This document shows, in pieces, positions 1 to 61,693 of a DNA stretch of 61,693 bases. Source of the DNA: a virus. Location: IMG/VR virus record IMGVR_UViG_3300047497_000011, positions 1 through 61,693 of that record. One strand, written 5' to 3'. The number at the start of each line of letters is the position of its first letter. Position 1 is the stretch's first letter. The notes below the pieces were generated by a model, which saw only the letters and a list, made by a program, of their open reading frames with translations, had not been told where the DNA came from and did not search any database. The position numbers were made by a program, and so were the translations under genes.

Positions 1-2
1 TC

Positions 3-125
3 GCGGAGGCAGCCGGACAGCCCGCCTTGGTCCGTGTCTTTCAGTATAGCTTGCGCAATGTGACAGCGAAGAATGACAAGGCGGCGGCGGAATACCGCGC
101 TCGGCTTGCCGGCAAGGTTGCCTAG
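3..125 (+). CDS. 3-prime end of an unknown gene (partial)
   Basis: An open frame enters from the left edge and stops at TAG 123-125, giving about 40 C-terminal residues ending RARLAGKVA. Codon choice looks coding (G or C at most third positions) and a strong terminator follows 30 bases later, so I think it is the tail of a real gene. If the molecule is circular, the frame continues back into the right end only to a TAG at 61675-61677. That would leave a peptide of about 43 residues starting at a weak TTG. I do not recognise the protein. Confidence 0.4.
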   Translation, partial: AEAAGQPALVRVFQYSLRNVTAKNDKAAAEYRARLAGKVA

Positions 126-154
126 CGCCAGCTTACCCGGACCGGCTTCACTTC

Positions 155-183
155 AGCCCGCCCCGCTTGGCGGGCTTTCCTTT
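155..183 (+). terminator. Rho-independent terminator
   Basis: A perfect 8-bp stem, AGCCCGCC (155-162) with GGCGGGCT (169-176), has a 6-base loop and is followed by TTTCCTTT. It faces the + direction and closes the partial gene at the left edge. Confidence 0.75.
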
Positions 184-387
184 GCCCCGCGGTGCATACC
201 ATCGTCCTCGGCCGGCTCTGCTCTGTCCCCGCCATACTGCGATATGCGTTCGTTGCCATTAACGTATTTCTGCCCTGCGGGGCACCGTAGGCGGCGTGTG
301 CCCTCTTGCCGCTAGGGTGCTAGCTCCCCTTGTGCCAACCGACTTGTGCGCCAGCCGCAGGCGCAAGGCGGGGCAGATCACAGGATA

Positions 388-426
388 TAAGCATGTGCAA
401 GAGGGTGACCCTTCCGTGTATGCCTT
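388..426. repeat. Dispersed 39-bp palindrome, copy 1
   Basis: Core GAGGGTGACCCTT is centred on 407. The left arm begins TAAGCATGTGC and the right arm reads GTGTATGCC. It lies in the non-coding left region, about 690 bases before terS, and is one of the two copies far from any start codon. Confidence 0.9.
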
Positions 427-735
427 GGCGGTCGCACGCTATGGCATGTGTCGTTTTAGTTTCATGCGCAACGCATACCACTATAACATGCCCCGCCCAG
501 TCTCCGTGGCGCTTGCCTGCGCCCTTGTGACAAGCCCGCTACCATATGGCCCTTGCGCCGTATGCCCCGCCAGCGGGCTACCTAGCGGCGCGGCAGGGTG
601 CAACGGTTCTAGCACAATCACGCTAGCGCAACGCATTACGGACTAGACGGTTTAGTAGCCTTACCTACGCCAGCGCACGCTACGCTACTGCGTAGTAGGT
701 TGTCACGTCGCTGCGCCCGCCGCCTGCGTTCCGTC

Positions 736-831
736 TCGTTGCCAACGAAACTACTCGGCGCGTCGCCGCTTGCGTCGCCTGCGGTATCGTTTCCAACGTC
801 ACTATGCCGTTCGTTTCGTTGCAAACGATAC
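736..831. repeat. Three copies of a TCGTTGCMAACG-like word
   Basis: Related 16-base words occur at 736-751 (TCGTTGCCAACGAAAC), 787-802 (TCGTTTCCAACGTCAC) and 816-831 (TCGTTGCAAACGATAC). Each is close to a short palindrome around CGTT-AACG. They could be regulator sites or iteron-like sites. The spacing is irregular (51 and 29 bases), so this is tentative. Confidence 0.4.
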
Positions 832-912
832 GGAAGGGGTGGCCGGCATGGGTCCCCTTCGGCGCAAGCGCGCCGGCAATACGTTGTGACCCCCTTCTGA
901 AAAATTTAGCCT

Positions 913-927
913 TTTTAAGCATATACG
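913..927. repeat. Orphan half-site of the dispersed palindrome
   Basis: TTTTTAAGCATATAC is identical over 15 bases to the left flank and arm of palindrome copy 8 (45721-45735), but no GAGGGT core follows. It sits about 170 bases before terS. Confidence 0.5.
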
Positions 928-1098
928 ATAATCCCACCCCATCCCACCACTCTCGCGCCAGCCCCGCCGCTCCCACACCGGCCGTGCCCGCCCCGCCCCG
1001 CTCCGCTGCGCGCCCACAAAACCCTATCACACGCGCCCGCTTCGCGCTATACTCACTCGTGGCGCGGCGCTGCCGCCCCTTTCCGAAGGAACTGTGCT

Positions 1099-1683
1099 AT
1101 GCCTTGGCCGGACCTTATACCCTCTCGCGGCGCAGTAGCCGAGCCACTGTTGCTTGAGATTGAGCGGGAGCTGACCCACGCCGACCTGGCCGCACTTGCG
1201 GGTGCGCCGAACGTCGGCGTGCCGATCGTGCAGAAGCTCCGCGCCATCCACCACCGGCAGGCGGCACTTTTGGCCGACGGCAAGAGCGTCAAGGAAGTCG
1301 CGGCAATCGTTGGCTGCACGACGGCGCGGCTGACGCAGCTTCAGAACGATCCGAGCTTTGCCGAACTTGTCGAATTTTACAAGGACCAGATCATCACGGC
1401 GATGTTGTCGGACTCGGCCCGCTTGCGAGACAAAATCGTTGATGTGGGTGAGATGGCCGTAGACGAGCTGCGGGATCGGCTAGAAGACACCGAACAGCGT
1501 AAGCGCATCCATGTCGGCGAAATCCGCAAGATCGCCGAGTTCGCCATGGATCGCACCGTCGCGCCGCCACAGGCCGCTGCACCGACGCCGCAGTTCCCGC
1601 CCACGGTGACGATAAACTTCGGCACGCCCATCAAGCAGCAGCCAGCGGAACCCGTTGTCATCGAGGGTAAGGTGGAAGAGTAG
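1099..1683 (+). CDS. terS: Terminase small subunit (TerS-like)
   Basis: This 194-residue protein probably binds the packaging start and hands DNA to the large subunit. Residues about 50-85 form a helix-turn-helix (LLADGKSVKEVAAIVGCT and following) of the type common in phage small terminases. Helical oligomerisation segments follow, and then a Pro/Ala-rich tail that could contact the large subunit. A GAAGGA ribosome site 10 bases before the ATG supports the start. Unusually, five genes separate it from terL. The call rests on the HTH layout and on being first in the packaging arm; no search was done. Confidence 0.75.
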   Translation: MPWPDLIPSRGAVAEPLLLEIERELTHADLAALAGAPNVGVPIVQKLRAIHHRQAALLADGKSVKEVAAIVGCTTARLTQLQNDPSFAELVEFYKDQIITAMLSDSARLRDKIVDVGEMAVDELRDRLEDTEQRKRIHVGEIRKIAEFAMDRTVAPPQAAAPTPQFPPTVTINFGTPIKQQPAEPVVIEGKVEE

Positions 1684-1737
1684 TCGGAAGGATATGCCTA
1701 AAACCAGCCCAAACGGCGAAACCAGGGGGACCACACT

Positions 1738-2301
1738 ATGACCGAAGACTTCAACCAAGGCTACGCCAACCATGGACGGGATTACGGCGACGAGACGCTC
1801 ACACGGCAGCGGGTGACCATACCCCCTGCGGCGGATCGCTGGCTGCTCTACTTCCTCCGACTGGCGTGCGAAGCGGCCAGTATGTCGAAGGACCCAAGCA
1901 CACGGGTCGGCGCCATACTCGTCAACGACCGCCGAAGCATCATCGCTGCCGGGTTCAACGGCTTTCCGCGCCGACTTCGCGACAGCGCCGAACGCCTAGC
2001 GGACCGCGAACAACGGTTGGCGTTGACAGTTCACGCCGAATTGAACGCTATTCTCCAAGCGGCCGAGGCCGGCATATCCACGCGCAACACGACGTTATAT
2101 TACGTCTGGCAGGACGTGGCGACGGGCGAATACTACGGCGGGCCGCCCTGCGTTCGCTGCGCCGTCGAACTGATCCAGGCGGGCGTGACGGGCATCTTCG
2201 GCTACAACGCCCCGATGCCAGTCCGCTGGGAACAGTCGTCATTGATGTCCCGCATAGTCTTGGACGAGGCACAGGTGCCGTTCACGGAGATCGACCGATG
2301 A
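1738..2301 (+). CDS. dCMP/cytidine deaminase family protein
   Basis: A 187-residue zinc deaminase, likely dCMP to dUMP, feeding dTTP synthesis. The zinc site is plain: HAE at residues 99-101 (His ligand and catalytic Glu) and PPCVRC at 136-141 (two Cys ligands). KDPSTRVGAILV at 51-62 fits the N-terminal strand of this family. The length matches phage dCMP deaminases. Its stop overlaps the ATG of the next gene (ATGA), so the two are translationally coupled. It belongs with the other nucleotide-pool genes of this phage: RNR, the MazG-like protein and the DUF5664 protein. Confidence 0.9.
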   Translation: MTEDFNQGYANHGRDYGDETLTRQRVTIPPAADRWLLYFLRLACEAASMSKDPSTRVGAILVNDRRSIIAAGFNGFPRRLRDSAERLADREQRLALTVHAELNAILQAAEAGISTRNTTLYYVWQDVATGEYYGGPPCVRCAVELIQAGVTGIFGYNAPMPVRWEQSSLMSRIVLDEAQVPFTEIDR

Positions 2302-2795
2302 CCGACTCCCGCTACACCGGCGGCTATACGCCACGTTTCTACGGACTTCCCGGCGACAACCTTACGCCACCCAACGGCGGCAGTTCGGTCAAGCCAGGTC
2401 CGGCGTTTCGCCACGCCGGCTCCCCGAGGGAGGAACACGTCGTTCCGACGGACGGCGAAGGCTTGCGCTACGACAACCACAAGCCAATGTATGAGCTGAT
2501 CCCGCCCGAGATGCTCGACGCCCTGGCGGCCTACTTCACCCAGGCCGGCGGTCCACCGGGCGGGCCAACCAAATACCCGCTTCGGAACTGGGAACGCGGC
2601 ATGCTCTGGACCAGGTGCTTCGGCGCCCTGATGCGCCACGCCTGGAAATGGTTGAGGGGGGAGGATATTGATGCCGAGACCGGCGCTCACCACATGATCG
2701 CCGTGGTGTGGAATGCGACGGTGCTATATGCCTATTCTGTGCGGGGCCACGGCACCGACGACAGGCCGAGGTATGTGAAGGATGGGACGTCGTAA
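2298..2795 (+). CDS. DUF5664 / dATP-dGTP diphosphohydrolase-like protein
   Basis: 165 residues, start chosen at the ATG overlapping the deaminase stop. Residues 54-145 match the pattern of the family now called dATP/dGTP diphosphohydrolase N-terminal (formerly DUF5664): GLRYDNHKPMYELIPPEML, then RNWERGMLWTRCFGALMRH, then WLRGEDIDAETGAHHMI. The conserved Glu, Asp and His residues suggest a metal-dependent all-alpha NTP hydrolase acting on purine dNTPs. The family is linked to MazZ of 2-aminoadenine phages, but no PurZ is visible here, so I infer only dNTP-pool control. Confidence 0.75.
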   Translation: MTDSRYTGGYTPRFYGLPGDNLTPPNGGSSVKPGPAFRHAGSPREEHVVPTDGEGLRYDNHKPMYELIPPEMLDALAAYFTQAGGPPGGPTKYPLRNWERGMLWTRCFGALMRHAWKWLRGEDIDAETGAHHMIAVVWNATVLYAYSVRGHGTDDRPRYVKDGTS

Positions 2796-2819
2796 GAGAA
2801 CGGGGACCAGGGCGGAAAA

Positions 2820-2858
2820 TAGATATATGCGCGAGGGTGACCCTCCTGCATATACCTA
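2820..2858. repeat. Dispersed 39-bp palindrome, copy 2
   Basis: Core GAGGGTGACCCTC is centred on 2839, with flanks ATATATGCGC and TGCATATACCTAA. It fills the gap between genes, 36 bases (centre to ATG) before the gene at 2875. Confidence 0.95.
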
Positions 2859-2874
2859 AACCAGAGATTGCTCT

Positions 2875-3132
2875 ATGTCTAACGGAATAGCGTCTCCTAT
2901 GACCGAAGTAGTCTTCCAAGAACTCATCGACTTGTTGCGAAAGCACTCCTCGGCAGTTACCGACGAGGAACTCTTGGCGATTGCAGCGAATATGGTAGGC
3001 AAGATTATCGCCCTCCAAGACCAAACCACCATGACAAACAAGAGGGCTTTGTCTATCATTGCCCGTAACATTGAGCTTGGTAACCGTCAAGCACTCGACG
3101 CCCTAAATAGGGCTTCGGCAAGCCAACATTAG
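2875..3132 (+). CDS. Hypothetical protein, 85 aa
   Basis: A small, mostly helical, soluble protein with no cysteines, no membrane segment and no motif I recognise. It follows palindrome copy 2 and ends in TAG five bases before the GTG of the nuclease gene, so it probably shares a transcript with that gene. Confidence 0.7.
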   Translation: MSNGIASPMTEVVFQELIDLLRKHSSAVTDEELLAIAANMVGKIIALQDQTTMTNKRALSIIARNIELGNRQALDALNRASASQH

Positions 3133-3136
3133 TGTC

Positions 3137-3649
3137 GTGACTACCAGCTTCGCTCCTTCGACCGACTATCGCGTTGCCCTCGACTTGCATGTAGCGCGTC
3201 GGCGAATGCTGTCGCCCTGGGGCAAAGCCAAAGGTAGCAACTCTGCCGCGAAGCGGGGTCTGACATACGAACGCCGCGTCGGCCGAGAACTCGAACTCCA
3301 CACTCTTGCAGGTCGCTTCAGCCGTGTCGAACACACCCCCTGGTTTGACTTCGCCGATTTGTTTGGCGTCTCCGCCTGCGCGCCCGATTTCCTCCTACAT
3401 GGCCTTGACGGCAGGGTTACCGTTGTCGAAGTCAAGCTTACGTGGGTGCCAACGGCCTTGCCGAAGCTCAACGACCTTTACATCCCAGTTGTGGAACTCG
3501 CACTTGGAAAAGTGGCTCGGCCACTCGTTATCGTCAAAGCCTTAACGCCGGAGGCCCCGAAGACCTTTGCAACGTCGTTGAGTGAAGCGTTATCGGAAGG
3601 ATATACCTATCCCCTGGTCTGGCCTGCGAACAGGCGGATACCGTGGTAA
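3137..3649 (+). CDS. PD-(D/E)XK nuclease-like protein
   Basis: 170 residues, GTG start. The fold signature is AKRGLTYERRVGRELE (Glu45 in the first helix), APDFLL (Asp84) and VTVVEVKLTW (Glu98-x-Lys100). This is the D-ExK set of restriction-like and resolvase-like nucleases, and the small single-domain size fits phage VRR-NUC or resolvase-like enzymes. It may resolve branched DNA before packaging; the substrate is inferred. The C-terminus carries SEGYTYP. The DNA encoding it shares about 16 bases with repeats in the gene at 60225-60911. Confidence 0.75.
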   Translation: MTTSFAPSTDYRVALDLHVARRRMLSPWGKAKGSNSAAKRGLTYERRVGRELELHTLAGRFSRVEHTPWFDFADLFGVSACAPDFLLHGLDGRVTVVEVKLTWVPTALPKLNDLYIPVVELALGKVARPLVIVKALTPEAPKTFATSLSEALSEGYTYPLVWPANRRIPW

Positions 3650-4125
3650 CGCTTACGGCGCCCCACGCTCGCGGTGCGGTCTGGCGGACACCGCCGGCGG
3701 CGGAACCGGACGAGGTTCGGGTTTGGCTCGAATGGGCCGGCCAACGGCTGTTGTGTATGCGCATTCGCGGAGCGGCCCCGGCCGGGTTCCGTAACTTCTG
3801 GCCCGATTACGTCGATACCTACGGCGCGTCGAACAGGGAGGCTTTGCATTTACCGAAGGTAGCCCCAGCCGACATAACCTACGTCGAGCTTATTTTGACG
3901 CTGCCGGCCCTTTGCTCGGACCATCAGCGGCGCCGCATCCTCCACGCTCGGTCCTTGGTCCACCCCCTCACGGGCCGTTATATCAACTCCTATGGTAAGA
4001 TCGCCCTTCGTGAAGCAACCGATGAGCGTAAAGCGGCTCGGATTTATGTTAGTGCGTTGGCCGAGGTGGCACGACTCGTTCCGCAATCGAAAGCATCTAC
4101 GATACGGGCATTCCTAATCCGCTAA
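3643..4125 (+). CDS. Hypothetical protein, DUF6362-like
   Basis: 160 residues from a GTG that overlaps the nuclease stop. Layout: a basic helix region (about 25-45), a short FWPDYVDTYG segment, then helices with HQRRRILHARSL and a possible HTH-like end (INSYGKIALREATDERKAARIY). This resembles the phage family DUF6362, which is thought to bind DNA, but the match is by eye and weak. It is the last gene before the gap and terminator that precede terL. Confidence 0.5.
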   Translation: MVTLTAPHARGAVWRTPPAAEPDEVRVWLEWAGQRLLCMRIRGAAPAGFRNFWPDYVDTYGASNREALHLPKVAPADITYVELILTLPALCSDHQRRRILHARSLVHPLTGRYINSYGKIALREATDERKAARIYVSALAEVARLVPQSKASTIRAFLIR

Positions 4126-4136
4126 CCGCTTTAGCC

Positions 4137-4166
4137 TTGACATGGTTTCGGTCCCCGCCGTAGTCT
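4137..4166 (+). promoter_or_regulatory. Possible sigma70-type promoter
   Basis: A perfect TTGACA (4137-4142) is followed 18 bases later by TAGTCT (4161-4166), which keeps only T, A and the final T of TATAAT. If used, the transcript would meet the terminator at 4259-4290 after about 115 bases. Confidence 0.25.
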
Positions 4167-4258
4167 CCACCTTAGTCTAGGGTGACGTGCCAAGAGCGGG
4201 TTCGGCCGTATTGGCTACCTCAGATGATGGCTTAGGTGTCCCTTCGTTAAACTTGTAG

Positions 4259-4290
4259 CCCCGAGGTCCGGTGCCTCGGGGTTTTTCTTT
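4259..4290 (+). terminator. Rho-independent terminator upstream of terL
   Basis: A perfect 8-bp stem CCCCGAGG (4259-4266) / CCTCGGGG (4274-4281) with a 7-base loop is followed by TTTTTCTTT. It ends the preceding unit only about 20 bases before the inferred terL start, so some readthrough or antitermination is needed for packaging gene expression. Confidence 0.85.
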
Positions 4291-4307
4291 GCGTTAGGGC
4301 AAAACCA

Positions 4308-5828
4308 ATTACCGAGTTCGTCCGCCCATATCTCTATCCCAAACAGCTCGATGCAATGTTTTGCCCCGAGCGTTACGGGATCATAGAGGCATCGACCAAA
4401 TCGGGCAAGACCGTCTCGGCCATCGCTTGGATCATCGAAAAGGCGCTCGGCGGGAAGGCCGGCCACAACTTCTGGTGGGTAGCGCCGGGGTATAACCAGG
4501 CCGAGATCGCCTACCGGCGCATCAAAACCTCCCTCACCCGTGGGTCGTTTACCCCGTTCGACTCACCGACGCCGCGCATTCAACTCATGAACGGGGCTGT
4601 TATTTGGTTCAAGTCGGCCGACAACGCAGACGCCCTCTACGGCGAAGACGTTTACGCGGCGATTGTCGATGAAGCCAGTCGTGTGGCCGAGAGTGGCTGG
4701 CACGCCATCCGGTCAACGCTGACGGCCACAAGAGGTCCCGCCCGCCTAATCGGCAACGTCAAGGGCCGCAAAAACTGGTTCTATCAGCTTGCCCGGCGCG
4801 CCGAAGCTATGATGCTCTCCGAGCCTGATCCCGCGAAGCGTAGTATGCACTACGCAAAGATCACGGCAGACGATGCGGTATCTGGTGGCGTCTTGGACGC
4901 CGAGGAAATCGAAGACGCCAGGGCGGTGCTGCCCGAGTGGATTTTCCGCGAACTCTATTACGCGGAGCCGGCCGATGATGCGGGTAACCCCTTCGGCCTG
5001 GATCACATTCGCGCCTGCGTCTTCGAGGACGGTTATGTGGCCGAAGGCCCGGTGGTGGCGTATGGCATCGACCTTGCGAAGAAGCATGATTACCTCGTCA
5101 TCATCGGCCTTAACAAAAAGGGCGAAGTCGCAGCGTTTCACCGCTGGCGGGGTCTGCCTTGGCGGAAGTCTATCCGAGCTATCTGGGAAATCGTTGGTGA
5201 GGATACTCCGGCTCTTGTTGACAGCACGGGGCTCGGAGACCCGGTCCTTGAAGAACTCCAAGTCGAGCATGGGAACTTCATAGGATACCATTTCTCGCCG
5301 ACATCCAAGCAAAAGCTGATGGAAGGGTTGTCGGTTTCCATTCAGAGCCACGAGATCAAGTTTCCGAAAGGCTACATTAGCCAGGAACTTGAGTCGTTTG
5401 AGTATGAAGAGAGCCGAACCGGCGTGCGCTACAGCGCACCCGCGGGGCAAAACGACGACTGCGTGGCGGCGTTGGCACTGGCTCGGCAGATGTGGACGGA
5501 AGTCCAGCCCGGCACCAATTTGATCGACTACTACGCACAAGTGTCCGAACGGATGAAATCCCGTGCGCAGACGCTTCCGGATGAGCCGAAGCGCCCATGG
5601 GATACCGGCGGCGATACTGAAGTCGTTGTCGGCAACATCTTCGACAACGAACTCGACCTTGTGTATGAGCAGACCGTGGGGCGGGTGTTGGGCTCGGCCT
5701 CCCGTCAGTGCTGCGCCTGCGGTGAAGTCATACCGCGTGGGGCGCAAGTTTCCGACGGTGAACTCCTATGGCACCCCGCTTGCGCCGGGGCAGCGCCGAA
5801 GTTCTTACCGAACCGGGAGTATGCCTAG
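4308..5828 (+). CDS. terL: Terminase large subunit
   Basis: The packaging motor ATPase and headful nuclease. With the inferred start (ATT at 4308) the protein is 506 aa and begins with TEFVRPYLYPKQLDAMF. That holds the adenine-binding Q motif (YPKQ, residues 10-13) expected before Walker A (EASTKSGKT, 27-35). Walker B is VDEAS (about 120-124). The RNase H-like nuclease starts at YGIDLAKK (Asp about 255), continues at VDSTGLGD and ends near QNDDCVAALALA. The first ATG, at 4356, has no ribosome site and would cut off the Q motif. No ATG, GTG or TTG lies further up before the stop at 4248. The C-terminal 50 residues add a CxxC...HxxC zinc-ribbon-like piece (CCACGEV, HPACAG) that is not usual in TerL. 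Confidence 0.93.
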   Translation: MTEFVRPYLYPKQLDAMFCPERYGIIEASTKSGKTVSAIAWIIEKALGGKAGHNFWWVAPGYNQAEIAYRRIKTSLTRGSFTPFDSPTPRIQLMNGAVIWFKSADNADALYGEDVYAAIVDEASRVAESGWHAIRSTLTATRGPARLIGNVKGRKNWFYQLARRAEAMMLSEPDPAKRSMHYAKITADDAVSGGVLDAEEIEDARAVLPEWIFRELYYAEPADDAGNPFGLDHIRACVFEDGYVAEGPVVAYGIDLAKKHDYLVIIGLNKKGEVAAFHRWRGLPWRKSIRAIWEIVGEDTPALVDSTGLGDPVLEELQVEHGNFIGYHFSPTSKQKLMEGLSVSIQSHEIKFPKGYISQELESFEYEESRTGVRYSAPAGQNDDCVAALALARQMWTEVQPGTNLIDYYAQVSERMKSRAQTLPDEPKRPWDTGGDTEVVVGNIFDNELDLVYEQTVGRVLGSASRQCCACGEVIPRGAQVSDGELLWHPACAGAAPKFLPNREYA

Positions 5829-5829
5829 C

Positions 5830-5907
5830 ATGGACAAGGTTATTATCGCCGTGGGCGTTGTGCTTTGGTTTGGCGTGGTGCTTCTGCTGGCGGGCTACGG
5901 CTCGTGA
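5830..5907 (+). CDS. 25-residue membrane peptide
   Basis: The ATG at 5830 has GGGAG 10 bases upstream, and the stop overlaps the GTG of the next gene. The peptide is almost entirely one hydrophobic helix (VIIAVGVVLWFGVVLLLAG). The function is unknown. The overlap on its downstream side and the ribosome site argue that it is translated. Confidence 0.5.
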   Translation: MDKVIIAVGVVLWFGVVLLLAGYGS

Positions 5908-6095
5908 AGATCATCTGCGTCGTTCGCGGTAAGCCTGCGGTGATTGTAGGCTACGTGAACGGCAAGAAGAACCGGCCCATGGCAATCGTGTTGTCCGATG
6001 GGAAGCTGAATTCCGTTCGGCTTAAGGACGTTAAACTCCAAGCGGACGAAGAACCCAATGTGACGCCGCTCCGGCGGAAGGAAGGCGCTGCGTGA
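5904..6095 (+). CDS. Small beta-rich hypothetical protein, 63 aa
   Basis: The GTG start at 5904 overlaps the stop of the membrane peptide (GTGA). The sequence alternates short strands and turns (KIICVVRGKPAVIVGYV, MAIVLSDGKLNSVRL), suggesting an SH3-like or KOW-like small barrel. The end overlaps the ATG of the methyltransferase-like gene. No function can be assigned. Confidence 0.6.
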   Translation: MKIICVVRGKPAVIVGYVNGKKNRPMAIVLSDGKLNSVRLKDVKLQADEEPNVTPLRRKEGAA

Positions 6096-6634
6096 TGTTG
6101 CCGTCCATCGTCACCCCCGCACAGCTTGACGCGATGGTGAAGCTGGCGCTGATGGCACCGCCGGGCGACTTCGCGGAAGTCGGTGTTTATCAGGGCGGTA
6201 GCGCCCAACGGCTTTACGGTGCCGCCCTATCCCAAGGCCGCCGTCTCCACCTGTTCGACACCTTTACGGGAACGCCATACTATACCGAAGGTCTCGACCA
6301 CCACAAGATCAACGATGAGTTCTGTGCGCCGTGCGGAACAATCGAGAACATCCGCGAAATGATGCCGTTTGCGCGGCTTTACGTTGGTAGGTATCCGGAG
6401 ACGCATCCGCACGATCTCGGTCCGTTGGCGTTCGTCCACGTCGATTGCGACCAATACCTTAGTTATCGGGCGGTCATTGGTAAGATGTGGCCGTTACTGG
6501 TGCCCGGCGGCATCATGTTGTTTGACGACTATCCGTATCTGGAAGGCGCCAAGCGGGCCGTTGAAGAGAAGTTCGATCCTCGGGATTTGCGGGTGTGTCA
6601 CAGCCGTAACTATATGGTAAAGCCGCCGGCGTGA
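6092..6634 (+). CDS. TylF/MycF-type SAM-dependent methyltransferase
   Basis: 180 residues, class I methyltransferase fold. The SAM loop is FAEVGVYQGGSAQRL (27-41). LHLFDTFTG (about 53-61) and FVHVDCDQYLSY (about 116-127) are hallmarks of the TylF family, which methylates sugar hydroxyls with a metal held by Asp residues. DDYPYLEGAKRAVEEKF near the end is also typical. It is overlapped on both sides by neighbours in the head module and lies upstream of the TPR-glycosyltransferase-like gene, so a joint role in decorating virion or host glycans is plausible but inferred. Confidence 0.8.
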   Translation: MMLPSIVTPAQLDAMVKLALMAPPGDFAEVGVYQGGSAQRLYGAALSQGRRLHLFDTFTGTPYYTEGLDHHKINDEFCAPCGTIENIREMMPFARLYVGRYPETHPHDLGPLAFVHVDCDQYLSYRAVIGKMWPLLVPGGIMLFDDYPYLEGAKRAVEEKFDPRDLRVCHSRNYMVKPPA

Positions 6635-6861
6635 TGTTGCAAATCTGCTGGCGAGTGCTGACGACGATGGTGTTGTATTGCGGGCCACCGCAGCCGGCCG
6701 ACTTGGCGCGCAATACCTTCGCCATAGAGACGGGGCGTTACGACCCGGCGCTTGCCGAGTTCGACAACATTTCCCGGCCAATTCTGCTACCGCCGTCGCC
6801 GGAAACCGCCCTGGCGTTTACTCGCCTGCGGGATGCCTGGAAGCATTCCGATGTCCGGTGA
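6631..6861 (+). CDS. Hypothetical protein, 76 aa
   Basis: It starts at an ATG overlapping the methyltransferase stop, and its own end overlaps the portal ATG. It has no known motif. Tight overlaps on both sides support translation. Confidence 0.6.
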   Translation: MMLQICWRVLTTMVLYCGPPQPADLARNTFAIETGRYDPALAEFDNISRPILLPPSPETALAFTRLRDAWKHSDVR

Positions 6862-9394
6862 ATACACCAACGAGGACTTTCTGGCGGCGCTCCGCGAAGC
6901 GCAAGACTCGGCAAAGCCACAAGGCCCCAACTTCGCCGAGTGGTCGCAGGACTTGCGAAAAGCCCCCCGTGGGGGCGGCATCCAATCCTCGCTGGCGCAT
7001 CTGTCCCCCGGCTTCGGCCTCCTGGGCAGCTCGCTGAACACAACGTCCCGAGCGCCAACCGGTCCAGCCAACCGTCCATCCGGCAACGTCGCCGTTGGGT
7101 TGAAGGACGACAAGTGGTTCGGTTCTTATCCCGGCCAGCAGTTCGGCGCCAATACGGCGACGCAGCCTGGCCCCTGGCCGAGCAAATACAACACGATGCG
7201 GATGGATCAACCGCAGCCGTGGATTGACGACGTGAATATGGCGTCGATCTGGTATTCGCCGATGGAGCCAGTCTGGCCCTTTGGTCCGCCGTTCTATACC
7301 ATGCCGAGGGAGTGGGATTTCCCGGTCGGTTACAACATCAACTACGTCCCCAAAAGGCTGGAACTCAATGCCATGCTCCGTGGCATGCGTTCGTCGTGGG
7401 GCGTATTGGCGACGATCATCGAAACCCGGAAGGACCAACTGCTTCGACTTCCGTGGACCATTCAAGTCCGCAACAAGCCGAGGGCGTCGTCTAGGGCCGT
7501 TGACGAGATGCGTAAGTTCTTTCGGCGACCGGACGGTAAACTATCCTACCAACAGTGGACCCGCAAGCTGTTGGATGATCTGTTTGTCATCGACGCGCCG
7601 ACGGTGTTCATGGAGCGGAACATCGGCGGACAAGTGCGCCAAGCCCAGGTGCTTGACGGGGGTATGATCTTTCCGTTGATCGACGATACCGGCCGCAGGC
7701 CCGATACGTCGTTCACAATGGACGGACAGACAATCGTTTACGAACACCGACAGCCGGCGTTCCAGCAGATTACGTATGGTCTGCCGATGCTGAACTTCTC
7801 CGAAGATGAGATCATCTATGCAATGATGAGGCCGTTGCCGGCCTTTCCTGTCTTCGGTTATAGTCCGGTCGAACAGATCATGACCGAGACGACGGAAGCG
7901 ATCCGTAAGACCTTCTATCAGCTTGAGTTCTGGCGTGCAGGCTCGATGCCGGAACTGATTGTGACTGTGCCGGATAACTGGACGCCGAGGCAGATTGCCT
8001 CGTGGCAAGCGCATTTTGATAGCATCTTGAGCGGGCAGCTTACGCTCAAATCCAAGGTTAGGTTCGTCCCTGGCGGGATGAAGCCGTTTGACATTAAAAA
8101 CGCCTCGGGCGAAAGCCTGTGGAGCCAACGTGATGAGTTATTGGTTCGGCTTGCTTGTTATGCTTTTTCTGTTTCACCGACTCCATTCGTTCATCAAACC
8201 AATCGGGCGACTGCGAACCAGAGCCAGGAAACAGCCGAAGAAGAGGGACTCTATCCCTTAATGGCGTGGTGGAAGGATGATGTCATTGACACCATCATCC
8301 AAGAGAAGTTCGGCTATGATGACGTTGAGTTCACATTCCTGCCGAGGGCAGAACCGAACCAAGAGAAACAGTCGTCAATACATCAGGTTCAGCTTCATGA
8401 CGGAACCAGGACTATCAATGAAGTCCGTGGTGACCTGGGGCTGGAACCGATCGAAGACGGCGATGTTCATTTGATTTATACCGCAAGTGCCGTGATGCGG
8501 CTGGATCAGGTTGTTTCCGGTGAGGCGGTTATGCCCGGCACGGCGTTGCCGCCTGGCGGAGCTAAACCAGCCGGCGAGACTGGGCGTTCGGCAGTTCCGA
8601 ACAAAGGCCCGATGAGCGGTGCGCCGCAGCCGAGGAACAATTCACCGCTGCCGCCGCCCCCGAAGGACCCGACGCCGACGCCAGTGCATAAGCTTCTAAA
8701 GGGTCTGACGGCAGAGGCTATCGCCGAGGCGGCAGCGCAGACTGACGACGATCCGAACAAGATGCAGCGCAAGCTCGGGAACTATCGTAAGGGCAAGTTC
8801 TCATATAAGGGCTTGCGCATAACGATTGAGAATGCCAAAGGCTCCAAGCGGGGTGAGAAAGACAAGTTCGGCGTCAAACACTACGTCAAGATGCCTGCGC
8901 CTTATGGGTATATCAGGGGCACACTTGGTGCCGACGGTATGCAAGTCGATTGCTATATGGGCAAGCATCCCGAGGACTCGGACTTCGTTTACGTTATCGA
9001 CCAGGATAAGTTCGATGCCAACGGCACCGATTATGGGTTCGATGAACACAAGTGCTTTTTGGCATATCGGACCCCGAAGAAGGCCGTCAAAGACTATTTG
9101 GCAAGTCATTATGACGGCCTGGGCCATGAGCGTCTCGCGGCGATAACGCAGATGACCTACCGAGAGTTCAAGTCCTGGCTCAAAGATGGGGATATGAAGA
9201 CGCCGATTTCCGAACAAGGTATCGGCACCGTCATCGGACGTCGCGGCAAAGGCAACGGCATTGCGAAGCTTGGCGATACTATCGGCCAAGGCATCGGGCT
9301 GTTGTCATACAATTACCTTCGGGCGAAGCCGGCCAAGAGCCGCCGCAAGAAGCGTAAGGCCCTGCAAGGGCCGAGATGGAAACTTGTGGCATAG
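6851..9394 (+). CDS. Portal protein with C-terminal pyrophosphatase-like domain
   Basis: 847 residues; ATG 6851 has GGAAG 7 bases upstream and overlaps the preceding stop. Residues about 80-560 are an HK97/SPP1-type portal: MRSSWGVLATIIETRKDQLL, DEIIYAMMRPLPAFPVFGYS, and NRATANQSQETAEEEGLYPL before the clip and wing helices. After a Pro-rich linker (about 575-625), residues 638-780 match the inorganic-pyrophosphatase-like domain of phage polyvalent proteins: KFGVKHYVKMPAPYGYIRG, GADGMQVDCYMGKHPEDSDF, FDEHKCFLAYRTPKKA. A basic tail (KSRRKKRKA) ends the protein. It forms the 12-fold vertex ring through which DNA passes; the role of the added domain is unknown. Confidence 0.9.
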   Translation: MSGEYTNEDFLAALREAQDSAKPQGPNFAEWSQDLRKAPRGGGIQSSLAHLSPGFGLLGSSLNTTSRAPTGPANRPSGNVAVGLKDDKWFGSYPGQQFGANTATQPGPWPSKYNTMRMDQPQPWIDDVNMASIWYSPMEPVWPFGPPFYTMPREWDFPVGYNINYVPKRLELNAMLRGMRSSWGVLATIIETRKDQLLRLPWTIQVRNKPRASSRAVDEMRKFFRRPDGKLSYQQWTRKLLDDLFVIDAPTVFMERNIGGQVRQAQVLDGGMIFPLIDDTGRRPDTSFTMDGQTIVYEHRQPAFQQITYGLPMLNFSEDEIIYAMMRPLPAFPVFGYSPVEQIMTETTEAIRKTFYQLEFWRAGSMPELIVTVPDNWTPRQIASWQAHFDSILSGQLTLKSKVRFVPGGMKPFDIKNASGESLWSQRDELLVRLACYAFSVSPTPFVHQTNRATANQSQETAEEEGLYPLMAWWKDDVIDTIIQEKFGYDDVEFTFLPRAEPNQEKQSSIHQVQLHDGTRTINEVRGDLGLEPIEDGDVHLIYTASAVMRLDQVVSGEAVMPGTALPPGGAKPAGETGRSAVPNKGPMSGAPQPRNNSPLPPPPKDPTPTPVHKLLKGLTAEAIAEAAAQTDDDPNKMQRKLGNYRKGKFSYKGLRITIENAKGSKRGEKDKFGVKHYVKMPAPYGYIRGTLGADGMQVDCYMGKHPEDSDFVYVIDQDKFDANGTDYGFDEHKCFLAYRTPKKAVKDYLASHYDGLGHERLAAITQMTYREFKSWLKDGDMKTPISEQGIGTVIGRRGKGNGIAKLGDTIGQGIGLLSYNYLRAKPAKSRRKKRKALQGPRWKLVA

Positions 9395-9409
9395 GTAAGG
9401 AGAGAACCA

Positions 9410-10096
9410 ATGGCGACGGTAAAATTGGCTGGAAACGGCTTCGGCGGCACAGTGCAGGGGAATTACGGAACATACCAGGCGGCCAGCGATGGCTCGTTTA
9501 CCGTCGACACCCGTGATGCGCCGTCGTGTCTGGCGATCGGCATGGACTATGTCCAGCAGTTCAGCCAGTCTTACACCACGCCGATCGCCCCGGCTGCCGC
9601 TGGCGTCGGCGCCATCGTGGCGTCTGGTGCCCTGTCGAACGGCACCGTGGCGGTCACCGCCCAGCCGGATGTGCCGCGTGCTGTGACGGTGGAAGTCGGC
9701 ACCGGCACCGCAGCCATCAGCGCAGGCTCCGCGGCTGTGACCTACACCGGAAACGATGGGCTCGTCGGCACCGACACCTTCTCCCTCGTCTGCGGCGCCA
9801 GCAGCGGCGTCACCCAATTCCTGAGCCGAGGCTGCGTCACAATCTCCACCATTACCGTCAGCGGCGTCGCTGGCGGCACCAGTCCGTGGCTCCGCATGTC
9901 TCGCACGGCGGCACTGAGCGTGCCTGTTCCGCCCCAGTCCGTTGATGTGGTGTTCACGCGCGAATACGATAGCGGAGCGACAATCGCTCTCGGCACGCCA
10001 TCGTCCACGATCCTGGGCACCATCACGCCGACCACGGCGCCGAATGGCACGGTGACGTATAGCTGGCTCTACGGTGCCGTCAGCGCCGATACATAA
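9410..10096 (+). CDS. Ig-like or decoration-type structural protein
   Basis: 228 residues, rich in Gly, Ala, Thr, Val and Ser with alternating strands; GGAGAG precedes the ATG. The middle part (AVTVEVGTGTAAISAGSAAV, TYTGNDGLVGTDTFSLVCG) looks like bacterial Ig-like repeats. Its place right after the portal suggests a head surface or decoration protein. That is inferred from composition and context. Confidence 0.55.
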   Translation: MATVKLAGNGFGGTVQGNYGTYQAASDGSFTVDTRDAPSCLAIGMDYVQQFSQSYTTPIAPAAAGVGAIVASGALSNGTVAVTAQPDVPRAVTVEVGTGTAAISAGSAAVTYTGNDGLVGTDTFSLVCGASSGVTQFLSRGCVTISTITVSGVAGGTSPWLRMSRTAALSVPVPPQSVDVVFTREYDSGATIALGTPSSTILGTITPTTAPNGTVTYSWLYGAVSADT

Positions 10097-10139
10097 GGCG
10101 GTGTCGGCGTAGGTCACTTACGGTCAGGGGGACACGTAA

Positions 10140-11594
10140 ATGGACAACAATGTGAACGAAGTGGTTGTGTTACCGGCAGCGGCGGCGGCGGAAGTAGGAA
10201 CGCTACGCCGCGCCGACGAACTCAACCAGCACGGGGCTAACTTCTTCGGCCGAGGATTGATGGAGCCTGCACGGCTGCATTTTCTGGCGGCTTTGCACGT
10301 TGATCCGAACCATGTGCAAGCACTCCAAAACCTTGGAGCCGTGCTGCGCAACATGGGGCACTTCGCGGCGGCGGAAAGCGTTGCGCGCCGAAGCGTGGCG
10401 TTGGCCCCCGACAATCCGTTCTGCCGGTCGAACCTCGGTGTCAGTCAGCTTAGTAACAAACGCTTCATCGAAGCGTGGGTTACGCTGAAAGACGTGTTGC
10501 GGATGCTGCCCGAGTCGCCGCCAAGCTGGCATAACTACGGGCTGTTGTTGTATATGATGGGACGGCATAGCGAGGCGCTGTCAGCGTTTCGCAAGAGTGT
10601 CGAACTGACCGGCGATGGTCCCGTCAACCCGCATCTTATCAGCGATCAGGCGCTGACGCTGTTGCAACTGCAACGGATACAAGAGGGTCTGGCCCTCTAT
10701 GAAGCCCGGTGGTCGTTGCTCGCCAAGAGTCCGATCTGGCATCTGGGCTTGACCGAGTGGAAGGGTGAACCCGTCGCCGGCAAGCACGTTTTGCTGCACC
10801 ACGAACAGGGCTTCGGCGATGGGATCATGCTGATCCGCTTTTTGCCGAAGCTGCTGTCGTTGCAATGCAAGGTAACCGTAGCGGCGCCCAAGGAACTCGT
10901 TCGGCTTTTCACGCTCGCGTATGGCGACGTCGTGAATGTTGTTCCGATGTTGGACGAAGAGAACAACATACCGGCTACCTTGCGGGAAGAGAAATTCGAT
11001 TACCATGTTCCGATGCTGTCGATGCTCCGCTATATCGGGATCGAGAAGACCACCCAGATCGACCCAACGCCGTATCTGGTCGCCCCTCGGGGCGCCAATT
11101 TGCCCCACTTTATGTCGGGGCAATACAAGGTCGGCATCGTCTGGGCCTCCGGCGACCACGGGCCGGTGTTGAACGAGCGTCGGCGACTGGCGCCTTTGGT
11201 GGAGTTCCTGGGGCTGACCGAGATCAAGAACACCGTCGTCGTATCCTTGCAAAAGGGCAAAGAGGGCGACGACTTGCGTCGTTTCGGCCTGGAAGGCATC
11301 ATCTACGATCTCGCGCCGAAACTGAAGGATTTTGCCGATACCGCCGCCGCCATCCTCAAGATGGACGTGGTTATCAGTGTCGATAGCGCCGTGGCCCATC
11401 TCGCTGGCGCTCTCGGCGTGCCTTGCCTCATGCTATCACCCTATACAAAGTGTTGGCGGTGGTGGGGGCATAAGACTGGTATGCCGTGGTATCGCGGTAT
11501 GCAAATCTTCTACCAGAAGCAGAATGGCAGTTGGACCGAGGCGGTCTATGAAGCCATTCGGGTCGTGCGACTGTTACACTTGGGCATAAAATAA
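10140..11594 (+). CDS. TPR protein with glycosyltransferase-like C-terminal domain
   Basis: 484 residues. Residues about 20-195 hold four to five tetratricopeptide repeats (for example LHVDPNHVQALQNLGAVLRN and VALAPDNPFCRSNLGVSQLS). Residues about 210-480 resemble a GT-B fold related to GT9/GT41: a Rossmann-like start (HVLLHHEQGFGDGIMLIRFL), VGIVWASGDHG, then VVISVDSAVAHLAGALGVP, which is the classic nucleotide-sugar loop. Such enzymes transfer sugars to protein or glycan. The surrounding head genes suggest glycosylation of a virion protein, but the acceptor is not known. Confidence 0.8.
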   Translation: MDNNVNEVVVLPAAAAAEVGTLRRADELNQHGANFFGRGLMEPARLHFLAALHVDPNHVQALQNLGAVLRNMGHFAAAESVARRSVALAPDNPFCRSNLGVSQLSNKRFIEAWVTLKDVLRMLPESPPSWHNYGLLLYMMGRHSEALSAFRKSVELTGDGPVNPHLISDQALTLLQLQRIQEGLALYEARWSLLAKSPIWHLGLTEWKGEPVAGKHVLLHHEQGFGDGIMLIRFLPKLLSLQCKVTVAAPKELVRLFTLAYGDVVNVVPMLDEENNIPATLREEKFDYHVPMLSMLRYIGIEKTTQIDPTPYLVAPRGANLPHFMSGQYKVGIVWASGDHGPVLNERRRLAPLVEFLGLTEIKNTVVVSLQKGKEGDDLRRFGLEGIIYDLAPKLKDFADTAAAILKMDVVISVDSAVAHLAGALGVPCLMLSPYTKCWRWWGHKTGMPWYRGMQIFYQKQNGSWTEAVYEAIRVVRLLHLGIK

Positions 11595-11630
11595 GTATAT
11601 GTTCGAGTGTCACCCTTGCGCATATACTTA
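11592..11630. repeat. Dispersed 39-bp palindrome, copy 3
   Basis: Core GAGTGTCACCCTT is centred on 11611, with flanks TAAGTATATG and GCATATACTTA. It starts at the stop codon of the TPR gene and its centre is 39 bases before the ATG at 11650. Confidence 0.95.
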
Positions 11631-11649
11631 AAAACAAGGAGACTTTCCG

Positions 11650-11859
11650 ATGGCAACCCAAACCAAAACAGTCGTCAGCACCACGCAGACGAACTACGTT
11701 ATCACGGACGCGGAGGGCAACTCCGTTACCGTGGCGCTGACGCAGGGCTTCGGCTCAGGCCGCACGCTCGTTTTCACGTCCGCAGGCGGTCTGCATCAGG
11801 ACGGCCAGCAGATGCTCGAAACACTCATGCAACTGTTAAGCACCGGGCTGACGCCGTAA
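11650..11859 (+). CDS. Hypothetical protein, 69 aa
   Basis: The ATG follows AAGGAGA at a good distance. The sequence is polar and beta-rich (VITDAEGNSVTVALTQGF) with a helical end (MLETLMQLLSTG). It could be a small capsid accessory protein. No family is recognised. Confidence 0.65.
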   Translation: MATQTKTVVSTTQTNYVITDAEGNSVTVALTQGFGSGRTLVFTSAGGLHQDGQQMLETLMQLLSTGLTP

Positions 11860-11888
11860 CGGGACTGCGGGTAAGGACGGACACTGGC

Positions 11889-11963
11889 ATGAAAAACCTT
11901 CCGCTAGAGAGTGTTTTCGCGCTGGTGTCCGCCGTCGGCGTGGACGAAATGGGAGCAATTTAA
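11889..11963 (+). CDS. Possible 24-residue peptide
   Basis: The ATG at 11889 has AAGGA 12 bases upstream, and the stop lies two bases before the protease ATG. The peptide is MKNLPLESVFALVSAVGVDE and a few residues more. It may serve as a leader that couples translation into the protease gene. Weak support. Confidence 0.35.
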   Translation: MKNLPLESVFALVSAVGVDEMGAI

Positions 11964-11965
11964 CC

Positions 11966-14176
11966 ATGAGTGACTTTCAGATTTTCATGCCGATTGCCAA
12001 GATGGACGCTGCGAAGCGGACCGTCAGCGGCTACGCCAGCACGCCGGCGGAGGACTCGGACAATGAAATCGTCACCCTCGACGCCATCAAAGACGCATTG
12101 CCCGATTACCTGAAATGGCGCAACATTAGGGAAATGCACAAGCTCAACGCCGTGGGTGTGGCGCAGCAAGCCGACACGGATCAAAAGGGCCTATACTTGA
12201 CGGCCAAGATCGTGGATGACGCCGCCTGGGAGAAGTGCAAAGCGGGCGTTTACAAGGGCTTTAGCATCGGTGGTAGAAAGCTCGCTCGTAACGGCAAGAA
12301 GATCACGAAGATCGACCTGACCGAGATCAGCGTTGTGGACCGCCCGGCAAATCCCGAATGCTCCTTCGACATGGTGAAGGCGGCAAAACCCGTGGTCGAT
12401 GCCCCAGCGGTTCTGGTCAAGGTCAAGGACAAGGTGAGTGCCGAGGCCAAAGCCCTAGCGAAGATGGCGAAGATCGTCGGCAGTCTCGCAAAGAACGGCC
12501 CGCCGGCGGCGCATGACGGGTTTAGCCTGCCGGCGCCGGTCGAGAAGACCGAGCCAGCGGCCCAGCCGGACGGAGTAGCGAGCGTCAACGACAGCCGGCC
12601 GAACGAAAACATCACCCGCAAGACGGACGACTCTTCGTCGCCCTATGGCGACGTCGAATACGCCGATCCAGGCCACCAGGCCGACAAGAAAAAGCGTTAT
12701 CCGATTGATAACGAAGACCACATCCGAGCAGCGTGGAGCTACATAAACAAGCCGAAGAACGGCGCCAAATACAACTCGGAACACTTAGCCGGCATCAAAT
12801 CGCGGATCGTTTCGGCGTGGAAGAAACATATCCACCAAGACGGGCCGCCTGCGGCGAAAGTCAAATCGGCGAAAAAATTCGCCAAGTTCGCCCGGCTGGT
12901 AGCGTATGCCGAGGCCGATCAACTACCGTCGTTCCTTACCCTGGGCGCCAAGCCGGCGTCGGCTGAGGATGATCCGTTTACGCTCGGCAAGCGAATGTCC
13001 ACCGCAAGCAACCTTTCGTATGTGTTCGACAGCATACGCTCGGCGCAGCGTAGTCTCATCCTGGAAGGCCGAGGCGAAAAGGATAGCAAAGACCGTCAGC
13101 TTGCCGATCGCCTCGGCTCGCTCGCGAAAGAGGTTGCCGGCGTCATTGCCGACAAAGCCACCCACGAGGGCGGCGAAGCCACGTCGCTCACGGATATTGA
13201 CGACGCATACATCAACCAGTTCTTGAACGGAGACAACGCAATGACGACGAGTTCCACCCTGGCGCTTGCGGCCGGCGGCGATCCGCTGGCGGCAGCCATC
13301 CTCGATCTGGTCAAGCGGGCGGCGGAACCGTCCATTGCCAAGCGGATGGAAGACGCATCCGAAGACGTCAAAAAGGCCCGCAAGGCGATGAAGGAATGCC
13401 GGAAGGCCATCGAAGAATGCCACAAGATGCACAAGGCGGCATACCTGGCGAAGATGGCGAAGGCCAAGGGCGGCAAGGCCGACGGCAAGGATGGCGACGA
13501 TGACTTCGACCACGAAGGCGCGATGGAGAAGCTCAACAAGGCGTTCAGCGACGCGCAGAAAGCCGCTATGCTGGGCAAGGCGGCAATCGGCCAACTGGCA
13601 AAGGCGGCGGCGCATGTCGGGCAGCGCGGGCAGGAAACCACCGATGCCATGAGCGGTGTTTATGAAGTCCCAGCAGGGGTGAAGAACCTGTCCATGTCCG
13701 ACATGGCCGGTGCCGGCACCGGCACCGGTGAACGCGGCACAATGCCATCGTTGATGCCCGCCGATGGCAGCGTCTACGCAGGCAAAGCCGGGGGCGGAAA
13801 CGACGACCTGCGGAAGTTCGCGAACAAGGACGGCATGGTGCCCCTGGGCAACGTCGAACTGATGATGAAGGCAGCGGCAGCGGAAGCCGAGCTAGCGGCA
13901 CTTCGCCGGATGCCGATGAGCGCAGTCGGTGCCCGACGGCCGCTGGCCTTCGATCCCTCGGCCGTCATGGGTGGTGGGACGTTCGGCAACGGCGCCGGTG
14001 GCTCCCAAGACCTGCACAAGTCGCTGTTCGACGGCGTGAACGTCAACGCCCTCAACGGCGCCGACGAAATGGCCCACACCGCGGCGTCGGCTCGGGTCAT
14101 CGGCAACATGCTGACCAACACCGGCTTCGCGAAAAGCGTTCTCGACCCCTCGTTCAAGGGCAGCGCCGGATCGTAA
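11966..14176 (+). CDS. Prohead protease fused to scaffold-like region
   Basis: 736 residues; GGGAG precedes the ATG by 10 bases. Residues 1-150 are an HK97-type prohead serine protease: His in REMHKLNAVG (about 57), Ser in VYKGFSIGGR (about 99) and the following acidic/strand element TEISVVDRPANPE (about 120). Residues about 245-295 match DUF6582 (YPIDNEDHIRAAWSYINKPK and SEHLAGIKSRIVSAWKKH). From about 425 on it is helical, Lys/Ala-rich and charged, as in scaffolds. The protease would cut the scaffold and itself during capsid maturation. A second start may exist inside it (13241). Confidence 0.85.
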   Translation: MSDFQIFMPIAKMDAAKRTVSGYASTPAEDSDNEIVTLDAIKDALPDYLKWRNIREMHKLNAVGVAQQADTDQKGLYLTAKIVDDAAWEKCKAGVYKGFSIGGRKLARNGKKITKIDLTEISVVDRPANPECSFDMVKAAKPVVDAPAVLVKVKDKVSAEAKALAKMAKIVGSLAKNGPPAAHDGFSLPAPVEKTEPAAQPDGVASVNDSRPNENITRKTDDSSSPYGDVEYADPGHQADKKKRYPIDNEDHIRAAWSYINKPKNGAKYNSEHLAGIKSRIVSAWKKHIHQDGPPAAKVKSAKKFAKFARLVAYAEADQLPSFLTLGAKPASAEDDPFTLGKRMSTASNLSYVFDSIRSAQRSLILEGRGEKDSKDRQLADRLGSLAKEVAGVIADKATHEGGEATSLTDIDDAYINQFLNGDNAMTTSSTLALAAGGDPLAAAILDLVKRAAEPSIAKRMEDASEDVKKARKAMKECRKAIEECHKMHKAAYLAKMAKAKGGKADGKDGDDDFDHEGAMEKLNKAFSDAQKAAMLGKAAIGQLAKAAAHVGQRGQETTDAMSGVYEVPAGVKNLSMSDMAGAGTGTGERGTMPSLMPADGSVYAGKAGGGNDDLRKFANKDGMVPLGNVELMMKAAAAEAELAALRRMPMSAVGARRPLAFDPSAVMGGGTFGNGAGGSQDLHKSLFDGVNVNALNGADEMAHTAASARVIGNMLTNTGFAKSVLDPSFKGSAGS
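13241..14176 (+). CDS. Candidate nested scaffold protein (internal start)
   Basis: An in-frame ATG at residue 426 of the protease gene is preceded by GGAG about 8 bases upstream. The product would be 311 residues: the helical, coiled region plus the Gly/Ser-rich end without the protease. This is the same arrangement as the nested scaffold in lambda (C and Nu3). It is inferred from position and composition only. Confidence 0.4.
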   Translation: MTTSSTLALAAGGDPLAAAILDLVKRAAEPSIAKRMEDASEDVKKARKAMKECRKAIEECHKMHKAAYLAKMAKAKGGKADGKDGDDDFDHEGAMEKLNKAFSDAQKAAMLGKAAIGQLAKAAAHVGQRGQETTDAMSGVYEVPAGVKNLSMSDMAGAGTGTGERGTMPSLMPADGSVYAGKAGGGNDDLRKFANKDGMVPLGNVELMMKAAAAEAELAALRRMPMSAVGARRPLAFDPSAVMGGGTFGNGAGGSQDLHKSLFDGVNVNALNGADEMAHTAASARVIGNMLTNTGFAKSVLDPSFKGSAGS

Positions 14177-14233
14177 CGGAACCGATCGGCACCACCCGAC
14201 TCCATCCACCGCTAGTTGAAGGAATTTTCGTCC

Positions 14234-15886
14234 ATGTCTGGTAACAACAACGTCGCGTTCACGGGCAACGGGGGGATCGGCAACGAGTTCATCACCGTCC
14301 TGTTGCAGAACGAGAACTTCGTCCGAAACCTCGAAAAGCGCCTCGGACCGCTGGCGAAGGCCGATACCATCCAGCAGGCCACGAACCTGCTGTGGTATGA
14401 CCTCAAGCCCGTCGTTCAGATGCTCTACCCGTATCGGGAACTGATCCCCCGCATCAGCCGACTGCCCCGTGTGTCGGCCGATGGCGGCAACGCATTCCAC
14501 TGGAAGCGGATCGTCGGCATCAACGTCAACGGCGCCAGCAGCGGCGTCAGCGAAGGCAACCGTGGAGCGCGAATTGCGATCTCCGAGCAGGACCTGACGG
14601 CGGCTTTCAAGACGCTGGGCTTCGAGTCTTCGGTCACGTTCGAGGCCCGGCTCGGCGCTCGGAACCTATCGCCCGAAGCACTAGGCATTTCTGTCCAGGC
14701 CGCCCTGCGTTCGCTGATGATCGACGAGGAAAAAATCCTCATCAACGGCAACGCAACGGTGCCACTCGGCACCACGCCGACGCCAACGCTCGTCGCCGGA
14801 ACGGTAACGGGACTGACGGGCTCGTTCAGCGGCGGCACCGTCTACGTCATTGCCGTGGCGCTGACTGGCATGGGCTACCTGGGCTACACGCCATACAACT
14901 CCACCACCAACCTCGGCGGCGTGGTGGGGCAGGTGACCAAGGTCAATGCCGATGGGTCGTCCGATACCTACGGCGGCGGCAGCGCCCAGCCTTCGGCAGA
15001 AGCCAGCGTCAGCACGTCATCGACGCAATGCGTGACGGCAACTTGCACGGTTGTCCCAGGCGCATTCGCCTATGCGTGGTTCGTCGGCTCGTCCTCCGGC
15101 GGCGAATACCTCGCAGGGCTGACGCCGAGTAACCAGGCCATCTTCACCAAGTATCCGGCGAACACCAACCAGCCGATCGGCAACCTCAAGGTCGGCGCCA
15201 GCTACGCTGACAATTCCGTCGACCAACTGGTGCCGGACGGTGTGCTGGCCCAGGTCTTCGCCGCGGTGACGGGGCCGGCTCCGGGCACCGTGATGGCGAC
15301 GAACCCCTTGCTTCCGGCCGGCGTCAGCTACAGCCCAGGCGGTTCGATCATCTACACCATGGCCGCCGGCAATACCGGCCTCACCATGCAGGGATCGAAT
15401 TTTCTGGAAATCGACGCCATCCTCCGAGCGGCCTACGATCAATACAAGATCGGATACGACCGCATCCTGATCTCGGCAACCGATGTGCTCAATACCTTCG
15501 GCGCCATGCTGGGACAGGCATCGACGGCTAACGGGTTCCGGCTCTGGTTCGACGCCGATCAGGAAACGGGGCGGATCGTCGCCGGCCGCCGGGTCACGTC
15601 GTATCTCAACAAGTTCTTCAACAACACGCTGGACGTCGAGGTTCACCCCTACGTTCCGCCCGGCTGCATCCTGTTCTGGTCGGACCGGACGCCGTATGAA
15701 CTCTCCGGCGTGGCGAACTTGCTGGAAGCCCGAGTCCGGCAGGACTACTACCAAATCCAGTGGCCGTGGCGGACTCGGCGCTACGAATACGGCGTCTACG
15801 TGGACGAGAACTTCCCGATCTACTTCACGCCGGCATTCGGGGCAATCGTCAACATCAACCCGACCACCGGCAGCTTCAGCTTCTGA
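14234..15886 (+). CDS. Major capsid protein (HK97-like)
   Basis: 550 residues; the ATG at 14234 has GAAGGA 10 bases upstream, so I prefer it to a TTG 18 bases earlier. It is the usual next gene after protease/scaffold. Residues 1-180 (helices, then HWKRIVGINVNGASSGVSEG and the P-domain helix region) and the C-terminal 150 (QYKIGYDRILISATDVLNTF, then RRYEYGVYVDENFPIYF) fit HK97-type capsids. Residues about 185-330 are Gly/Thr/Ser-rich strands that look like an inserted Ig-like domain, probably exposed on the surface. The length is large for HK97 capsids, explained by this insert. Confidence 0.8.
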   Translation: MSGNNNVAFTGNGGIGNEFITVLLQNENFVRNLEKRLGPLAKADTIQQATNLLWYDLKPVVQMLYPYRELIPRISRLPRVSADGGNAFHWKRIVGINVNGASSGVSEGNRGARIAISEQDLTAAFKTLGFESSVTFEARLGARNLSPEALGISVQAALRSLMIDEEKILINGNATVPLGTTPTPTLVAGTVTGLTGSFSGGTVYVIAVALTGMGYLGYTPYNSTTNLGGVVGQVTKVNADGSSDTYGGGSAQPSAEASVSTSSTQCVTATCTVVPGAFAYAWFVGSSSGGEYLAGLTPSNQAIFTKYPANTNQPIGNLKVGASYADNSVDQLVPDGVLAQVFAAVTGPAPGTVMATNPLLPAGVSYSPGGSIIYTMAAGNTGLTMQGSNFLEIDAILRAAYDQYKIGYDRILISATDVLNTFGAMLGQASTANGFRLWFDADQETGRIVAGRRVTSYLNKFFNNTLDVEVHPYVPPGCILFWSDRTPYELSGVANLLEARVRQDYYQIQWPWRTRRYEYGVYVDENFPIYFTPAFGAIVNINPTTGSFSF

Positions 15887-15913
15887 CCGAAACTTCAGGG
15901 GGAATTTTTGGTC

Positions 15914-16378
15914 ATGGCTGGATTGTGTGAAGACTGCACGGGCTGCTGCACCGTGTTCGAGGTCAAGGATATTGGTAAGCCGTTTGGTGCGGCTTGCCAA
16001 TACCTTGGCGCAACGGCGTTCGGCAGGGGCTGCACCATTTATGCCGAACGCCCGCAGCCGTGTAAGAACTATGTTTGCCTGTGGCTGGACTCGCAACGGC
16101 GACAAGAGCCTGCGGACCGGCTGCCGGAGGCGCTTAAGCCCGAGGCGTGCAAGGTAGTTATGGGCTGGCCGTGGGGAGAAGATCGCGATACGCTGTTCGT
16201 GTATCCATACCCAGGCTACGAAGGGGCTTGGCGCAAACCGCCCGTGGCCGAACACCTGCGCATGATCCTTTCCCGAGGCGGAAAGGTCGTCGTGGTCACG
16301 GGGGCTACCCGTATCGCCATCAAGGGCGATATGGCGTTTGTAGGCACCGAAGAAGAATTTGCGCAACTGCTGTCGTAG
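15914..16378 (+). CDS. YkgJ-like Cys-cluster protein
   Basis: 154 residues; ATG 15914 follows AGGGGGAA, a better start than a TTG six bases earlier. The N-terminus carries CEDCTGCC and later CTIYAERPQPCKNYVC, the Cys spacing of the YkgJ family, thought to bind zinc or an iron-sulphur cluster. The rest is alpha/beta without known motifs. It lies between the capsid and connector genes, so it may act in head assembly or be a carried accessory enzyme. The function is unknown. Confidence 0.7.
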   Translation: MAGLCEDCTGCCTVFEVKDIGKPFGAACQYLGATAFGRGCTIYAERPQPCKNYVCLWLDSQRRQEPADRLPEALKPEACKVVMGWPWGEDRDTLFVYPYPGYEGAWRKPPVAEHLRMILSRGGKVVVVTGATRIAIKGDMAFVGTEEEFAQLLS

Positions 16379-16392
16379 GAAGGAACAAGGCA

Positions 16393-16698
16393 ATGTGGAT
16401 CAGGTTCCCCGAAGGGGTATCGAGCATTTCGTTCGAGGGGCTGGAACACCGTGGGAGTGTGCAGGACGAAGACGGGTTTTGGTATCTGGACGTGTCCGAC
16501 GCCATTGCCCAGCGGCTGCACGCAAGCACGGGGACGGCAGGATTGGTCCTGGCGGAACCGCCGCCGCCGGCGATGAAAACTGAGCAGGAGCCGCCGGTCG
16601 TCGAGGCACCGACGACGGAACCATTGCCAACGGAACAGCCCCCGCCTACGCCGCCACCCACGGAGCCTGAACCCGCGCCGACGGAGGAGCATCCGTAA
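16393..16698 (+). CDS. Hypothetical protein with Pro-rich tail, 101 aa
   Basis: The ATG at 16393 follows GGAAGGAAC. Residues 1-55 form a small beta domain (MWIRFPEGVSSISFEG, DGFWYLDVSD) that is paralogous to the start of the next gene. Residues 56-101 are Pro/Glu/Thr repeats and probably disordered. Likely a head or head-tail accessory protein; no family recognised. Confidence 0.65.
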   Translation: MWIRFPEGVSSISFEGLEHRGSVQDEDGFWYLDVSDAIAQRLHASTGTAGLVLAEPPPPAMKTEQEPPVVEAPTTEPLPTEQPPPTPPPTEPEPAPTEEHP

Positions 16699-16699
16699 T

Positions 16700-17152
16700 A
16701 TGTGGTTCCGTTTCCCCCTTGGCGCTGAACGCATCACCATCGAGCGGCAAGCGTTTTCATCCGAGTTCGTGGACGAGGCCGGCCGGCACTACTTTCGCGC
16801 CCCTGGGCACTTCGCGCCGACGGTGTTGGCATTGGCGGGCTTCGACGTTGTCGAGAACCTGCCCGAGGGCATGCCGGCAGACCTGCCGCGTGAAGACCCC
16901 GAACGGGACAAGGCAATCGCAGGGCTTACCGCCAGCCTGACGGCCCTGCGGGACGATATCGCTGGGTTGCAATCGGATAGGATCGCAGCGCAGCAGGCCC
17001 TGACGGCGGCACAGCACGAGAACACAATGCTGAAGGCCGAACTGGCGAAGGCCAACGCAACGATTGCTGACTTGCAGGACGATCTGGAAGATGCAGGCAA
17101 GATGCCTCCACCGGCGCCGACCAACGGCACCGGGGCCAGCAAGAAGGCGTAA
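16700..17152 (+). CDS. Paralogous beta domain with coiled coil, 150 aa
   Basis: It starts one base after the previous stop. Residues 1-55 (MWFRFPLGAERITIE, EAGRHYFRAPGHFAPTV) resemble the N-terminus of the gene before it. Residues about 70-135 are heptad-like (IAGLTASLTALRDDIAGLQ, LKAELAKANATIADLQDDL), a likely coiled coil for oligomerisation. The end is Pro/Gly/Lys-rich. It may be a trimeric head fibre or linker, by inference. Confidence 0.65.
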   Translation: MWFRFPLGAERITIERQAFSSEFVDEAGRHYFRAPGHFAPTVLALAGFDVVENLPEGMPADLPREDPERDKAIAGLTASLTALRDDIAGLQSDRIAAQQALTAAQHENTMLKAELAKANATIADLQDDLEDAGKMPPPAPTNGTGASKKA

Positions 17153-17158
17153 ACGTCG

Positions 17159-18073
17159 GTGAGCTTGCTCTCTGGTGACCTGACTACGCCGCAACGGGTA
17201 GCGACATGGATGGGGCAAGCGCCAAGCTTGCCGTCGGCCATATTGTCGCAACTCGTTACATCGCAGAGTCGGGTTATTGGGAGCAAGCTCAACCGAGCGC
17301 AACTCTACAGTCAGACGTTTACGCGGACGTTTGATGGACTGGGGTATCCGGCGATTGTGTTACCGGACTATCCGGTAACGGCAATTATATCGGTCCAACA
17401 AGGCTCCTCGCTGATACCGCCGGCGCCATTGGGCATACCGAATGCACCATACCCCGCCGGCTCGGTGCCGTGTTATGGCTATCGCTACATACCGTGGAAT
17501 AACGCACTTCCAGGCGCTCCGACGACACTGGAACTTGTCAACGCAGCCTTTTACTCGGCTCCGCAGAACGTCAAGGTGACGTATGTGGCGGGGTATTTGG
17601 TGAACGGGGAACAGTGGACTGTTCCTACATCACCAGGCCCCTACACCATTACGACGTTGCAGCCGCAAGGGATTTGGTGCCGAGATAACGGCGTGTTCTA
17701 CGCCAATAGCGGTGTGGCGCTAACGCCTGTGCCGAGCAATCCATCCCAAGGCCAGTATAGCCTTAGCAGCGACGCTAACCCTGGGGTTTATACCTTTGCG
17801 GCGGCGGACGCTGGCGCTGCCGTTAACATATCGTATAGCTTTGTCCCAGCCGATCTCGAAGAGGCCGTCATCCAGATGGTCGTAGAGCGGTATAGTTACC
17901 GTGGACGGGTTGGCGATATATCGAAGAGTCTCGGTGGGCAAGAAACCATACGCTATATGCGCGGTAATTCAGGTCGTCCGTGGAATACGTCGTCGTCGCT
18001 TCCGCCCGAAGTGATGGACATGATCCAGCCCTATATTAGCGTTCTACCACCGACAATCGGCTCTCCCCTCTGA
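17159..18073 (+). CDS. Head-tail connector (gp6-like adaptor) with inserted beta module
   Basis: 304 residues, GTG start. N-terminal helices (ATWMGQAPSLPSAILSQLV) and the C-terminal helix before VVERYSYRGRVGD are typical of gp6-like adaptors that dock on the portal. Residues about 155-225 hold an inserted strand module (GVFYANSGVALTPVPSNPSQ, then VYTFAAADAGAAVNISYS) that also appears in the tail tube protein. It is followed by neck and terminator genes in the expected order. Confidence 0.7.
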   Translation: MSLLSGDLTTPQRVATWMGQAPSLPSAILSQLVTSQSRVIGSKLNRAQLYSQTFTRTFDGLGYPAIVLPDYPVTAIISVQQGSSLIPPAPLGIPNAPYPAGSVPCYGYRYIPWNNALPGAPTTLELVNAAFYSAPQNVKVTYVAGYLVNGEQWTVPTSPGPYTITTLQPQGIWCRDNGVFYANSGVALTPVPSNPSQGQYSLSSDANPGVYTFAAADAGAAVNISYSFVPADLEEAVIQMVVERYSYRGRVGDISKSLGGQETIRYMRGNSGRPWNTSSSLPPEVMDMIQPYISVLPPTIGSPL

Positions 18074-18546
18074 TGCTTGAAATCACGTTTGAGTATGAGA
18101 GTCGGTTGGATGATCTGGATGAGCGCCTAAAGATGGCGCTGGTGGAGAAGATGGCCAGTTTGACCGAGATGATGTGGTCAAAGGTTATCGAGAATGTTAG
18201 TGGGAAGCTGTTGCAGACGAAGTCGGGCGATTTGAAGCGGGCGGTCAAGAAAGCACCGATTGAGGTCCAAGGCAACAGTATTGTTGGAACGGTGTTTGTT
18301 GAACCGGCGGGGCCGAAAGAATACGCACTGGAATTTGGTGGTAAGGGGACTTATCCCATTTCGCCGAAAAATGCTATGGTTCTTTCCTGGCTTGAGGGGG
18401 ACAGTAGGATATTTCGGCTCTATGTCAGCCGTCACCCTGCGGCGAAGGACTACGGCTACTTGCGCGAAGCTCTTGAAGAAATGCGCAGCATTGTGCCCGA
18501 GCAACTACAGGCCACCATCGACAAAGTCTATGGCGGTGCTGGCTGA
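18073..18546 (+). CDS. HK97 gp10-like neck protein
   Basis: 157 residues, ATG overlapping the connector stop. LKRAVKKAPIEVQGNSIVG, then AGPKEYALEFGGKGTYPISP and the helical end YLREALEEMRSIVPEQ fit the gp10-like family that joins the connector to the tail. Position between adaptor and tail terminator supports this. Confidence 0.7.
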   Translation: MLEITFEYESRLDDLDERLKMALVEKMASLTEMMWSKVIENVSGKLLQTKSGDLKRAVKKAPIEVQGNSIVGTVFVEPAGPKEYALEFGGKGTYPISPKNAMVLSWLEGDSRIFRLYVSRHPAAKDYGYLREALEEMRSIVPEQLQATIDKVYGGAG

Positions 18547-19004
18547 TGGCTACGGCCACCCGCAACGTAGTTATGACGGCTATTTTAACCAATATCCAGG
18601 CGATGACGTTTGCCTCGCCGATCAATGGCTCTATCACTTGGAAGACCGTTACCAATCGCTTGCGGCTTTTCTCTGACGTGTCCCCCGACCAACAGCCTTA
18701 CGCTGCACTTGTGACACATAGGGAACTGGACGAATACCGTGGCCTTGGGTTGTATCGTCGTCGGCTGGAGCTTGGTGTTTGGTGTTATACTCGGAGCGAT
18801 AGTTCACCGGGCGCACCGGATTTGGATACCCTTATGGAAAGCTTCGAGAAGACGTTTAATGTCGTAGATGATCCGAGTCACGGCACCAATACCCTCGGGG
18901 GGTTGGTGTATTGGTGCCGCATCGAAGGTCGGACGTTTAAGGACCCCGGTGATTTGGATAATCAGACGTTGTTGGTGGTTCCGTTAGTGGTGGAAATGCC
19001 ATGA
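18546..19004 (+). CDS. Tail terminator-like protein
   Basis: 152 residues, one-base overlap with the neck gene. The pattern fits small alpha/beta tail terminators (gpU-like): N-terminal helix, YAALVTHRELDEYRGLGLYR, RRRLELGVWCYTR, helix DLDTLMESFEKTF and final strands. Such a protein caps the tail tube and sets its end. The family call is from order and secondary structure. Confidence 0.6.
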   Translation: MATATRNVVMTAILTNIQAMTFASPINGSITWKTVTNRLRLFSDVSPDQQPYAALVTHRELDEYRGLGLYRRRLELGVWCYTRSDSSPGAPDLDTLMESFEKTFNVVDDPSHGTNTLGGLVYWCRIEGRTFKDPGDLDNQTLLVVPLVVEMP

Positions 19005-19261
19005 GCGATATAAGCATACACACGAGGGTCACCCTCGCAGATATGCGTAGAACACCCACCAAACACCGTCTCTACCTAACCAACGACGGCCATATTGTCA
19101 TGGTCGTGGCCGAAGACCAAACCAACCTCATTGAGGGGTTGAGGATACTTCTCGGCGCGAAATCGGCAGATACTATGCCTGCGCCGTGTTGGGACGAAGC
19201 TGAGCTTGCTCGGCGCAACGCAGTTGCCGCCGCCGGCGGTAGAATGAAAGGAGACTTCTGA
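19001..19261 (+). CDS. Small hypothetical protein, 86 aa, begins in a palindrome
   Basis: ATG 19001 overlaps the previous stop. Palindrome copy 4 lies inside its first 17 codons and encodes SIHTRVTLADM. A second ATG at 19043 lies at the right edge of the palindrome, with the core GAGGG 14 bases before it, so the true start is uncertain. The rest (LYLTNDGHIVMVVAEDQ) is beta then helix. It ends in an overlap with the tail tube ATG. No function recognised. Confidence 0.55.
   Translation: MSDISIHTRVTLADMRRTPTKHRLYLTNDGHIVMVVAEDQTNLIEGLRILLGAKSADTMPAPCWDEAELARRNAVAAAGGRMKGDF
19011..19049. repeat. Dispersed 39-bp palindrome, copy 4
   Basis: Core GAGGGTCACCCTC is centred on 19030, with flanks TAAGCATACA and GATATGCGTAG. 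It lies just after the tail terminator gene and overlaps the 5-prime end of the next reading frame. Confidence 0.95.
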
Positions 19262-20004
19262 TGCAGGTTATCTTCGGCGTGGGTGCTCTGTGGGGCACTC
19301 GGAATGATGTGAGTGGTGTCGGCCCGGATCAGTTCGCGATCCTGCAAGACAACAGCATCGACTTCTCGTTCGAGGTCAAGGAGCTTTACAGCCAACTCGG
19401 GTTCCCTGTGGACATCGCCCGAGGCAAAGGAAAGATCACCGGCAAGGCCAAGTTCGCCCGCGTATTCGCGGCGCTCTACGCCGACATCTTCTTCGGCAAC
19501 ACCGCCGTCGCCGGCGAAACCAATACGTCGGAGAACGAAACCTACACGCTGGCGGCCAGCACGCTGACCGTCGCCAAGGCCAGCAGTTTCATCGCCGATC
19601 TGGGCGTCTACTACAACGCCACGGGCAACCTGCGGTTCACCTACACCACCGGGGCGCCGAGTGCCGCTGGGCAATACACCACGGGCGTCAATGGTGTCTA
19701 CACCTTCTACACTGGGGACATCGGCGCCAGCATCGCGGTCAGCTACGTCTACACCGACTCCAGCGGCAAGACCATCACGATCACCAATCAGTTCATGGGC
19801 TTCACGCCGACGTTCATCGGCACCTTCTACCAGCAGCGTTCCACGCAAGGTGGGAGCGGGCAGATGACTCTTCGGCTCAACGAATGCGTCAGCAGTCACC
19901 TGACCATTCCGACGCGCATCGACGATTACGCCATGCAGGACTTCGATTTCCAGGCGTTCGCACAAGGCAACAATGTGATCGGGACGCTATCGACGTCGGA
20001 GTAA
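19261..20004 (+). CDS. Major tail (tube) protein
   Basis: 247 residues. It begins FGVGALWGTRNDVSGVGPDQ and continues with the strand pattern of siphovirus tube proteins (SIDFSFEVKELYSQLGFPV, GKGKITGKAKFARVFAALY). An insert of about 75 residues (GVYYNATGNLRF, then VYTFYTGDIGASIAVSYVY) resembles that in the connector at 17159. The final part returns to tube sequence (LRLNECVSSHLTIP, DDYAMQDFDFQAFA). It lies directly before the tail assembly chaperones and tape measure, as expected. Confidence 0.8.
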   Translation: MQVIFGVGALWGTRNDVSGVGPDQFAILQDNSIDFSFEVKELYSQLGFPVDIARGKGKITGKAKFARVFAALYADIFFGNTAVAGETNTSENETYTLAASTLTVAKASSFIADLGVYYNATGNLRFTYTTGAPSAAGQYTTGVNGVYTFYTGDIGASIAVSYVYTDSSGKTITITNQFMGFTPTFIGTFYQQRSTQGGSGQMTLRLNECVSSHLTIPTRIDDYAMQDFDFQAFAQGNNVIGTLSTSE

Positions 20005-20041
20005 CACTTCGCATTCGCCTATCAACCAGGGGGATACTTCT

Positions 20042-20407
20042 ATGCTTTACGCCGGTGCCGATCTCGTCATCAACGAAACCACGTATGTTGTGCCGCCGCT
20101 GTCGCTCGGACAGCTACGCAACGGGGCTCTCGATGCCTTGCAGGAGCATGACAAGCTCCTGGCCGAAGGCAAGACGTATGAGGCCGTGGCCATACGGGGA
20201 GATATTATCTTGATGGCGTTGAGGCGCAACTATCCCGACTTCGACGCCAACCTGCTTTTCGACCACCTGGACGTCAGCAACACCAGCGCGCTGTGGTTGG
20301 CGGTGCTTGGCATTTCAGGCTTCCGACCGGGGGAAGCTCCGGCGGCGGCCCCGGAAACGCAGAAGGCGATGCGCGCTGGGACCTCCGACCCATCTATCGC
20401 AGCCTAG
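20042..20407 (+). CDS. Tail assembly chaperone (G-like)
   Basis: 121 residues; GGGGGATACTT precedes the ATG. The small helical protein before the tape measure fits the gpG position. Its 3-prime half overlaps the T-like frame, and a run GGGGGAA at 20329-20335 could allow a -1 shift into it, giving a longer GT fusion in minor amount. Both forms would coat the tape measure during tube growth. Confidence 0.75.
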   Translation: MLYAGADLVINETTYVVPPLSLGQLRNGALDALQEHDKLLAEGKTYEAVAIRGDIILMALRRNYPDFDANLLFDHLDVSNTSALWLAVLGISGFRPGEAPAAAPETQKAMRAGTSDPSIAA

Positions 20408-20781
20408 CGGCGGCGTATGGGTGGACCTACGCCGAGATTGACTCCCACACGCTCACGGAAGCAAATGAATTGTTTGCTGGTTGGGCTGAACATCCGCCGA
20501 CAAACATACTGCTAAAGTCCCTCGTGCAAGGGCTTGGTGGGTGGAAGACGCCGCAAACGGAGTCGCTTGGCGCAGGCGACATTCCAGCCGACGCTATGGC
20601 GGCGATGAATGCATCGGCACTTCAAGCCATCCAATCCAAAGCTGGTAATCGTTTGCCGATTATTAGGGGCAAGGATACTGGCTTGCCGAAAGCTGCACCC
20701 GTCTTCGACCTTGACGCTATGCGCAAGCGCAATGCGGAAGTGATTGTTAAGATGTCCGAAAGGCGTCCAACGGATGGCTGA
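20293..20781 (+). CDS. Tail assembly chaperone extension (T-like, by frameshift)
   Basis: This frame is -1 relative to the G-like gene and runs on for about 125 codons past its stop. It has no credible start of its own. It encodes a helical region (DLRPIYRSLAAAYGWTYAEI, LTEANELFAGWAE) like the T part of other phages, and its end overlaps the tape measure ATG. Translation probably enters near 20330. Confidence 0.65.
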   Translation: MVGGAWHFRLPTGGSSGGGPGNAEGDARWDLRPIYRSLAAAYGWTYAEIDSHTLTEANELFAGWAEHPPTNILLKSLVQGLGGWKTPQTESLGAGDIPADAMAAMNASALQAIQSKAGNRLPIIRGKDTGLPKAAPVFDLDAMRKRNAEVIVKMSERRPTDG

Positions 20782-23700
20782 GAACGATCTCAACATCAAT
20801 ATCCGAGCGAACAATCTTGCCGGCGCTAGTTTTCAACAACTCAATCAAACTCTTCGGGATTTAGAAGGCACACTCGGCGCCATTGCTGCTGGTGCGCAAC
20901 GCACCGGGAAGGCTATTACTGACTCGGCACAGGCTTCAATTGACACGCTCAATCGGGAGATTGAGACTGTAAAGGCGGAGATTGTTGCCCGAGAACAACA
21001 AGCTGCGTCCATAAACCAAGTAACGGCAGCGATCAAAGAACAAGGTGATGCACTTGCTGTTGTGCATCGGACACTACAGCAAAACATCGACGCCAGCTTT
21101 GCCGTTGGTGCCGATCGACAGATCAAATCGGCAACAGAGTCGGCTCGGGTATTAGCGACATCGCTTAGTGCCGCGGCGGAAGCTGATGCGCGTTTCCGTG
21201 CTGGGGAGTTGCAGACGGCTGCGGCAGCCGAGAAAGCTGCTACGGCGTTAATAAGGCAAGGCGAAGCTGTCCGAACGCTTCGCGGTGATGCCTTCTTCGG
21301 CGCATATGATCGTCGTTTAGGCATCGGCACTGGCCGAACCTCTGCCGCAGCGAGTGCAGCAACATTTGAGAAAGAGCTTGGGCCAGCAGAGCAATTCGGT
21401 CCATGGCCAGCCCCGCCCCGTCAGCCTGGTTCTGGTAGCGGAATTACATCCGTCCCTACTCGGGCTACTATTGATACTGTTCACGGCATTGGTCAGGCAT
21501 ATTTGTCAGCGGCAGCAAGTGCCGAGGTATTTAACAAAGCTCTCGGACCGACAGGTGGCGGTATTACATCCGTCGGGACACGATCGACCATCGACACCCT
21601 ACAAGGCATCAATAGGGAGTTGTTGAGCGCCAAAGAAAGTGCGAAGATATTTCAAGAAACCCTCGGGCCGGCTGGGATAGGGATTATCTCGACCGAAACT
21701 CGTGGAACTATCGACACCCTGCATGGGATTGGGCAGGCGTTCCTTTCGGCCAAAGACAGCGCCCAGGTCTTTCTTCAGACTGAAACGGCGATTGAAACTG
21801 AGGCTCGGATTGCAACCGAGGCGTTGGCGGCGCAAGCAGAGGCGCTTCGGGCTAACAGCGTCGTTCAATCCATGTCCGGAGAGGCATTCTTCGGAGCTTT
21901 CAACCGCAGGCAGGGTATCGGTGGTGGGCAGACCTCGGCCGCTGCCAGTGCTGCTGCGTTCCAAGCCGCGTTGGGACCTGCTGGCGGCGGTATAACCACA
22001 GCGAGCATACAAGACACTATTAACCGTTTGCACGGTATAAATACTGAGTTCTTGTCGGCCGCGGAAAGCGCCAAGGTTTTCCGGGCGGCGATGGGACCGA
22101 TCGGCACTGGCGTAGTCACCGCTGACCTTCAAGCCACAATCAACCGTATCCAAGGTATCGGACGGGAATATCTCTCTGCCGCCGACAGTGCCAAAGTCTT
22201 TGTTGCGGCGGAGACAGCGGCCGAAACAGCCGCACGGATGGCGGCCGTTGAGCAAGAGGCAGCGGCAGAGCGTGCAGAGCGTGCGGCTTCTAGGGCTAGA
22301 ATAAGGAAGTTACAAGAAGACGCCGAAGGCGGTGGCGGGCTGAGCGGCGTTAGTATGGCCCGACACGGTATGGCGCTTTTAGACGAAGCTTCCAGAGGCC
22401 AACGGGGAGCGATGATAAGCTCTCTCGGAGCCGCCGCCAGGGATGCAGGTCTCGGGGTGGCAGGTTTAACGACCTCTATGGCGGGGCTTGTAGCCATCAT
22501 GGGCGCTAGTGCGATTGTGCGTGGTGCGTCCGAGATGGGCAAGTGGGCCACGGAAACCCGCGCTGCCGCCAGTGCCACGGGTATGAGTATTCAGCAGTTC
22601 TCGGCGCTTGCTGGCGCAATGACGCTTATGGGTCTAAAGGGCGAAGAAGCCGATGCGTCGATGCGGCATCTGGCCGAACAGCTTGCTACAGCCTTAGCTG
22701 ATCCTGCGTCGAAAGCGGCCGAGGCGTTCCAGAATCTCGGCATTGCGCAGAGCGAGTTGGAAAAGACAGGTGGTAACACGGCGGCGGCCCTAAAGCTTTT
22801 GGCCGATGCGTTTGTGTTGAACGCTGATGGGGCTAATAAGACGGAGAACATGAACCAGCTTCTCGGGCGAGGGTTTGAGAAGCTCATCCCGCTGTTGCAG
22901 AATGGTTCGGCGGGTATGGAGGAAATGACCGGCAAGGCTAATGAACTGGGGCTTACGCTAAATGAGTCAACGGCCAAGTCCTTGGAGACGACAGGACAAA
23001 AGGTGGATGAACTAGCTGCGTCTATCCGAGGCGAAGGTATCGCCGCGATGGTAGCGTGGGGGCCGGTTATTCAAGGGCTTGTCGGTCTGCTAGAAGACTT
23101 GGGCAAAGCCGCTGGGTTTGTTATTACCAAACTCGGCCAAGTCGCCACTATGATGAATAGTGCGTCTATTCATATTCCGGGGACGACGAAGAGCCTTAAT
23201 GTTTTCGGTATGATGGGTGCACCTGGAATATCGGCGATAGCGGAAGATAAAACGCCAACTGGGCCAAGAGTTTCTCGTTCAGGAGACAGTAGGGAAAGGA
23301 GTCAGATAACACCGGCGGCGCTAACGCCCGCTGGCAGCAATGACCAGATGACGCGCATTAGGGCCGAAGCGGAGGCTGCGGCCTTAGCAGCCGGCCAGGG
23401 CGCGAAGAATATGGCCGCTGCCCGTCAGGCCGAAGGGCAAGCATATATTGCCGTTTTGGAAAAAGAGAAAGCCGCCGGAACTCTAAACGCCAAACAGCAA
23501 GAGGAACTGCAAGCGCAGATCAATGCGAAGAAACTTTCGCTGCTGAACGAAGGCATTGCGGCGCAAGATGCGGCGGCTCGGAAAGGCGCTAGTGCCGCTG
23601 CCAAAGCGGCAAAGCAGAGTTATGAGGACTTCGCCGGCGCGGAGCGGGAGAAGATTGCCCAGGCGAACGGCTCTGCTGACGCGATTATTGCGATCTATAA

Positions 23701-25069
23701 TGAATGGGCCGAGAAGGCCGCCAGCGTCTATAAACAAAACGCAAGCGTAGTTGAAGCCATCGAACGGCAGAAAATCCAGGCGGTCAACAAAGCCAAGTTG
23801 GAGGAAATACGCAACGGGGCCAAGGCCGAAGAGGAAGTCAACAAAGGCCGGCTGGTGTTGGGCAAAGCCCAAATGCTGACCGAGGGTAAAAGTGACCCGG
23901 AACAGACGGCGGCGCTGGCACAACAAGAGGCCCAACAGATCGAAGCGGCGGCGCAGAAGGAAGTAGCGGCGCTGACGGAGATTATGAACTCGGCGGAAAA
24001 GGGTTCCGAAGTTCAGAAAGCAGCGGCGCAAGAGATACTGGCCGTTGTAACGCAGGCGAAGCAACAAGAAGTTTCGTTGTATCAGAAGGCTGCGCAGGCA
24101 ACGCAACAAGCGACGCAGTCGATGATCCAGCCCGTTACGCAGTTGTTCAACAGCATCGGCAATCAGTTCGAGGGCCTAACGTCGTCACTTGTTAAGGCTC
24201 TGGTTGCCCCGCAAGTGGACCTTATCAAACAAGGTCTGACGACTATCAAGATCAATGAACGGAATAGTGAAGTCCACAAGGCGCTGCAAAAGTTCGCCTT
24301 GGATATGGTGCAGGATGCCGCTAAGAGCCTAGAGGACGCGGCGAGCAAGACGCTTACGACCGTGTTGAGCAATGCGCTTAACATCCCGTTGACGCAGGGC
24401 GCCAGTGGCCTCGGTGGGTTGTTGTCAAGCGGCCTAAGCAAGCTGGTAAGCGGCGGGAGTAGTAGCGCACTTAGCACGGCACAATTTGGTCTCTCGGCCA
24501 CACAGCTACAAGCTGCCGGCACCGGATTGAGCGCCGCAGGCACCGTGTTAAGCACGTCAGGAACCGAATTGGCGACGACGGCTACATCCGCCGGCGCAGC
24601 GTTAACAGGCGCAGCGACGAGTTTGACGGCGTCGGCCTCGGCGTTGACGGCAGCAGCAGCCAGTAGCTCGGCGTCGTCTGCGGCCTCCGGTGGTTTCTCG
24701 TTTCTAAAGGGCGCGGCTACGCTCGGAGTGATTGGCGGAGGCTTGCCTTTCTTTGCCCGAGGCGGTATTGTCTCTAGTGCCGCCGGTGGGATGATTGTCG
24801 GCGGAAATGGTGCATCTCTTGCCGTTTTGCATGAGCAAGAGATGGTGCTGCCGAGAAACCTCTCAACCGGCATCCAGAGTATGATAAACAACAACCAACG
24901 GGGCGGGAATGCGCAGCTAAACTACTCCCCGACAATCAACACCAGTTCGCGCTCCCGAGGCGGGACAGGTATGACGAGAGCCGAGTTCCAGCAAATGATG
25001 ACCCAACATGGGGGTAGTTTGATGGGTGAGGCTCGGAACATGATGCGTAGTGGCTTCCGCCCAGGTTAA
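20774..25069 (+). CDS. Tape measure protein
   Basis: 1431 residues, the longest gene; ATG 20774 follows AAAGG and overlaps the chaperone stop. It is almost all helix with long Ala/Gln/Glu coiled coils. Residues about 222-478 contain five units of about 40 residues built on a pattern near TIDTLHGIGQxxLSAAxSA. Residues about 560-770 look like the conserved tape measure core (SIQQFSALAGAMTLMGLKGE). Gly/Ala/Ser-rich hydrophobic stretches near the C-terminus could insert into the host membrane. It sets tail length and travels inside the tube. The single-frame length predicts a tail near 200 nm by the usual rule of thumb. Confidence 0.92.
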   Translation: MAENDLNINIRANNLAGASFQQLNQTLRDLEGTLGAIAAGAQRTGKAITDSAQASIDTLNREIETVKAEIVAREQQAASINQVTAAIKEQGDALAVVHRTLQQNIDASFAVGADRQIKSATESARVLATSLSAAAEADARFRAGELQTAAAAEKAATALIRQGEAVRTLRGDAFFGAYDRRLGIGTGRTSAAASAATFEKELGPAEQFGPWPAPPRQPGSGSGITSVPTRATIDTVHGIGQAYLSAAASAEVFNKALGPTGGGITSVGTRSTIDTLQGINRELLSAKESAKIFQETLGPAGIGIISTETRGTIDTLHGIGQAFLSAKDSAQVFLQTETAIETEARIATEALAAQAEALRANSVVQSMSGEAFFGAFNRRQGIGGGQTSAAASAAAFQAALGPAGGGITTASIQDTINRLHGINTEFLSAAESAKVFRAAMGPIGTGVVTADLQATINRIQGIGREYLSAADSAKVFVAAETAAETAARMAAVEQEAAAERAERAASRARIRKLQEDAEGGGGLSGVSMARHGMALLDEASRGQRGAMISSLGAAARDAGLGVAGLTTSMAGLVAIMGASAIVRGASEMGKWATETRAAASATGMSIQQFSALAGAMTLMGLKGEEADASMRHLAEQLATALADPASKAAEAFQNLGIAQSELEKTGGNTAAALKLLADAFVLNADGANKTENMNQLLGRGFEKLIPLLQNGSAGMEEMTGKANELGLTLNESTAKSLETTGQKVDELAASIRGEGIAAMVAWGPVIQGLVGLLEDLGKAAGFVITKLGQVATMMNSASIHIPGTTKSLNVFGMMGAPGISAIAEDKTPTGPRVSRSGDSRERSQITPAALTPAGSNDQMTRIRAEAEAAALAAGQGAKNMAAARQAEGQAYIAVLEKEKAAGTLNAKQQEELQAQINAKKLSLLNEGIAAQDAAARKGASAAAKAAKQSYEDFAGAEREKIAQANGSADAIIAIYNEWAEKAASVYKQNASVVEAIERQKIQAVNKAKLEEIRNGAKAEEEVNKGRLVLGKAQMLTEGKSDPEQTAALAQQEAQQIEAAAQKEVAALTEIMNSAEKGSEVQKAAAQEILAVVTQAKQQEVSLYQKAAQATQQATQSMIQPVTQLFNSIGNQFEGLTSSLVKALVAPQVDLIKQGLTTIKINERNSEVHKALQKFALDMVQDAAKSLEDAASKTLTTVLSNALNIPLTQGASGLGGLLSSGLSKLVSGGSSSALSTAQFGLSATQLQAAGTGLSAAGTVLSTSGTELATTATSAGAALTGAATSLTASASALTAAAASSSASSAASGGFSFLKGAATLGVIGGGLPFFARGGIVSSAAGGMIVGGNGASLAVLHEQEMVLPRNLSTGIQSMINNNQRGGNAQLNYSPTINTSSRSRGGTGMTRAEFQQMMTQHGGSLMGEARNMMRSGFRPG
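21440..22206 (+). repeat. Five in-frame repeat units inside the tape measure gene
   Basis: Units of about 40 codons repeat the pattern ITSxxTRxTIDTLHGIGQ followed by xxLSAAxSAxVFxxALGP. The copies begin near 21440, 21560, 21680, 21990 and 22110. A second duplicated piece (GDAFFGAYDRRLGIG and GEAFFGAFNRRQGIG) precedes units 1 and 4. Sequence divergence between copies shows that the duplication is old. Confidence 0.8.
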
Positions 25070-25083
25070 GAAAGGAATATCCG

Positions 25084-25548
25084 ATGGAAATCTTCACGAT
25101 CGTTTGCGAGAATGTGGCTGTGACGGCGCAACAGGATGTGCTGGCAGCCTATGCTGCCAGCACAAAGAAGCTGCAACTACTGGCCGTCGAGATGGCAGCG
25201 AACGGCCAGACGACGGTGGGGAATTATCCGATCCGGGTGAGGTATCTGCCTGCGACGGTTACCGCCGGTTCTGGTGGGGGTGCGGTAACGCCTCACAACG
25301 TCAACCCGGATGGAGCATCACCGGGTTTCACCGCGCGGGCAAATGACACGACACATGCCGTGACCGGAGGAACAGCAGTCGATTACATTGCCTCGCAGTT
25401 CAATCCGATCAATGGGTATTACTGGCAAGCGCCCGTGGGAGTGGGGGATGAGCCCAAGGCCGACACCAGCGGCGCCCTAGTGCTGTCGCTCGATTCCGTC
25501 AGTGGGACGCTGAATATCTCGGCGACTATGTGGTTGCGCGAAATCTGA
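25084..25548 (+). CDS. Hypothetical tail protein, 154 aa
   Basis: GAAAGGAATATCCG precedes the ATG. Beta-rich sequence (FTIVCENVAVTAQQDVLAAY, then IRVRYLPATVTAGSGGGAV) ends in SGTLNISATMWLREI. It directly follows the tape measure, so a distal tail or tail surface role is likely. No family recognised. Confidence 0.65.
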   Translation: MEIFTIVCENVAVTAQQDVLAAYAASTKKLQLLAVEMAANGQTTVGNYPIRVRYLPATVTAGSGGGAVTPHNVNPDGASPGFTARANDTTHAVTGGTAVDYIASQFNPINGYYWQAPVGVGDEPKADTSGALVLSLDSVSGTLNISATMWLREI

Positions 25549-25550
25549 TA

Positions 25551-25589
25551 TAAGCATACATTAGAGGGTCACCCTCCTGTATATGCGTA
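25551..25589. repeat. Dispersed 39-bp palindrome, copy 5
   Basis: Core GAGGGTCACCCTC is centred on 25570, with flanks TAAGCATACATTA and TGTATATGCGTA. It fills the gap after the 154-aa tail gene, its centre 41 bases before the ATG at 25611. Confidence 0.95.
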
Positions 25590-25610
25590 TATCATCCTTG
25601 GAGCGGTCCG

Positions 25611-27134
25611 ATGGTCTCACTTTGCGTTGACGGGTTCGATCAGTTTGGGCCGCCCACGACTACATCGCCGATGCAGGCGTTGAACAACGACGGGTGGAAT
25701 TTTAGTTTCTCGGTCAGCGCAACGCTAGTTCCGTCGTTGAATGGTATCAGCGGCTATGCCGTTCAGATCAACGTAAGTGAGACGGGATTTAATGGCTGGA
25801 TGTCGCGGGCGCTTCCGGGATATTCCGATCGAGTAATCGGTGGAGCCAGGCTGTCGTCAACACTGTTGAACAACGGCGGGTTTGTGTTCTTCGACGGCGC
25901 AACTGCGCTTTGTAGCATACTTATCCAGGCTAATTCGGGCCTAATAACAATCAACCAAGGCATTGCGGGGGCGCAATTACAGGCGTCAACGTATAGTGTG
26001 GCGGCAAACACCGCGCATTATATTGAGTTTGACGTTACGTTCGGCACCGGGGCGTTTGGTGGCTGGACCGTTTGGCTCGACGGTGTGAAGATACTGCAAG
26101 GCAATGGGACGACCGTTCAGGGCGGTAGTAGCGCCGCTGATGTGGTCGGCATGTTTACCCAAAACTTCACCCTGTTGGAAGTGGATGACTTTTATTTATT
26201 CGACTCGACGGGAAGCTATAATTATTCCGCGCTATTAACCAATCCGATTGTGCTGACACAGGCGCCGATCGGAGATCAACAAACACAGTTCACGAACCTA
26301 GGTAATGTGTTCGGAAACTACTACCAGATCAGCAACAACTTCGCAGGGCTGACGACACCGGCGAACGTGTTGTATCTGAACAAGATTTTTGCCCAAGTAA
26401 ACTGCACGGCCGAAAGCGTTGTCGTGTCGCTCCTGAGCGGTTGGGCTGGTGCGCCGACGGCAAATATGAAAGGCGTGATTTATTCCGACAACTCAGGTTC
26501 CCCTGGAACTTTAATCAGTTCGGGGACACAAGTAACGGGTTTGTCGGGGGCACAGCCAACAACCTTGCCGTTGGCGTCGCCGCCTAACCTAACGGCGGGG
26601 ACTTACTACTGGATCGGGTTTATCTGCGATACGTCGGTCCCTGTAACACAGTATGCCAACAACATATATCTCGGCGAGCAGGCAAGCAATACCTATGCCA
26701 GCGGCGCACCGGCGACTGCACCGAGTATGACGGTCGGTATCTATTCGGCGGTGATGTATGTATCGTGCAACGGGGCATCGACAAATTGGGAGTCCGTGGC
26801 GCCAAATCCGCCATTCGGCGACACGTCTGCTGTGTCGTCCGCCTCTGTGGGGGTGACGGACCTCTATGTGTTTCCAGCGTTGCCAACGGTTGTGCAGGAC
26901 GTTTACGCTATTGCCGTTGGAGCTAACGCCCGCGCAACCTATGCGGGGGTTCGGACGTTCCAGCTACAAGCCAAGAGCCAGGGCACAACGGGCGATGGAA
27001 GAGCGGGCAACATTACGCCGACAACCAATTACCTCTACTATACGTCAAACTTCGACGTCGATCCGCACACAAGCGCCGCATGGACGGTGTCAGGCGTTAA
27101 TGCTGGTTTCTTCGGCATGGCCATATCAAGCTGA
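25611..27134 (+). CDS. Large beta-rich surface protein (lectin-like N-terminus)
   Basis: 507 residues; GGAGCGGTCCG precedes the ATG. Residues about 25-200 look like a ConA/LamG-type jelly roll (AHYIEFDVTFGTGAFGGWTV, WLDGVKILQGN, LLEVDDFYLFDSTG). Residues 210-500 are Gly/Ser/Thr-rich strands that may form a choice-of-anchor type sandwich. It is likely a tail-side or fibre protein that touches host glycans. The role is inferred from fold and place. Confidence 0.6.
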   Translation: MVSLCVDGFDQFGPPTTTSPMQALNNDGWNFSFSVSATLVPSLNGISGYAVQINVSETGFNGWMSRALPGYSDRVIGGARLSSTLLNNGGFVFFDGATALCSILIQANSGLITINQGIAGAQLQASTYSVAANTAHYIEFDVTFGTGAFGGWTVWLDGVKILQGNGTTVQGGSSAADVVGMFTQNFTLLEVDDFYLFDSTGSYNYSALLTNPIVLTQAPIGDQQTQFTNLGNVFGNYYQISNNFAGLTTPANVLYLNKIFAQVNCTAESVVVSLLSGWAGAPTANMKGVIYSDNSGSPGTLISSGTQVTGLSGAQPTTLPLASPPNLTAGTYYWIGFICDTSVPVTQYANNIYLGEQASNTYASGAPATAPSMTVGIYSAVMYVSCNGASTNWESVAPNPPFGDTSAVSSASVGVTDLYVFPALPTVVQDVYAIAVGANARATYAGVRTFQLQAKSQGTTGDGRAGNITPTTNYLYYTSNFDVDPHTSAAWTVSGVNAGFFGMAISS

Positions 27135-27152
27135 CCCAAGGGAGAGCGGAAA

Positions 27153-27692
27153 ATGAGTGACCAACTGACCGTCCAGGGGCGGTATGTTGCTGTGTGTAGG
27201 GATAAGGACGGCAACGAACTGTGGCGGGAAGAGTTTGACAACTTGCTGACGCAGACGGGCAAGGCATTTTTACTCGATCAGGCGTTGGCGGGAAGTGCCT
27301 ATACGGCTGCCGACTACATGGGCCTTATATCCAGCACGAGTTTCACGGCAGTAAGCGGAGCTGATACGCCGACGAGCCACAGCGGCTGGTTGGAAGCGGG
27401 TGGGGCCAATGCGCCGACGTATAGCGGCAACCGCGCTACTTGTGCATGGAGTGCGGCGACTACGTCAGGGGCGAGTGCTTACTCGGCCACCAAAGCCCTC
27501 AGCGCAGCCCTGTCGTTTACGTTCACGGGTTCCGGCACCGTTCAGGGGGCATTCATTGTCGCCGGTAGCGGGGCGAATGCAACCATCGGCAACACCGGCG
27601 GCATTCTGTATTCCGCCGGGACGTTTGGCACCCCTCAACCCGTGGTGTCAACCAACGTGCTAACCGTGTCGTATCAGACCACTATAACCTAA
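27153..27692 (+). CDS. Tail-associated structural protein, 179 aa
   Basis: GGGAGAGCGG precedes the ATG. The first 40 residues (YVAVCRDKDGNELWREEFDN, then LLTQTGKAFLLDQALAG) are a pattern often seen in phage tail or head fibre-like proteins. The remainder is Ala/Ser/Gly/Thr-rich strands ending TNVLTVSYQTTIT. It stands with two other surface-like genes. Confidence 0.6.
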   Translation: MSDQLTVQGRYVAVCRDKDGNELWREEFDNLLTQTGKAFLLDQALAGSAYTAADYMGLISSTSFTAVSGADTPTSHSGWLEAGGANAPTYSGNRATCAWSAATTSGASAYSATKALSAALSFTFTGSGTVQGAFIVAGSGANATIGNTGGILYSAGTFGTPQPVVSTNVLTVSYQTTIT

Positions 27693-27705
27693 CGAGGGCG
27701 TTGCC

Positions 27706-28191
27706 GTGGCAAACAGAACGAGCTGGACGGCTGGTAATGGGCAGGGCCTAACCTACGGCTCGGCGGGTTTTACCGCTGCGAACTTCAATTCGCTGGCGTC
27801 GGGAAGCTGCGTGGTGGCTGCGAGCGCCATTACGAATAGCAGTTCGCTGGATTTGTATGCCGATGTGTCGTTTGTGCTGACTGTCGGTGGAACGACAACG
27901 GCAACAAGCTTGTTGGTGCTCTACATACTTCCGTTGAACCAGGACGGAACCACTTACGGCGATGGGGCATCGACTGGCTCCACGCCGCCCGTTTCGACCT
28001 ATCAAGTCAGTTCCGTCCTTGTGGCCTCTGGCGTAACGTCGGGGAATACGATCACAGGGACATTCCGAGGCGTCGTGTTGCCCGCCGGCAACTTTAAGTT
28101 TGCGATTGCCAGTCAGCTCGGCGTGGCGCTGAATGCCTCTGCGGCTGCGACGGTGTCTTACCGGACCTATAACGAGAACCTGAACGCCTAA
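27706..28191 (+). CDS. Small beta-sandwich structural protein, 161 aa
   Basis: GTG start with GAGGGC upstream. Composition and pattern (LYADVSFVLTVGGTTTATSL, NFKFAIASQLGVALNASAAA) suggest a surface jelly-roll protein. It ends one base before the next ATG. No family recognised. Confidence 0.6.
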   Translation: MANRTSWTAGNGQGLTYGSAGFTAANFNSLASGSCVVAASAITNSSSLDLYADVSFVLTVGGTTTATSLLVLYILPLNQDGTTYGDGASTGSTPPVSTYQVSSVLVASGVTSGNTITGTFRGVVLPAGNFKFAIASQLGVALNASAAATVSYRTYNENLNA

Positions 28192-28192
28192 T

Positions 28193-30163
28193 ATGGCCGT
28201 CTATCACCGCCATCGGTATGGAGCTTCGCTAACCCGGCTATTGCCGCAGACGGATCAGCTTGAGATTGACTATACGCATCCGCTCGGAGATGGCTTGATT
28301 GCCTGTTACCTACCGGGTATTGGGTTGCGGGACTTCTGCGGTAATTGGCCGAATTTAGTTCCCAACAGTAATCCGACGTTCGATGTTGGCGCGAGCGGAA
28401 AAGGGTTAAATTCAACAGTAGGAACAGCCGGGGCATATACTGCAACAATAGGGACAAAAATTAACTCGGCACCTTATTTAACAACTGCTGCCTCGTTATT
28501 TGTGTTCTGTGATAATCTCGGCAATGCTAATCCACAGAATGCGTTTTTCGGTGTCAGTGCTAGTAGTTCCGCCACGTTCCAGATGGGGAAGTTTACATCG
28601 GGAACACTAGCAAACCAAGTCCAAATTTCGGGACAATCTACAACAACATCGTTTACGACTGGAGCGCCGTTAGGTTCCGTAACTAACGGCATTGGCTTGG
28701 GTCTAACGTGGGTTTCCGGAGGAACATTAAGTAACTATATTAACGGAGCGTTGGACTCAACAACGTCCACACCGAGTGGTGTTTTGGGTTCATCATCCGG
28801 CGCCTATATTTTCATAGGCAACAATCCGCCGGTATCTGGTCGCGTAATGCAGATGCGCTACTACAGCGGGTTGATTTACAACCGAACACTAACCGCCGCA
28901 GAAATGGCCTGGTTGAGTGCCGAGCCATTTGTAATGCTTCGGCCCACGGCTAAGCGTGTAATTCGCGGCCAAGTTTATATTCCCCCGTTTGTGCCGCCAA
29001 CCTCGGCGCCGATCCGAAGCTGGGCAAGCCGTCAACCGCCTGTGAATGAGGTAAAGCGGTCTAAACGAGCGCCGCCAGTAGCGGGGCTAATTAACACCTA
29101 CGGGCAGACACTTAGCGACACTGTCGCGTCAAGTGATCTGTTGGGAGTTACGGACAGCGATACGGTTGCAGTCAACGACACCGTTGCGTCGAGTGATACG
29201 TTCACGGGTGGGGTACTGCTGACGGGTGCGCTGGCCGATAGCGCCGCGGCAAGTGAGGCATATACCCCGGCGTTGACTGCGTCGAGGTCTTTGTCGGACA
29301 CAGCGAATAGTTCAGACATATACGGCTTCGTGCCAGTCCTATTCGACCAGACTAATCAGCGGTTGTTGTTGACTGGTAATCCGAACGTAAACGTCGGACA
29401 AGTAGATCAACGGCTGCTGCTCGGCGCTGGTATTAACAAAGCCAGCCTGAAGGTGAACTTTAGTCAGGTAACTCGGCGAGTTCTAGTGCAGGTGCTACCA
29501 CCGGCGAACTTTGGACCGATACCTGTGTTTCCGTCGCTACCAATCGGGTTCCCTGTTAAGGTGAGCCCCGTGTTGGACACTGTTATCGGCACAACAAAAT
29601 CGCTTCGCGAAATACGGGTTCCGCAGCAAACATATCCGATCTGGGATATTGAAATTCTGTTCGAGGGTCTAAAGGATCAGACACAGAACCAATCGCCGTA
29701 TGTGCCGTTTACCAACTACATCCAGTTTGAGGAACTGGTGCAGACGTGGTTGAGCATGTATGGGCAGACGAATGTTTTTGCGTTCGATTGTCCGTGGGAT
29801 GATAGCAGGTCGATGCAGCCGATTGCTGTCGGCGATGGTGTCACGTTTACGTTCCCGATCATACGAACCTGGGGAATTGGCGGGACGTCAACGAGTGCGC
29901 CGATTGGAATGTTGAACCAATGTTCAGCGGTTTACGTCGGCGGCAGCCTGGTGCCAACTACGTTGTATAATTTTACGAGAAATCAGATCATCTTTACCGA
30001 CCAATATGGCGGGAGCCATCCGCCGGGGAACGGTGAGACTATCTATATGACGTTTAGTTACTATTATTTGTGTCGGTGGATCGAGGACGAGCAAGACTTT
30101 GAGGAATATGCGAAGAATAGGTGGACAGTGCCGAGCTTGAAGTTCCGAGCTAGTCCTTGGTAA
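28193..30163 (+). CDS. LamG-like domain fused to DUF2460 tail protein
   Basis: 656 residues in three parts. Residues about 60-250 are a LamG/ConA-like domain (MRYYSGLIYNRTLTAAEMAW is the usual end of such domains). Residues about 300-380 are low-complexity repeats of the form DTVASSD / DTANSSD. Residues about 455-656 are DUF2460 (IRVPQQTYPIWDIEILFEGL, FVEEL-like helix, YYLCRWIEDEQDFEEYAK). DUF2460 proteins belong to the gene transfer agent type tail tip. The fusion suggests a tip protein with its own receptor-binding head. Confidence 0.75.
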   Translation: MAVYHRHRYGASLTRLLPQTDQLEIDYTHPLGDGLIACYLPGIGLRDFCGNWPNLVPNSNPTFDVGASGKGLNSTVGTAGAYTATIGTKINSAPYLTTAASLFVFCDNLGNANPQNAFFGVSASSSATFQMGKFTSGTLANQVQISGQSTTTSFTTGAPLGSVTNGIGLGLTWVSGGTLSNYINGALDSTTSTPSGVLGSSSGAYIFIGNNPPVSGRVMQMRYYSGLIYNRTLTAAEMAWLSAEPFVMLRPTAKRVIRGQVYIPPFVPPTSAPIRSWASRQPPVNEVKRSKRAPPVAGLINTYGQTLSDTVASSDLLGVTDSDTVAVNDTVASSDTFTGGVLLTGALADSAAASEAYTPALTASRSLSDTANSSDIYGFVPVLFDQTNQRLLLTGNPNVNVGQVDQRLLLGAGINKASLKVNFSQVTRRVLVQVLPPANFGPIPVFPSLPIGFPVKVSPVLDTVIGTTKSLREIRVPQQTYPIWDIEILFEGLKDQTQNQSPYVPFTNYIQFEELVQTWLSMYGQTNVFAFDCPWDDSRSMQPIAVGDGVTFTFPIIRTWGIGGTSTSAPIGMLNQCSAVYVGGSLVPTTLYNFTRNQIIFTDQYGGSHPPGNGETIYMTFSYYYLCRWIEDEQDFEEYAKNRWTVPSLKFRASPW

Positions 30164-30201
30164 AAGCATGTATGCAAGGGTGACCCTCATGTATATGCCT
30201 A
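30163..30201. repeat. Dispersed 39-bp palindrome, copy 6
   Basis: Core AAGGGTGACCCTC is centred on 30182, with flanks AAAGCATGTATGC and TGTATATGCCTA. It begins at the last base of the preceding stop and its centre is 39 bases before the ATG at 30221. Confidence 0.95.
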
Positions 30202-30220
30202 TATCCACGAGCCTCTAACC

Positions 30221-30898
30221 ATGTCGTTCATCAACTATCCTTCACCGACACCGCTGTTCCCCGCCCTGCCGAGTCAAGGCTGGTCGGTGCATAAGAAGCC
30301 CATCATGTCATCTAGGGCAACGACGGCGATAACAGGCCGAGAGACCAAACTAGCGTGTTGCGTGTCGCCCAGGTGGGCCTTTACTGTAACGTATGGCGGA
30401 AGTGCTTGGCTTCGGGATGAGACGCAAAACATCGTTCCCGATCCGACGCTGGCGGGCTTCGCAGAACTCGAACAGATTTCGGGGCTGTTCTTGGCATGCC
30501 GAGGTGCCTATGGCGAGTTCTATTACAACGATCCGGATGATAACTCTCGGACATTGGCGCCAGTAGCCACCGCAGGCGGAGCGCAATCGTCGTTTACCTT
30601 GTCGGTGCCGTATGGCAATGGTCCGTTCACCCCTTCGTTCGTTATGCCGGTCGGTGGCATCAACACTATACAAGGCGTTTACGCCAACGGCGTATTGCTC
30701 GACCCATCAAACTACACCATCGACGCCACGAATACGATGATTGTGTTCGGACCTCCACCAACCAAAGGAACGGTTCTAACGGCATCGTTTTCGTTCTACT
30801 TCCGCTGTAGGTTCTTGGACGATCAGCAGCTGTATTCCGAGTTCGCTCAAAACCTCTGGGAAGCGAAAGAAATTCGTTTTGAGTCGGTGAAACAATGA
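30221..30898 (+). CDS. DUF2460 tail tip protein
   Basis: 225 residues. TRETKLA-like start of the core, RWAFTVTYGGSAWLRDE, FFLACRGAYGEFYYNDPDD-like segment and the end FRCRFLDDQQLYSEFAQNLW fit DUF2460. It is a second copy of the C-terminal domain of the preceding gene, with the usual insert between the conserved ends. It overlaps the DUF2163 gene by four bases, matching the gene transfer agent order. Confidence 0.75.
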   Translation: MSFINYPSPTPLFPALPSQGWSVHKKPIMSSRATTAITGRETKLACCVSPRWAFTVTYGGSAWLRDETQNIVPDPTLAGFAELEQISGLFLACRGAYGEFYYNDPDDNSRTLAPVATAGGAQSSFTLSVPYGNGPFTPSFVMPVGGINTIQGVYANGVLLDPSNYTIDATNTMIVFGPPPTKGTVLTASFSFYFRCRFLDDQQLYSEFAQNLWEAKEIRFESVKQ

Positions 30899-31827
30899 CA
30901 CAGATCGTCCAGCAACAGAACCTCAAGGTTTCGTATCAGTATATTACGTGGGTCAACGGCACCAATCGCGGCATCATGGCCCATATATACAAGTTCACGT
31001 CGCAGGCCGGGACGACCGAGTATTTCACCGATCTGGACACGGATTTGTATTTCTTCGGCAACCAACAATGCAAGAGCGGCTCACTCCGTATTGAGGGGTT
31101 GAAGCGCAAGGTCGGCGTGGGCGTTAGCGTGGATGAACAGACGATCAAGATTTGGGCATCGCCGACGGATACGTTGTTCGGCTCTCTGTTCCTCCAAGGT
31201 GCCCAGCAGGGATTGTTGGACGGGGCGCAACTGGTGCGCTACCGAGTGATCTGGCCATTCGTCACGGGTAATGCGGCGAACGATGTTCAACTACCGCCGT
31301 TGGCGCTGTTTCCTATGTTCACGGGATATATCAGCAGCATAGACAAGGGCGGAGCGTCGCATATCGAGGTCAAGATCAAGAGTGCGCTCATGCGGCTTAA
31401 CGTCAACATGCCGAGGAACTACTACCAACCCGGCTGTTTGCACACGTTGTTCGACTCGGGCTGCACGCTGAGCGAAGCGGCCCACGGTGTGACAGGAACC
31501 ATCAACACTTTCGGTGGGAATATGAATGCCGTTGGCCCGGTTGGCGGCGTGACGAACCCAAATGGGGCCGATGGCAATGCCAACTACGCCCAAGGACGGC
31601 TACGGTTTACATCGGGCGTCAACAACGGTTTCTTGACGTTGGTGGATAACAACGACGGAACCAATCTGTTTTTGGCGTATCCGCTAGATCAGGCGCCGAG
31701 TCCTGGCGATACGATTATTTACTATCCCGGCTGTGCTAAGACCTTTGTCACTTGTGGGCTTAAGTTCAGCAACACGGCACACTTTCGCGGCTTTGACAAA
31801 GTGCCACCGATTTCGGTCAGTATATAA
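30895..31827 (+). CDS. DUF2163 tail tip (hub-like) protein
   Basis: 310 residues. The features match DUF2163: YKFTSQAGTTEYFTDLDTDL, a middle strand region, then NYYQPGCLHTLFDSGCTLSE and a final domain with two more Cys (YYPGCAKTFVTCGLKFSNTA, FRGFDKVP). In gene transfer agents the equivalent protein forms the hub and contains an iron-sulphur-like Cys set; the four Cys motifs here are consistent with that. It overlaps the peptidase gene by one base. Confidence 0.85.
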   Translation: MTQIVQQQNLKVSYQYITWVNGTNRGIMAHIYKFTSQAGTTEYFTDLDTDLYFFGNQQCKSGSLRIEGLKRKVGVGVSVDEQTIKIWASPTDTLFGSLFLQGAQQGLLDGAQLVRYRVIWPFVTGNAANDVQLPPLALFPMFTGYISSIDKGGASHIEVKIKSALMRLNVNMPRNYYQPGCLHTLFDSGCTLSEAAHGVTGTINTFGGNMNAVGPVGGVTNPNGADGNANYAQGRLRFTSGVNNGFLTLVDNNDGTNLFLAYPLDQAPSPGDTIIYYPGCAKTFVTCGLKFSNTAHFRGFDKVPPISVSI

Positions 31828-32300
31828 TGAAAGACCTCACAGAAGCCGCTTGGCGTGCAGCTCTTGTAGCCGAAGCTAAGTCTTGGATCGGCACGCCGTA
31901 TATTAGCAATGGCGCAGTTAAAGGTCGCCGAGGCGGTGTGGACTGCGCAATGATACTTCTGGCGGTGTATCAGAACATCGGGTTGATTGAGAAGGATTTT
32001 GACCCAAGACCGTATCCCGCCCAATGGCACGTTAATCAGAATGAGGAGAAGTATATGGCGACCGTGCTGGGGTTTTCCTACGAAGTCGCCGGACCGCCGG
32101 AGCGCCTACCACTCGGTGGGGACGTGGTCTTGTTCAAACTTGGCCGAGTGTTTTGTCACGGTGCTATTGTGACCGTTTGGCCTAACGTCGTTCACGCCAT
32201 TGGTGGGGACAAGGTCGTGCCCGAGGACCTGTCCACCAACACCACGGGAAAGCGGGCGTTGTGGCCTGCCGAAAAGCGGTTCTTTTCGTTTTGGAAATGA
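31827..32300 (+). CDS. NlpC/P60 family tail peptidase
   Basis: 157 residues. Catalytic Cys40 lies in GGVDCAMILLAVYQ, a His in VFCHGAIVTVW (about 112) and a polar residue follows. The start AKSWIGTPYISNGAVKGRRG is typical of tail-tip NlpC/P60 enzymes that cut peptidoglycan cross-links during DNA entry. Its position between DUF2163 and the large tip protein is the gene transfer agent arrangement. Confidence 0.88.
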   Translation: MKDLTEAAWRAALVAEAKSWIGTPYISNGAVKGRRGGVDCAMILLAVYQNIGLIEKDFDPRPYPAQWHVNQNEEKYMATVLGFSYEVAGPPERLPLGGDVVLFKLGRVFCHGAIVTVWPNVVHAIGGDKVVPEDLSTNTTGKRALWPAEKRFFSFWK

Positions 32301-32303
32301 GCA

Positions 32304-34616
32304 ATGGGTAGTCTGTTCGGCGGCGGTGGTAGCAGCCCCAAGGTAATACCCGAGTTTACGGGTCTACAGGTCAACACGGCCGTTCAGGTTCTGCCGGTGC
32401 CTATTATTTGGGGCGCACCGAGAGTCTCGATCAATATGATATACTATAACGGGTTTAAGTCCCAGATAGTATCCCAACGGAGCGGCGGTGGGAAGGGCAT
32501 CCTGTCGGGCGGCAAAGGCGGTAGCGGCGGTCAAACGGTAGAATACTTCGCCACGATTATCTTGGCGATTGGTGAAGGTCCGATCAGCCAACCCTTTATC
32601 ATCTACCAAGATCAAGAGGTCTGGACGCCGGAGACGTATCCAACCAACGGAACAAACTGGTTTGCAGGCACCCCTACACAGAGCCCTTGGAGCTATGTTG
32701 AAGCCGAGTGGCCCAATGATGCTCGGCCGTATGTTAGCACAGCGTATTACGGTTTTCCGAATGCCCAGCTTGACTCGTCGGCCACGGTGCCGCAAATCAA
32801 CATGGTGCCGGGAGGGTTTAGGATCGGATCGAGCCCGCTGAATTACTCCACGATTGAGATAACTAGCGGGCAGTATGATCCGAATGGGAACCCATTGTCC
32901 TACCTTGGGCCGATTACACTGGGTTGCTGTGATGCCGACCCGGCTTATGTGATCTACGATTTCCTGACGGACGATCAATACGGAGCTAACTTTCCCGTTG
33001 AGTTTATAGATCAGAATACGTTGTTTACGTCGGCCAATGGTTACAACATTAACGCCGGGGATAATGCGCTATCGACGTTCTGCCAGGCCGTGGGTCTGGC
33101 ATGGAGCGTAGCGGTCAATAATGTGGAAACGGCAAGTTCGATACTCGACCGCTGGTGCCAAAATCTTAATACAGCGATTGTGTGGAACGGAGCTTTGCTA
33201 AAGTTTATCCCGTATTGGGACCAGTATGAAGTCAACAATCCCGGTTGGTATGAGCCGGCAGGTATGCCGAAGAAGTATTATACTCCTTATTATATTCCGT
33301 GCGCCACTATAACCTTAGACCAAATCCTCCAGAGTGAGTCGAAAGACGAAGACCCGATTACGTTTACGCGCAAAGACCCGTGGGAGGTTTACAACACAGT
33401 TCGGCTTGAGTTCAAAGACCGCACCAACTTCTTCAATGCTAATCCCGTCGAAGCTAAAGATGAAGCCTTGGTGGAGCTGTATGGGCCGAGGGTTGATAAC
33501 ATCGGCCAGGGCGACGAGTTCACACTCCAAACCTATGCGAATGTAAGTGTTCAGATGCAGCTTCGGCGTCAAGCTGCTATTCGGCGGACTTACACTTGGC
33601 GTATGGGTCCGATGTGGGGTTTCCTCGACCCCATGGATATATTACAGATTCCCGATCCGGTAAACTTTACGAACCAAATACTGGTTCGGATACAATCCAT
33701 CGAAGACGACGAGGATGAAAATCTTACGATTGTGGCCGAAGAATACCCCGTAGGGGCGCAATCGCCAACAAGTATTCCGATGTCGCCAACCACTCCACCC
33801 AACCAGGGGATTGTCAATTCGCCGCCTTCGCCGATCTATCAGCCGTTTATGTTCGCGGTGCCTTCGGCGATGCAAACAGCCCAGGGCTATCCGAATGCGC
33901 AATGGATATTCGGCGTTAGTGCAGGCTTGTCCGGCGCATTCGATACGAATTGGGGCGGCTGTAACATTTGGGTCTCGCTGGACAATGTGAGTTACCAGAG
34001 CCTCGGCACGTTAGTAGGTCCCTCTACCATCGGTAGCCTTGCAGCGTCTCTACCGGGATATAGTGGCGCCAATCCCGACAACGTCCACACCCTCACCGTC
34101 AACCTAAGTGAGTGTGATGGAGCGTTAGTGTCCGTGAGTAGCTCTGCTGCTGCCGCCGGCGCAAGCATTTGCTGCCTCCAAGACGTCAGTGGGTTTGAGA
34201 TACTGGCCTATACAACGGCAACACTTGTAGGTCCGAACACCTACGCTCTGACGGGCCTGTATCGAGGGCTTTATGGCACGACATCCCGAGCCTGGGGTAT
34301 TGGTTCCCAGTTCCTCTACCTCGGCTCTGGTAGCAATAACTTCGAGACTTCAGTGTTGCCAGGTTATGTCGGCATGACGTTCTACGTCAAAGGCCAAAGC
34401 TTTAACGTGTTCAACAATGCTACGCAAGATTTAAGCGACTGCGTGGCGTATGAATACATCCTCGGTGGAACCACGCCGCAACCGCCGACACCGCCGCCGA
34501 GTATAACAATCAAGAACACGAGCCGTGGTGTGGCGGCATCCACACAACTGCCCAGGGTATCCGGGGCAAATGTGAGACGGCCAAAAGGGCCGAGTCCAGG
34601 GAGTAGAGGTAGGTGA
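32304..34616 (+). CDS. Large tail tip attachment protein (phage-tail_3 type)
   Basis: 770 residues. The Gly-rich start MGSLFGGGGSSPKV, then VQVLPVPIIWGAPRVSINMI, FATIILAIGEGPI, DPAYVIYDFLTDDQYGANFP and IRRTYTWRMGPMWGFLDPMD follow the conserved order of tip proteins that contain the phage-tail_3 region. It lacks the TIM barrel that gene transfer agent megatrons carry, and is shorter. The C-terminal 250 residues are strands (Ig-like) with a basic end. It probably makes first contact with the cell envelope. Confidence 0.8.
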   Translation: MGSLFGGGGSSPKVIPEFTGLQVNTAVQVLPVPIIWGAPRVSINMIYYNGFKSQIVSQRSGGGKGILSGGKGGSGGQTVEYFATIILAIGEGPISQPFIIYQDQEVWTPETYPTNGTNWFAGTPTQSPWSYVEAEWPNDARPYVSTAYYGFPNAQLDSSATVPQINMVPGGFRIGSSPLNYSTIEITSGQYDPNGNPLSYLGPITLGCCDADPAYVIYDFLTDDQYGANFPVEFIDQNTLFTSANGYNINAGDNALSTFCQAVGLAWSVAVNNVETASSILDRWCQNLNTAIVWNGALLKFIPYWDQYEVNNPGWYEPAGMPKKYYTPYYIPCATITLDQILQSESKDEDPITFTRKDPWEVYNTVRLEFKDRTNFFNANPVEAKDEALVELYGPRVDNIGQGDEFTLQTYANVSVQMQLRRQAAIRRTYTWRMGPMWGFLDPMDILQIPDPVNFTNQILVRIQSIEDDEDENLTIVAEEYPVGAQSPTSIPMSPTTPPNQGIVNSPPSPIYQPFMFAVPSAMQTAQGYPNAQWIFGVSAGLSGAFDTNWGGCNIWVSLDNVSYQSLGTLVGPSTIGSLAASLPGYSGANPDNVHTLTVNLSECDGALVSVSSSAAAAGASICCLQDVSGFEILAYTTATLVGPNTYALTGLYRGLYGTTSRAWGIGSQFLYLGSGSNNFETSVLPGYVGMTFYVKGQSFNVFNNATQDLSDCVAYEYILGGTTPQPPTPPPSITIKNTSRGVAASTQLPRVSGANVRRPKGPSPGSRGR

Positions 34617-35044
34617 ACGGCGCGGTAAACTGGGACCAAATGCAATGGGTGTTTACCACGGTAATTGGTGCCTTCTCCGTTATATACGGAGCTATACTGA
34701 CGTATATCTTCAAAGAACTAGAGCGCCTTCACGCCAAGGATGACAACATCGTGCAGATGGTGTTGCAGCAGACTTCGGCGGGCGATGACCGCTTGCGTGC
34801 TGCGCTGGATACCGTCAAGGAACGTCTCAGCACCCTAGCATCGAGGGATGAGATACTACAAATCCGAAGTTCGCTGGAAGAAGACCGCAAAGCAGCGGCG
34901 AGGGATAGGGAAAACATTGCCGTTATGATGGCGACAAAAGACGGCGTGAAGGATCAACTGGAACGCTTTACGAACAAGGTGTTGGATGCCGTGGATCGGC
35001 GTCTGGCGAGCCAGGTGAGTATCAACCGAGGAGCAGGCGAATGA
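34613..35044 (+). CDS. Membrane-anchored coiled-coil protein (lysis cassette)
   Basis: 143 residues, GTG start with a four-base overlap. One membrane helix (VFTTVIGAFSVIYGAILTYI, about 12-31) is followed by a long charged coiled coil. The topology (N-terminal anchor, helical body) resembles inner-membrane spanins or holin accessory proteins. It overlaps the muramidase gene. The exact role is uncertain. Confidence 0.6.
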   Translation: MNGAVNWDQMQWVFTTVIGAFSVIYGAILTYIFKELERLHAKDDNIVQMVLQQTSAGDDRLRAALDTVKERLSTLASRDEILQIRSSLEEDRKAAARDRENIAVMMATKDGVKDQLERFTNKVLDAVDRRLASQVSINRGAGE

Positions 35045-35601
35045 AAGAGAATTTCGAGCGGTTTATTGCGCTGGTCTGGCCCGAGGATGGGGACTTTGAT
35101 AGTCCGAAGCAAGGCTATCACGTCACGGCAGGCGACAGCGGCGGCGGGACGTATGGCGGCGTGATCGAGACAACATGGCAGCACTACGTCGCAAGCGGGC
35201 TGGTGAGCGGGGCGCTGAAGGCAGCGAGCTACGCGGACCTAAAGGCCGTATTGCGTGCCGCTGCCTGGGGCACCGTGGGCGATGCGCTGCCTGCCGGTCT
35301 GGATATTCTGATCGCCAATGGTCGGATGATGACCGGCCAATACGCCGCCATAGTGGAGGAATGCCTAGGCTGGACCGGGACCGACGTTGACAACGTCCTC
35401 GGCCCCCATGATCTGGCGCGCATCGCTCAAGCGTCGCCGAGAACGCTGATGCTGGCGCTTCACGGCAACCACTATGCCTATCTCGCCCGGCTTGCCTCGT
35501 TCGAGCAATTCAAGAACGGCTGGTTACGCCGTATCAATGCCGCTTTGGCGGCAGCAGAAGCAGCCCTGCTGACACCGGCTGCCGACGACGCAGGTGTGTA
35601 A
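35041..35601 (+). CDS. GH108 endolysin (muramidase)
   Basis: 186 residues. Catalytic Glu15 lies in WPEDGDFDSPKQ, followed by GDSGGGTYGGVIETTW, the signature of glycoside hydrolase family 108 in slightly altered form (EGGY becomes EDGDF). Residues about 110-170 match the accompanying PG_binding_3 domain (DNVLGPHDLARIA, FEQFKNGWLRRIN). No signal peptide is seen, so release needs a holin. It cuts peptidoglycan at the end of infection. Confidence 0.88.
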   Translation: MKENFERFIALVWPEDGDFDSPKQGYHVTAGDSGGGTYGGVIETTWQHYVASGLVSGALKAASYADLKAVLRAAAWGTVGDALPAGLDILIANGRMMTGQYAAIVEECLGWTGTDVDNVLGPHDLARIAQASPRTLMLALHGNHYAYLARLASFEQFKNGWLRRINAALAAAEAALLTPAADDAGV

Positions 35602-35625
35602 CAACAACAACGACGGAGAAGTGAT

Positions 35626-36024
35626 ATGAGTATATCGATTTCAGTGCCGAACATAGAGGCGGCGCTCGGGGGCGTGGTGACTGTGACGCAGGCGATAGCG
35701 GCGGCGCAGAATAAACCGGCGCTGCTGAACAACATGGCTGCGGCGGCTCGGATGGACCCCACAGCCATTCCGACCCTGGTGAACGACCTGGCGGCTCTGG
35801 ACCCGTCGTTGGTCGCCCCGGTGCAGGCGAAGGCGCTGCTGGCATCGAAGACGCCGATTGGCGTCATCATTGCCTACGGCATCGCGTGGGCAACCGCCAA
35901 ATACGGTTTCGGTCTCGATCCCAATACGATTTCGCTACTGGCCGGCGGCGTGGTGCTGCTCGCCGCGTATGGGATGCGGTATGTGACGAATGCGCCGATT
36001 GGCGGCATCGTCTCAACGAAGTAA
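35626..36024 (+). CDS. Holin-like membrane protein
   Basis: 132 residues; GAAGTGAT precedes the ATG. Two hydrophobic helices (GVIIAYGIAWATAKYGF and SLLAGGVVLLAAYGMRYV) lie in the second half after a soluble helical part. Last gene of the + arm, right after the endolysin, so a holin role is likely. Confidence 0.6.
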   Translation: MSISISVPNIEAALGGVVTVTQAIAAAQNKPALLNNMAAAARMDPTAIPTLVNDLAALDPSLVAPVQAKALLASKTPIGVIIAYGIAWATAKYGFGLDPNTISLLAGGVVLLAAYGMRYVTNAPIGGIVSTK

Positions 36025-36044
36025 AGCGCAAAATGCGCTAAAGT

Positions 36045-36110
36045 ATACGGAGCCTAACTAGCTCCGTATCCGAGGAACCCGGAAGCGTTGCTCCCCCCGA
36101 CGCTTCCGGG
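36045..36110. terminator. Paired hairpins between converging arms
   Basis: Two strong stems follow one another: ATACGGAGC / GCTCCGTAT (36045-36053 with 36061-36069) and CCCGGAAGCG / CGCTTCCGGG (36078-36087 with 36101-36110). Neither is followed by a T-run, but the position where the two arms meet suggests a bidirectional transcription block. Confidence 0.55.
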
Positions 36111-36140
36111 AACCAAGGCCAGCGATGCCTACGGCGGGTG

Positions 36141-36290
36141 TTATTGGTTCCGTAGGAAGTCGATGACGATGAACATAATCGTCACATAGGCGACTAGCCA
36201 GACATAGGCTAGTCCGCCGAACTTTACCCACATCAACGCCTTGCGACGCCGAGAGCGGATGGCGTTCACGGCTTTATATGTGTTGAGCAT
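36141..36290 (-). CDS. 49-residue membrane protein
   Basis: The ATG overlaps the RNR stop (TGATG), so it is coupled to it. After a basic start (RSRRRKALMWVKF) comes a hydrophobic helix (GLAYVWLVAYVTIMFIVI). Last gene of the - arm. Function unknown. Confidence 0.55.
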   Translation of the reverse strand: MLNTYKAVNAIRSRRRKALMWVKFGGLAYVWLVAYVTIMFIVIDFLRNQ

Positions 36291-38014
36291 CAGCCACACT
36301 CCGTTTGTCCTGTGGAGGGATCAGGCGTTAGGCAGAAGTTGGCTTCGACAACGGACTTTGTCGGAACCAATAGCGCACCACGCTTGCCATCGACGTTGAA
36401 GGTAGCGCAGCCTTTACAGCCGAGCACCCAGGCTTTCTCGTAAACGGCCTTGAAGTCCGGCCAAGGCATAGCGCCCGTCATGTTGATGGTCTTCGATACG
36501 GCGCTATCGACGAACTCTTGCGCCGCGGCGAGAACGGAAATGTGTTCGTCGGCGGTTACATCGGCGGCCAGTTTGCCCTTTACGCCGAGGAAGGCCACTC
36601 CGTAATCTTGCACCGTGACAAGCTTTGCGCCGGTGGGGGTGTTGATTTGCCGAGTCAGCTCGTAGCTGAATACAGGCTCGATGCCGCCAGAGACGTTGTC
36701 GGCACACATGGAAATAGTGCCCGTCGGCGCTATGGAAGTCAGGTGGCTGTTTCGGATACCGTAGGTGCGGATTAGGTCCTGAACGTCGGGAGGCAAGCGT
36801 TTGATAAATTCACCTTTGAGGTAGCGTTCGGCATCGAACAACGGGAACGATCCCTTTTCCTTTGCGAGTAGGGCCGATTGCCGGTAACTTTCCGTGTTGA
36901 TGGTTGATAGCACCTTTCGTTCAAAGTCTAAAAACTCGGGACTGCCGTAGGCATACCCGCAGGCTTCGCCGGCGTTGGCTAGGCCCATGTCACCTAGACC
37001 CATGCGGCGCTTCGACAGCGCCTCGGCCCGTTGTTCTGCCAGCGGATACCGCGTGCGGTCGATGACGTTGTCCATGGCTCGGACAACTGGCGCAACGTCG
37101 GCTATAAGCTGATCGAAGTCGAAGTAGTAGGGGGCTTCGCCTACGGCAACAGGGCGGGCTTTTAAGTAACGTGGGAGATTGAAGGAGCCGAGCAGACAGG
37201 CCCCAAACGGCGGAAGCGGTTGTTCCCCGCACGGGTTAGTTGCCGCGATGGTTTCGCAATACCAGAGGTTGTTCATCCGATTGATCGTGTCAATGAAGAT
37301 AACGCCTGGCTCGGCGTAATCCCACGTCGAACGCATGATCTTTTCCCAGAGTTCGGCGGCATCGAGGGTTTGGTAGACCTTGTCGCCGAACCTCAGATCG
37401 AACTCATGGTGACCGGCAACGGCGTCCATGAACTCATCCGTTATTGCCAGGCTAATGTTGAACCCGGTTAGTGCCGTGCTGTTCTGCTTGGCGCGGATGA
37501 ACTCTTCGACGTCGGGATGATCCACACGCAGCACACCCATCTGGGCGCCGCGGCGATGGCCGGCGGATGCGGTTGCCAGACCCACGGCGTTGTAGATGTG
37601 CATGAACGACACAGGGCCGGAGCTTTGGCTGTAGAGCTTCCGAATAAGGTCTCCCCTGGGGCGAAGCGTGCTGAAGTCGTGGCCGATACCGCCACTCATT
37701 CGCATCGTAGCGCCAGCTTCCTTGGCCCTACCCATGATGCTGTCGTTGCCATCAACGAAGCTGTCGGCGATGGTGCCGCTGACGAAGCAGTTATAGGCGG
37801 TTACCCAACGGGATGAGCCGATGGCGCCTTGGATGCGGCCGCCGGGACAGAACCGCTGGGTGAGCAAGATGTTCCGAAAGTCATGATAGTGCTTGTCGTT
37901 GTCCTTGAGGCCGAAGGCTACTCGGTTCATCGCTTCGCGGAAGTCCTCGCCGGTGTTGCGATACTTCATCGCGTGGAGTGAGTCAGCAGCTTCCGTTTGG
38001 GGGCCATAGGTCAT
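36290..38014 (-). CDS. nrdJ: Class II (B12-dependent) ribonucleotide reductase
   Basis: 574 residues; AAAGGAACC precedes the ATG. It reduces ribonucleotides to deoxyribonucleotides. TAYNCFVSG (Cys76) holds one redox Cys, and NPCGEQPLPPFGACLLGSFN (260-279) holds the radical Cys262 and Glu264. MRMSGGIGHDFSTLRPRGD and GHRRGAQMGVLRVDHPDVEE are hallmarks of the adenosylcobalamin class. The C-terminus keeps a Cys pair (FCLTP, TECG) for re-reduction. No small NrdB-like subunit is seen nearby, as expected for class II. Palindrome copy 7 lies 55 bases before the start. Confidence 0.9.
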   Translation of the reverse strand: MTYGPQTEAADSLHAMKYRNTGEDFREAMNRVAFGLKDNDKHYHDFRNILLTQRFCPGGRIQGAIGSSRWVTAYNCFVSGTIADSFVDGNDSIMGRAKEAGATMRMSGGIGHDFSTLRPRGDLIRKLYSQSSGPVSFMHIYNAVGLATASAGHRRGAQMGVLRVDHPDVEEFIRAKQNSTALTGFNISLAITDEFMDAVAGHHEFDLRFGDKVYQTLDAAELWEKIMRSTWDYAEPGVIFIDTINRMNNLWYCETIAATNPCGEQPLPPFGACLLGSFNLPRYLKARPVAVGEAPYYFDFDQLIADVAPVVRAMDNVIDRTRYPLAEQRAEALSKRRMGLGDMGLANAGEACGYAYGSPEFLDFERKVLSTINTESYRQSALLAKEKGSFPLFDAERYLKGEFIKRLPPDVQDLIRTYGIRNSHLTSIAPTGTISMCADNVSGGIEPVFSYELTRQINTPTGAKLVTVQDYGVAFLGVKGKLAADVTADEHISVLAAAQEFVDSAVSKTINMTGAMPWPDFKAVYEKAWVLGCKGCATFNVDGKRGALLVPTKSVVEANFCLTPDPSTGQTECG

Positions 38015-38048
38015 AGTCGGTTCCTTTGTGGGTGTGGGTGGAGGGATT

Positions 38049-38534
38049 TTAGGTGTATGTTGAAGGGTGACCCTCTTGCATATGCTTAAATGCTGCGGCT
38101 ATATGCCCATTCAGTTCCGAGCGCACTTCCATCAACAACCTGCCGAGATGGTTGCGGCCAACGGCGTGAACGGAACCCCAATAGGTATCGGCCATTTGGC
38201 CCGTGAACGTAATCTGCAAGGCGCCGGTTGCACACAGTCGGTAGGCGAAAGCGGGGTCCGAGAATTTCGATTGAAGTATGCGGTGCATAAGGACTAGCTT
38301 AGTGTCGCCGAGGTCCCAGCCCAACGCAGGCTTGATCCGTTTGGACCTGGCTCTGGCAGCGCGAGCGTGAACAGCGGAGGCGATATAGTCGTGGTCGGGA
38401 AGTGTTGTCGCCCGTTGGGCATAGAAGGCGTGCCAAGTGGTCGGATAAATCCTGTTGTTGAACTCTATTTCTTTCCGATACGAGTTCGACAGAAACTTAT
38501 ACTGGCCTTGGAATACCCAAATATCCTTTTCCAT
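38049..38534 (-). CDS. NADAR domain protein
   Basis: 161 residues, essentially one NADAR (YbiA-like) domain: FQGQYKFLSNSY, YPTTWHAFYAQRAT, ARARSKRIKPALGWDL, MHRILQSKFSDPAFAYRL, and YWGSVHAVGRNHLGRLLMEV. NADAR enzymes remove ADP-ribose, and some are antitoxins that reverse DarT-type DNA modification. A phage copy could counter such a defence or recycle NAD intermediates (inference). The last 13 codons coincide with palindrome copy 7 and spell MQEGHPSTYT. Confidence 0.85.
   Translation of the reverse strand: MEKDIWVFQGQYKFLSNSYRKEIEFNNRIYPTTWHAFYAQRATTLPDHDYIASAVHARAARARSKRIKPALGWDLGDTKLVLMHRILQSKFSDPAFAYRLCATGALQITFTGQMADTYWGSVHAVGRNHLGRLLMEVRSELNGHIAAAFKHMQEGHPSTYT
38050..38088. repeat. Dispersed 39-bp palindrome, copy 7
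   Basis: Core AAGGGTGACCCTC is centred on 38069, with flanks GGTGTATGTTG and TTGCATATGCTTA. It overlaps the 3-prime end of the NADAR gene and its centre lies 55 bases before the RNR start codon. Confidence 0.95.
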
Positions 38535-38544
38535 TGTTAGGTTC

Positions 38545-39738
38545 CTATTCGTTTCCGAATGACGACGTTGGTAACTTTACGGCGGGTATCCACTCGTCGG
38601 GATACATACCGCGGCGGATGTAGCCTGTCTTTTCCGCTACGTCTATCAGACGGCTGATTTTGTCTGACGGCACCCTGCTGTGCAGGAACTCATACATTTG
38701 TTGCGTGCTGAGGGGTTTGCGGTCCGAGAGCTTAGTCCGACTCCACAACATATAAAGATGATAGTGCATATCGACGATAACTTGGGAGTCGGACTTTGCG
38801 CCCATGGCGCGGAATATGTCCGGCATGGTTTTTTCGGCCTCAAGCAGCCAGCTTTGCGCCCGTTCAAAGTCTTCAACAAGGACTCGGAGTTCCGCCCCGC
38901 GTGACGCGGCGCTAATCATAGCGAGTTTGACCGTGTGTAGTGCCCGGCGGCCATTATAGTGTTGCAGCTTGCTGTGGGTTGGGACGGGCGGCAGGCCAGC
39001 TCGGTTCCAAGCGTTGATCTCGTCTATGGCATTCTTAGACCAGGAGAACTCGCCCTTTAGTTCAAACCGTTTGGTTAGTTCGGATTGAAGCAAGGGTGAA
39101 TTGACCGTGACAGTGGAGAATAGGTCCTTTTGCATGCTGGAGTCGGCATAGATCATAATGAGCCGGCTAGTGAAGCCCATGCCCCAGGCTTCTTCGGGCA
39201 GGATGCTGTTGAGGAAGTCGGGCTGTGTGCCGCACAACAACACCAAATGGGGCCTGTTGATCTCAAGGGCGCCGCTACTGCGACGTTCTTCCGTGTAGAT
39301 CGGCGGGCTATCGAAGATGTTGTTGATGGCCGAGAGGAACTCGGTGTCGTGGCGGGCGAGAAAGACGCCGAACTCCGAGACAGCGACGTTCATGGCCGAG
39401 AAGGAATAGGCTAGGCCATGGCCGTTCATGACGGTGCGGAGTGAGCGCGCCAGCACATCCATGAGCGAGGCTTTTGTGACGTTGTCTGGCGAGAGGTTTA
39501 GACCGTTGATGCGGCTCCACAAGTCTCGGACAGGACGTATGGCTAGGGTTTTGCCGCTTGCTGGTGGTCCTACCAACAACGTATAGACGTGCGGGTATAT
39601 GGCTCCGCCGGCCAGGTTTGTCCAAACCTTCCGTTCTAATACGCCAGACACAGCCGTAATCGCCGTCCACAGCCGGTATATTTCCGGCGACGGTATGGCC
39701 GCAGTCTCCCGCACATAGTCGTCAATCCAATCGGGCAT
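38545..39738 (-). CDS. P-loop ATPase, primase-helicase-like (DUF3987-like)
   Basis: 397 residues from ATG 39738; a TTG 15 bases earlier is possible. VYTLLVGPPASGKTLAIRP carries Walker A (57-64). FSAMNVAVSEFGVFLAR is a likely Walker B region, and LVLLCGTQPDFLNSILPEEA a sensor-like strand. The C-terminus looks winged-helix-like (LSTQQMYEFLHSRVPSDKIS). This layout fits phage DUF3987-type replicative ATPases that act with the polymerase. It lies directly downstream of the polymerase gene. Confidence 0.7.
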   Translation of the reverse strand: MPDWIDDYVRETAAIPSPEIYRLWTAITAVSGVLERKVWTNLAGGAIYPHVYTLLVGPPASGKTLAIRPVRDLWSRINGLNLSPDNVTKASLMDVLARSLRTVMNGHGLAYSFSAMNVAVSEFGVFLARHDTEFLSAINNIFDSPPIYTEERRSSGALEINRPHLVLLCGTQPDFLNSILPEEAWGMGFTSRLIMIYADSSMQKDLFSTVTVNSPLLQSELTKRFELKGEFSWSKNAIDEINAWNRAGLPPVPTHSKLQHYNGRRALHTVKLAMISAASRGAELRVLVEDFERAQSWLLEAEKTMPDIFRAMGAKSDSQVIVDMHYHLYMLWSRTKLSDRKPLSTQQMYEFLHSRVPSDKISRLIDVAEKTGYIRRGMYPDEWIPAVKLPTSSFGNE

Positions 39739-39745
39739 AATAAAC

Positions 39746-39919
39746 TCAATCAATCAAATCGGTATTGTCGTTGGCGTTGGCGTAGCCGAACTCTACGCTC
39801 ATAGCAAACTGACCGGCATAAAAGCCGTCATCATACCCTTCGTAGTAAGCGGCTTGTATGGCAAGCCGAGTTAGAGTTTCTGCAATAACGAAGGCGCAAA
39901 GTAATAGAACTGCGTTCAT
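39746..39919 (-). CDS. 57-residue protein with N-terminal membrane helix
   Basis: AGGAAA lies 6 bases before the ATG. Residues 1-17 (MNAVLLLCAFVIAETLT) are a signal or anchor helix; the rest is short, acidic and aromatic (YYEGYDDGFYAGQFAM). It ends 8 bases before the ATPase ATG. Function unknown. Confidence 0.55.
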   Translation of the reverse strand: MNAVLLLCAFVIAETLTRLAIQAAYYEGYDDGFYAGQFAMSVEFGYANANDNTDLID

Positions 39920-39928
39920 CGCCGTTTC

Positions 39929-41386
39929 CTACTTTCTCTTGAACTTCCTCAGACCCTTTGGGTTCTTTTCGGGAATACCTTTTTCCTCATCGCCGGGAAC
40001 GTAGTTGCCCCAGTTATAGCCGATCTTGGCGTCGGTCGGCACGTAGAAGATACGCCCATTTGGCGCACGGAGCGGGGTTTCTAACAGTGCCTGCGCCCGA
40101 GGGATGATTTCTTGCGGGTCCAGGTCTTCGGGAAACTGGAAGTAAATCGCATCATGGACTTGCGCGAGAAGTTGGACCTCGGGCATTTGTTTCCAGACTC
40201 GATACATGCCGAGGTTGAGGTTGTCGGCTGTAGGTGCGGCTGCCAGAAACGCCAAGCCTTTGCGGAGGGTTTCATCTGCATCCGTTCGATCGAAGAAATC
40301 TCGCACCCGGCCGTGTATGGACGTCAGCCGTTTCTTGGTTTGTAGCTCGCCTGCCGTCCAGGCGTGCCACTTCTGTATGGCCGGGAACGCTTCAAAATAA
40401 AGTTCTTGGAAGGGTTCGACCAAGGCCAACGGAATATGGATCATCTTCGACAGCGTTGTGGCTTTTCCGAGGAAGTTGGTTCCATGCCCCAGGCGCTTAC
40501 AACAATCTCGATAGGTGTAGTGCCGATAGAATGGCCGCTCCGCTATCTTGCGATCTTTTTTAATATCTCCCGTCCAACCAAGATTAGGCCAAGTAAGCCG
40601 AGCCACAGCGGTATGCAGATCGGAAGACTCACAAGCATCAAGGTATCGCCAATCATCAAACAATACGCCGCACATGAAGCCGACCATGCGGCTATCGCTT
40701 TGCTCAGCGTCGATGCCGACGAGGATGTGTCCTGGATCGGCGATGAGGATGTGGCGCAGGCTTTCGGTGATGTTCTGTAGATTTGTTCCCGTGCCTTCTG
40801 GCGACTTGGATGACGAGAACCGAGCCGACTTCGTGCCGCCGATATTATATGACGTCCGCATCCGCCAGTCACGGTCAACCTCCGTTTCAAGCACGTTGAG
40901 GGTTTTGAGTTGGTCTCGGAAGTCGAGGACGCTGGCGGCAATCAGCCGAGCGGGGAAGTAGTCTTCGATCTGTTCGATAGTGTCTCGGTTCATCTGGAAC
41001 TTCAATTCCCCTTTGACGTAGGATTTGATTTCCGGAATGCCGATACGACCGTAGAACAGTTCTTTTAGTTGGATGGAGGAGTTCGGATTAAGGTCCTTGT
41101 CCATCACCGCATTGGAGAGGGTGTTGATGATGTGGGTGAGACGGTCCAGGTTGCGTTTGGTTTCGGCTATGCCGAGTTCACGGGCGCCAGGATCGACACG
41201 GAAGCCACGAAGCATCATTTCTAGCACCGGGCCTTGCATGGCGCGCTCAAAGCTATAGGCGGGCTCTGCGGCGAGTGCCTGTTCCGAGAGCTTCTGAAAT
41301 ACCTCATACGTCAGGCAACAGTCCAGAGCGTTATAGATTTGCTCGGAACCGCTGTCGCCTTCGAGATTGTGAGAGCCGATTAGCAA
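39929..41386 (-). CDS. DNA polymerase family A, polymerase part of a split enzyme
   Basis: 485 residues; TTG start with GGAG 7 bases upstream. It has all three polymerase motifs: A at VGIDAEQSDSR (Asp226), B at RDCCKRLGHGTNF (Arg293, Lys297) and C at QVHDAIYF (His411, Asp412). TSYNIGGTKSARFSSSKSPE is the usual segment before motif A. The first 30 residues contain YNALD (Tyr18, Asp22), which is Exo motif III of the proofreading domain. Exo I and II are in the separate gene at 42546-43610. So the exonuclease domain is divided between two polypeptides. Confidence 0.88.
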   Translation of the reverse strand: MLIGSHNLEGDSGSEQIYNALDCCLTYEVFQKLSEQALAAEPAYSFERAMQGPVLEMMLRGFRVDPGARELGIAETKRNLDRLTHIINTLSNAVMDKDLNPNSSIQLKELFYGRIGIPEIKSYVKGELKFQMNRDTIEQIEDYFPARLIAASVLDFRDQLKTLNVLETEVDRDWRMRTSYNIGGTKSARFSSSKSPEGTGTNLQNITESLRHILIADPGHILVGIDAEQSDSRMVGFMCGVLFDDWRYLDACESSDLHTAVARLTWPNLGWTGDIKKDRKIAERPFYRHYTYRDCCKRLGHGTNFLGKATTLSKMIHIPLALVEPFQELYFEAFPAIQKWHAWTAGELQTKKRLTSIHGRVRDFFDRTDADETLRKGLAFLAAAPTADNLNLGMYRVWKQMPEVQLLAQVHDAIYFQFPEDLDPQEIIPRAQALLETPLRAPNGRIFYVPTDAKIGYNWGNYVPGDEEKGIPEKNPKGLRKFKRK

Positions 41387-41423
41387 AGTAAAGCTCCTCA
41401 GTATGGCTTTAAGCCCCGACTAG

Positions 41424-41603
41424 CTATGCCTCGTCGTCGGGAAGATACAATTTAGAGAAGTAGCCGCAGGCTTCATTAGGACAGAAGACGTAGGGACCAT
41501 ACCCTCCACCGGCGAGCCCAAAGCCGTGTTCGGTTCTAGCCCCGCATTGCAGGCAGTTGTCGGGCAATGCTGGTTCCGATTGCTTTCGCTCCACGTTTAC
41601 CAT
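41424..41603 (-). CDS. Small zinc-ribbon-like protein, 59 aa
   Basis: The ATG at 41603 overlaps the preceding stop. CLQCGARTEHGFG and later FCPNEACGYFSKLY give a CxxC...CxxxxC ribbon. The acidic end is LPDDEA. It lies between the two parts of the polymerase. A nucleic-acid or protein-binding role is possible. Confidence 0.6.
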   Translation of the reverse strand: MVNVERKQSEPALPDNCLQCGARTEHGFGLAGGGYGPYVFCPNEACGYFSKLYLPDDEA

Positions 41604-41815
41604 GGCTGTTCGTCGGCCCTGTCTCCGAGGACCCAGCCCACACCGTCCTTCCATTCGGCGTTGAAGTAGGCTTTCTTGGCGCCGTTCATGGCGACATAGG
41701 CCGCATCGGGTAGGTCTTGGAGGGTTTTGTTCCGGCGGCCTTCGGCGTAAATGAATGCTTCCCGGCTGGCTTCGAGCCCTTCGTCTAAGGGGAGTTGAAC
41801 TTTGACAATCGGCAT
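41597..41815 (-). CDS. Hypothetical protein, 72 aa
   Basis: The ATG at 41815 has AAGGAG 9 bases upstream and overlaps the stop of the interrupted gene before it (TAATG). The sequence VKVQLPLDEGLEASREAFIY is strand-helix, ending GWVLGDRADEQPW. No family recognised. Confidence 0.6.
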   Translation of the reverse strand: MPIVKVQLPLDEGLEASREAFIYAEGRRNKTLQDLPDAAYVAMNGAKKAYFNAEWKDGVGWVLGDRADEQPW

Positions 41816-42009
41816 TAGATTAGCTCCTTTTCCATTGCAAGCCATTCGGGCATAGTCATTTCCTTGGCGTCGGGGTCCCATTCGACCTAGGACTTCGGCA
41901 ACCAAACGGACTTATCCGCGGCGGCGAACAGATAGGCCGCAGCGGTTTCGTGTTTGACGATGCCTGCGATGTCGGTGAGCTTGTTACCGTCGCCCTTACG
42001 TGTTACCAT
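41815..42009 (-). pseudogene. Small gene interrupted by an in-frame TAG
   Basis: From ATG 42009 (AAGGAAA 7 bases before it) to TAA 41815-41817 the frame would encode 64 residues, but codon 41 is TAG (41887-41889). Before it: MVTRKGDGNKLTDI and a stretch ending DKSVWLPKS. After it: VEWDPDAKEMTMPEWLAMEK. The two sides read as one protein of a common small phage type in which Gln is expected at the break (LPKSQVEW). CAG to TAG is a single transition. It may be a nonsense mutation or a readthrough gene. Overlaps with both neighbours place it in the operon. Confidence 0.6.
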
Positions 42010-42349
42010 CGGAGTTTCCTTTTAGTTTGTCCAGAGTGTCTAACCACACTCGTGTATAGTCTATCTTGGCTTCACGCCGTGTGATGATATGCGTGAAATC
42101 CAGGTTGAAACGGTTGATGACAAGGAAACACATTGCCTTAACGTCGGCAAGTTCGTCCTCTAGCGCCTTCCTATTGGATTTGCCCGTGTCTGGGTCGATG
42201 CCTTCAAGGCCCTGACATTGGATACGGCCGATGATCGACACGAGTTCGCCCAGTTCTTCTTGGAGCTTGCCGAACGCAGCGAGGTCACCGGGATCGGAAA
42301 GCGGTATCCAGATGGAGGGGGCCTTTTTCGGAATGTCGTCGGTTTCCAT
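41996..42349 (-). CDS. MazG-like NTP pyrophosphohydrolase
   Basis: 117 residues. FGKLQEELGELVSIIGR and KALEDELADVKAMCFLVINR carry the ExxE and ExxD metal-binding helices of the all-alpha MazG superfamily. IITRREAKIDYTRVWLDTL resembles the C-terminal helix. It would hydrolyse dNTPs and clean or reshape the nucleotide pool. Overlaps the interrupted gene by 14 bases. Confidence 0.7.
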   Translation of the reverse strand: METDDIPKKAPSIWIPLSDPGDLAAFGKLQEELGELVSIIGRIQCQGLEGIDPDTGKSNRKALEDELADVKAMCFLVINRFNLDFTHIITRREAKIDYTRVWLDTLDKLKGNSDGNT

Positions 42350-42351
42350 GG

Positions 42352-42549
42352 CTATGCCATTCCCTTTTCTAGGGCGGCTTTAAGAGCTTTGAAAGCCTCT
42401 ATGTTTTTAACCATCTTCTCCTGTAAATCCCGAGAGTGTAGTGACTGTAGACCTGCCAAGCCGTATGCGATATTTGCTTCGCAGTTCTCCATAAGAAACT
42501 CGGCAAGCTCTTTGCTTAGTTCTATAATAACAGGCGGGTTGTTGCTCAT
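42352..42549 (-). CDS. Hypothetical helical protein, 65 aa
   Basis: The ATG overlaps the stop of the glycosylase-exonuclease gene (ATGA). All-helical, with ELSKELAEFLMENCEANIAY and a final Leu/Lys helix. It separates the two polymerase parts together with four other small genes. Confidence 0.6.
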   Translation of the reverse strand: MSNNPPVIIELSKELAEFLMENCEANIAYGLAGLQSLHSRDLQEKMVKNIEAFKALKAALEKGMA

Positions 42550-43610
42550 TCGTCCCTCTTGAGTGTGTCGCCTTTGCCGCGCATTAGCTTCCAGGGGCGT
42601 TCGTCCGAATAGATGCTCCCGAGGAAGCCAAGGCCCTTTAGCATTTCCGGATACAACGCATGGTGCAACAACATGGTATCATGTTCGCACATCGTTGGGC
42701 GCAGCCCCGCTCGGAGCAAGTGCGTGAGGTCATAGATACCGTTTTGGAAGATTTTGGGCACGGGCTTACGCAAAGCCCGATCCAACAGTTTCCAGGCGTC
42801 CATTTCTTCGATTACCGTGGGCCAGTAGCTTCCGCCTGGCTTGTTCTCGTCGAAGAACGGTATAACGATGGCGTCGTCATGGCTTCGGGCGAAACCAACC
42901 ATGTCAATCATCTTGGTGTGGTTTTCGATGTCAACGGCATAGAAGTCCGCCGGCCGGTTCAACCATTGGCGGATTTCGGCCAGTGTTGGGTTGACCGTCA
43001 GCCAGCGGGGCACACGTTTGATCTCGGGCGATGCAGCTTCGCGGGAAGCTTTCTCTAGGTCCGTGAGGACGATGGGGCGAAGGTTCCATTGGCGCAGGAC
43101 AGCGGCAGGGTGGTAGGTAGGTAGCACCTTCACGCCTAAGCGCGTCGAGCGCAGAACTGTGCCCCGCAGCGCACTGATTTTCGTCTGGCCCAGGAGTGCC
43201 CAACAGGCTGTATTACCGAACGCAACACATAGGTTCGGCTCAAGCGCCGTTACTCTCTCCCAAAGGGTTTCAACGTGGAAGCGAAGCTCGGGGCGGAGGA
43301 ATTTACCCGTCACCAACGGTGGAAGGGTTAGGTCACCCTCTTTCCGATTGGTAAAGAAGGTTTTTATATCGTTGCCTTCAGGCTTGGCGTTGAAAACGTT
43401 GGCGATCTCAATGCCGTGGTTATCCCTCAAGCTTTTCCAATAGGCGATCATTTCGTATTCACTTGGCCTATGGGCGGAGACCCTCGGTGCCAGGCCGATC
43501 TCGCTCAACATGAGCGACAGCTCGAAACCCGAGTAGCCGACAAGGGCATGCTCGAACAAAGCTTCCCGAGCACCCCAGGCTTCACAACAGAGTAACATGC
43601 GGATGGGCAT
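42546..43610 (-). CDS. Uracil-DNA glycosylase fused to first part of a proofreading exonuclease
   Basis: 354 residues. Residues 5-175 are a family 4/5-like uracil-DNA glycosylase: CEAWGAREALFEHALVGYSG (in place of GEAPG), NVFNAKPEGND, CVAFGNTACWALLG and TYHPAAVLRQ. Residues about 222-354 are the first part of a DnaQ-like 3-5 exonuclease: Exo I AVDIEN (Asp227, Glu229) and Exo II FQNGIYDLTHLL (Asn290, Asp294), then CEHDTMLLHHALYPE. It stops at GDTLKRDE, just where an intact enzyme would continue into Exo III, which sits at the start of the gene at 39929-41386. Confidence 0.85.
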   Translation of the reverse strand: MPIRMLLCCEAWGAREALFEHALVGYSGFELSLMLSEIGLAPRVSAHRPSEYEMIAYWKSLRDNHGIEIANVFNAKPEGNDIKTFFTNRKEGDLTLPPLVTGKFLRPELRFHVETLWERVTALEPNLCVAFGNTACWALLGQTKISALRGTVLRSTRLGVKVLPTYHPAAVLRQWNLRPIVLTDLEKASREAASPEIKRVPRWLTVNPTLAEIRQWLNRPADFYAVDIENHTKMIDMVGFARSHDDAIVIPFFDENKPGGSYWPTVIEEMDAWKLLDRALRKPVPKIFQNGIYDLTHLLRAGLRPTMCEHDTMLLHHALYPEMLKGLGFLGSIYSDERPWKLMRGKGDTLKRDE

Positions 43611-43619
43611 GGTAGTGGG

Positions 43620-43952
43620 TTAGTTTAGAACATCGGGAACGATGATTTGGGTAGCAGCCTTCGGCTCGTCGTTTGTGGAGGGCTGCATGGTGTTGAGACG
43701 TTCTTGAACTGTGGTCATCAACATGCCGAGATATTCCGCTTGTGCCTCTTTGTCCTGGCCGACGTAGACCCGAACCAACCCGGCGGTAAGGCTCTGCAAG
43801 AACATGAATATGTCGATGGGCTCTTCGATTTCCGATGTGATCTTGGTGAAGACGTCGGATATTAGCGCATTGTGGCGCTCTGCCCGGCGTAAACGGTCGG
43901 CCTTGGCGGCGGCTTGCGCCTCTGGCGGTAGGATCAGTGTTGGCTTCTTCAC
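43620..43952 (-). CDS. Hypothetical helical protein, 110 aa
   Basis: GTG start with GGGAG upstream, overlapping the previous stop (GTGA). Helices RRAERHNALISDVFTKIT and DIFMFLQSLTAGLVRVYVG dominate. No cysteines or known motif. It lies in the replication cluster. Confidence 0.6.
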   Translation of the reverse strand: MKKPTLILPPEAQAAAKADRLRRAERHNALISDVFTKITSEIEEPIDIFMFLQSLTAGLVRVYVGQDKEAQAEYLGMLMTTVQERLNTMQPSTNDEPKAATQIIVPDVLN

Positions 43953-44188
43953 GGCACAACTCCCATTTCGGTCAGTTCACGGTAAACTTCTTTCGCCAAG
44001 GCTTTGGCTTGGGTAAGGTTGTAGGCGCAACCAAAACACGCTATGTCCTTGCTTTCGGGGTCCGCAATCCGATGGATATGGTAGGGGAACGGGCCGGACA
44101 GAAGGATGATGTAGATTTTCGAGCCGATTAGGCTCAGCCGCCCTGGTGCCGTGATGGTCCAGATTTGTTCCTCTTGGGTTTTGGTCAT
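43949..44188 (-). CDS. Hypothetical protein, 79 aa
   Basis: The ATG follows GGAAG. Strands WTITAPGRLSLIGSKIYIIL and a final helix AKALAKEVYRELTEMG. Two cysteines (CFGC). No function assigned; it lies two bases after the methyltransferase stop. Confidence 0.6.
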   Translation of the reverse strand: MTKTQEEQIWTITAPGRLSLIGSKIYIILLSGPFPYHIHRIADPESKDIACFGCAYNLTQAKALAKEVYRELTEMGVVP

Positions 44189-44190
44189 GG

Positions 44191-45693
44191 CTAGTCTTCC
44201 TTCCGAGACTTGGCTGACGCCGCACGGAGTGTGCGGGCTTGTTTGGTCCGAGTGAGCGCCACGGCGGCGTAGTTCGGGTCTAGTTCGATGCCCAAGACTG
44301 CCTTGGCACCGAGGTCTTCCGCTGCGCGAACGGCGCCGCCGGAGCCACAGGTCGGATCAAGGAAAGTCGTTGTTTCGTCCACAAGCATGGACAAGAAGAA
44401 CCGAAGCATCGACTCGGGCTTCTGCGACGGGTGGATTTTGTTCGATACGGTCGGGGCGGCGTAGTAGTTTGCCGAAGACTTGGCGAGCGGGCGGTTGCCT
44501 CGGACTGCGAGCAATGCCGTATCATACAGCCGACGAGGATAGGTTGTGGCGGTGCCAGGCACTACACCGCGGCCGCCTCCGCCGCCTTCGGACTTGCCCC
44601 AGATCAGCGGGTGATCGTGGACCATCAGGCCCGCCATGCGGAGCTTTTGGACCGTCAGAGTATAAAAGTTCATGTTGAACCAGAATACCAGATGGGCCGA
44701 ATAGCTCATGATGCGGTCAAGGTTGTCCGTCAGGCCCTTGAGCAAGTCCCAATAGATTTCTTCGTGGTTGTCGTAGAAGTCTTCGGTATCGACGTTGTTC
44801 ATCGCCCCCGAGGATGCGTCGCCTTTGTAGTTGCCGTATGGGAAGTCACAGTGGATAAGGGAGAACTTAGGTCCGGAATAGTTCTTGGCCCATGCTAGGA
44901 AGTTAGCGCAGATGATTGGTTCGTCCGGCAGAGCCGTAACGGCCGACGGTGCTTTGGGTGGGGGGTTGGTTATGTCCGAAATGATAACTTCATCGTTGGG
45001 GCCGTCGTTTGCTTCCAGCTCCTGCTCTGCCGCTTCGTCAAACGTAGTGACGGCACTGGTAACGGTGAAGTCACCGAGAACCGCTGCTTCATCCGCCGCC
45101 CTAGTGCCAGTGACGACCTCGCCGAATACCGTAGCGCCATTGGCAACGATGTCGGCGACGATACTTTCGGCCTTACGCTCGGCAAACTTGTGGAGTGCGT
45201 TGTAGGCTTGTTCGATGCTATCGACGGCCGCAATGCGCGGCGAGTCAATGTTGTCATAAACGTGGAGGATTTTCCTCACATGGGTTACGTGGAGCGACAG
45301 CTTTGTTGCCGTGTCGTCGATCTTCCACTTCTTCTCTTTGGCGGTTAGGAGCCGGTGCAGCCTGCCGACAGCCTTGACGTGATCCCGCCAGACAAGGTCT
45401 TTGCGTTCTACGTTTTCGATCAGTTCGAGTAGTTCGGCATCCTCGTCCGACATATTCTCGTGGATGAGGACAGGGATTTCGGCGAGCTGAACGGCTAGGG
45501 CCGCTTGAAGCCGACGTTCGCCAGCGATGAGAACGATCTCGCCGTTTACACGTCGGGCGATCAGGGGTTGGATGATACCGTTGGCGGCCACCGTTGCTTT
45601 TAGTTCCTCGAAAGAGGCAATGTTGGCCTGCCGTTGGCGGGTATCCCGCCGGATAACAATGGTCTTGGGATCGACGATGTGTTGTTCGGGCAT
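44191..45693 (-). CDS. ParB-like domain fused to DNA methyltransferase
   Basis: 500 residues; GAGGAAAC precedes the ATG. Residues 1-100 are a ParB/Spo0J N-terminal domain (LIARRVNGEIVLIAGERRLQ, with GERR 58-61). Residues about 100-200 contain helices including an HTH-like part (DTATKLSLHVTHVRKILH). Residues about 260-490 are a beta-class methyltransferase with motif IV DFPYG before motif I FLDPTCGSGGAVRAAEDLGA, and NKIHPSQKPESMLRFFLS as usual. It methylates adenine N6 or cytosine N4 in DNA, perhaps protecting phage DNA. Palindrome copy 8 lies 51 bases before its start. Confidence 0.88.
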   Translation of the reverse strand: MPEQHIVDPKTIVIRRDTRQRQANIASFEELKATVAANGIIQPLIARRVNGEIVLIAGERRLQAALAVQLAEIPVLIHENMSDEDAELLELIENVERKDLVWRDHVKAVGRLHRLLTAKEKKWKIDDTATKLSLHVTHVRKILHVYDNIDSPRIAAVDSIEQAYNALHKFAERKAESIVADIVANGATVFGEVVTGTRAADEAAVLGDFTVTSAVTTFDEAAEQELEANDGPNDEVIISDITNPPPKAPSAVTALPDEPIICANFLAWAKNYSGPKFSLIHCDFPYGNYKGDASSGAMNNVDTEDFYDNHEEIYWDLLKGLTDNLDRIMSYSAHLVFWFNMNFYTLTVQKLRMAGLMVHDHPLIWGKSEGGGGGRGVVPGTATTYPRRLYDTALLAVRGNRPLAKSSANYYAAPTVSNKIHPSQKPESMLRFFLSMLVDETTTFLDPTCGSGGAVRAAEDLGAKAVLGIELDPNYAAVALTRTKQARTLRAASAKSRKED

Positions 45694-45724
45694 TGAATGT
45701 TTCCTCGGCGATAGTGGTGGTTTT

Positions 45725-45763
45725 TAAGCATATACAAGAGGGTGACACTCTTGCATATACGTA
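45725..45763. repeat. Dispersed 39-bp palindrome, copy 8
   Basis: Core GAGGGTGACACTC is centred on 45744. This copy has one core mismatch but the best-matching arms: TAAGCATATACAA left and TTGCATATACGTA right. It is intergenic, 51 bases before the ParB-methyltransferase start. Confidence 0.95.
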
Positions 45764-45803
45764 AAAATCACGCTTAGACAACCAAATCGGCAACAGCGAG
45801 CCC

Positions 45804-45828
45804 GCCAGAGGCCGTTTTGGCCCCTGGC
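45804..45828 (-). terminator. Hairpin after the 144-aa gene
   Basis: Stem GCCAGAGGCC / GGCCCCTGGC (one mismatch) with loop GTTTT lies just downstream of the stop at 45843 on the - strand. No clear T-run follows, so it may be a weak terminator or an RNA-stabilising hairpin. Confidence 0.4.
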
Positions 45829-45842
45829 TTCGCCGCCGACGT

Positions 45843-46277
45843 TTACGCCGCCACGATGGTCGTGACGTCGTTGAACGTGGGCACTTCCTCGTCGTTGTTC
45901 CGAATCTTCACGCCGAACATCACCCGGGAGCCTTTCAGCTCGGGAATGCGCTCGTCGAATGACCGGCCGACGGTCTTGCCCAGGACTGCATCGAGCATGT
46001 CCGAAAGGCGGTAGAGTGCGCCGGGGGTGATGTAGTAATCGACCCGAAGCTCTTTCGTGTTCAGCGTGATACCGTTGTTGGCACCCTGCGGCACGTCATC
46101 GCTCTCTTCCTCCGGCGTCAGAAACAGACGGCAGAACGGGGTCTGCTTGTTCCGGCTGACGCCGAACTCGTGCCCCTTGATGATGCCGATGTAGTGGCCT
46201 TCGGCCAGAGGCCGGGGCCGCTCCACCGCGTCTGTGGATTGGGAGAGAAGCTGCCGAAAGGTGTTGGTTTGAGACAT
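45843..46277 (-). CDS. Conserved-type phage protein, possibly ssDNA-binding
   Basis: 144 residues; AAGGAAAACG precedes the ATG. GHYIGIIKGHEFGVSRNKQT and FCRLFLTPEEESDDVPQG give a strand-rich core, then LSDMLDAVLGKTVGRSFDER and VMFGVKIRNNDEEV. This looks like a small OB-type domain. It stands beside the Sak4-like ATPase and the RecB-like nuclease, where phages often place a single-strand-binding protein. Family membership is inferred. Confidence 0.5.
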   Translation of the reverse strand: MSQTNTFRQLLSQSTDAVERPRPLAEGHYIGIIKGHEFGVSRNKQTPFCRLFLTPEEESDDVPQGANNGITLNTKELRVDYYITPGALYRLSDMLDAVLGKTVGRSFDERIPELKGSRVMFGVKIRNNDEEVPTFNDVTTIVAA

Positions 46278-46324
46278 AATCGTTTTCCTTGAGTTTTCGC
46301 TAGGGTGAAGCCCGATGGTTTAGG

Positions 46325-47371
46325 CTAGGCTTGAGCCGAGATCGGGGCGCGTGGCTCAACTTTCGACGGCGCACTAGGCGGAACCGTTGGGCGAGAACCG
46401 CCTGCGGGTTTGCCGAATGCGTCGAGGAACGGTTGCGGCAGGGGGCGATTTAGGATCGCCGAGAAGATTTGGCCCATGCCGGAAGAAACGGGGTAATCAC
46501 GGTCAAGATAGACCGAATGCTTCGCCATGACGCCTTCCTGCGGGACCGTGGAGATCGTCCGACGAACAGAGGAACCGGAACCTTCGGACCGCATGACGAA
46601 GCAATCGTTGAAGTATTTGCCCATCTGGGGGGAAAGGGCTCGGCCAATGGCCGAAGGATAGCCGTCGGGCGACGACATGCTAATGCCGCCGTCTTTGAGG
46701 ACTTCCTTGGGACGGGAGGCTACGCCGGCGCTCTCATCAACCCAGGTGATGTGGGAGATAACGATGACGTTGCATTTCACCACGGGAGATTTGAGTAGTT
46801 CCAGCAACCTTGTGAGCTGGCTTTGGGCTTCGCCGATGTCGCGCTGGTAGTCGTAGCCGCTATCGCGTGCGCCGAGTCGGCCGTTCATCGCCTGGGAGAA
46901 GTAATAGACACATTTCGCCAGCGTCGAGAAGCTGTCGATCACAAGTATATCGTGGGTATCCCAGGTAGAGACGGAACCAAGGTCTAGGTCGCCGTCTTTC
47001 CAGCCGTCAAGCAACGTCAAGACCTTGTTCCAGGCTTTGGCGTCGTTCGGCGCGAGTAGGGTATCCGTGGTCGTCCGGTCGGTGCCTGGAATCTTCTGCG
47101 TGACCGTGCGTAGCTTCATCGTCACGTCGATGGATTGGAAGCGCACGGCGTAAGAGAGATCAATCCCCTGCTCGGAAATGACTTTGGCGTAGGGATACCG
47201 GCTGTCCGTCAATAGCGACGCTAAGGGACGAACTCCGGTGTCGGTGTCGATGATGCGAAGGCGGTAGCCGGCGGCGACAAGGCTTGCTAGCGAGCCGGTT
47301 TTACCGGCGCCGCTCTTGCCGATAAGCAGCACCTTGGCCGGCTGGTCCATGACGGAAAGTATTGAGCCCAT
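46325..47371 (-). CDS. RecA-like ATPase (AAA_24, Sak4-like)
   Basis: 348 residues; GAAGGAACACC precedes the ATG. Walker A is GKSGAGKTG (18-26) and Walker B DILVIDSFSTLA (about 141-152). KCNVIVISHITWVDE is the next strand, with a sensor-like residue. The short RecA core without a DNA-binding C-domain matches Sak4-type phage recombinases, which anneal or exchange strands with an SSB partner. The C-terminus (about 310-348) is Pro/Ser-rich and flexible. Neighbours with nuclease and SSB-like roles support recombination-dependent replication. Confidence 0.8.
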   Translation of the reverse strand: MGSILSVMDQPAKVLLIGKSGAGKTGSLASLVAAGYRLRIIDTDTGVRPLASLLTDSRYPYAKVISEQGIDLSYAVRFQSIDVTMKLRTVTQKIPGTDRTTTDTLLAPNDAKAWNKVLTLLDGWKDGDLDLGSVSTWDTHDILVIDSFSTLAKCVYYFSQAMNGRLGARDSGYDYQRDIGEAQSQLTRLLELLKSPVVKCNVIVISHITWVDESAGVASRPKEVLKDGGISMSSPDGYPSAIGRALSPQMGKYFNDCFVMRSEGSGSSVRRTISTVPQEGVMAKHSVYLDRDYPVSSGMGQIFSAILNRPLPQPFLDAFGKPAGGSRPTVPPSAPSKVEPRAPISAQA

Positions 47372-47391
47372 TATGGTGTTCCTTCGGAATG

Positions 47392-47598
47392 TTAATTATT
47401 AACTCTTGCGCAGCGGTCATTCCATCCGATACGCCAGGAGACGGCATCGGCGCTGTTGGACGGTGAGTAAGGACACTCGTCAAGGTCCTTTCCGGCTTCA
47501 TGGGCTTTCCAGCCTTGGAGACAAGGTTCTGCCCGAGGCATCATGATTTGCCAGACTATAGGATCGACTATAAAGTCGGCAAAAATATCTTTGCTCAT
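47392..47598 (-). CDS. Rmf/CrpP-like small protein
   Basis: 68 residues from ATG 47598, overlapping the nuclease stop. GWKAHEAGKDLDECPYSP (29-46) and SWRIGWNDRC (54-63) match the pattern of ribosome modulation factor and CrpP: a Gly/Ala helix, CPY, then WxxGW. Rmf dimerises ribosomes; the CrpP group was linked to antibiotic modification, though that is debated. In a phage it could alter host translation. The N-terminal 25 residues are extra compared with Rmf. Confidence 0.7.
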   Translation of the reverse strand: MSKDIFADFIVDPIVWQIMMPRAEPCLQGWKAHEAGKDLDECPYSPSNSADAVSWRIGWNDRCARVNN

Positions 47599-48569
47599 AT
47601 CTCTCGCTCCACGAGAGGGTCCCACACTCGGCGATGGAACAACATCTTTAGATGCTGTGCGCGGAGCGAGGGGGTTAGTGCGCAGACCGGACGGAATGGG
47701 CAGCCCCCATACTGATTACAGGCCGTGTCGTTCTGCGGCCAGTAATCCCGTTGAACGAACTCTTCGTTCTGGCGGATGTAGTAGAGCGAGTCCCGAGCCC
47801 ACTCTTCGAGCTGGTCTGGCGTGCGGTGGATACGGCTCCGGTGAAAGCGGGTGAATGTAACGCCGACTTGCGCAGCGTCGATAAAGATGCCCTGGATCGG
47901 TTTGGGGGATATGATGTTCCCGGCGAAGCTGTATTGGGAGATTTGGTTGTTCGGTGTGTATTGTGCGAAATACTTTTCGTCCAGTTGGCCCTTGGTGGTC
48001 TTATAGTCCGTATACCACAGGCTATCGACGAAATTGATCTGACGGTCCAAGTATCCGCACAACATATAAGCTTCGCCGGTGAAGGCGAACTCGCCAATTT
48101 CTAGCCGAAAACTGACTTCAACGGCGGGTTTGCCTTCGGTGGTGATAACGGTCTCGAACGGATCCTCTGCGAACTGCTCTAGGTGCCAAAGCACCGAGCG
48201 GATGAGGGTTTCGCGGTTCTTTGTGGGTTCATCCGAAGTCCAAGGCCGGCCCAAAGTATCATCCCATGTATGCTCAAGCGCGTAACGGAGCGCGAGCAAA
48301 ACGGCCACGTCGTAGGTAACGCCGCTGGCCCGAGCCTTGTGATAGGTCACTAGGGCGTTGTTGTATTCGATGCCGAAGCGCAAGTGCGCGCTTTCGCCGC
48401 GAGAGGAATAGCCTCGGAGGATGTTGTATTCGTAATAGCGGGGGCAGCGTTTGAGCGCGCCGATGCTAGTGCTATCCCAGGCGATTTGGAGGTTTTCGAC
48501 GGCGTTGGAGAAGGATAGTCGGCCCTTCGTTGAAACCTCTGGGGCGTCGTCAACGTCTTGTTCGGTCAT
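47595..48569 (-). CDS. PD-(D/E)XK nuclease, Cas4/RecB-like
   Basis: 324 residues. The N-terminal LKRCPRYYEYNILRG (Cys42) and C-terminal CNQYGGCPFRPVC give the four Cys of an iron-sulphur Cas4/AddB-type nuclease. The catalytic set lies in GYLDRQINF and WYTDYKTTKG (Asp and Lys). QISQYSFAGNI matches the QhxxY motif of RecB nucleases. It likely resects DNA ends as a 5-3 exonuclease partner of the Sak4-like ATPase. Coupled to the Rmf-like gene downstream. Confidence 0.88.
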   Translation of the reverse strand: MTEQDVDDAPEVSTKGRLSFSNAVENLQIAWDSTSIGALKRCPRYYEYNILRGYSSRGESAHLRFGIEYNNALVTYHKARASGVTYDVAVLLALRYALEHTWDDTLGRPWTSDEPTKNRETLIRSVLWHLEQFAEDPFETVITTEGKPAVEVSFRLEIGEFAFTGEAYMLCGYLDRQINFVDSLWYTDYKTTKGQLDEKYFAQYTPNNQISQYSFAGNIISPKPIQGIFIDAAQVGVTFTRFHRSRIHRTPDQLEEWARDSLYYIRQNEEFVQRDYWPQNDTACNQYGGCPFRPVCALTPSLRAQHLKMLFHRRVWDPLVEREI

Positions 48570-48599
48570 AGGTGTATTCCTTCGTTCCGGCTTTGCCGG

Positions 48600-48902
48600 T
48601 TATAGTATGTCTTCGTTGGCGGCGATGGCTTCAGCGACGGACTTGGGCACCGCCTTGCGGGCAGCGGCAGCAACCGCTCGGGGCACCTTCGCCTGCGACT
48701 CAAGGATGAACGTGGCGCGTTTTTGCCGATAGTATTCGACTGCCACGCGGAGGTCGTCGTCCGACAACAACAACGGCCGGGTGTTCATCACATGATTGAT
48801 CCGTTGCTGGATCAGTTCGTTAACGGCGTTGGGGGAGGCTTCGGCCAGCGGGCTGCCGTCAATAGGTGCTAGTGCGCTGGTTTCGGAGTTTGCGTCGGAC
48901 AT
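48600..48902 (-). CDS. Hypothetical protein, 100 aa, with AANEDIL tail
   Basis: ATG 48902 is used; the longer frame above lacks a ribosome site. The middle is helical (NAVNELIQQRINHVMNTRPL, DDDLRVAVEYYRQKRATF) and the end is Ala/Lys-rich, closing with AANEDIL. The tail is a variant of the ADESIL-type C-terminus found on three other - strand proteins. Function unknown. Confidence 0.6.
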   Translation of the reverse strand: MSDANSETSALAPIDGSPLAEASPNAVNELIQQRINHVMNTRPLLLSDDDLRVAVEYYRQKRATFILESQAKVPRAVAAAARKAVPKSVAEAIAANEDIL

Positions 48903-48904
48903 GG

Positions 48905-49057
48905 TTAGTGGCACCCTGGGCTGATAGGGAAATTGTAGAGACAGATGCCGATGAGGCAAACGGTTCCAAACGCTAACGGCACGAATATATGCCATTGTTT
49001 GGCGGTTAGGCCGTAGACGATGCCGGCCAGCACACCGATGATATATACGGCTATCAT
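48905..49057 (-). CDS. 50-residue membrane protein
   Basis: ATG 49057 overlaps the upstream stop. Two hydrophobic helices (MIAVYIIGVLAGIVYGLTA and HIFVPLAFGTVCLIGICLY) with a short polar link. It could sit in the inner membrane. Role unknown. Confidence 0.55.
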   Translation of the reverse strand: MIAVYIIGVLAGIVYGLTAKQWHIFVPLAFGTVCLIGICLYNFPISPGCH

Positions 49058-49287
49058 TGTGTGGTGCCCTTGGTTTGCGCCTTCGGCGCGTTGACGAGTT
49101 CGATGTTGACCCAAAACTCTAGCATGGTTTGGAGTTCGTTGATCCGAGCATCGAACCTCGCCTTGCCGGCGGCGCCGCGGCCGAACACTTCACGTTGTGC
49201 CGTAAGGTTGTCGATCCGCCGGTTGATGTCGTTGACGAACTCGGTTCGCAGTTCCGTCAACGTCCTGGCGTGGGATGTGTAGGTCAT
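49054..49287 (-). CDS. Hypothetical coiled-coil protein, 77 aa
   Basis: Helical throughout (LTELRTEFVNDINRRIDNLT, FDARINELQTMLEFWVNIEL) with a Gly/Ala loop between two helices, like an antiparallel hairpin. No known family. Confidence 0.55.
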   Translation of the reverse strand: MTYTSHARTLTELRTEFVNDINRRIDNLTAQREVFGRGAAGKARFDARINELQTMLEFWVNIELVNAPKAQTKGTTQ

Positions 49288-49298
49288 TTGGCCGAAGC

Positions 49299-49502
49299 TT
49301 ACTCACTCGGCCCGAAGATTTTATCCCAGTCTTCCGGCGTTGTGCCCGTGATTAGAAACTCCCGTTGACGGGGTGTTAGGTCGGGAAAGAAATGTTGGCA
49401 AAGAATATCGGATTTTTCCCAGGTTTCCAGTTGTTCTGCCATGATTGGCAGGTCCATGGTGACGAACTGTTGTTGAACGACGCTGTAGCGTTTTACAAGC
49501 AT
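49299..49502 (-). CDS. Hypothetical protein, 67 aa
   Basis: AGGGACTCCGTC precedes the ATG. The C-terminal part (FFPDLTPRQREFLITGTTPE, then DWDKIFGPSE) is a pattern seen in short phage early proteins. No function assigned. Confidence 0.6.
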   Translation of the reverse strand: MLVKRYSVVQQQFVTMDLPIMAEQLETWEKSDILCQHFFPDLTPRQREFLITGTTPEDWDKIFGPSE

Positions 49503-49522
49503 GACGGAGTCCCTTGTTTTTG

Positions 49523-49771
49523 TTATAGGGTAGCCGAGGAGAGTTCGGCGCCGGTAGCGCCCTTGTCGTTAGCGGCGAGCGAAGCGGTTTCTTCGGCGTC
49601 GATGGCGGCGTTGGCCTTGGCCTCGGCCTGGCGGAGGTAGGTCCGAACGATAGTGCGGATGGCTTTGTTGACGCCGACGTGGCCGGCGAACATGCGGCGG
49701 AGGGTGTCGTGATCGGACTTGAATAGGCGAAGCTGGATTGTGTCGAGTGGTTCGTCGGTAATCTTAGGCAT
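49523..49771 (-). CDS. Ribbon-helix-helix-like DNA-binding protein
   Basis: 82 residues; AGGAGGCTCTT precedes the ATG. LDTIQLRLFKSDHDTLRRMF (8-27) fits a strand and first helix, and GVNKAIRTIVRTYLRQAE the second helix of an RHH dimer. The C-terminus is Ala-rich and disordered. It is the clearest candidate transcription regulator in the window and therefore a candidate binder of the dispersed palindromes, though nothing ties them directly. Confidence 0.6.
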   Translation of the reverse strand: MPKITDEPLDTIQLRLFKSDHDTLRRMFAGHVGVNKAIRTIVRTYLRQAEAKANAAIDAEETASLAANDKGATGAELSSATL

Positions 49772-50027
49772 AAGAGCCTCCTGCGGCAGAGAGGTCTATA
49801 GTTGGTGCGACGGCGGTGCGGCGGAAAATCCACAGTTTTGTGTTGGCGTCGTCGGGTGCGGCGCGGATGGTAAGTTCGGCCATGGTAGCGTCACCGAAGT
49901 CCTTGCGAACGCGGTATAGGGCTTGGCGGGCCTTGGCCGGGTTGTTAGTGTGGATGACTAGGCCGAGGGTTGACGATGCAGCCGCCTGCAATATCGCAAG
50001 GCATTGGGTGTCTAGCATGGAGAACAC
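49764..50027 (-). CDS. Hypothetical protein, 87 aa
   Basis: I prefer the GTG at 50027 because GGGGGAGAG lies 6 bases before it; an ATG nine bases later and a TTG further up are alternatives. Helix CLAILQAAASSTLGLVIHTN, then RQALYRVRKDFGDATMAELT and a strand KLWIFRR. It overlaps the RHH gene. No family recognised. Confidence 0.55.
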   Translation of the reverse strand: MFSMLDTQCLAILQAAASSTLGLVIHTNNPAKARQALYRVRKDFGDATMAELTIRAAPDDANTKLWIFRRTAVAPTIDLSAAGGSYA

Positions 50028-50091
50028 GTTAGGCTCTCCCCCGAGTGGCAAGCTTGGCGCTAGTGTGACTTGGCATGAATAGCTCCCGAGG

Positions 50092-50529
50092 TTATAGTGA
50101 GATAAGCTGCGCAGCGGCGCGATAGCGGGCTTCTACGCGCTTGCGAGCTTGCTCTAGCAAGGCTGGCATGCCTTCGATCAGCGCCTTGGCGTGGGCATCG
50201 AGGCCCTTGGGCGGCGGCAAGCCTTCGGCCGACATGCGGCTGACAATCAAACTACGCGCCATTGTCATGGCTTCTATTTGCACCGGGTCATCGTCATCGG
50301 CCTCGGGAACATAGTTCCGCAAGCCTTCGGCGGCGATCTCTTGGGCCTTGGCGTAGATTTCTTCGTTGCCGATCAGACCCTTCGCTAACATGAAGTGGAT
50401 GCGGGCGGTTACGCGGCCGACGTGAAGGCGGTGTAGCATTTCAACGACGGTTTCATCCATGGGCTCGCCGACGAAATACACCGGCGGTAGGACGACTGCA
50501 ACGCCACAGATGAATTCGGTCTTGTTCAT
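50092..50529 (-). CDS. Hypothetical protein, 145 aa
   Basis: Mostly helical (DETVVEMLHRLHVGRVTARI, then EEIYAKAQEIAAEGLRNY) with an acidic patch DADDDDP-like near residue 78 and a basic C-terminal helix (LLEQARKRVEARYRAAA). Unrecognised; part of the small-gene operon. Confidence 0.6.
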   Translation of the reverse strand: MNKTEFICGVAVVLPPVYFVGEPMDETVVEMLHRLHVGRVTARIHFMLAKGLIGNEEIYAKAQEIAAEGLRNYVPEADDDDPVQIEAMTMARSLIVSRMSAEGLPPPKGLDAHAKALIEGMPALLEQARKRVEARYRAAAQLISL

Positions 50530-50531
50530 GG

Positions 50532-50789
50532 TTAAATACCCTCTTCAATGGTGCCGAATGGCACCGAAATTTCGACCGAGACTTCTGGGCGTCGGCGAGC
50601 AATGACTTCGTTGCCCTCGACGGTGATGATTAGGTCCTCTCCCACCGAGTTGGCTTTGCGGAAGGTATAGACCGAAAAGCGGAATTTGTTGGCGTCTTCG
50701 ACCGAGTCAAGCGTCGCCTTGGCGGTGCCGTGTTTTTCGGCCGCCGTCAGCAGTTCACGTATTAGTTCCGCAGGCCAGATGCGAGACAT
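50532..50789 (-). CDS. Hypothetical protein, 85 aa
   Basis: ATG 50789 chosen (AAGGCCCGTCCG upstream); the longer frame runs into the HIRAN gene. N-terminal helix PAELIRELLTAAEKHGTAKA, then strands FRFSVYTFRKANSVGEDLII and VEISVPFGTI. Function unknown. Confidence 0.6.
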   Translation of the reverse strand: MSRIWPAELIRELLTAAEKHGTAKATLDSVEDANKFRFSVYTFRKANSVGEDLIITVEGNEVIARRRPEVSVEISVPFGTIEEGI

Positions 50790-50799
50790 CGGACGGGCC

Positions 50800-51183
50800 T
50801 TACAATACCGGCGTGTCAAAGGCAAAGTGGGGTTTGTTGTTTTCGAGCATGAACTTGCCGTAAACAACCGTGTTCTCTGGCACCACGCCGGCAAGTCGTA
50901 GCTTGACCGACCATTCCTTCGGCACGTAGCCCAAGTGCCACTGTTCCTGGCTGACGAAGGTTTCCATGTCGATGCCGACGGTGGGTATGTTCAGTTCAAG
51001 CAGTTCCAGGGCCGGGCCGGCGATGTTCTCGGTGATTATCCATACGGCCACAGCGTGTGGGTCAAACTCGTTATCGGGTTCCGCGCTAAGGAGCAGCGGT
51101 GTGCCGACGGCAATGGCTTGCAGGATCAGCTTGGCGGGCGGGCGGTAGAAGGCGCCGACGATTGGTAGGTTGTGGATAGACAT
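50800..51183 (-). CDS. HIRAN domain protein, stand-alone
   Basis: 127 residues from ATG 51183 (GAAGGAACACCGTT upstream). VGAFYRPPAKLILQAIAVGT, LLLSAEPDNEFDPHAVAVWI and LGYVPKEWSVKLRLAG follow the HIRAN consensus with its PDNxxDxxAVAV core. HIRAN domains bind 3-prime ends of single-stranded DNA and usually sit on SNF2 helicases. Alone, it may mark stalled forks or ends for phage repair factors (inference). Confidence 0.8.
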   Translation of the reverse strand: MSIHNLPIVGAFYRPPAKLILQAIAVGTPLLLSAEPDNEFDPHAVAVWIITENIAGPALELLELNIPTVGIDMETFVSQEQWHLGYVPKEWSVKLRLAGVVPENTVVYGKFMLENNKPHFAFDTPVL

Positions 51184-51205
51184 AACGGTGTTCCTTCGGT
51201 TTGGG

Positions 51206-51676
51206 TTATAGGATGCTTTCATCGGCGGCTAGGCCGCCAGCGGCGAGCGATTGGGCTTCGCCGGGAGCCGGGGCGGTTTCGGCCGGTGGTGCCGGCCGGC
51301 GAGCGCCAGCGGTGGTGGTTTGTTTGGCTTCCCAGCCGAAGAACTCCAGTAGCGTGGCTTCGGGATCAGCGGCATAGGCGGCGAAGAAATTACTGACGTT
51401 CTCCGGCGGCAAATCAATATGATGATAGCTGTAGGAGAAGGCGGCGGCGAGCTTGCCGTAGTCGCGAAGCAGCACGCTAAGGCCGATATGGCCGTTGGCT
51501 TTCGGTCGGACAGAGAAGTATGGTGCCGCGCTGCCTTCGCGCAAGAGTGCCGGACAACCGGGGGAGGACTCGGGACGATCAGGTGAAAATAGGTGCATGT
51601 GCTTTGTATGATTGTGAACGTAGATGACTATTGCGTTATTGTGGCAGAGCGGGCAGCGGTAGGCAAGGGCATACAC
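51206..51676 (-). CDS. Zinc-ribbon-type protein, 156 aa, with AADESIL tail
   Basis: GTG start at 51676, inside palindrome copy 9; the palindrome core GAGGGT would serve as its ribosome site at 9 bases distance. CPLCHNNAIVIYVHNHTKH (8-26) looks like a Cys2His2 metal site. A mixed region follows, then a Pro/Ala/Thr-rich linker (about 115-145) and the C-terminus AADESIL. That tail is shared with the genes at 59053 and 59467. Function unknown. Confidence 0.6.
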   Translation of the reverse strand: MYALAYRCPLCHNNAIVIYVHNHTKHMHLFSPDRPESSPGCPALLREGSAAPYFSVRPKANGHIGLSVLLRDYGKLAAAFSYSYHHIDLPPENVSNFFAAYAADPEATLLEFFGWEAKQTTTAGARRPAPPAETAPAPGEAQSLAAGGLAADESIL

Positions 51677-51704
51677 GCAAGGGTCACCCTCTTGTATATG
51701 CTTA
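51666..51704. repeat. Dispersed 39-bp palindrome, copy 9
   Basis: Core AAGGGTCACCCTC is centred on 51685, with flanks GGGCATACACGC and TTGTATATGCTTA. The start codon of the zinc-ribbon gene (51676) lies within its left arm. Confidence 0.95.
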
Positions 51705-51736
51705 TATTACCTACCGCTACCGCTCCGCAGGCAAGG

Positions 51737-51973
51737 CTACGCCAAAGGCCGAAGCAGTTGCATCAGCCGTTCGGCGGCGCCTGGAACGCTGAGCAGCTTG
51801 GAGAAGAACGGCCAGGGGTCGTTGGGCTCGCCGTCGCCGCCGCTGACGCCAGCGACTGTTCGGACGTAATCCCGCAGGCGCATGGTATGTGAGAGCGAGG
51901 CTTCATGGGCCTTGGCGTCTTCGAGGTCGGTGAACTTCTGGCCGTCTTCCGTGACGTAAAGTATGTTGGGCAT
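51737..51973 (-). CDS. Hypothetical protein, 78 aa (intact member of a pair)
   Basis: A short strand-turn-helix start (ILYVTEDGQKFTDLEDAKAH), a helix (LSHTMRLRDYVRTVAG), a Gly/Asp/Pro linker and a final helix (AAERLMQLLRPLA). It is a paralogue of the interrupted gene just upstream (52001-52285). The linker here aligns with the position of the stop there. Confidence 0.65.
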   Translation of the reverse strand: MPNILYVTEDGQKFTDLEDAKAHEASLSHTMRLRDYVRTVAGVSGGDGEPNDPWPFFSKLLSVPGAAERLMQLLRPLA

Positions 51974-52000
51974 GGTGAGGCTCCGTTGGTTGGTTTGGGG

Positions 52001-52285
52001 TTAGTAAATTGCCGCCGAGAGTAGGCTGATAAAGCGTTCGGCGTAACGAAGATCGTCGGCCAGCGCCTTGGCGAACGTGACGCTGGCTTGGGTGAAGGTG
52101 ATCGACTCGGCTCACTTGACGTTGGTGCAGAAGCCTCGGACGAAAGTCTCCAGCTCCATTTGTTTGTCAAGGTGTTGTTGCCATTCTTCGGCCGTGTTGA
52201 GATTGGCAAATATCTTGCCGTCTGTCGTGAGGTAGCGGATACCGCCTGCACTGTATTCGGGTTCGGTCGGAGATTGATTGGTCAT
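52001..52285 (-). pseudogene. Paralogue interrupted by an in-frame TGA
   Basis: The frame from ATG 52285 to TAA 52001-52003 spans 95 codons, with codon 58 being TGA (52112-52114). The part before (IRYLTTDGKIFANLNTAEEW, then LETFVRGFCTNVK) and the part after (VTFAKALADDLRYAERFISL) both align with the intact neighbour at 51737-51973. The stop falls in the linker. Either a nonsense mutation removed the last 37 residues, or the stop is read through. As read normally it gives a 57-residue protein. Confidence 0.6.
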
Positions 52286-52331
52286 ATCTTGCGTGGGTTT
52301 GGTCCTGGGTTTGGTTCCGTGGTGAGGGGTT

Positions 52332-52370
52332 TAGGTATATGCGCGAGGGTCACCCTTGAAGATATGCCTA
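52332..52370. repeat. Dispersed 39-bp palindrome, copy 10
   Basis: Core GAGGGTCACCCTT is centred on 52351, with flanks TAGGTATATGCGC and AAGATATGCCTAA. It overlaps the stop of the 176-aa gene by three bases and lies 66 bases before the ATG at 52285. It is only 666 bases from copy 9, the closest pair. Confidence 0.95.
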
Positions 52371-52898
52371 AAAGGGCTGCGTGGTGTCCTGATCCGGCTC
52401 GGGAAGAAGATACATCTTTCCGCCGCGCCGCTCAAACGCAAGGCGGCGGATGCCGGCTGTATCGAGGCCGACGAGGACGAAACCTTCGCCCATGCCGACG
52501 AGTAGTTCTCGCCACCGTGGCGACGGGCCGTCGCAGAACTTGTGCGTAGCAGCTTCGGCAGGAGTTTGGGCAACGCACCAGATGATGCCGACTTTGTCAG
52601 CCTCGTCTGCCTTGTCCATTGGGTCTTCGGGGTCCACGAATTCCTCCATTCCGTGCCAGATTTCTCGGCCCTGTGGTATGACAACATACCAGTTATAGCC
52701 GTCGGAGTGACGTTCGGCATTTAGACGGTTTTTGATGGCTAGTGCATCAGCGTGGCCGAGGTTCTCTACTAGCACACGCTCGGCTTTGCTTTCGCGCCCT
52801 TGGAGGTCCGCTCTTATCACTTTGTAGCGGGCTGCTTTGATAAGTGCGTACCGTGATACAGTAGAACCATCGGAGGGCCAGTTACGCGATACAGGCAT
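52368..52898 (-). CDS. Hypothetical protein, 176 aa
   Basis: ATG 52898 has GAAGGA 9 bases upstream; an ATG three codons earlier touches that site and is unlikely. Strands and helices alternate (YALIKAARYKVIRADLQGRE, NWYVVIPQGREIWHGMEEF), with an acidic loop DPEDPMDKADEADK and a C-terminal strand GGKMYLLPEPDQD. No family recognised. Confidence 0.6.
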   Translation of the reverse strand: MPVSRNWPSDGSTVSRYALIKAARYKVIRADLQGRESKAERVLVENLGHADALAIKNRLNAERHSDGYNWYVVIPQGREIWHGMEEFVDPEDPMDKADEADKVGIIWCVAQTPAEAATHKFCDGPSPRWRELLVGMGEGFVLVGLDTAGIRRLAFERRGGKMYLLPEPDQDTTQPF

Positions 52899-52924
52899 GG
52901 GTGACATTCCTTCGGAAAGGGTTG

Positions 52925-52949
52925 GGACGGGGCCACAATGGCCCCGTCC
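52925..52949 (-). terminator. Strong hairpin after the GHKL ATPase gene
   Basis: An 11-bp perfect stem GGACGGGGCCA / TGGCCCCGTCC with a 3-base loop lies just beyond the stop at 52965. The downstream - strand sequence is pyrimidine-rich but lacks a T-run. Probably a terminator or attenuator dividing the operon. Confidence 0.5.
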
Positions 52950-52964
52950 GCAGGCGAGCCGGCG

Positions 52965-54200
52965 TTAGACCGTCTGGTTCAGCAGTTCCTCTCCCTGGGC
53001 CAGCACCTTGTTAGCAAGCCATTGGTGGGCTTCTTGATTGGTCATGCCTTGTTCCGCCAGCAGCCATTCCATCAGCAGGGTTGTGGCGATGGCTTTGGGG
53101 CCGTCTTCGACGACGGATAGCGGAAGGTAGAGCGTGCTGCCGTCAGCGAAACCGCTATGGTTTCTGCCGATGCTCTCCAAGACGATGATGCGGGCGGAGA
53201 TAGAGATGCCGAGACGACCCAGGAACTCCTTGGCGCGTTGGAGGGACTCGGTCTGAAGGTCCGTCAAATAGACGCCGGTGGGTGTTTCGGCCGGCAGGTG
53301 CGCCGCAAGCCTACTGAGAAGCTTGGTGGGGAGAAGTGTCCGGTCCGTCTCCCGCTTGCGCTTGAGGAAGGAGATTAGTTCTGCCGATGGGGTTTCGTAG
53401 GCATGCTCCCAAGGTAGTCGGGACTCCATGCTTACGATGTCTTCTCGGTGGAGAAGGAGGTCGTGTAATACCGCCGGCGCGGTAACATGTTGGAGGACTT
53501 CGGCCATGAGGACATAGTTGGCGTAGTATTCGTGGCAGGTGCGGTCCTCGGTGAGCTGAAGTCCGCCCAAGAAGTTGTAGGTGAACTTGGGCCGAACGCT
53601 GTAGTCGCCGACCTTGACGCCGCGATAGAAGAAGGCGTTATCGCCTCGGTTGGGGTAGAGTTCCACGCGCGGCGTAACCGCCAGGGGTGCCGAACGCATC
53701 TTGCGTAGGAACCACTTGTCGCGAGTGTTGTAGACTTCGGCCAGCTCTGCGCAGTCCACAACCACAATGGTCCGGCCAGGCGCAGGAGCGCAGACGGCGC
53801 GGGCGGGGAAGATGGTCCCCTTTTCGTCCAGGGCGTTGCAGTAGAACTCACGGAAAGCCATCCACGGCTCCCAGTTCTTGCCCAGCTCTGTTGTGAAGCC
53901 GAGTTGTTGGGTATAACCGAGGACTCCGCCTGCGTTGTCACTGGCGCGGGTGTCCATGTAGATCAGGCCGAAGGTTTTGCCCCGTATTTCCTCCGGCTCG
54001 GTGCGAAAGTGCATTTCGGTCATACCGGAGTGGATGCGCACTGTGCCGCCGAGGCGAAGCACGATGGCGATGGCATACTTCAAGCCAGTGCCGAAGGTGC
54101 CAATGGCATCGGCCGAGGTCTTGACGTTGGTGCCCATGACCGTGATAAGGCGTGGGTCGATCTCGCCTGGGTTGGCGAAGGTGATGGTGTTCGTTGACAT
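52965..54200 (-). CDS. GHKL-type ATPase (histidine kinase/HSP90 fold)
   Basis: 411 residues; AAGGACACCG precedes the ATG. NPGEIDPRLITVMGTNVKTS followed by AIGTFGTGLKYAIAIVLRLG resembles the N, G1 and G2 boxes of GHKL ATPases (IGTFGTGLK about 33-41). The middle (FREFYCNALDEKG, about 115) and C-terminal parts (ATTLLMEWLLAEQGMTNQEA) are not like HSP90 or kinases I know. Such proteins occur in phages with unknown roles, and the ATP lid may drive a conformational switch. Confidence 0.65.
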   Translation of the reverse strand: MSTNTITFANPGEIDPRLITVMGTNVKTSADAIGTFGTGLKYAIAIVLRLGGTVRIHSGMTEMHFRTEPEEIRGKTFGLIYMDTRASDNAGGVLGYTQQLGFTTELGKNWEPWMAFREFYCNALDEKGTIFPARAVCAPAPGRTIVVVDCAELAEVYNTRDKWFLRKMRSAPLAVTPRVELYPNRGDNAFFYRGVKVGDYSVRPKFTYNFLGGLQLTEDRTCHEYYANYVLMAEVLQHVTAPAVLHDLLLHREDIVSMESRLPWEHAYETPSAELISFLKRKRETDRTLLPTKLLSRLAAHLPAETPTGVYLTDLQTESLQRAKEFLGRLGISISARIIVLESIGRNHSGFADGSTLYLPLSVVEDGPKAIATTLLMEWLLAEQGMTNQEAHQWLANKVLAQGEELLNQTV

Positions 54201-54236
54201 GGTTCGGTGTCCTTGGGTTGGTAGGTTGTGGAGTGG

Positions 54237-54389
54237 TTAGACGACGTGAATACCGAGAGCCCTCATGACTTCGCCATGGCGGTCCTTCGGAAACGAGACG
54301 TAGTATAGGCTGTTACGCCGTTCGAGACGGAAAGCGATCCGCTTGGCGGCGAGAACGAGGATGAGCTGTCGGGCGAAAGCGCGTGTCAT
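54237..54389 (-). CDS. Hypothetical protein, 50 aa
   Basis: The ATG at 54389 overlaps the stop of the gene before it. Basic helix (MTRAFARQLILVLAAKRIAF), then strands SLYYVSFPKDRHG and a short helix. Could bind nucleic acid. Unrecognised. Confidence 0.55.
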   Translation of the reverse strand: MTRAFARQLILVLAAKRIAFRLERRNSLYYVSFPKDRHGEVMRALGIHVV

Positions 54390-54781
54390 GGCGTGAGGTC
54401 TCCGGTTATGATGGCGAAACGCCGCCAGTCGGGATAGGGAACGATATGCACGTCGAAGTGTTGCATGTTGAGCCGAAGGCGCTCGTAGTAGCGATGGCTG
54501 CCGTCGATAAGCAGCATCGTGCCATGAGGCATCCAGGCGCCGAGCAACGGCTCTGCAAGGCGCTTGCGGGGCAATGATAGGGCGTAGTCTGCGTTGACGC
54601 GGTCGGGTGTTAGCCAGGCTTTGGCCCATTCTGGGTCGAGTAGCGCGCTATGGCGTTCGGCAACAACGCTCCCGTTCTCAATAGCCTTTAGGAGCGGGGT
54701 GACGTAGAAGATGATCCGAACCTTTTGGTCCGGGCTTGTCCAATCGAAGGTTTCGTGCGGGAGAAGGTAGATTGTGGTCAT
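54386..54781 (-). CDS. ParB/sulfiredoxin-fold-like protein, 131 aa
   Basis: WMPHGTMLLIDGSHRYYERL and the strand FDVHIVPY look like the DGxHR segment of ParB/Srx-type nucleotide-binding folds. The N-terminal half gives a target and substrate region (DYALSLPRKRLAEPLLG). It could bind or hydrolyse nucleotides or DNA. The resemblance is by eye. Its ends overlap both neighbours. Confidence 0.5.
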   Translation of the reverse strand: MTTIYLLPHETFDWTSPDQKVRIIFYVTPLLKAIENGSVVAERHSALLDPEWAKAWLTPDRVNADYALSLPRKRLAEPLLGAWMPHGTMLLIDGSHRYYERLRLNMQHFDVHIVPYPDWRRFAIITGDLTP

Positions 54782-55272
54782 GGGGAGACTTCCGCTGACG
54801 GTTGGGTGCTGGCGTGGTATTCATAGCGTTCACGTAGTAGGTGGCCCATAAGCCGTCGGCATTCGTTATCGCACCATGTATTGACGGCGGCGCGGCGGTT
54901 ACGTGTGCCCTGGTGGCCCTTTACGTGCCGTAGATCAAGGCGGAAGCCTTCGGCGGACCAGAACGTATGAATGTAGTTGACGATTTCCTGGGCGTAGGGC
55001 CGAGGATGTGTTTTTGCCATGATGGCCGAGATGGCTTCCTGGCTGTCGGTCTGGACGATGATTTTCGTCCGCGCCAGCGGAGCGAAGTGGGAGCGGCAGG
55101 CGACAAGGCCGTTTGCCAGAGCCGCAAGTTCGCCGTCACCGGATTGGGTAACGGTGCCGCGAACGATGCCGCTGTGGCGGAACGTAGTGCCGTTGGCTCT
55201 TAGCCATACGGCCCAAGTAGCACGCTGTAGGTTCTTGCTAAAGCTGCTGTCAGTGAACATGGTGATTAGCAT
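54778..55272 (-). CDS. Ribonuclease HI
   Basis: 164 residues from ATG 55272, overlapping the previous stop; a later ATG (55260) would still keep the active site. The four acidic residues are visible: Asp8 in FTDSSFSK, Glu in DGELAALANGL, Asp in VQTDSQEAI and Asp in NTWCDNECRRL. LRHVKGHQGTRNRRAAVN is the conserved basic loop. It degrades the RNA in RNA-DNA hybrids, for example replication primers. Confidence 0.88.
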   Translation of the reverse strand: MLITMFTDSSFSKNLQRATWAVWLRANGTTFRHSGIVRGTVTQSGDGELAALANGLVACRSHFAPLARTKIIVQTDSQEAISAIMAKTHPRPYAQEIVNYIHTFWSAEGFRLDLRHVKGHQGTRNRRAAVNTWCDNECRRLMGHLLRERYEYHASTQPSAEVSP

Positions 55273-55571
55273 TCGGGCTTCACCTTGGCGGTGGTAGGCG
55301 CGGTTCGATGAAGCATTCGGCGAAATCGCTCTGCCTCGGCGGCTAGGTCCCGGTTCTCTTCGGCGCAAGCGAGGGTGATCTCCCGATCTGTCATGTTGAG
55401 GATACGGTCGATTTCGAGGTCGAGTGCCACCGGCGGCGGGATAAAGGCCGGCGCATGGTGTCGGCAGACTTCGTTCCATTGGCACCAAGGGACGTCCATG
55501 CACGCAAGGTTGTCCGTAGGGCAGGCGCCGCTGACGGTGCCGACAGGGCCGCTGACGCCGCTGGCGGTCAT
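55266..55571 (-). CDS. Hypothetical Cys-containing protein, 101 aa
   Basis: The ATG overlaps the stop of the upstream membrane protein. Four Cys/His (ACPTDNLACMDVPWC, EVCRHH) sit near the start and may form a metal site. A helix with EIDRILNMTDREITLACAEE follows. No family recognised. Confidence 0.55.
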   Translation of the reverse strand: MTASGVSGPVGTVSGACPTDNLACMDVPWCQWNEVCRHHAPAFIPPPVALDLEIDRILNMTDREITLACAEENRDLAAEAERFRRMLHRTAPTTAKVKPEC

Positions 55572-55723
55572 TGCGGTTGGGCTCCGTGGTTGGCGCGGTT
55601 ACGCTTGCGCCGTAGGCGGGCGAAGGCATCGAATGCGAGTGTGGTGAAGGTGATGACGGCGCATCCAAGGGCAAAGCAGATGAACAGCCATGTGAGGGCG
55701 CTGTAGGCAAAGGTAGTGTCCAT
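55568..55723 (-). CDS. 51-residue membrane protein
   Basis: AAGGAA lies 9 bases before the ATG and the stop overlaps the next ATG. One long hydrophobic helix (ALTWLFICFALGCAVITFTT) is followed by a very basic tail (ARLRRKRNRANHG). Inner-membrane protein with the C-terminus in the cytoplasm by the positive-inside rule. Role unknown. Confidence 0.6.
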   Translation of the reverse strand: MDTTFAYSALTWLFICFALGCAVITFTTLAFDAFARLRRKRNRANHGAQPQ

Positions 55724-55788
55724 TGAGCGGGTTCCTTGTTGCAAGGGTTAGCGGGACGATCCCCGTAGGTGTTTGGTGCGTCTAGGGT

Positions 55789-56172
55789 TTAGACGTCGTG
55801 ACCTTCCTCGGTATGTATCGCCTGGTTGCAGACCTCGACGGCATTCCTTGCCGAGCGGATGTCGAGGGTGACGTATGCGCCGTTGTCACAGGCATTGATG
55901 GCGGCGACGATTTGGGCGCGGACACCTTTGAGTTCGGCCGAACTACGCCATGTCGGGGCGATCTCCCAGGCGGCTAGTCGGCGCCATTGGATCATCTTCA
56001 CCAGTGGCACCGGATGGCGAAGGTCGTTGACGTAGTTCCGACCATCATATCGGCACATTTGGTTGATCGGTTTGCCGTTGACGGTGGCAACGAACCATTT
56101 GCCGTTCTTCGGTGGGAGCGTGGAGGCGAGGTCGTGCCACGGGGGCAGAGACCGGGAGATAGGGGCGATCAT
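55789..56172 (-). CDS. Hypothetical protein, 127 aa
   Basis: GGAGAACTAAC precedes the ATG. Strand-rich start (GKWFVATVNGKPINQMCRYD), then VPLVKMIQWRRLAAWEIAP and a helix-strand end (IVAAINACDNGAYVTLDIRS). Unrecognised. Confidence 0.6.
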   Translation of the reverse strand: MIAPISRSLPPWHDLASTLPPKNGKWFVATVNGKPINQMCRYDGRNYVNDLRHPVPLVKMIQWRRLAAWEIAPTWRSSAELKGVRAQIVAAINACDNGAYVTLDIRSARNAVEVCNQAIHTEEGHDV

Positions 56173-56393
56173 GTTAGTTCTCCAAGAGTTCCGTCACTTC
56201 GGACGTAGCGTTGTGCGTTGCCATCGCTGCCGACAAGCATGATAACGTCGCCGGTGGCGAGCATGTCGCTGAAGGCCGAAAAGTAGCCTTCTTGCAGAAG
56301 GTCGGCCAGGGGCGTATCCCGGCTGACGTAGGTGTAGTGAGTGAAGCCGTTGGCGTAGCTCAGAACAGACAGATTGCGAAGCTTGGCGGTCAT
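56169..56393 (-). CDS. Hypothetical protein, 74 aa
   Basis: ATG 56393 has AAGGAAC upstream. Short strands and a helix (LRNLSVLSYANGFTHYTYVS, FSDMLATGDVIMLVGSDGNA). The end overlaps the next ATG. Function unknown. Confidence 0.6.
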   Translation of the reverse strand: MTAKLRNLSVLSYANGFTHYTYVSRDTPLADLLQEGYFSAFSDMLATGDVIMLVGSDGNAQRYVRSDGTLGELT

Positions 56394-56421
56394 AACGAAG
56401 TTCCTTGTGTTTGGGTTGTGG

Positions 56422-56622
56422 TTAGGCGTCGGTGGATGTTTTGGCATCCGCCTGCACGTTTACGGGCATCGTGTCGCTGGCGCGGCGGCCGAAGTAGTCG
56501 AGCCGCGCCATCTGCATCCGAATGATCTGGTCTTCTAGGTTTCGGATGCCGAGATAGTTCCAAACGCAGGCGATGAGGAAGCCGGCGTTGAGGACGGTCT
56601 GGATTGCCAGAAGGGTGTTCAT
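56422..56622 (-). CDS. 66-residue membrane-anchored protein
   Basis: GGAGACCTAACCT precedes the ATG. N-terminal membrane helix (LLAIQTVLNAGFLIACVWNY), then an amphipathic helix (LEDQIIRMQMARLDYFGRRA) and a polar end. Unknown role. Confidence 0.6.
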   Translation of the reverse strand: MNTLLAIQTVLNAGFLIACVWNYLGIRNLEDQIIRMQMARLDYFGRRASDTMPVNVQADAKTSTDA

Positions 56623-56625
56623 AGG

Positions 56626-57432
56626 TTAGGTCTCCGTTGTTTGGGTTGTGAAGCGATTGATTTGGCCTTGGACCCAGGCCAAGGGATCGGCGAGTAGTGG
56701 GTCACTGATATGCGCTGCGCCGATGAACAGCGTATCCGCTTTGCGGTAGCCAAGGCGGGCCGTTAAGTTGTCGTAGTAACGCTCTGGTGCGCCGTAGAGA
56801 AAGCCCCTGGGCCAGCCGCCGCTGAAGTTATTGAGAGTTCGGGCCATATCGTAGGTGATACGTCTGGCGTAGCCGGCGGATGTTAGCATCCAACAGGCCG
56901 TCGCCAAGTCGAGCGGCGTGGTATTGATGCGGTTGATGATGACGGTTTCGCCCGAGCCGTCTTTTGGCCCGTCTAGCATGGCAATGGCACAGAGGTTGAC
57001 GGGACGAAGCCGCGATAGCGCCATGGCGGCGGCGAGGATAACGATGCCACGGCGTTCTAGGACGGCGGACGATACGCCGGCCGAGCTTGTCGTAACCGTT
57101 AGGATGTTGACTGGCGCACGTTCGTCCGGAACGTGGACTTGCCGCCGCATGGGCGTGGGCAAGCCCGCAAGAACGTCAGGGACCCAAGGAAACGCGCCAG
57201 CGGGGGCACGCTCCCAGGCTCGGCGTGGGGTCTCTATCGCCAGATCAAGCTTGGCTAGCATAGCCTCCGCTTGCGGCACCAAGGCGGCGTTGCCGCTTTC
57301 GGCATAGCGCGCCGTGTCCGCCGGGCTTTCGTGGTTATACCAGGCGGAGCCCATGGGGCTGCCGTTGCGTAGGCCGCCGCTGGCAAACCAGGCCGAGCGC
57401 AGCTCTGCGAGCGAAGCGTAGTGCTTTATCAT
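56626..57432 (-). CDS. Unknown protein paired with the CobS-like ATPase, 268 aa
   Basis: The ATG overlaps the stop of the ATPase gene, so the two are made together. VNILTVTTSSAGVSSAVLER, IVILAAAMALSRLRPVNLCA, ETVIINRINTTPLDLATACW and KADTLFIGAAHISDP give alternating strands and helices like a Rossmann or von Willebrand A fold, without a clear metal motif. In CobS/CobT and MoxR systems an ATPase works with a vWA partner, so this could be the partner (inference). I think it belongs to a phage-specific DUF. Confidence 0.6.
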   Translation of the reverse strand: MIKHYASLAELRSAWFASGGLRNGSPMGSAWYNHESPADTARYAESGNAALVPQAEAMLAKLDLAIETPRRAWERAPAGAFPWVPDVLAGLPTPMRRQVHVPDERAPVNILTVTTSSAGVSSAVLERRGIVILAAAMALSRLRPVNLCAIAMLDGPKDGSGETVIINRINTTPLDLATACWMLTSAGYARRITYDMARTLNNFSGGWPRGFLYGAPERYYDNLTARLGYRKADTLFIGAAHISDPLLADPLAWVQGQINRFTTQTTET

Positions 57433-58970
57433 GCTGCGTCCTCCGCAAGTGCGTTCGCTAGCGCGTTGTAGTCAGTGTCAGCATCATCTTCCGACAGGAG
57501 TAGGTCATCCCCCTCGGAAATGATGTCTGGCGTTGCCGCCACCGTTGCCTGCGGGGTAGCGTATTCTTCGATCGCCGAGACCTTGGGCAGCGAGGCAACA
57601 ACGTCGGCACAGGCGGTGAGTGTGTCGTCCAGCCGAAGGCTGTTGTATTGCGCCTCGTCGATGCCGGCCTTGAGAACTTGTTCCGCCGTTTCCTCCGGCG
57701 TGAAGCCCGCTTGCAGCAAGGCTAGGCCGGAGAAGGTTGCCCTCGGTGAGACGATGACTTTTAGGCCCTGCCGGGCGGCGGCAGACCGCGCCGCTAGGAT
57801 GACGTTGTGCCAGGCTTCGCCAAGCCGGCCCCATTGTGCCGTGGCGACGGCCTTCTCAAGAGCCTCGTCCACGGGCCAGTGGATTTTGGGATGGAAGCGG
57901 TCAAGTGACGCCGCATCAAGCTTCGTGCGGCCCACGTAGTCGTTCGTTGCGCCGTGGCCCCATGTGTTGGCGCAGGCGATAACGCAGGCGTCGGGATGGC
58001 GGCGGACTAAGCCGCCAGGGGTCGAGACGAAGCCGTTGGCTAGGGCGGAATTGAGCGCCAATAGGGCCGATGGCAGCCAGTTATCAATCTCATCGGCAAC
58101 ATAGATGCCGCCGCCGGTGTAGATGCGGAGGAACTCGGTGCTGACTACTTCGCCCTGGGCGTTGCGGAAACCGAGGACTTTGTAATCGGCGTCGAGGGAG
58201 CCATCAGCGCCGAACGGAAGTGACATGGCCTTGGCGACATTTTCCGCCGCCGTGGTCTTGCCGGAGCCGGTCGGGCCGGTGAGCCAGACGTTCAGTCGAA
58301 AGCCCCGATGGTCACGAGCGTTCACGGCTCGGAGGAGTTTGGGGAAGCACTTGTGCTGAAGGCCGATGTTGGTGGCGCTTGCGCCGCCGCCAGCGGTGGA
58401 GACGATTTCAATGCGCCGAGGCGGCATCAATTCGTCCACAAGGTTCCGCGCTGCCGAGCGGGCTAGTTCGCGGATTTGGTCCTTGGCGGTCGGGTCGAGG
58501 CGGATAACCGCGCCGTCGAGTTTGGCCTGGGTCAGCTTGCCGACGGTGCCTTCGATCTGGCGGAACAAGTCTTTGAGCCAGCGTTCCGTTTGAGCGGCGG
58601 TCATACCGGCGGCGGCGCCGCTTGCGCTGTTACCTTCCGACTGAATGCCATCGCCTGCGCCAGCCTCGGCATCGGCGCTGTCGTCATCCATGTCGCCGAG
58701 GAGTGCCCAGTGCGGGTTCACTCGGTTCCGCCAAGTGTGCAGATAGCCGCTTGCCAGGTAGGCTTTGACGAGCGACTGATCGAGGGCTTGATTGGCGTCC
58801 TTCGGCGGGATGCCAGAGGAAACGAGAAAATTGTGGATTAGGAGCCGAGTGTTGGCACGGTCCGTCTGCATGAAGCTATAGAGCTTCGTCTCGTTTTCGT
58901 TGTTGCGGGTGTTAGGCGGAAAGCCGAAGGCTTTGATGCAGTTCTCGGTGTTGTATTGGAGGGATGGCAT
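57429..58970 (-). CDS. CobS/MoxR-like AAA+ ATPase
   Basis: 513 residues. Walker A GPTGSGKTT (232-240), Walker B GIYVADEIDNW (288-298), sensor 1 VIACANTWGHG, then DRFHPKIHWPVDEAL with a likely Arg finger. An acidic N-terminal region (about 90-130) and an acidic C-terminus (LLLSEDDADTDYNAL) flank the core. The AAA+ core is typical of phage CobS-like proteins, proposed to remodel a partner complex. Coupled with the gene at 56626. Palindrome copy 11 lies 55 bases before its start. Confidence 0.85.
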   Translation of the reverse strand: MPSLQYNTENCIKAFGFPPNTRNNENETKLYSFMQTDRANTRLLIHNFLVSSGIPPKDANQALDQSLVKAYLASGYLHTWRNRVNPHWALLGDMDDDSADAEAGAGDGIQSEGNSASGAAAGMTAAQTERWLKDLFRQIEGTVGKLTQAKLDGAVIRLDPTAKDQIRELARSAARNLVDELMPPRRIEIVSTAGGGASATNIGLQHKCFPKLLRAVNARDHRGFRLNVWLTGPTGSGKTTAAENVAKAMSLPFGADGSLDADYKVLGFRNAQGEVVSTEFLRIYTGGGIYVADEIDNWLPSALLALNSALANGFVSTPGGLVRRHPDACVIACANTWGHGATNDYVGRTKLDAASLDRFHPKIHWPVDEALEKAVATAQWGRLGEAWHNVILAARSAAARQGLKVIVSPRATFSGLALLQAGFTPEETAEQVLKAGIDEAQYNSLRLDDTLTACADVVASLPKVSAIEEYATPQATVAATPDIISEGDDLLLSEDDADTDYNALANALAEDAA

Positions 58971-59005
58971 GTGGTGTTCCGTTGGTTAGGGTTAAGGGAG
59001 GCGTA

Positions 59006-59044
59006 TAAGCATGGGTAAGAGGGTGACCCTTGCGTGTATGCTTT
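59006..59044. repeat. Dispersed 39-bp palindrome, copy 11
   Basis: Core GAGGGTGACCCTT is centred on 59025, with flanks TAAGCATGGGTAA and GCGTGTATGCTTT. Intergenic, 55 bases before the CobS-like start and 9 bases beyond the stop of the 130-aa gene. Confidence 0.95.
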
Positions 59045-59052
59045 AGCGTAGG

Positions 59053-59445
59053 CTACAGCACACTCTCATCGGCCGGTATCGCCTTGGGCGACCCGGCTGC
59101 GCCGGCGGCGGGCTTCGCTGTGCGGACGCCGGCGGGGCGAGTGATAACCCGGTCGGCAAATTCCACGCCCAGATGCCTTGCATGTGCGGCGTAGAAGTAG
59201 TTACGACGGTGCAAGGCGGCGGCTTGCGCCGCTTCGGTCTCCGCTTCGCGTTTGCGGGTGGCGGCGAGTTGGTCGGCGGCGACCGCCAAGTAGTTCCGTA
59301 GGTCTTGGGCTTCCAGCCCTCGGGTTATGTATTCCCGGCACCGGGCGCCGTTGACGTAGAACTCGGCCATAAGCGTGCCATCATCCTGTAGTTCGATGAC
59401 GATGCGCGGCTTACGGAAGTCGCGCTTGACGGTTCCATCGGACAT
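59053..59445 (-). CDS. Hypothetical protein, 130 aa, with ADESVL tail
   Basis: GAAGGTCAACGCCT precedes the ATG. A small strand domain (PRIVIELQDDGTLMAEFYVN), a helix (LRNYLAVAADQLAATRKREA), a further region, then an Ala/Gly/Pro linker and the end PADESVL. The tail is shared with the genes at 59467 and 51206. Unknown role. Confidence 0.6.
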   Translation of the reverse strand: MSDGTVKRDFRKPRIVIELQDDGTLMAEFYVNGARCREYITRGLEAQDLRNYLAVAADQLAATRKREAETEAAQAAALHRRNYFYAAHARHLGVEFADRVITRPAGVRTAKPAAGAAGSPKAIPADESVL

Positions 59446-59466
59446 AGGCGTTGACCTTCGCTTGTG

Positions 59467-59811
59467 TTAGAGGATGCTTTCGTCCGCGAGGCGTGCCGTA
59501 GGCGGCGGCGCAGCCCGCGTGGCGGCAGGCTTATCCTTCCTACTGCTGGCGTTGCGCGACGATGGAATTTCACCGCGTAGCGTTGCTTGCATGTTGGCGT
59601 AGCCTTGTTCCGTCAGAACGATTGGCGCTTCCTGCAGCGGCGGCGGTGGGGTCCACGGCGTGCCGGTTGCGGACCGGGCCGCAACGAAGACTTGCGCGGT
59701 GAACCATGCGGGCACGTCGCGGGTTAGATCGTGCGCCATGACTACGCTGGCGTCGGCGTAGCGGACTTCGTAAGGCTTGCCGTCAAAGGTATAGGTTTCG
59801 CTTGCGAGCAT
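59467..59811 (-). CDS. Hypothetical protein, 114 aa, with ADESIL tail
   Basis: ATG 59811 has AAAGGACC upstream. Strand start (ETYTFDGKPYEVRYADASVV), helix AWFTAQVFVAARSATG, a Pro-rich stretch and a charged linker ending in LADESIL. Codons of the tail differ from those in the other ADESIL genes, so the tail is held at the protein level. Confidence 0.6.
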   Translation of the reverse strand: MLASETYTFDGKPYEVRYADASVVMAHDLTRDVPAWFTAQVFVAARSATGTPWTPPPPLQEAPIVLTEQGYANMQATLRGEIPSSRNASSRKDKPAATRAAPPPTARLADESIL

Positions 59812-59885
59812 CGGTAGGTCCTTTACTTGTAACCGCTTAGGTGCGGGTTCGGGTTGCCGCCAGCTAGTAGCGCGATCTTGTGAAG

Positions 59886-60011
59886 CTAGTGCTGTGACAA
59901 CAGGGCGGTGACATGGGCCAGCGGCACGGCAATAGCGTGCTGGGCCGCAAGCGTAATGCCGTAGGCGTAAGCGAGCCATGTGGTGATAAGGATGGTAGCG
60001 GTGCGGAGCAT
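59886..60011 (-). CDS. 41-residue membrane protein
   Basis: ATG 60011 has GGAGG 10 bases upstream; longer starts lack this. A hydrophobic helix (TATILITTWLAYAYGITLAA) is followed by a shorter one. Role unknown. Confidence 0.45.
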   Translation of the reverse strand: MLRTATILITTWLAYAYGITLAAQHAIAVPLAHVTALLSQH

Positions 60012-60224
60012 TGTTCCGAAGCCTCCGGTTGGGCCGAGGCAGGATTGCCGCGGGTCAATGGACATAATGCCACAAGGGCGCAATCGTTGCAAGGTTTAGT
60101 TTCAAACGCAACCACATACACTTGTATTCCGCCCGCCCGCCTAGCTGCCCTGCGTTCGGAGGGCGCAAGTAACGCATGGTCCGAAGGGAGGGTTGGCACG
60201 CTTACGCCGGCGCTAGGTGATAGG

Positions 60225-60570
60225 TTAATCCTTCCGACCGCTTGCGACTGCGGTTGGTTGGTAACCTTCGGACTCGGCCATAAGCTTTGCTACGAGTTCG
60301 TCCGACAGGGGGATTGGCCCCGCCGGCGGGAAGAGAACGCCAGGCGGCGTCGGCGTGGCGCTAACGTCTGGCGGCGCGGTGAAGTCTGGGGCGTAGGTGA
60401 CCGAAGATTGCGGCGCAACCTGCGCCGCAGGCGGGGGCGGAGAGGTGTATCCTTCCGACCGGGCTGGCACTTGCGCCGCAGGCGGGGATTGGTAGGTATA
60501 TCCTTCCGACTGTGTTTGTGGCGCTTGCGGTGCTTGCGGAGGCTGGAAGGCATATCCTTCCGACTGCATC
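60225..60570 (-). repeat. GTCGGAAGGAT(AT) word repeated in the SEGY gene
   Basis: The word GTCGGAAGGAT appears four times on the - strand (near 60233, 60448, 60503 and 60559). Three copies continue as ATRCC or ACACC. Near-identical words occur on the + strand at 1683-1698 (non-coding) and 3593-3608 (coding SEGYTYP). Confidence 0.6.
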
Positions 60571-60911
60571 GCTTGCGCGCGCGCCCGCTTGCGCGCCATG
60601 TAGCGAGCAGCGCGTTCATTCTCTGCCCGATGGGCGCGAAAGTGCGCCCGCTCGTCTGCCAGGGCGCGGTATAGCGCGGGTGGTATCTCGCCCGACGCAA
60701 GCGTATCGAAGATATAGATTAGCTTCGCTTGTAGCGCCGCTAGGCTGGCTTTCGCTGGCGCGTTAGCTGTGTGTTCGATCGCTGCGCCGAGTGTGTCACG
60801 TATGTCTTCCATGGTTAGGGTTTTGGCGACTGCGGTTAGGGCGTCCGCCAGGGCGATTGCTTGCTCGCCGACTTCGATCAGCCTTAGCATGCGTTCTTGG
60901 GTTATGGGCAT
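60225..60911 (-). CDS. Helical protein with repeated SEGY motifs, 228 aa
   Basis: GAGGAACTTCCC precedes the ATG. First gene of the - strand arm. Residues 1-115 are helical (ERMLRLIEVGEQAIALADAL, ending in a basic patch ARKRARAQ). Residues 115-228 are Pro/Ala/Gln-rich and carry SEGYAF, SEGYTY, SEGYTS and SEGYQP. The repeated Tyr motifs in a disordered tail look like docking peptides. Being nearest the control region, it is likely expressed very early. No family recognised. Confidence 0.6.
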   Translation of the reverse strand: MPITQERMLRLIEVGEQAIALADALTAVAKTLTMEDIRDTLGAAIEHTANAPAKASLAALQAKLIYIFDTLASGEIPPALYRALADERAHFRAHRAENERAARYMARKRARAQAMQSEGYAFQPPQAPQAPQTQSEGYTYQSPPAAQVPARSEGYTSPPPPAAQVAPQSSVTYAPDFTAPPDVSATPTPPGVLFPPAGPIPLSDELVAKLMAESEGYQPTAVASGRKD

Positions 60912-61136
60912 GGGAAGTTCCTCGGACTGGTGGATGTTGGCGCGGGATGTTGGCGCGAGTGTGTAGGGAGTTTATGGGGCGCATATGTTGGTGTCATCAC
61001 TCATAAGGGTGCCAATGTTAGTGTAATTGTTTTCCCTGTATGCTTATGGCGCTTGCGACTGGCGACTTAGTCGGCCGGTTCCGCGCCTGCGTTCGCTTGC
61101 GCGCCGCCTATGGTGCCACCTACGGTAATTTATTCA

Positions 61137-61152
61137 TTTTTTTTTTTTTTTT
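61137..61152. repeat. Run of 16 T
   Basis: Sixteen T in a row after TAATTTATTCA in otherwise GC-rich DNA. It could be an unwinding element, a terminator tail or an assembly artefact. Length in such runs is often misread. Confidence 0.85.
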
Positions 61153-61219
61153 CCGAGCAAGTTAGTCCGAAGGGCTTGGAATAGCTTGCTGGACCGAGGG
61201 GAGGGCAGGGCAAGGGTTT

Positions 61220-61258
61220 TAAGCATACATGCAAGGGTGACCCTCGCGTATATGCGTA
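61220..61258. repeat. Dispersed 39-bp palindrome, copy 12
   Basis: Core AAGGGTGACCCTC is centred on 61239, with flanks TAAGCATACATGC and GCGTATATGCGTA. Non-coding; about 330 bases before the first - strand gene. With copy 1 it would lie in the same control region if the ends join. Confidence 0.95.
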
Positions 61259-61624
61259 GATCGCCGAAGGCTTGCCGACGCCCACATGGGATAGAGACTG
61301 GTGACGATTGGCAAGGGGACGTGTGTATTGGCGTGAGTGATAGCCTTATGAGTTATGACGCCAATGCTTACGCCACATAACAACATGGTTTGCTCGCACC
61401 AACGATCGCGCCAATACTCGCACTCTGCGCCAAGCCCTCGGAACGCCAGCACGTTGCCACAAGCGCCATATACGCGCCAGCGGTGCGCCAGCAGCGCACC
61501 AACGCCATCAGCAACGCCATGTCGCCCATACCGCCCGCGTTGCACCAGGGCGCGCTACGCCCATCGACATACCGCCTGCGGTGCGCCCTGCGTCGCTTGT
61601 CACAAGCTTTGACCCAGCGGTGCG

Positions 61625-61638
61625 TTTTTTTTTTTTTT
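61625..61638. repeat. Run of 14 T
   Basis: Fourteen T in a row, 55 bases from the right edge, flanked by GCG and CCGACAAACG. Similar context to the run at 61137 (both end TTCCGA). Confidence 0.85.
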
Positions 61639-61693
61639 CCGACAAACGCTTGCGCTATCGCGCCAAGTATGATCTAGTGCCCTTGGTTGCTGA

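Follow-up and report, generated by a model that had tools for sequence, protein, structure and literature searches.

Among phages, split enzymes are known as curiosities confined to individual phages or small groups. The replicative polymerase of the T4-like Aeromonas phage 25 is divided into gp43A and gp43B, pieces that co-purify and have polymerase activity, and the Aeh1 ribonucleotide reductase NrdA is split by a homing endonuclease, mobE, in a functionally critical region and is active in pieces (PMC2988022). Family-A polymerases also occupy two ORFs in the OM43 phages MEP401 and MEP402 (PMC10580990), in Vibrio phage VS-ABTNL-3 and in loci L218, L223 and L229, and in several of these a small gene separates the ORFs; in this group, however, the polymerase domain is cut and the exonuclease domain is whole on the first piece. 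Phage-type, Klenow-related DEDDy exonucleases of the kind considered below are found in Thermus phage G20c Pol I, which is intact, and in ExnV1, thought to be a truncated polymerase, which carries every Exo motif on one chain (PMC9629493). Finally, Microcystis phage Mel-JY34, MW202489 and PaBG gp205 (PMC7412058) provide intact UDG-exonuclease-polymerase proteins whose three domains match those of the pair described here in kind and order, but as one polypeptide lacking the terminal segments of the split pair (below). Mel-JY34 and MW202489 both show homology across the two pieces and similar replication neighbourhoods, and in both the loop is unbroken (WKDEGK...WxYN).

The DNA analysed here (the window) is a 61.7 kb phage record with a family-A polymerase in two genes. 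Its family sets it apart from the family-B polymerase of phage 25. In the window the cut runs through the predicted metal site of the exonuclease, a position that is fixed throughout a large clade. Like Aeh1 NrdA, it appears to be an essential enzyme divided in a critical region that would still be active; NrdA, however, is a different enzyme, has its endonuclease still in the gap, and represents one phage as opposed to what we read as an ancient, clade-wide state.

Organization of the two polymerase genes

The features of the locus are collected in Table 1. A preliminary description of this DNA had placed Exo I and Exo II on a first gene and Exo III on a separate polymerase gene, and the reading frames are indeed so arranged. 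The first piece is homologous to the UDG superfamily and is a putative family-4-type uracil-DNA glycosylase (Pfam UDG, 2.1e-8, 34.8 bits against a cut-off of 24.3; phrog_17, 1e-21; family-profile match to TM0511, 7e-22), and its exonuclease part aligns through the same motifs with positions 15-122 of Klenow chain 1d9d, the alignment stopping past 'DTML'. The second piece consists of a short new N-terminal head, the Exo III helix and a polymerase domain that its homology (Pfam DNA_pol_A, 2.5e-21; phrog_17, 1.2e-45; family-profile matches to Klenow and Taq, to 2e-42) and its motif A, B and C catalytic residues (D226, R293, K297 and D412, invariant wherever aligned) assign to DNA polymerase family A; its Klenow match starts at chain position 170, near Tyr497. 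Combined, the pieces cover UDG, exonuclease and polymerase without loss of any essential part, and every sequence element of a Pol I-type DEDDy 3'-5' exonuclease is present, distributed over two chains (the D/E of Exo I, the D of Exo II and the Y..D of Exo III). The residue numbers first given for the catalytic positions are correct, as judged from their invariance in the alignment and from agreement of the Klenow alignments.

Table 1. Features of the split polymerase locus (window coordinates)
Feature	Position	Strand	Remarks
First piece, UDG-like + exonuclease (Exo I, Exo II)	43610-42546	minus	354 aa, ATG start, end KRDE-TGA
Exo I, AVDIEN: D227 (42932-42930), E229 (42926-42924)	42924..42932	minus	234/234 invariant
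Exo II, FQNGIYD: N290 (42743-42741), D294 (42731-42729)	42729..42743	minus	234/234 invariant
First-piece C-terminal tail KRDE + TGA stop	42546..42560	minus	
Stretch between the two pieces	41387..42545	minus	1,159 nt, small ORFs
MazG-like ORF in gap	42349-41996	minus	phrog_4856
Amber-interrupted phrog_8389 gene in gap	42009-41820	minus	TAG at 41889-41887; Gln there in relatives
Shine-Dalgarno-like GAGGAG	41399-41394	minus	7 nt upstream of second-piece TTG
Second piece, Exo III + family-A polymerase	41386-39929	minus	485 aa, TTG start
Second-piece N-terminal head, MLIGSHNLEGDSGSEQI	41336..41386	minus	17 aa; MKIIxT-type strand in relatives
Exo III, YNALD: Y18 (41335-41333) to D22 (41323-41321)	41321..41335	minus	234/234 invariant
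DUF3987 primase/helicase-like gene	38545..39753	minus	After second piece in relatives too

The ribosome site and TTG start proposed for the second gene are supported by the GAGGAG upstream and by the relatives: the start codon lies at the same position in L001, L002 and L021 (where it is ATG) and in L003/L004 (TTG), so this start is real. In nearly every split relative the first piece likewise closes with KRDE, KKDD or something similar, and the head of the second piece is missing in intact relatives; this new terminal segment may serve as a subunit interface. Between the genes, the reported stretch of about 1.16 kb with some five small ORFs (65, 117, 40, about 72 and 76 aa) is present, but the 40-aa ORF is part of the phrog_8389 gene that has been cut by an amber codon. 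Pfam, phrog and Rfam searches of the window gap found no endonuclease, intron or intein, and thus neither the intron RNA of a group I/II intron-interrupted gene nor the endonuclease of a homing-endonuclease-split gene was found at its junction.

Recurrence and conservation of the split

A split at the same loop recurs across 367 loci, which represent 239 distinct pairs, and in none of them are the pieces fused. The loci derive from independent metagenomes, from several MAG contigs and from a single isolate, Caulobacter phage Kuura. Recurrence on this scale excludes the sequencing or assembly error that had been named as a possible refutation, and repetition of the same split by 239 distinct pairs excludes chance. 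One apparent exception, L102, seemed to have a second piece starting after Exo III, but its Exo III lies upstream in a different frame, and the gene is therefore broken in that one contig; L226 was set aside as a split since it has a single in-frame stop instead. No description of this split was found in the literature searched, which mostly did not extend to subscription journals, and this large phage group with a two-protein polymerase cut in the middle of its proofreading site appears to be previously unremarked. The exonuclease half in Kuura is annotated 'hypothetical protein', and such labelling makes these phages appear to lack proofreading.

Before acting, the two pieces might be joined up again by RNA splicing, a split intein, readthrough or frameshifting, and phage polymerase genes are often interrupted by introns or inteins (I-PfoP3I is an example; PMC3428280). 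Against this, neither the window region nor 14 loci gave an Rfam intron match, and no intein-like sequence was seen at the piece ends. In addition, the stop codon varies (TGA, TAG or TAA), the genes overlap or abut without an insert in 28 of the 239 distinct pairs, and the gap ranges from -8 nt (an 8-nt overlap) to 3,314 nt and holds unrelated, ordinary cargo genes; splicing, inteins and readthrough are therefore not the general route, and we consider rejoining exceedingly improbable.

It had also been noted that all key residues are kept in the window, and this extends to the whole set: the six Exo catalytic residues are invariant in 234 of 234 distinct pairs, as fixed as the catalytic residues of the polymerase, and median dN/dS is 0.09 in each piece. 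These values bear on the idea that proofreading has been lost, with the first piece acting as a glycosylase or other factor, the second polymerising alone and the Exo residues persisting as relics. The polymerase domain of the second piece is complete and is predicted to fold confidently without the first, as that idea would have it, but relics should decay across so deeply diverged a clade, both pieces are under similar constraint and covariation links the Exo III helix to the first protein (below); loss of proofreading is thus very improbable.

Probable assembly of the two proteins into one exonuclease site

We analysed coupled evolution in 224 pairs, ranking 162,165 residue pairs (N denotes the first protein and C the second). 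The between-protein pair N239-C23 ranks 6th overall, and serine at N239 has been gained about 5 times, always with S or T at C23. The pairs N249-C20, N239-C23, N287-C27, N287-C30 and N310-C34 follow helix spacing, and the strongest couplings cluster along a single face of the Exo III helix. Residues C1-45 take part in 37 of the top 200 between-protein couplings versus 18 expected (p=3e-5), and no shifted window matches the coupling sum of C18-34. The map is noisy, since a number of strong couplings (N326-C354 and N207-C455, for example) are located well away from the exonuclease site.

Structure prediction with AlphaFold2 used the homologue L097, in which in-frame read-through gives a single covalent chain (rather than the window's two chains) of first piece, 48 spurious residues and second piece. 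The resulting model (pLDDT 88.8, pTM 0.84) has a Klenow-like fold that, among PDB entries, matches E. coli Pol I best (target TM 0.77 over 700 columns); the linker and the first piece's KRDE tail are disordered in it, and the head of the second piece forms a strand. When the second piece was folded alone, confidence in its first 40 residues dropped to 62-75, against about 84-95 in the joint model, and the strand was gone, the two folds being built on different alignments (48 and 30 rows, respectively). A joint fold of the two pieces is thus predicted, and the helix-face couplings, the confidence of the joint fold and the loss of confidence in the head without the first protein all agree with the earlier preference for assembly over loss.

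Very probably, then, on the basis of sequence and model, the two pieces assemble into one exonuclease site, and we infer that they bind physically and have exonuclease activity. The two genes would encode subunits of a single family-A DNA polymerase, held together non-covalently. Subunit A would comprise the UDG-like domain and an exonuclease core bearing Exo I and Exo II; subunit B would comprise the new N-terminal strand, the Exo III helix and the polymerase domain. The Exo III helix of B would pack over the exonuclease sheet of A and complete its DEDDy metal site, so that proofreading would be built in trans. Alternatively, the first piece could act apart, either as a UDG/exonuclease in its own right or together with a different partner, and the second piece would then use its Exo III helix for another purpose. 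An exonuclease-only protein that folds alone does exist in ExnV1, yet it includes Exo III (PMC9629493), whereas the first piece is without the Exo III Tyr/Asp pair, the Exo III residues of the second are invariant and coupled to the first, and the genes remain neighbours, close together in the loci found; separate action is accordingly very improbable.

A break through a catalytic site that hundreds of diverse phages have retained, while keeping every part of that site, is a natural experiment on how an active site tolerates division, and it offers engineers a natural split polymerase with separable proofreading. It is conceivable, though doubtful, that this is an ancient, clade-wide two-subunit replicative polymerase in which a proofreading site at the interface makes fidelity tunable by association, the second piece alone being error-prone and exonuclease-deficient and the complex proofreading.

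Intact relatives and the origin of the split

The search for relatives with one intact gene, suggested at the outset, yielded a clade of about 30 contigs. With long-branch taxa removed, IQ-TREE recovers the split clade as monophyletic with 83% ultrafast bootstrap; PaP2 (L030), which fell beside the long-branch split pair L022/L024 in FastTree, was excluded because a long-branch effect was suspected. With a bootstrap of only 83%, a single origin is likely without being firmly established, and the best reading is an ancient split passed on by inheritance.

The split could have arisen when a simple stop/restart mutation in the loop produced overlapping genes, between which cargo was inserted later, or by some other such route; the pairs that overlap or abut without an insert fit this, as does the lack of an endonuclease in most gaps, and we regard such an origin as a serious though somewhat less favoured candidate. 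We lean slightly towards insertion of a free-standing HNH homing endonuclease in the Exo II-Exo III loop, where it would later have been lost or replaced and the gap would have become a site of gain and loss of small nucleotide-metabolism and other genes. Because most split members, the window included, have no endonuclease in the gap, we infer this origin from cases outside them, and the pair may illustrate how an endonuclease insertion turned into a permanent two-subunit enzyme. HNH genes do lie in this gap in 8 split loci of one cluster (L100 type), and independently, outside the split clade, the intact-clade member L201 has an HNH endonuclease ORF (5043-5480) between Exo II and Exo III, i.e. 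in the same loop. L221 and L227 show the same process just upstream of Exo I.

Distribution and reality of the split gene

The preliminary description was borne out for both reading frames and their starts, for the ribosome site, and for the motifs and the residue numbering. In the first protein Pfam identifies a domain like that of uracil-DNA glycosylases (2.1e-8), and phrog_17 shows homology to phage DNA polymerases (1e-21); the second protein belongs to the family-A polymerases (2.5e-21 in Pfam, 1.2e-45 for phrog_17). Profile searches against PDB matched the exonuclease part of the first protein to positions 15-122 of the Klenow chain, and the match of the second protein starts at chain position 170. 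With Klenow position 1 corresponding to about residue 324, the junction that neither match covers falls near residues 446-492, after Exo II and before Exo III.

We sought split loci in IMG/VR, GTDB contigs and phage records, and found 367 (239 distinct) in which both pieces are present, separate and cut at the same loop; a fused gene occurs in none of these 367 loci of the split clade. The 137 full pairs of an earlier subset form 76 clusters below 80% identity, and those contigs with only one piece that were checked end near that piece. The isolate Caulobacter phage Kuura (OQ067476.1) is also split at this loop; the proofreading half of its polymerase is labelled only 'hypothetical protein'. 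Relatives with one intact gene, which the preliminary description had suggested seeking, form a well-populated clade, and the 77 split taxa group as a single clade (support 83) in a maximum-likelihood tree built from 107 taxa. This is a real, ancient and clade-wide two-gene family-A polymerase, and it belongs with the phage enzymes known as 'genes in pieces'. It stands out among them in three ways: the cut passes through the metal site of the exonuclease, it is fixed over a deep clade, and the second protein has a new terminal head, the short segment that precedes its Exo III helix.

Coordinates of the features discussed
Sequence	Feature	Positions	Strand
Window	First piece (Exo I, Exo II)	43610-42546	-
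Window	Second piece (Exo III, polymerase)	41386-39929	-
Window	phrog_8389-type gene	42009-41820	-
Window	Amber TAG in phrog_8389-type gene	41889-41887	-
Window	CobT-like gene (porphyrin biosynthesis, phrog_249)	57429-58970	-
Window	Ribonucleotide reductase	36290-38014	minus-strand module
Window	ParB-methyltransferase fusion	44191-45693	minus-strand module
L026 (Kuura)	Kuura_029, proofreading half	4207-5316	
L201	HNH ORF (phrog_3377, 9e-28)	5043-5480	
L221	HNH gene (Pfam HNH_3, 2.8e-10)	1343-1684	
L064	Polymerase apparently in three pieces	3854-7455	
L182 (MW202554)	Polymerase cut after Exo III	1658-4361	

Evidence for a probable shared proofreading site

The key residues had been described as all kept in the window. 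In 234 of 234 distinct pairs the first protein has D227, E229, N290 and D294 and the second has Y18 and D22, a constancy equal to that of the polymerase catalytic residues. One apparent exception, locus L102, was rejected since its reading frame is broken. Between close pairs, the second piece has a median dN/dS of 0.087, and the first piece, taken over its exonuclease part, one of 0.094.

Structure prediction was done on homologue L097, whose first piece, 48 spurious residues and second piece were translated in one frame as a single chain. AlphaFold2 gave pLDDT 88.8 and pTM 0.84, with the spurious linker disordered and the second-piece head formed as a strand, and Foldseek ranked E. coli Pol I first among PDB matches to this model (target TM 0.77 over 700 columns). 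Folded without the first piece, the second piece of L097 retains its polymerase domain, but its residues 1-40 drop to 62-75 and the head strand is lost. This loss of confidence supports, rather than proves, a meeting of the two pieces, as the alignments differ in size.

Mean-field coupling analysis of 224 paired sequences (effective number 171) placed position 239 of the first protein (written N239) and position 23 of the second (written C23) as the top between-protein pair, sixth among 162,165 pairs of all kinds. Second-protein residues 1-45 take part in 5 of the top 10 between-protein pairs, against 9% expected (p=0.001), and among the top 200 they account for 37 (p=3e-5), both p-values being indicative only, since pairs were treated as independent. 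The richest 27-column window is C3-C29, none of the shifted windows matches the coupling sum of C18-34, and the leading residues (20, 23, 27, 30 and 34) have the spacing of a single face of the Exo III helix. Ser at N239 has about five separate origins on the tree, all of them accompanied by Ser or Thr at C23, so this coupling is not explained by one clade. On conservation, coupling and predicted fold, the two proteins very probably reassemble and jointly build one proofreading site.

Gaps, endonuclease genes and other cuts

At one extreme the two genes overlap by 8 nt, at the other they lie 3,314 nt apart, and the median gap is 405 nt; 28 of the 239 distinct pairs have overlapping or abutting genes, and in locus L095 the ATG of the second sits within the 3' end of the first. 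Unrelated cargo occupies the gaps (ribonucleotide reductase, dCTP deaminase, dNMP phosphatase, MazG-like, DNA ligase, methyltransferase and NADAR genes), and some also hold HNH endonuclease genes.

L201, nested among intact members (support 100), has an HNH ORF that overlaps the first-piece end and reaches the Exo III part; this is an independent insertion into the same loop. L221 and L227 both have a cut immediately upstream of Exo I; the L221 gap contains an HNH gene, and the L227 gap is of equal size. These insertions in the intact clade may be recent snapshots of gene splitting. Homing endonucleases aim at critical sites of replication genes, and split products can remain functional (PMC2988022), a pattern with which the cuts and HNH genes of these polymerases are consistent; we infer that an endonuclease was the likeliest route to the split.

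Cuts occur elsewhere as well. L064, of the split clade, has a second one before Exo I (apparent pieces: UDG; Exo I/II; Exo III plus polymerase), and an HTH-like ORF occupies its first gap. L182 is cut cleanly between the exonuclease and polymerase domains. Another recurrent cut falls within the polymerase domain, as in L218, L223, L229, VS-ABTNL-3 and MEP401/402 (the last in PMC10580990); the family-A polymerases of L218, L222, L223, L224, L229 and L029 share a single cut place there, at profile position 213/215. The L229 gap holds a methyltransferase-like gene resembling one from the gaps of the split clade.

The window's own gap contains a MazG-like gene, the phrog_8389 gene and unknowns. 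The phrog_8389-type gene is interrupted by an amber codon at a position that is a conserved Gln in its relatives (WLPKSQ), and past it the frame stays open to a normal end. It may reflect a single mutation, a population variant or suppression; general recoding is not implied, because other window genes terminate in TAG. The minus-strand module is completed by the ribonucleotide reductase, the ParB-methyltransferase fusion and the CobT-like gene, the last adjoining an unknown phrog_1909 gene.
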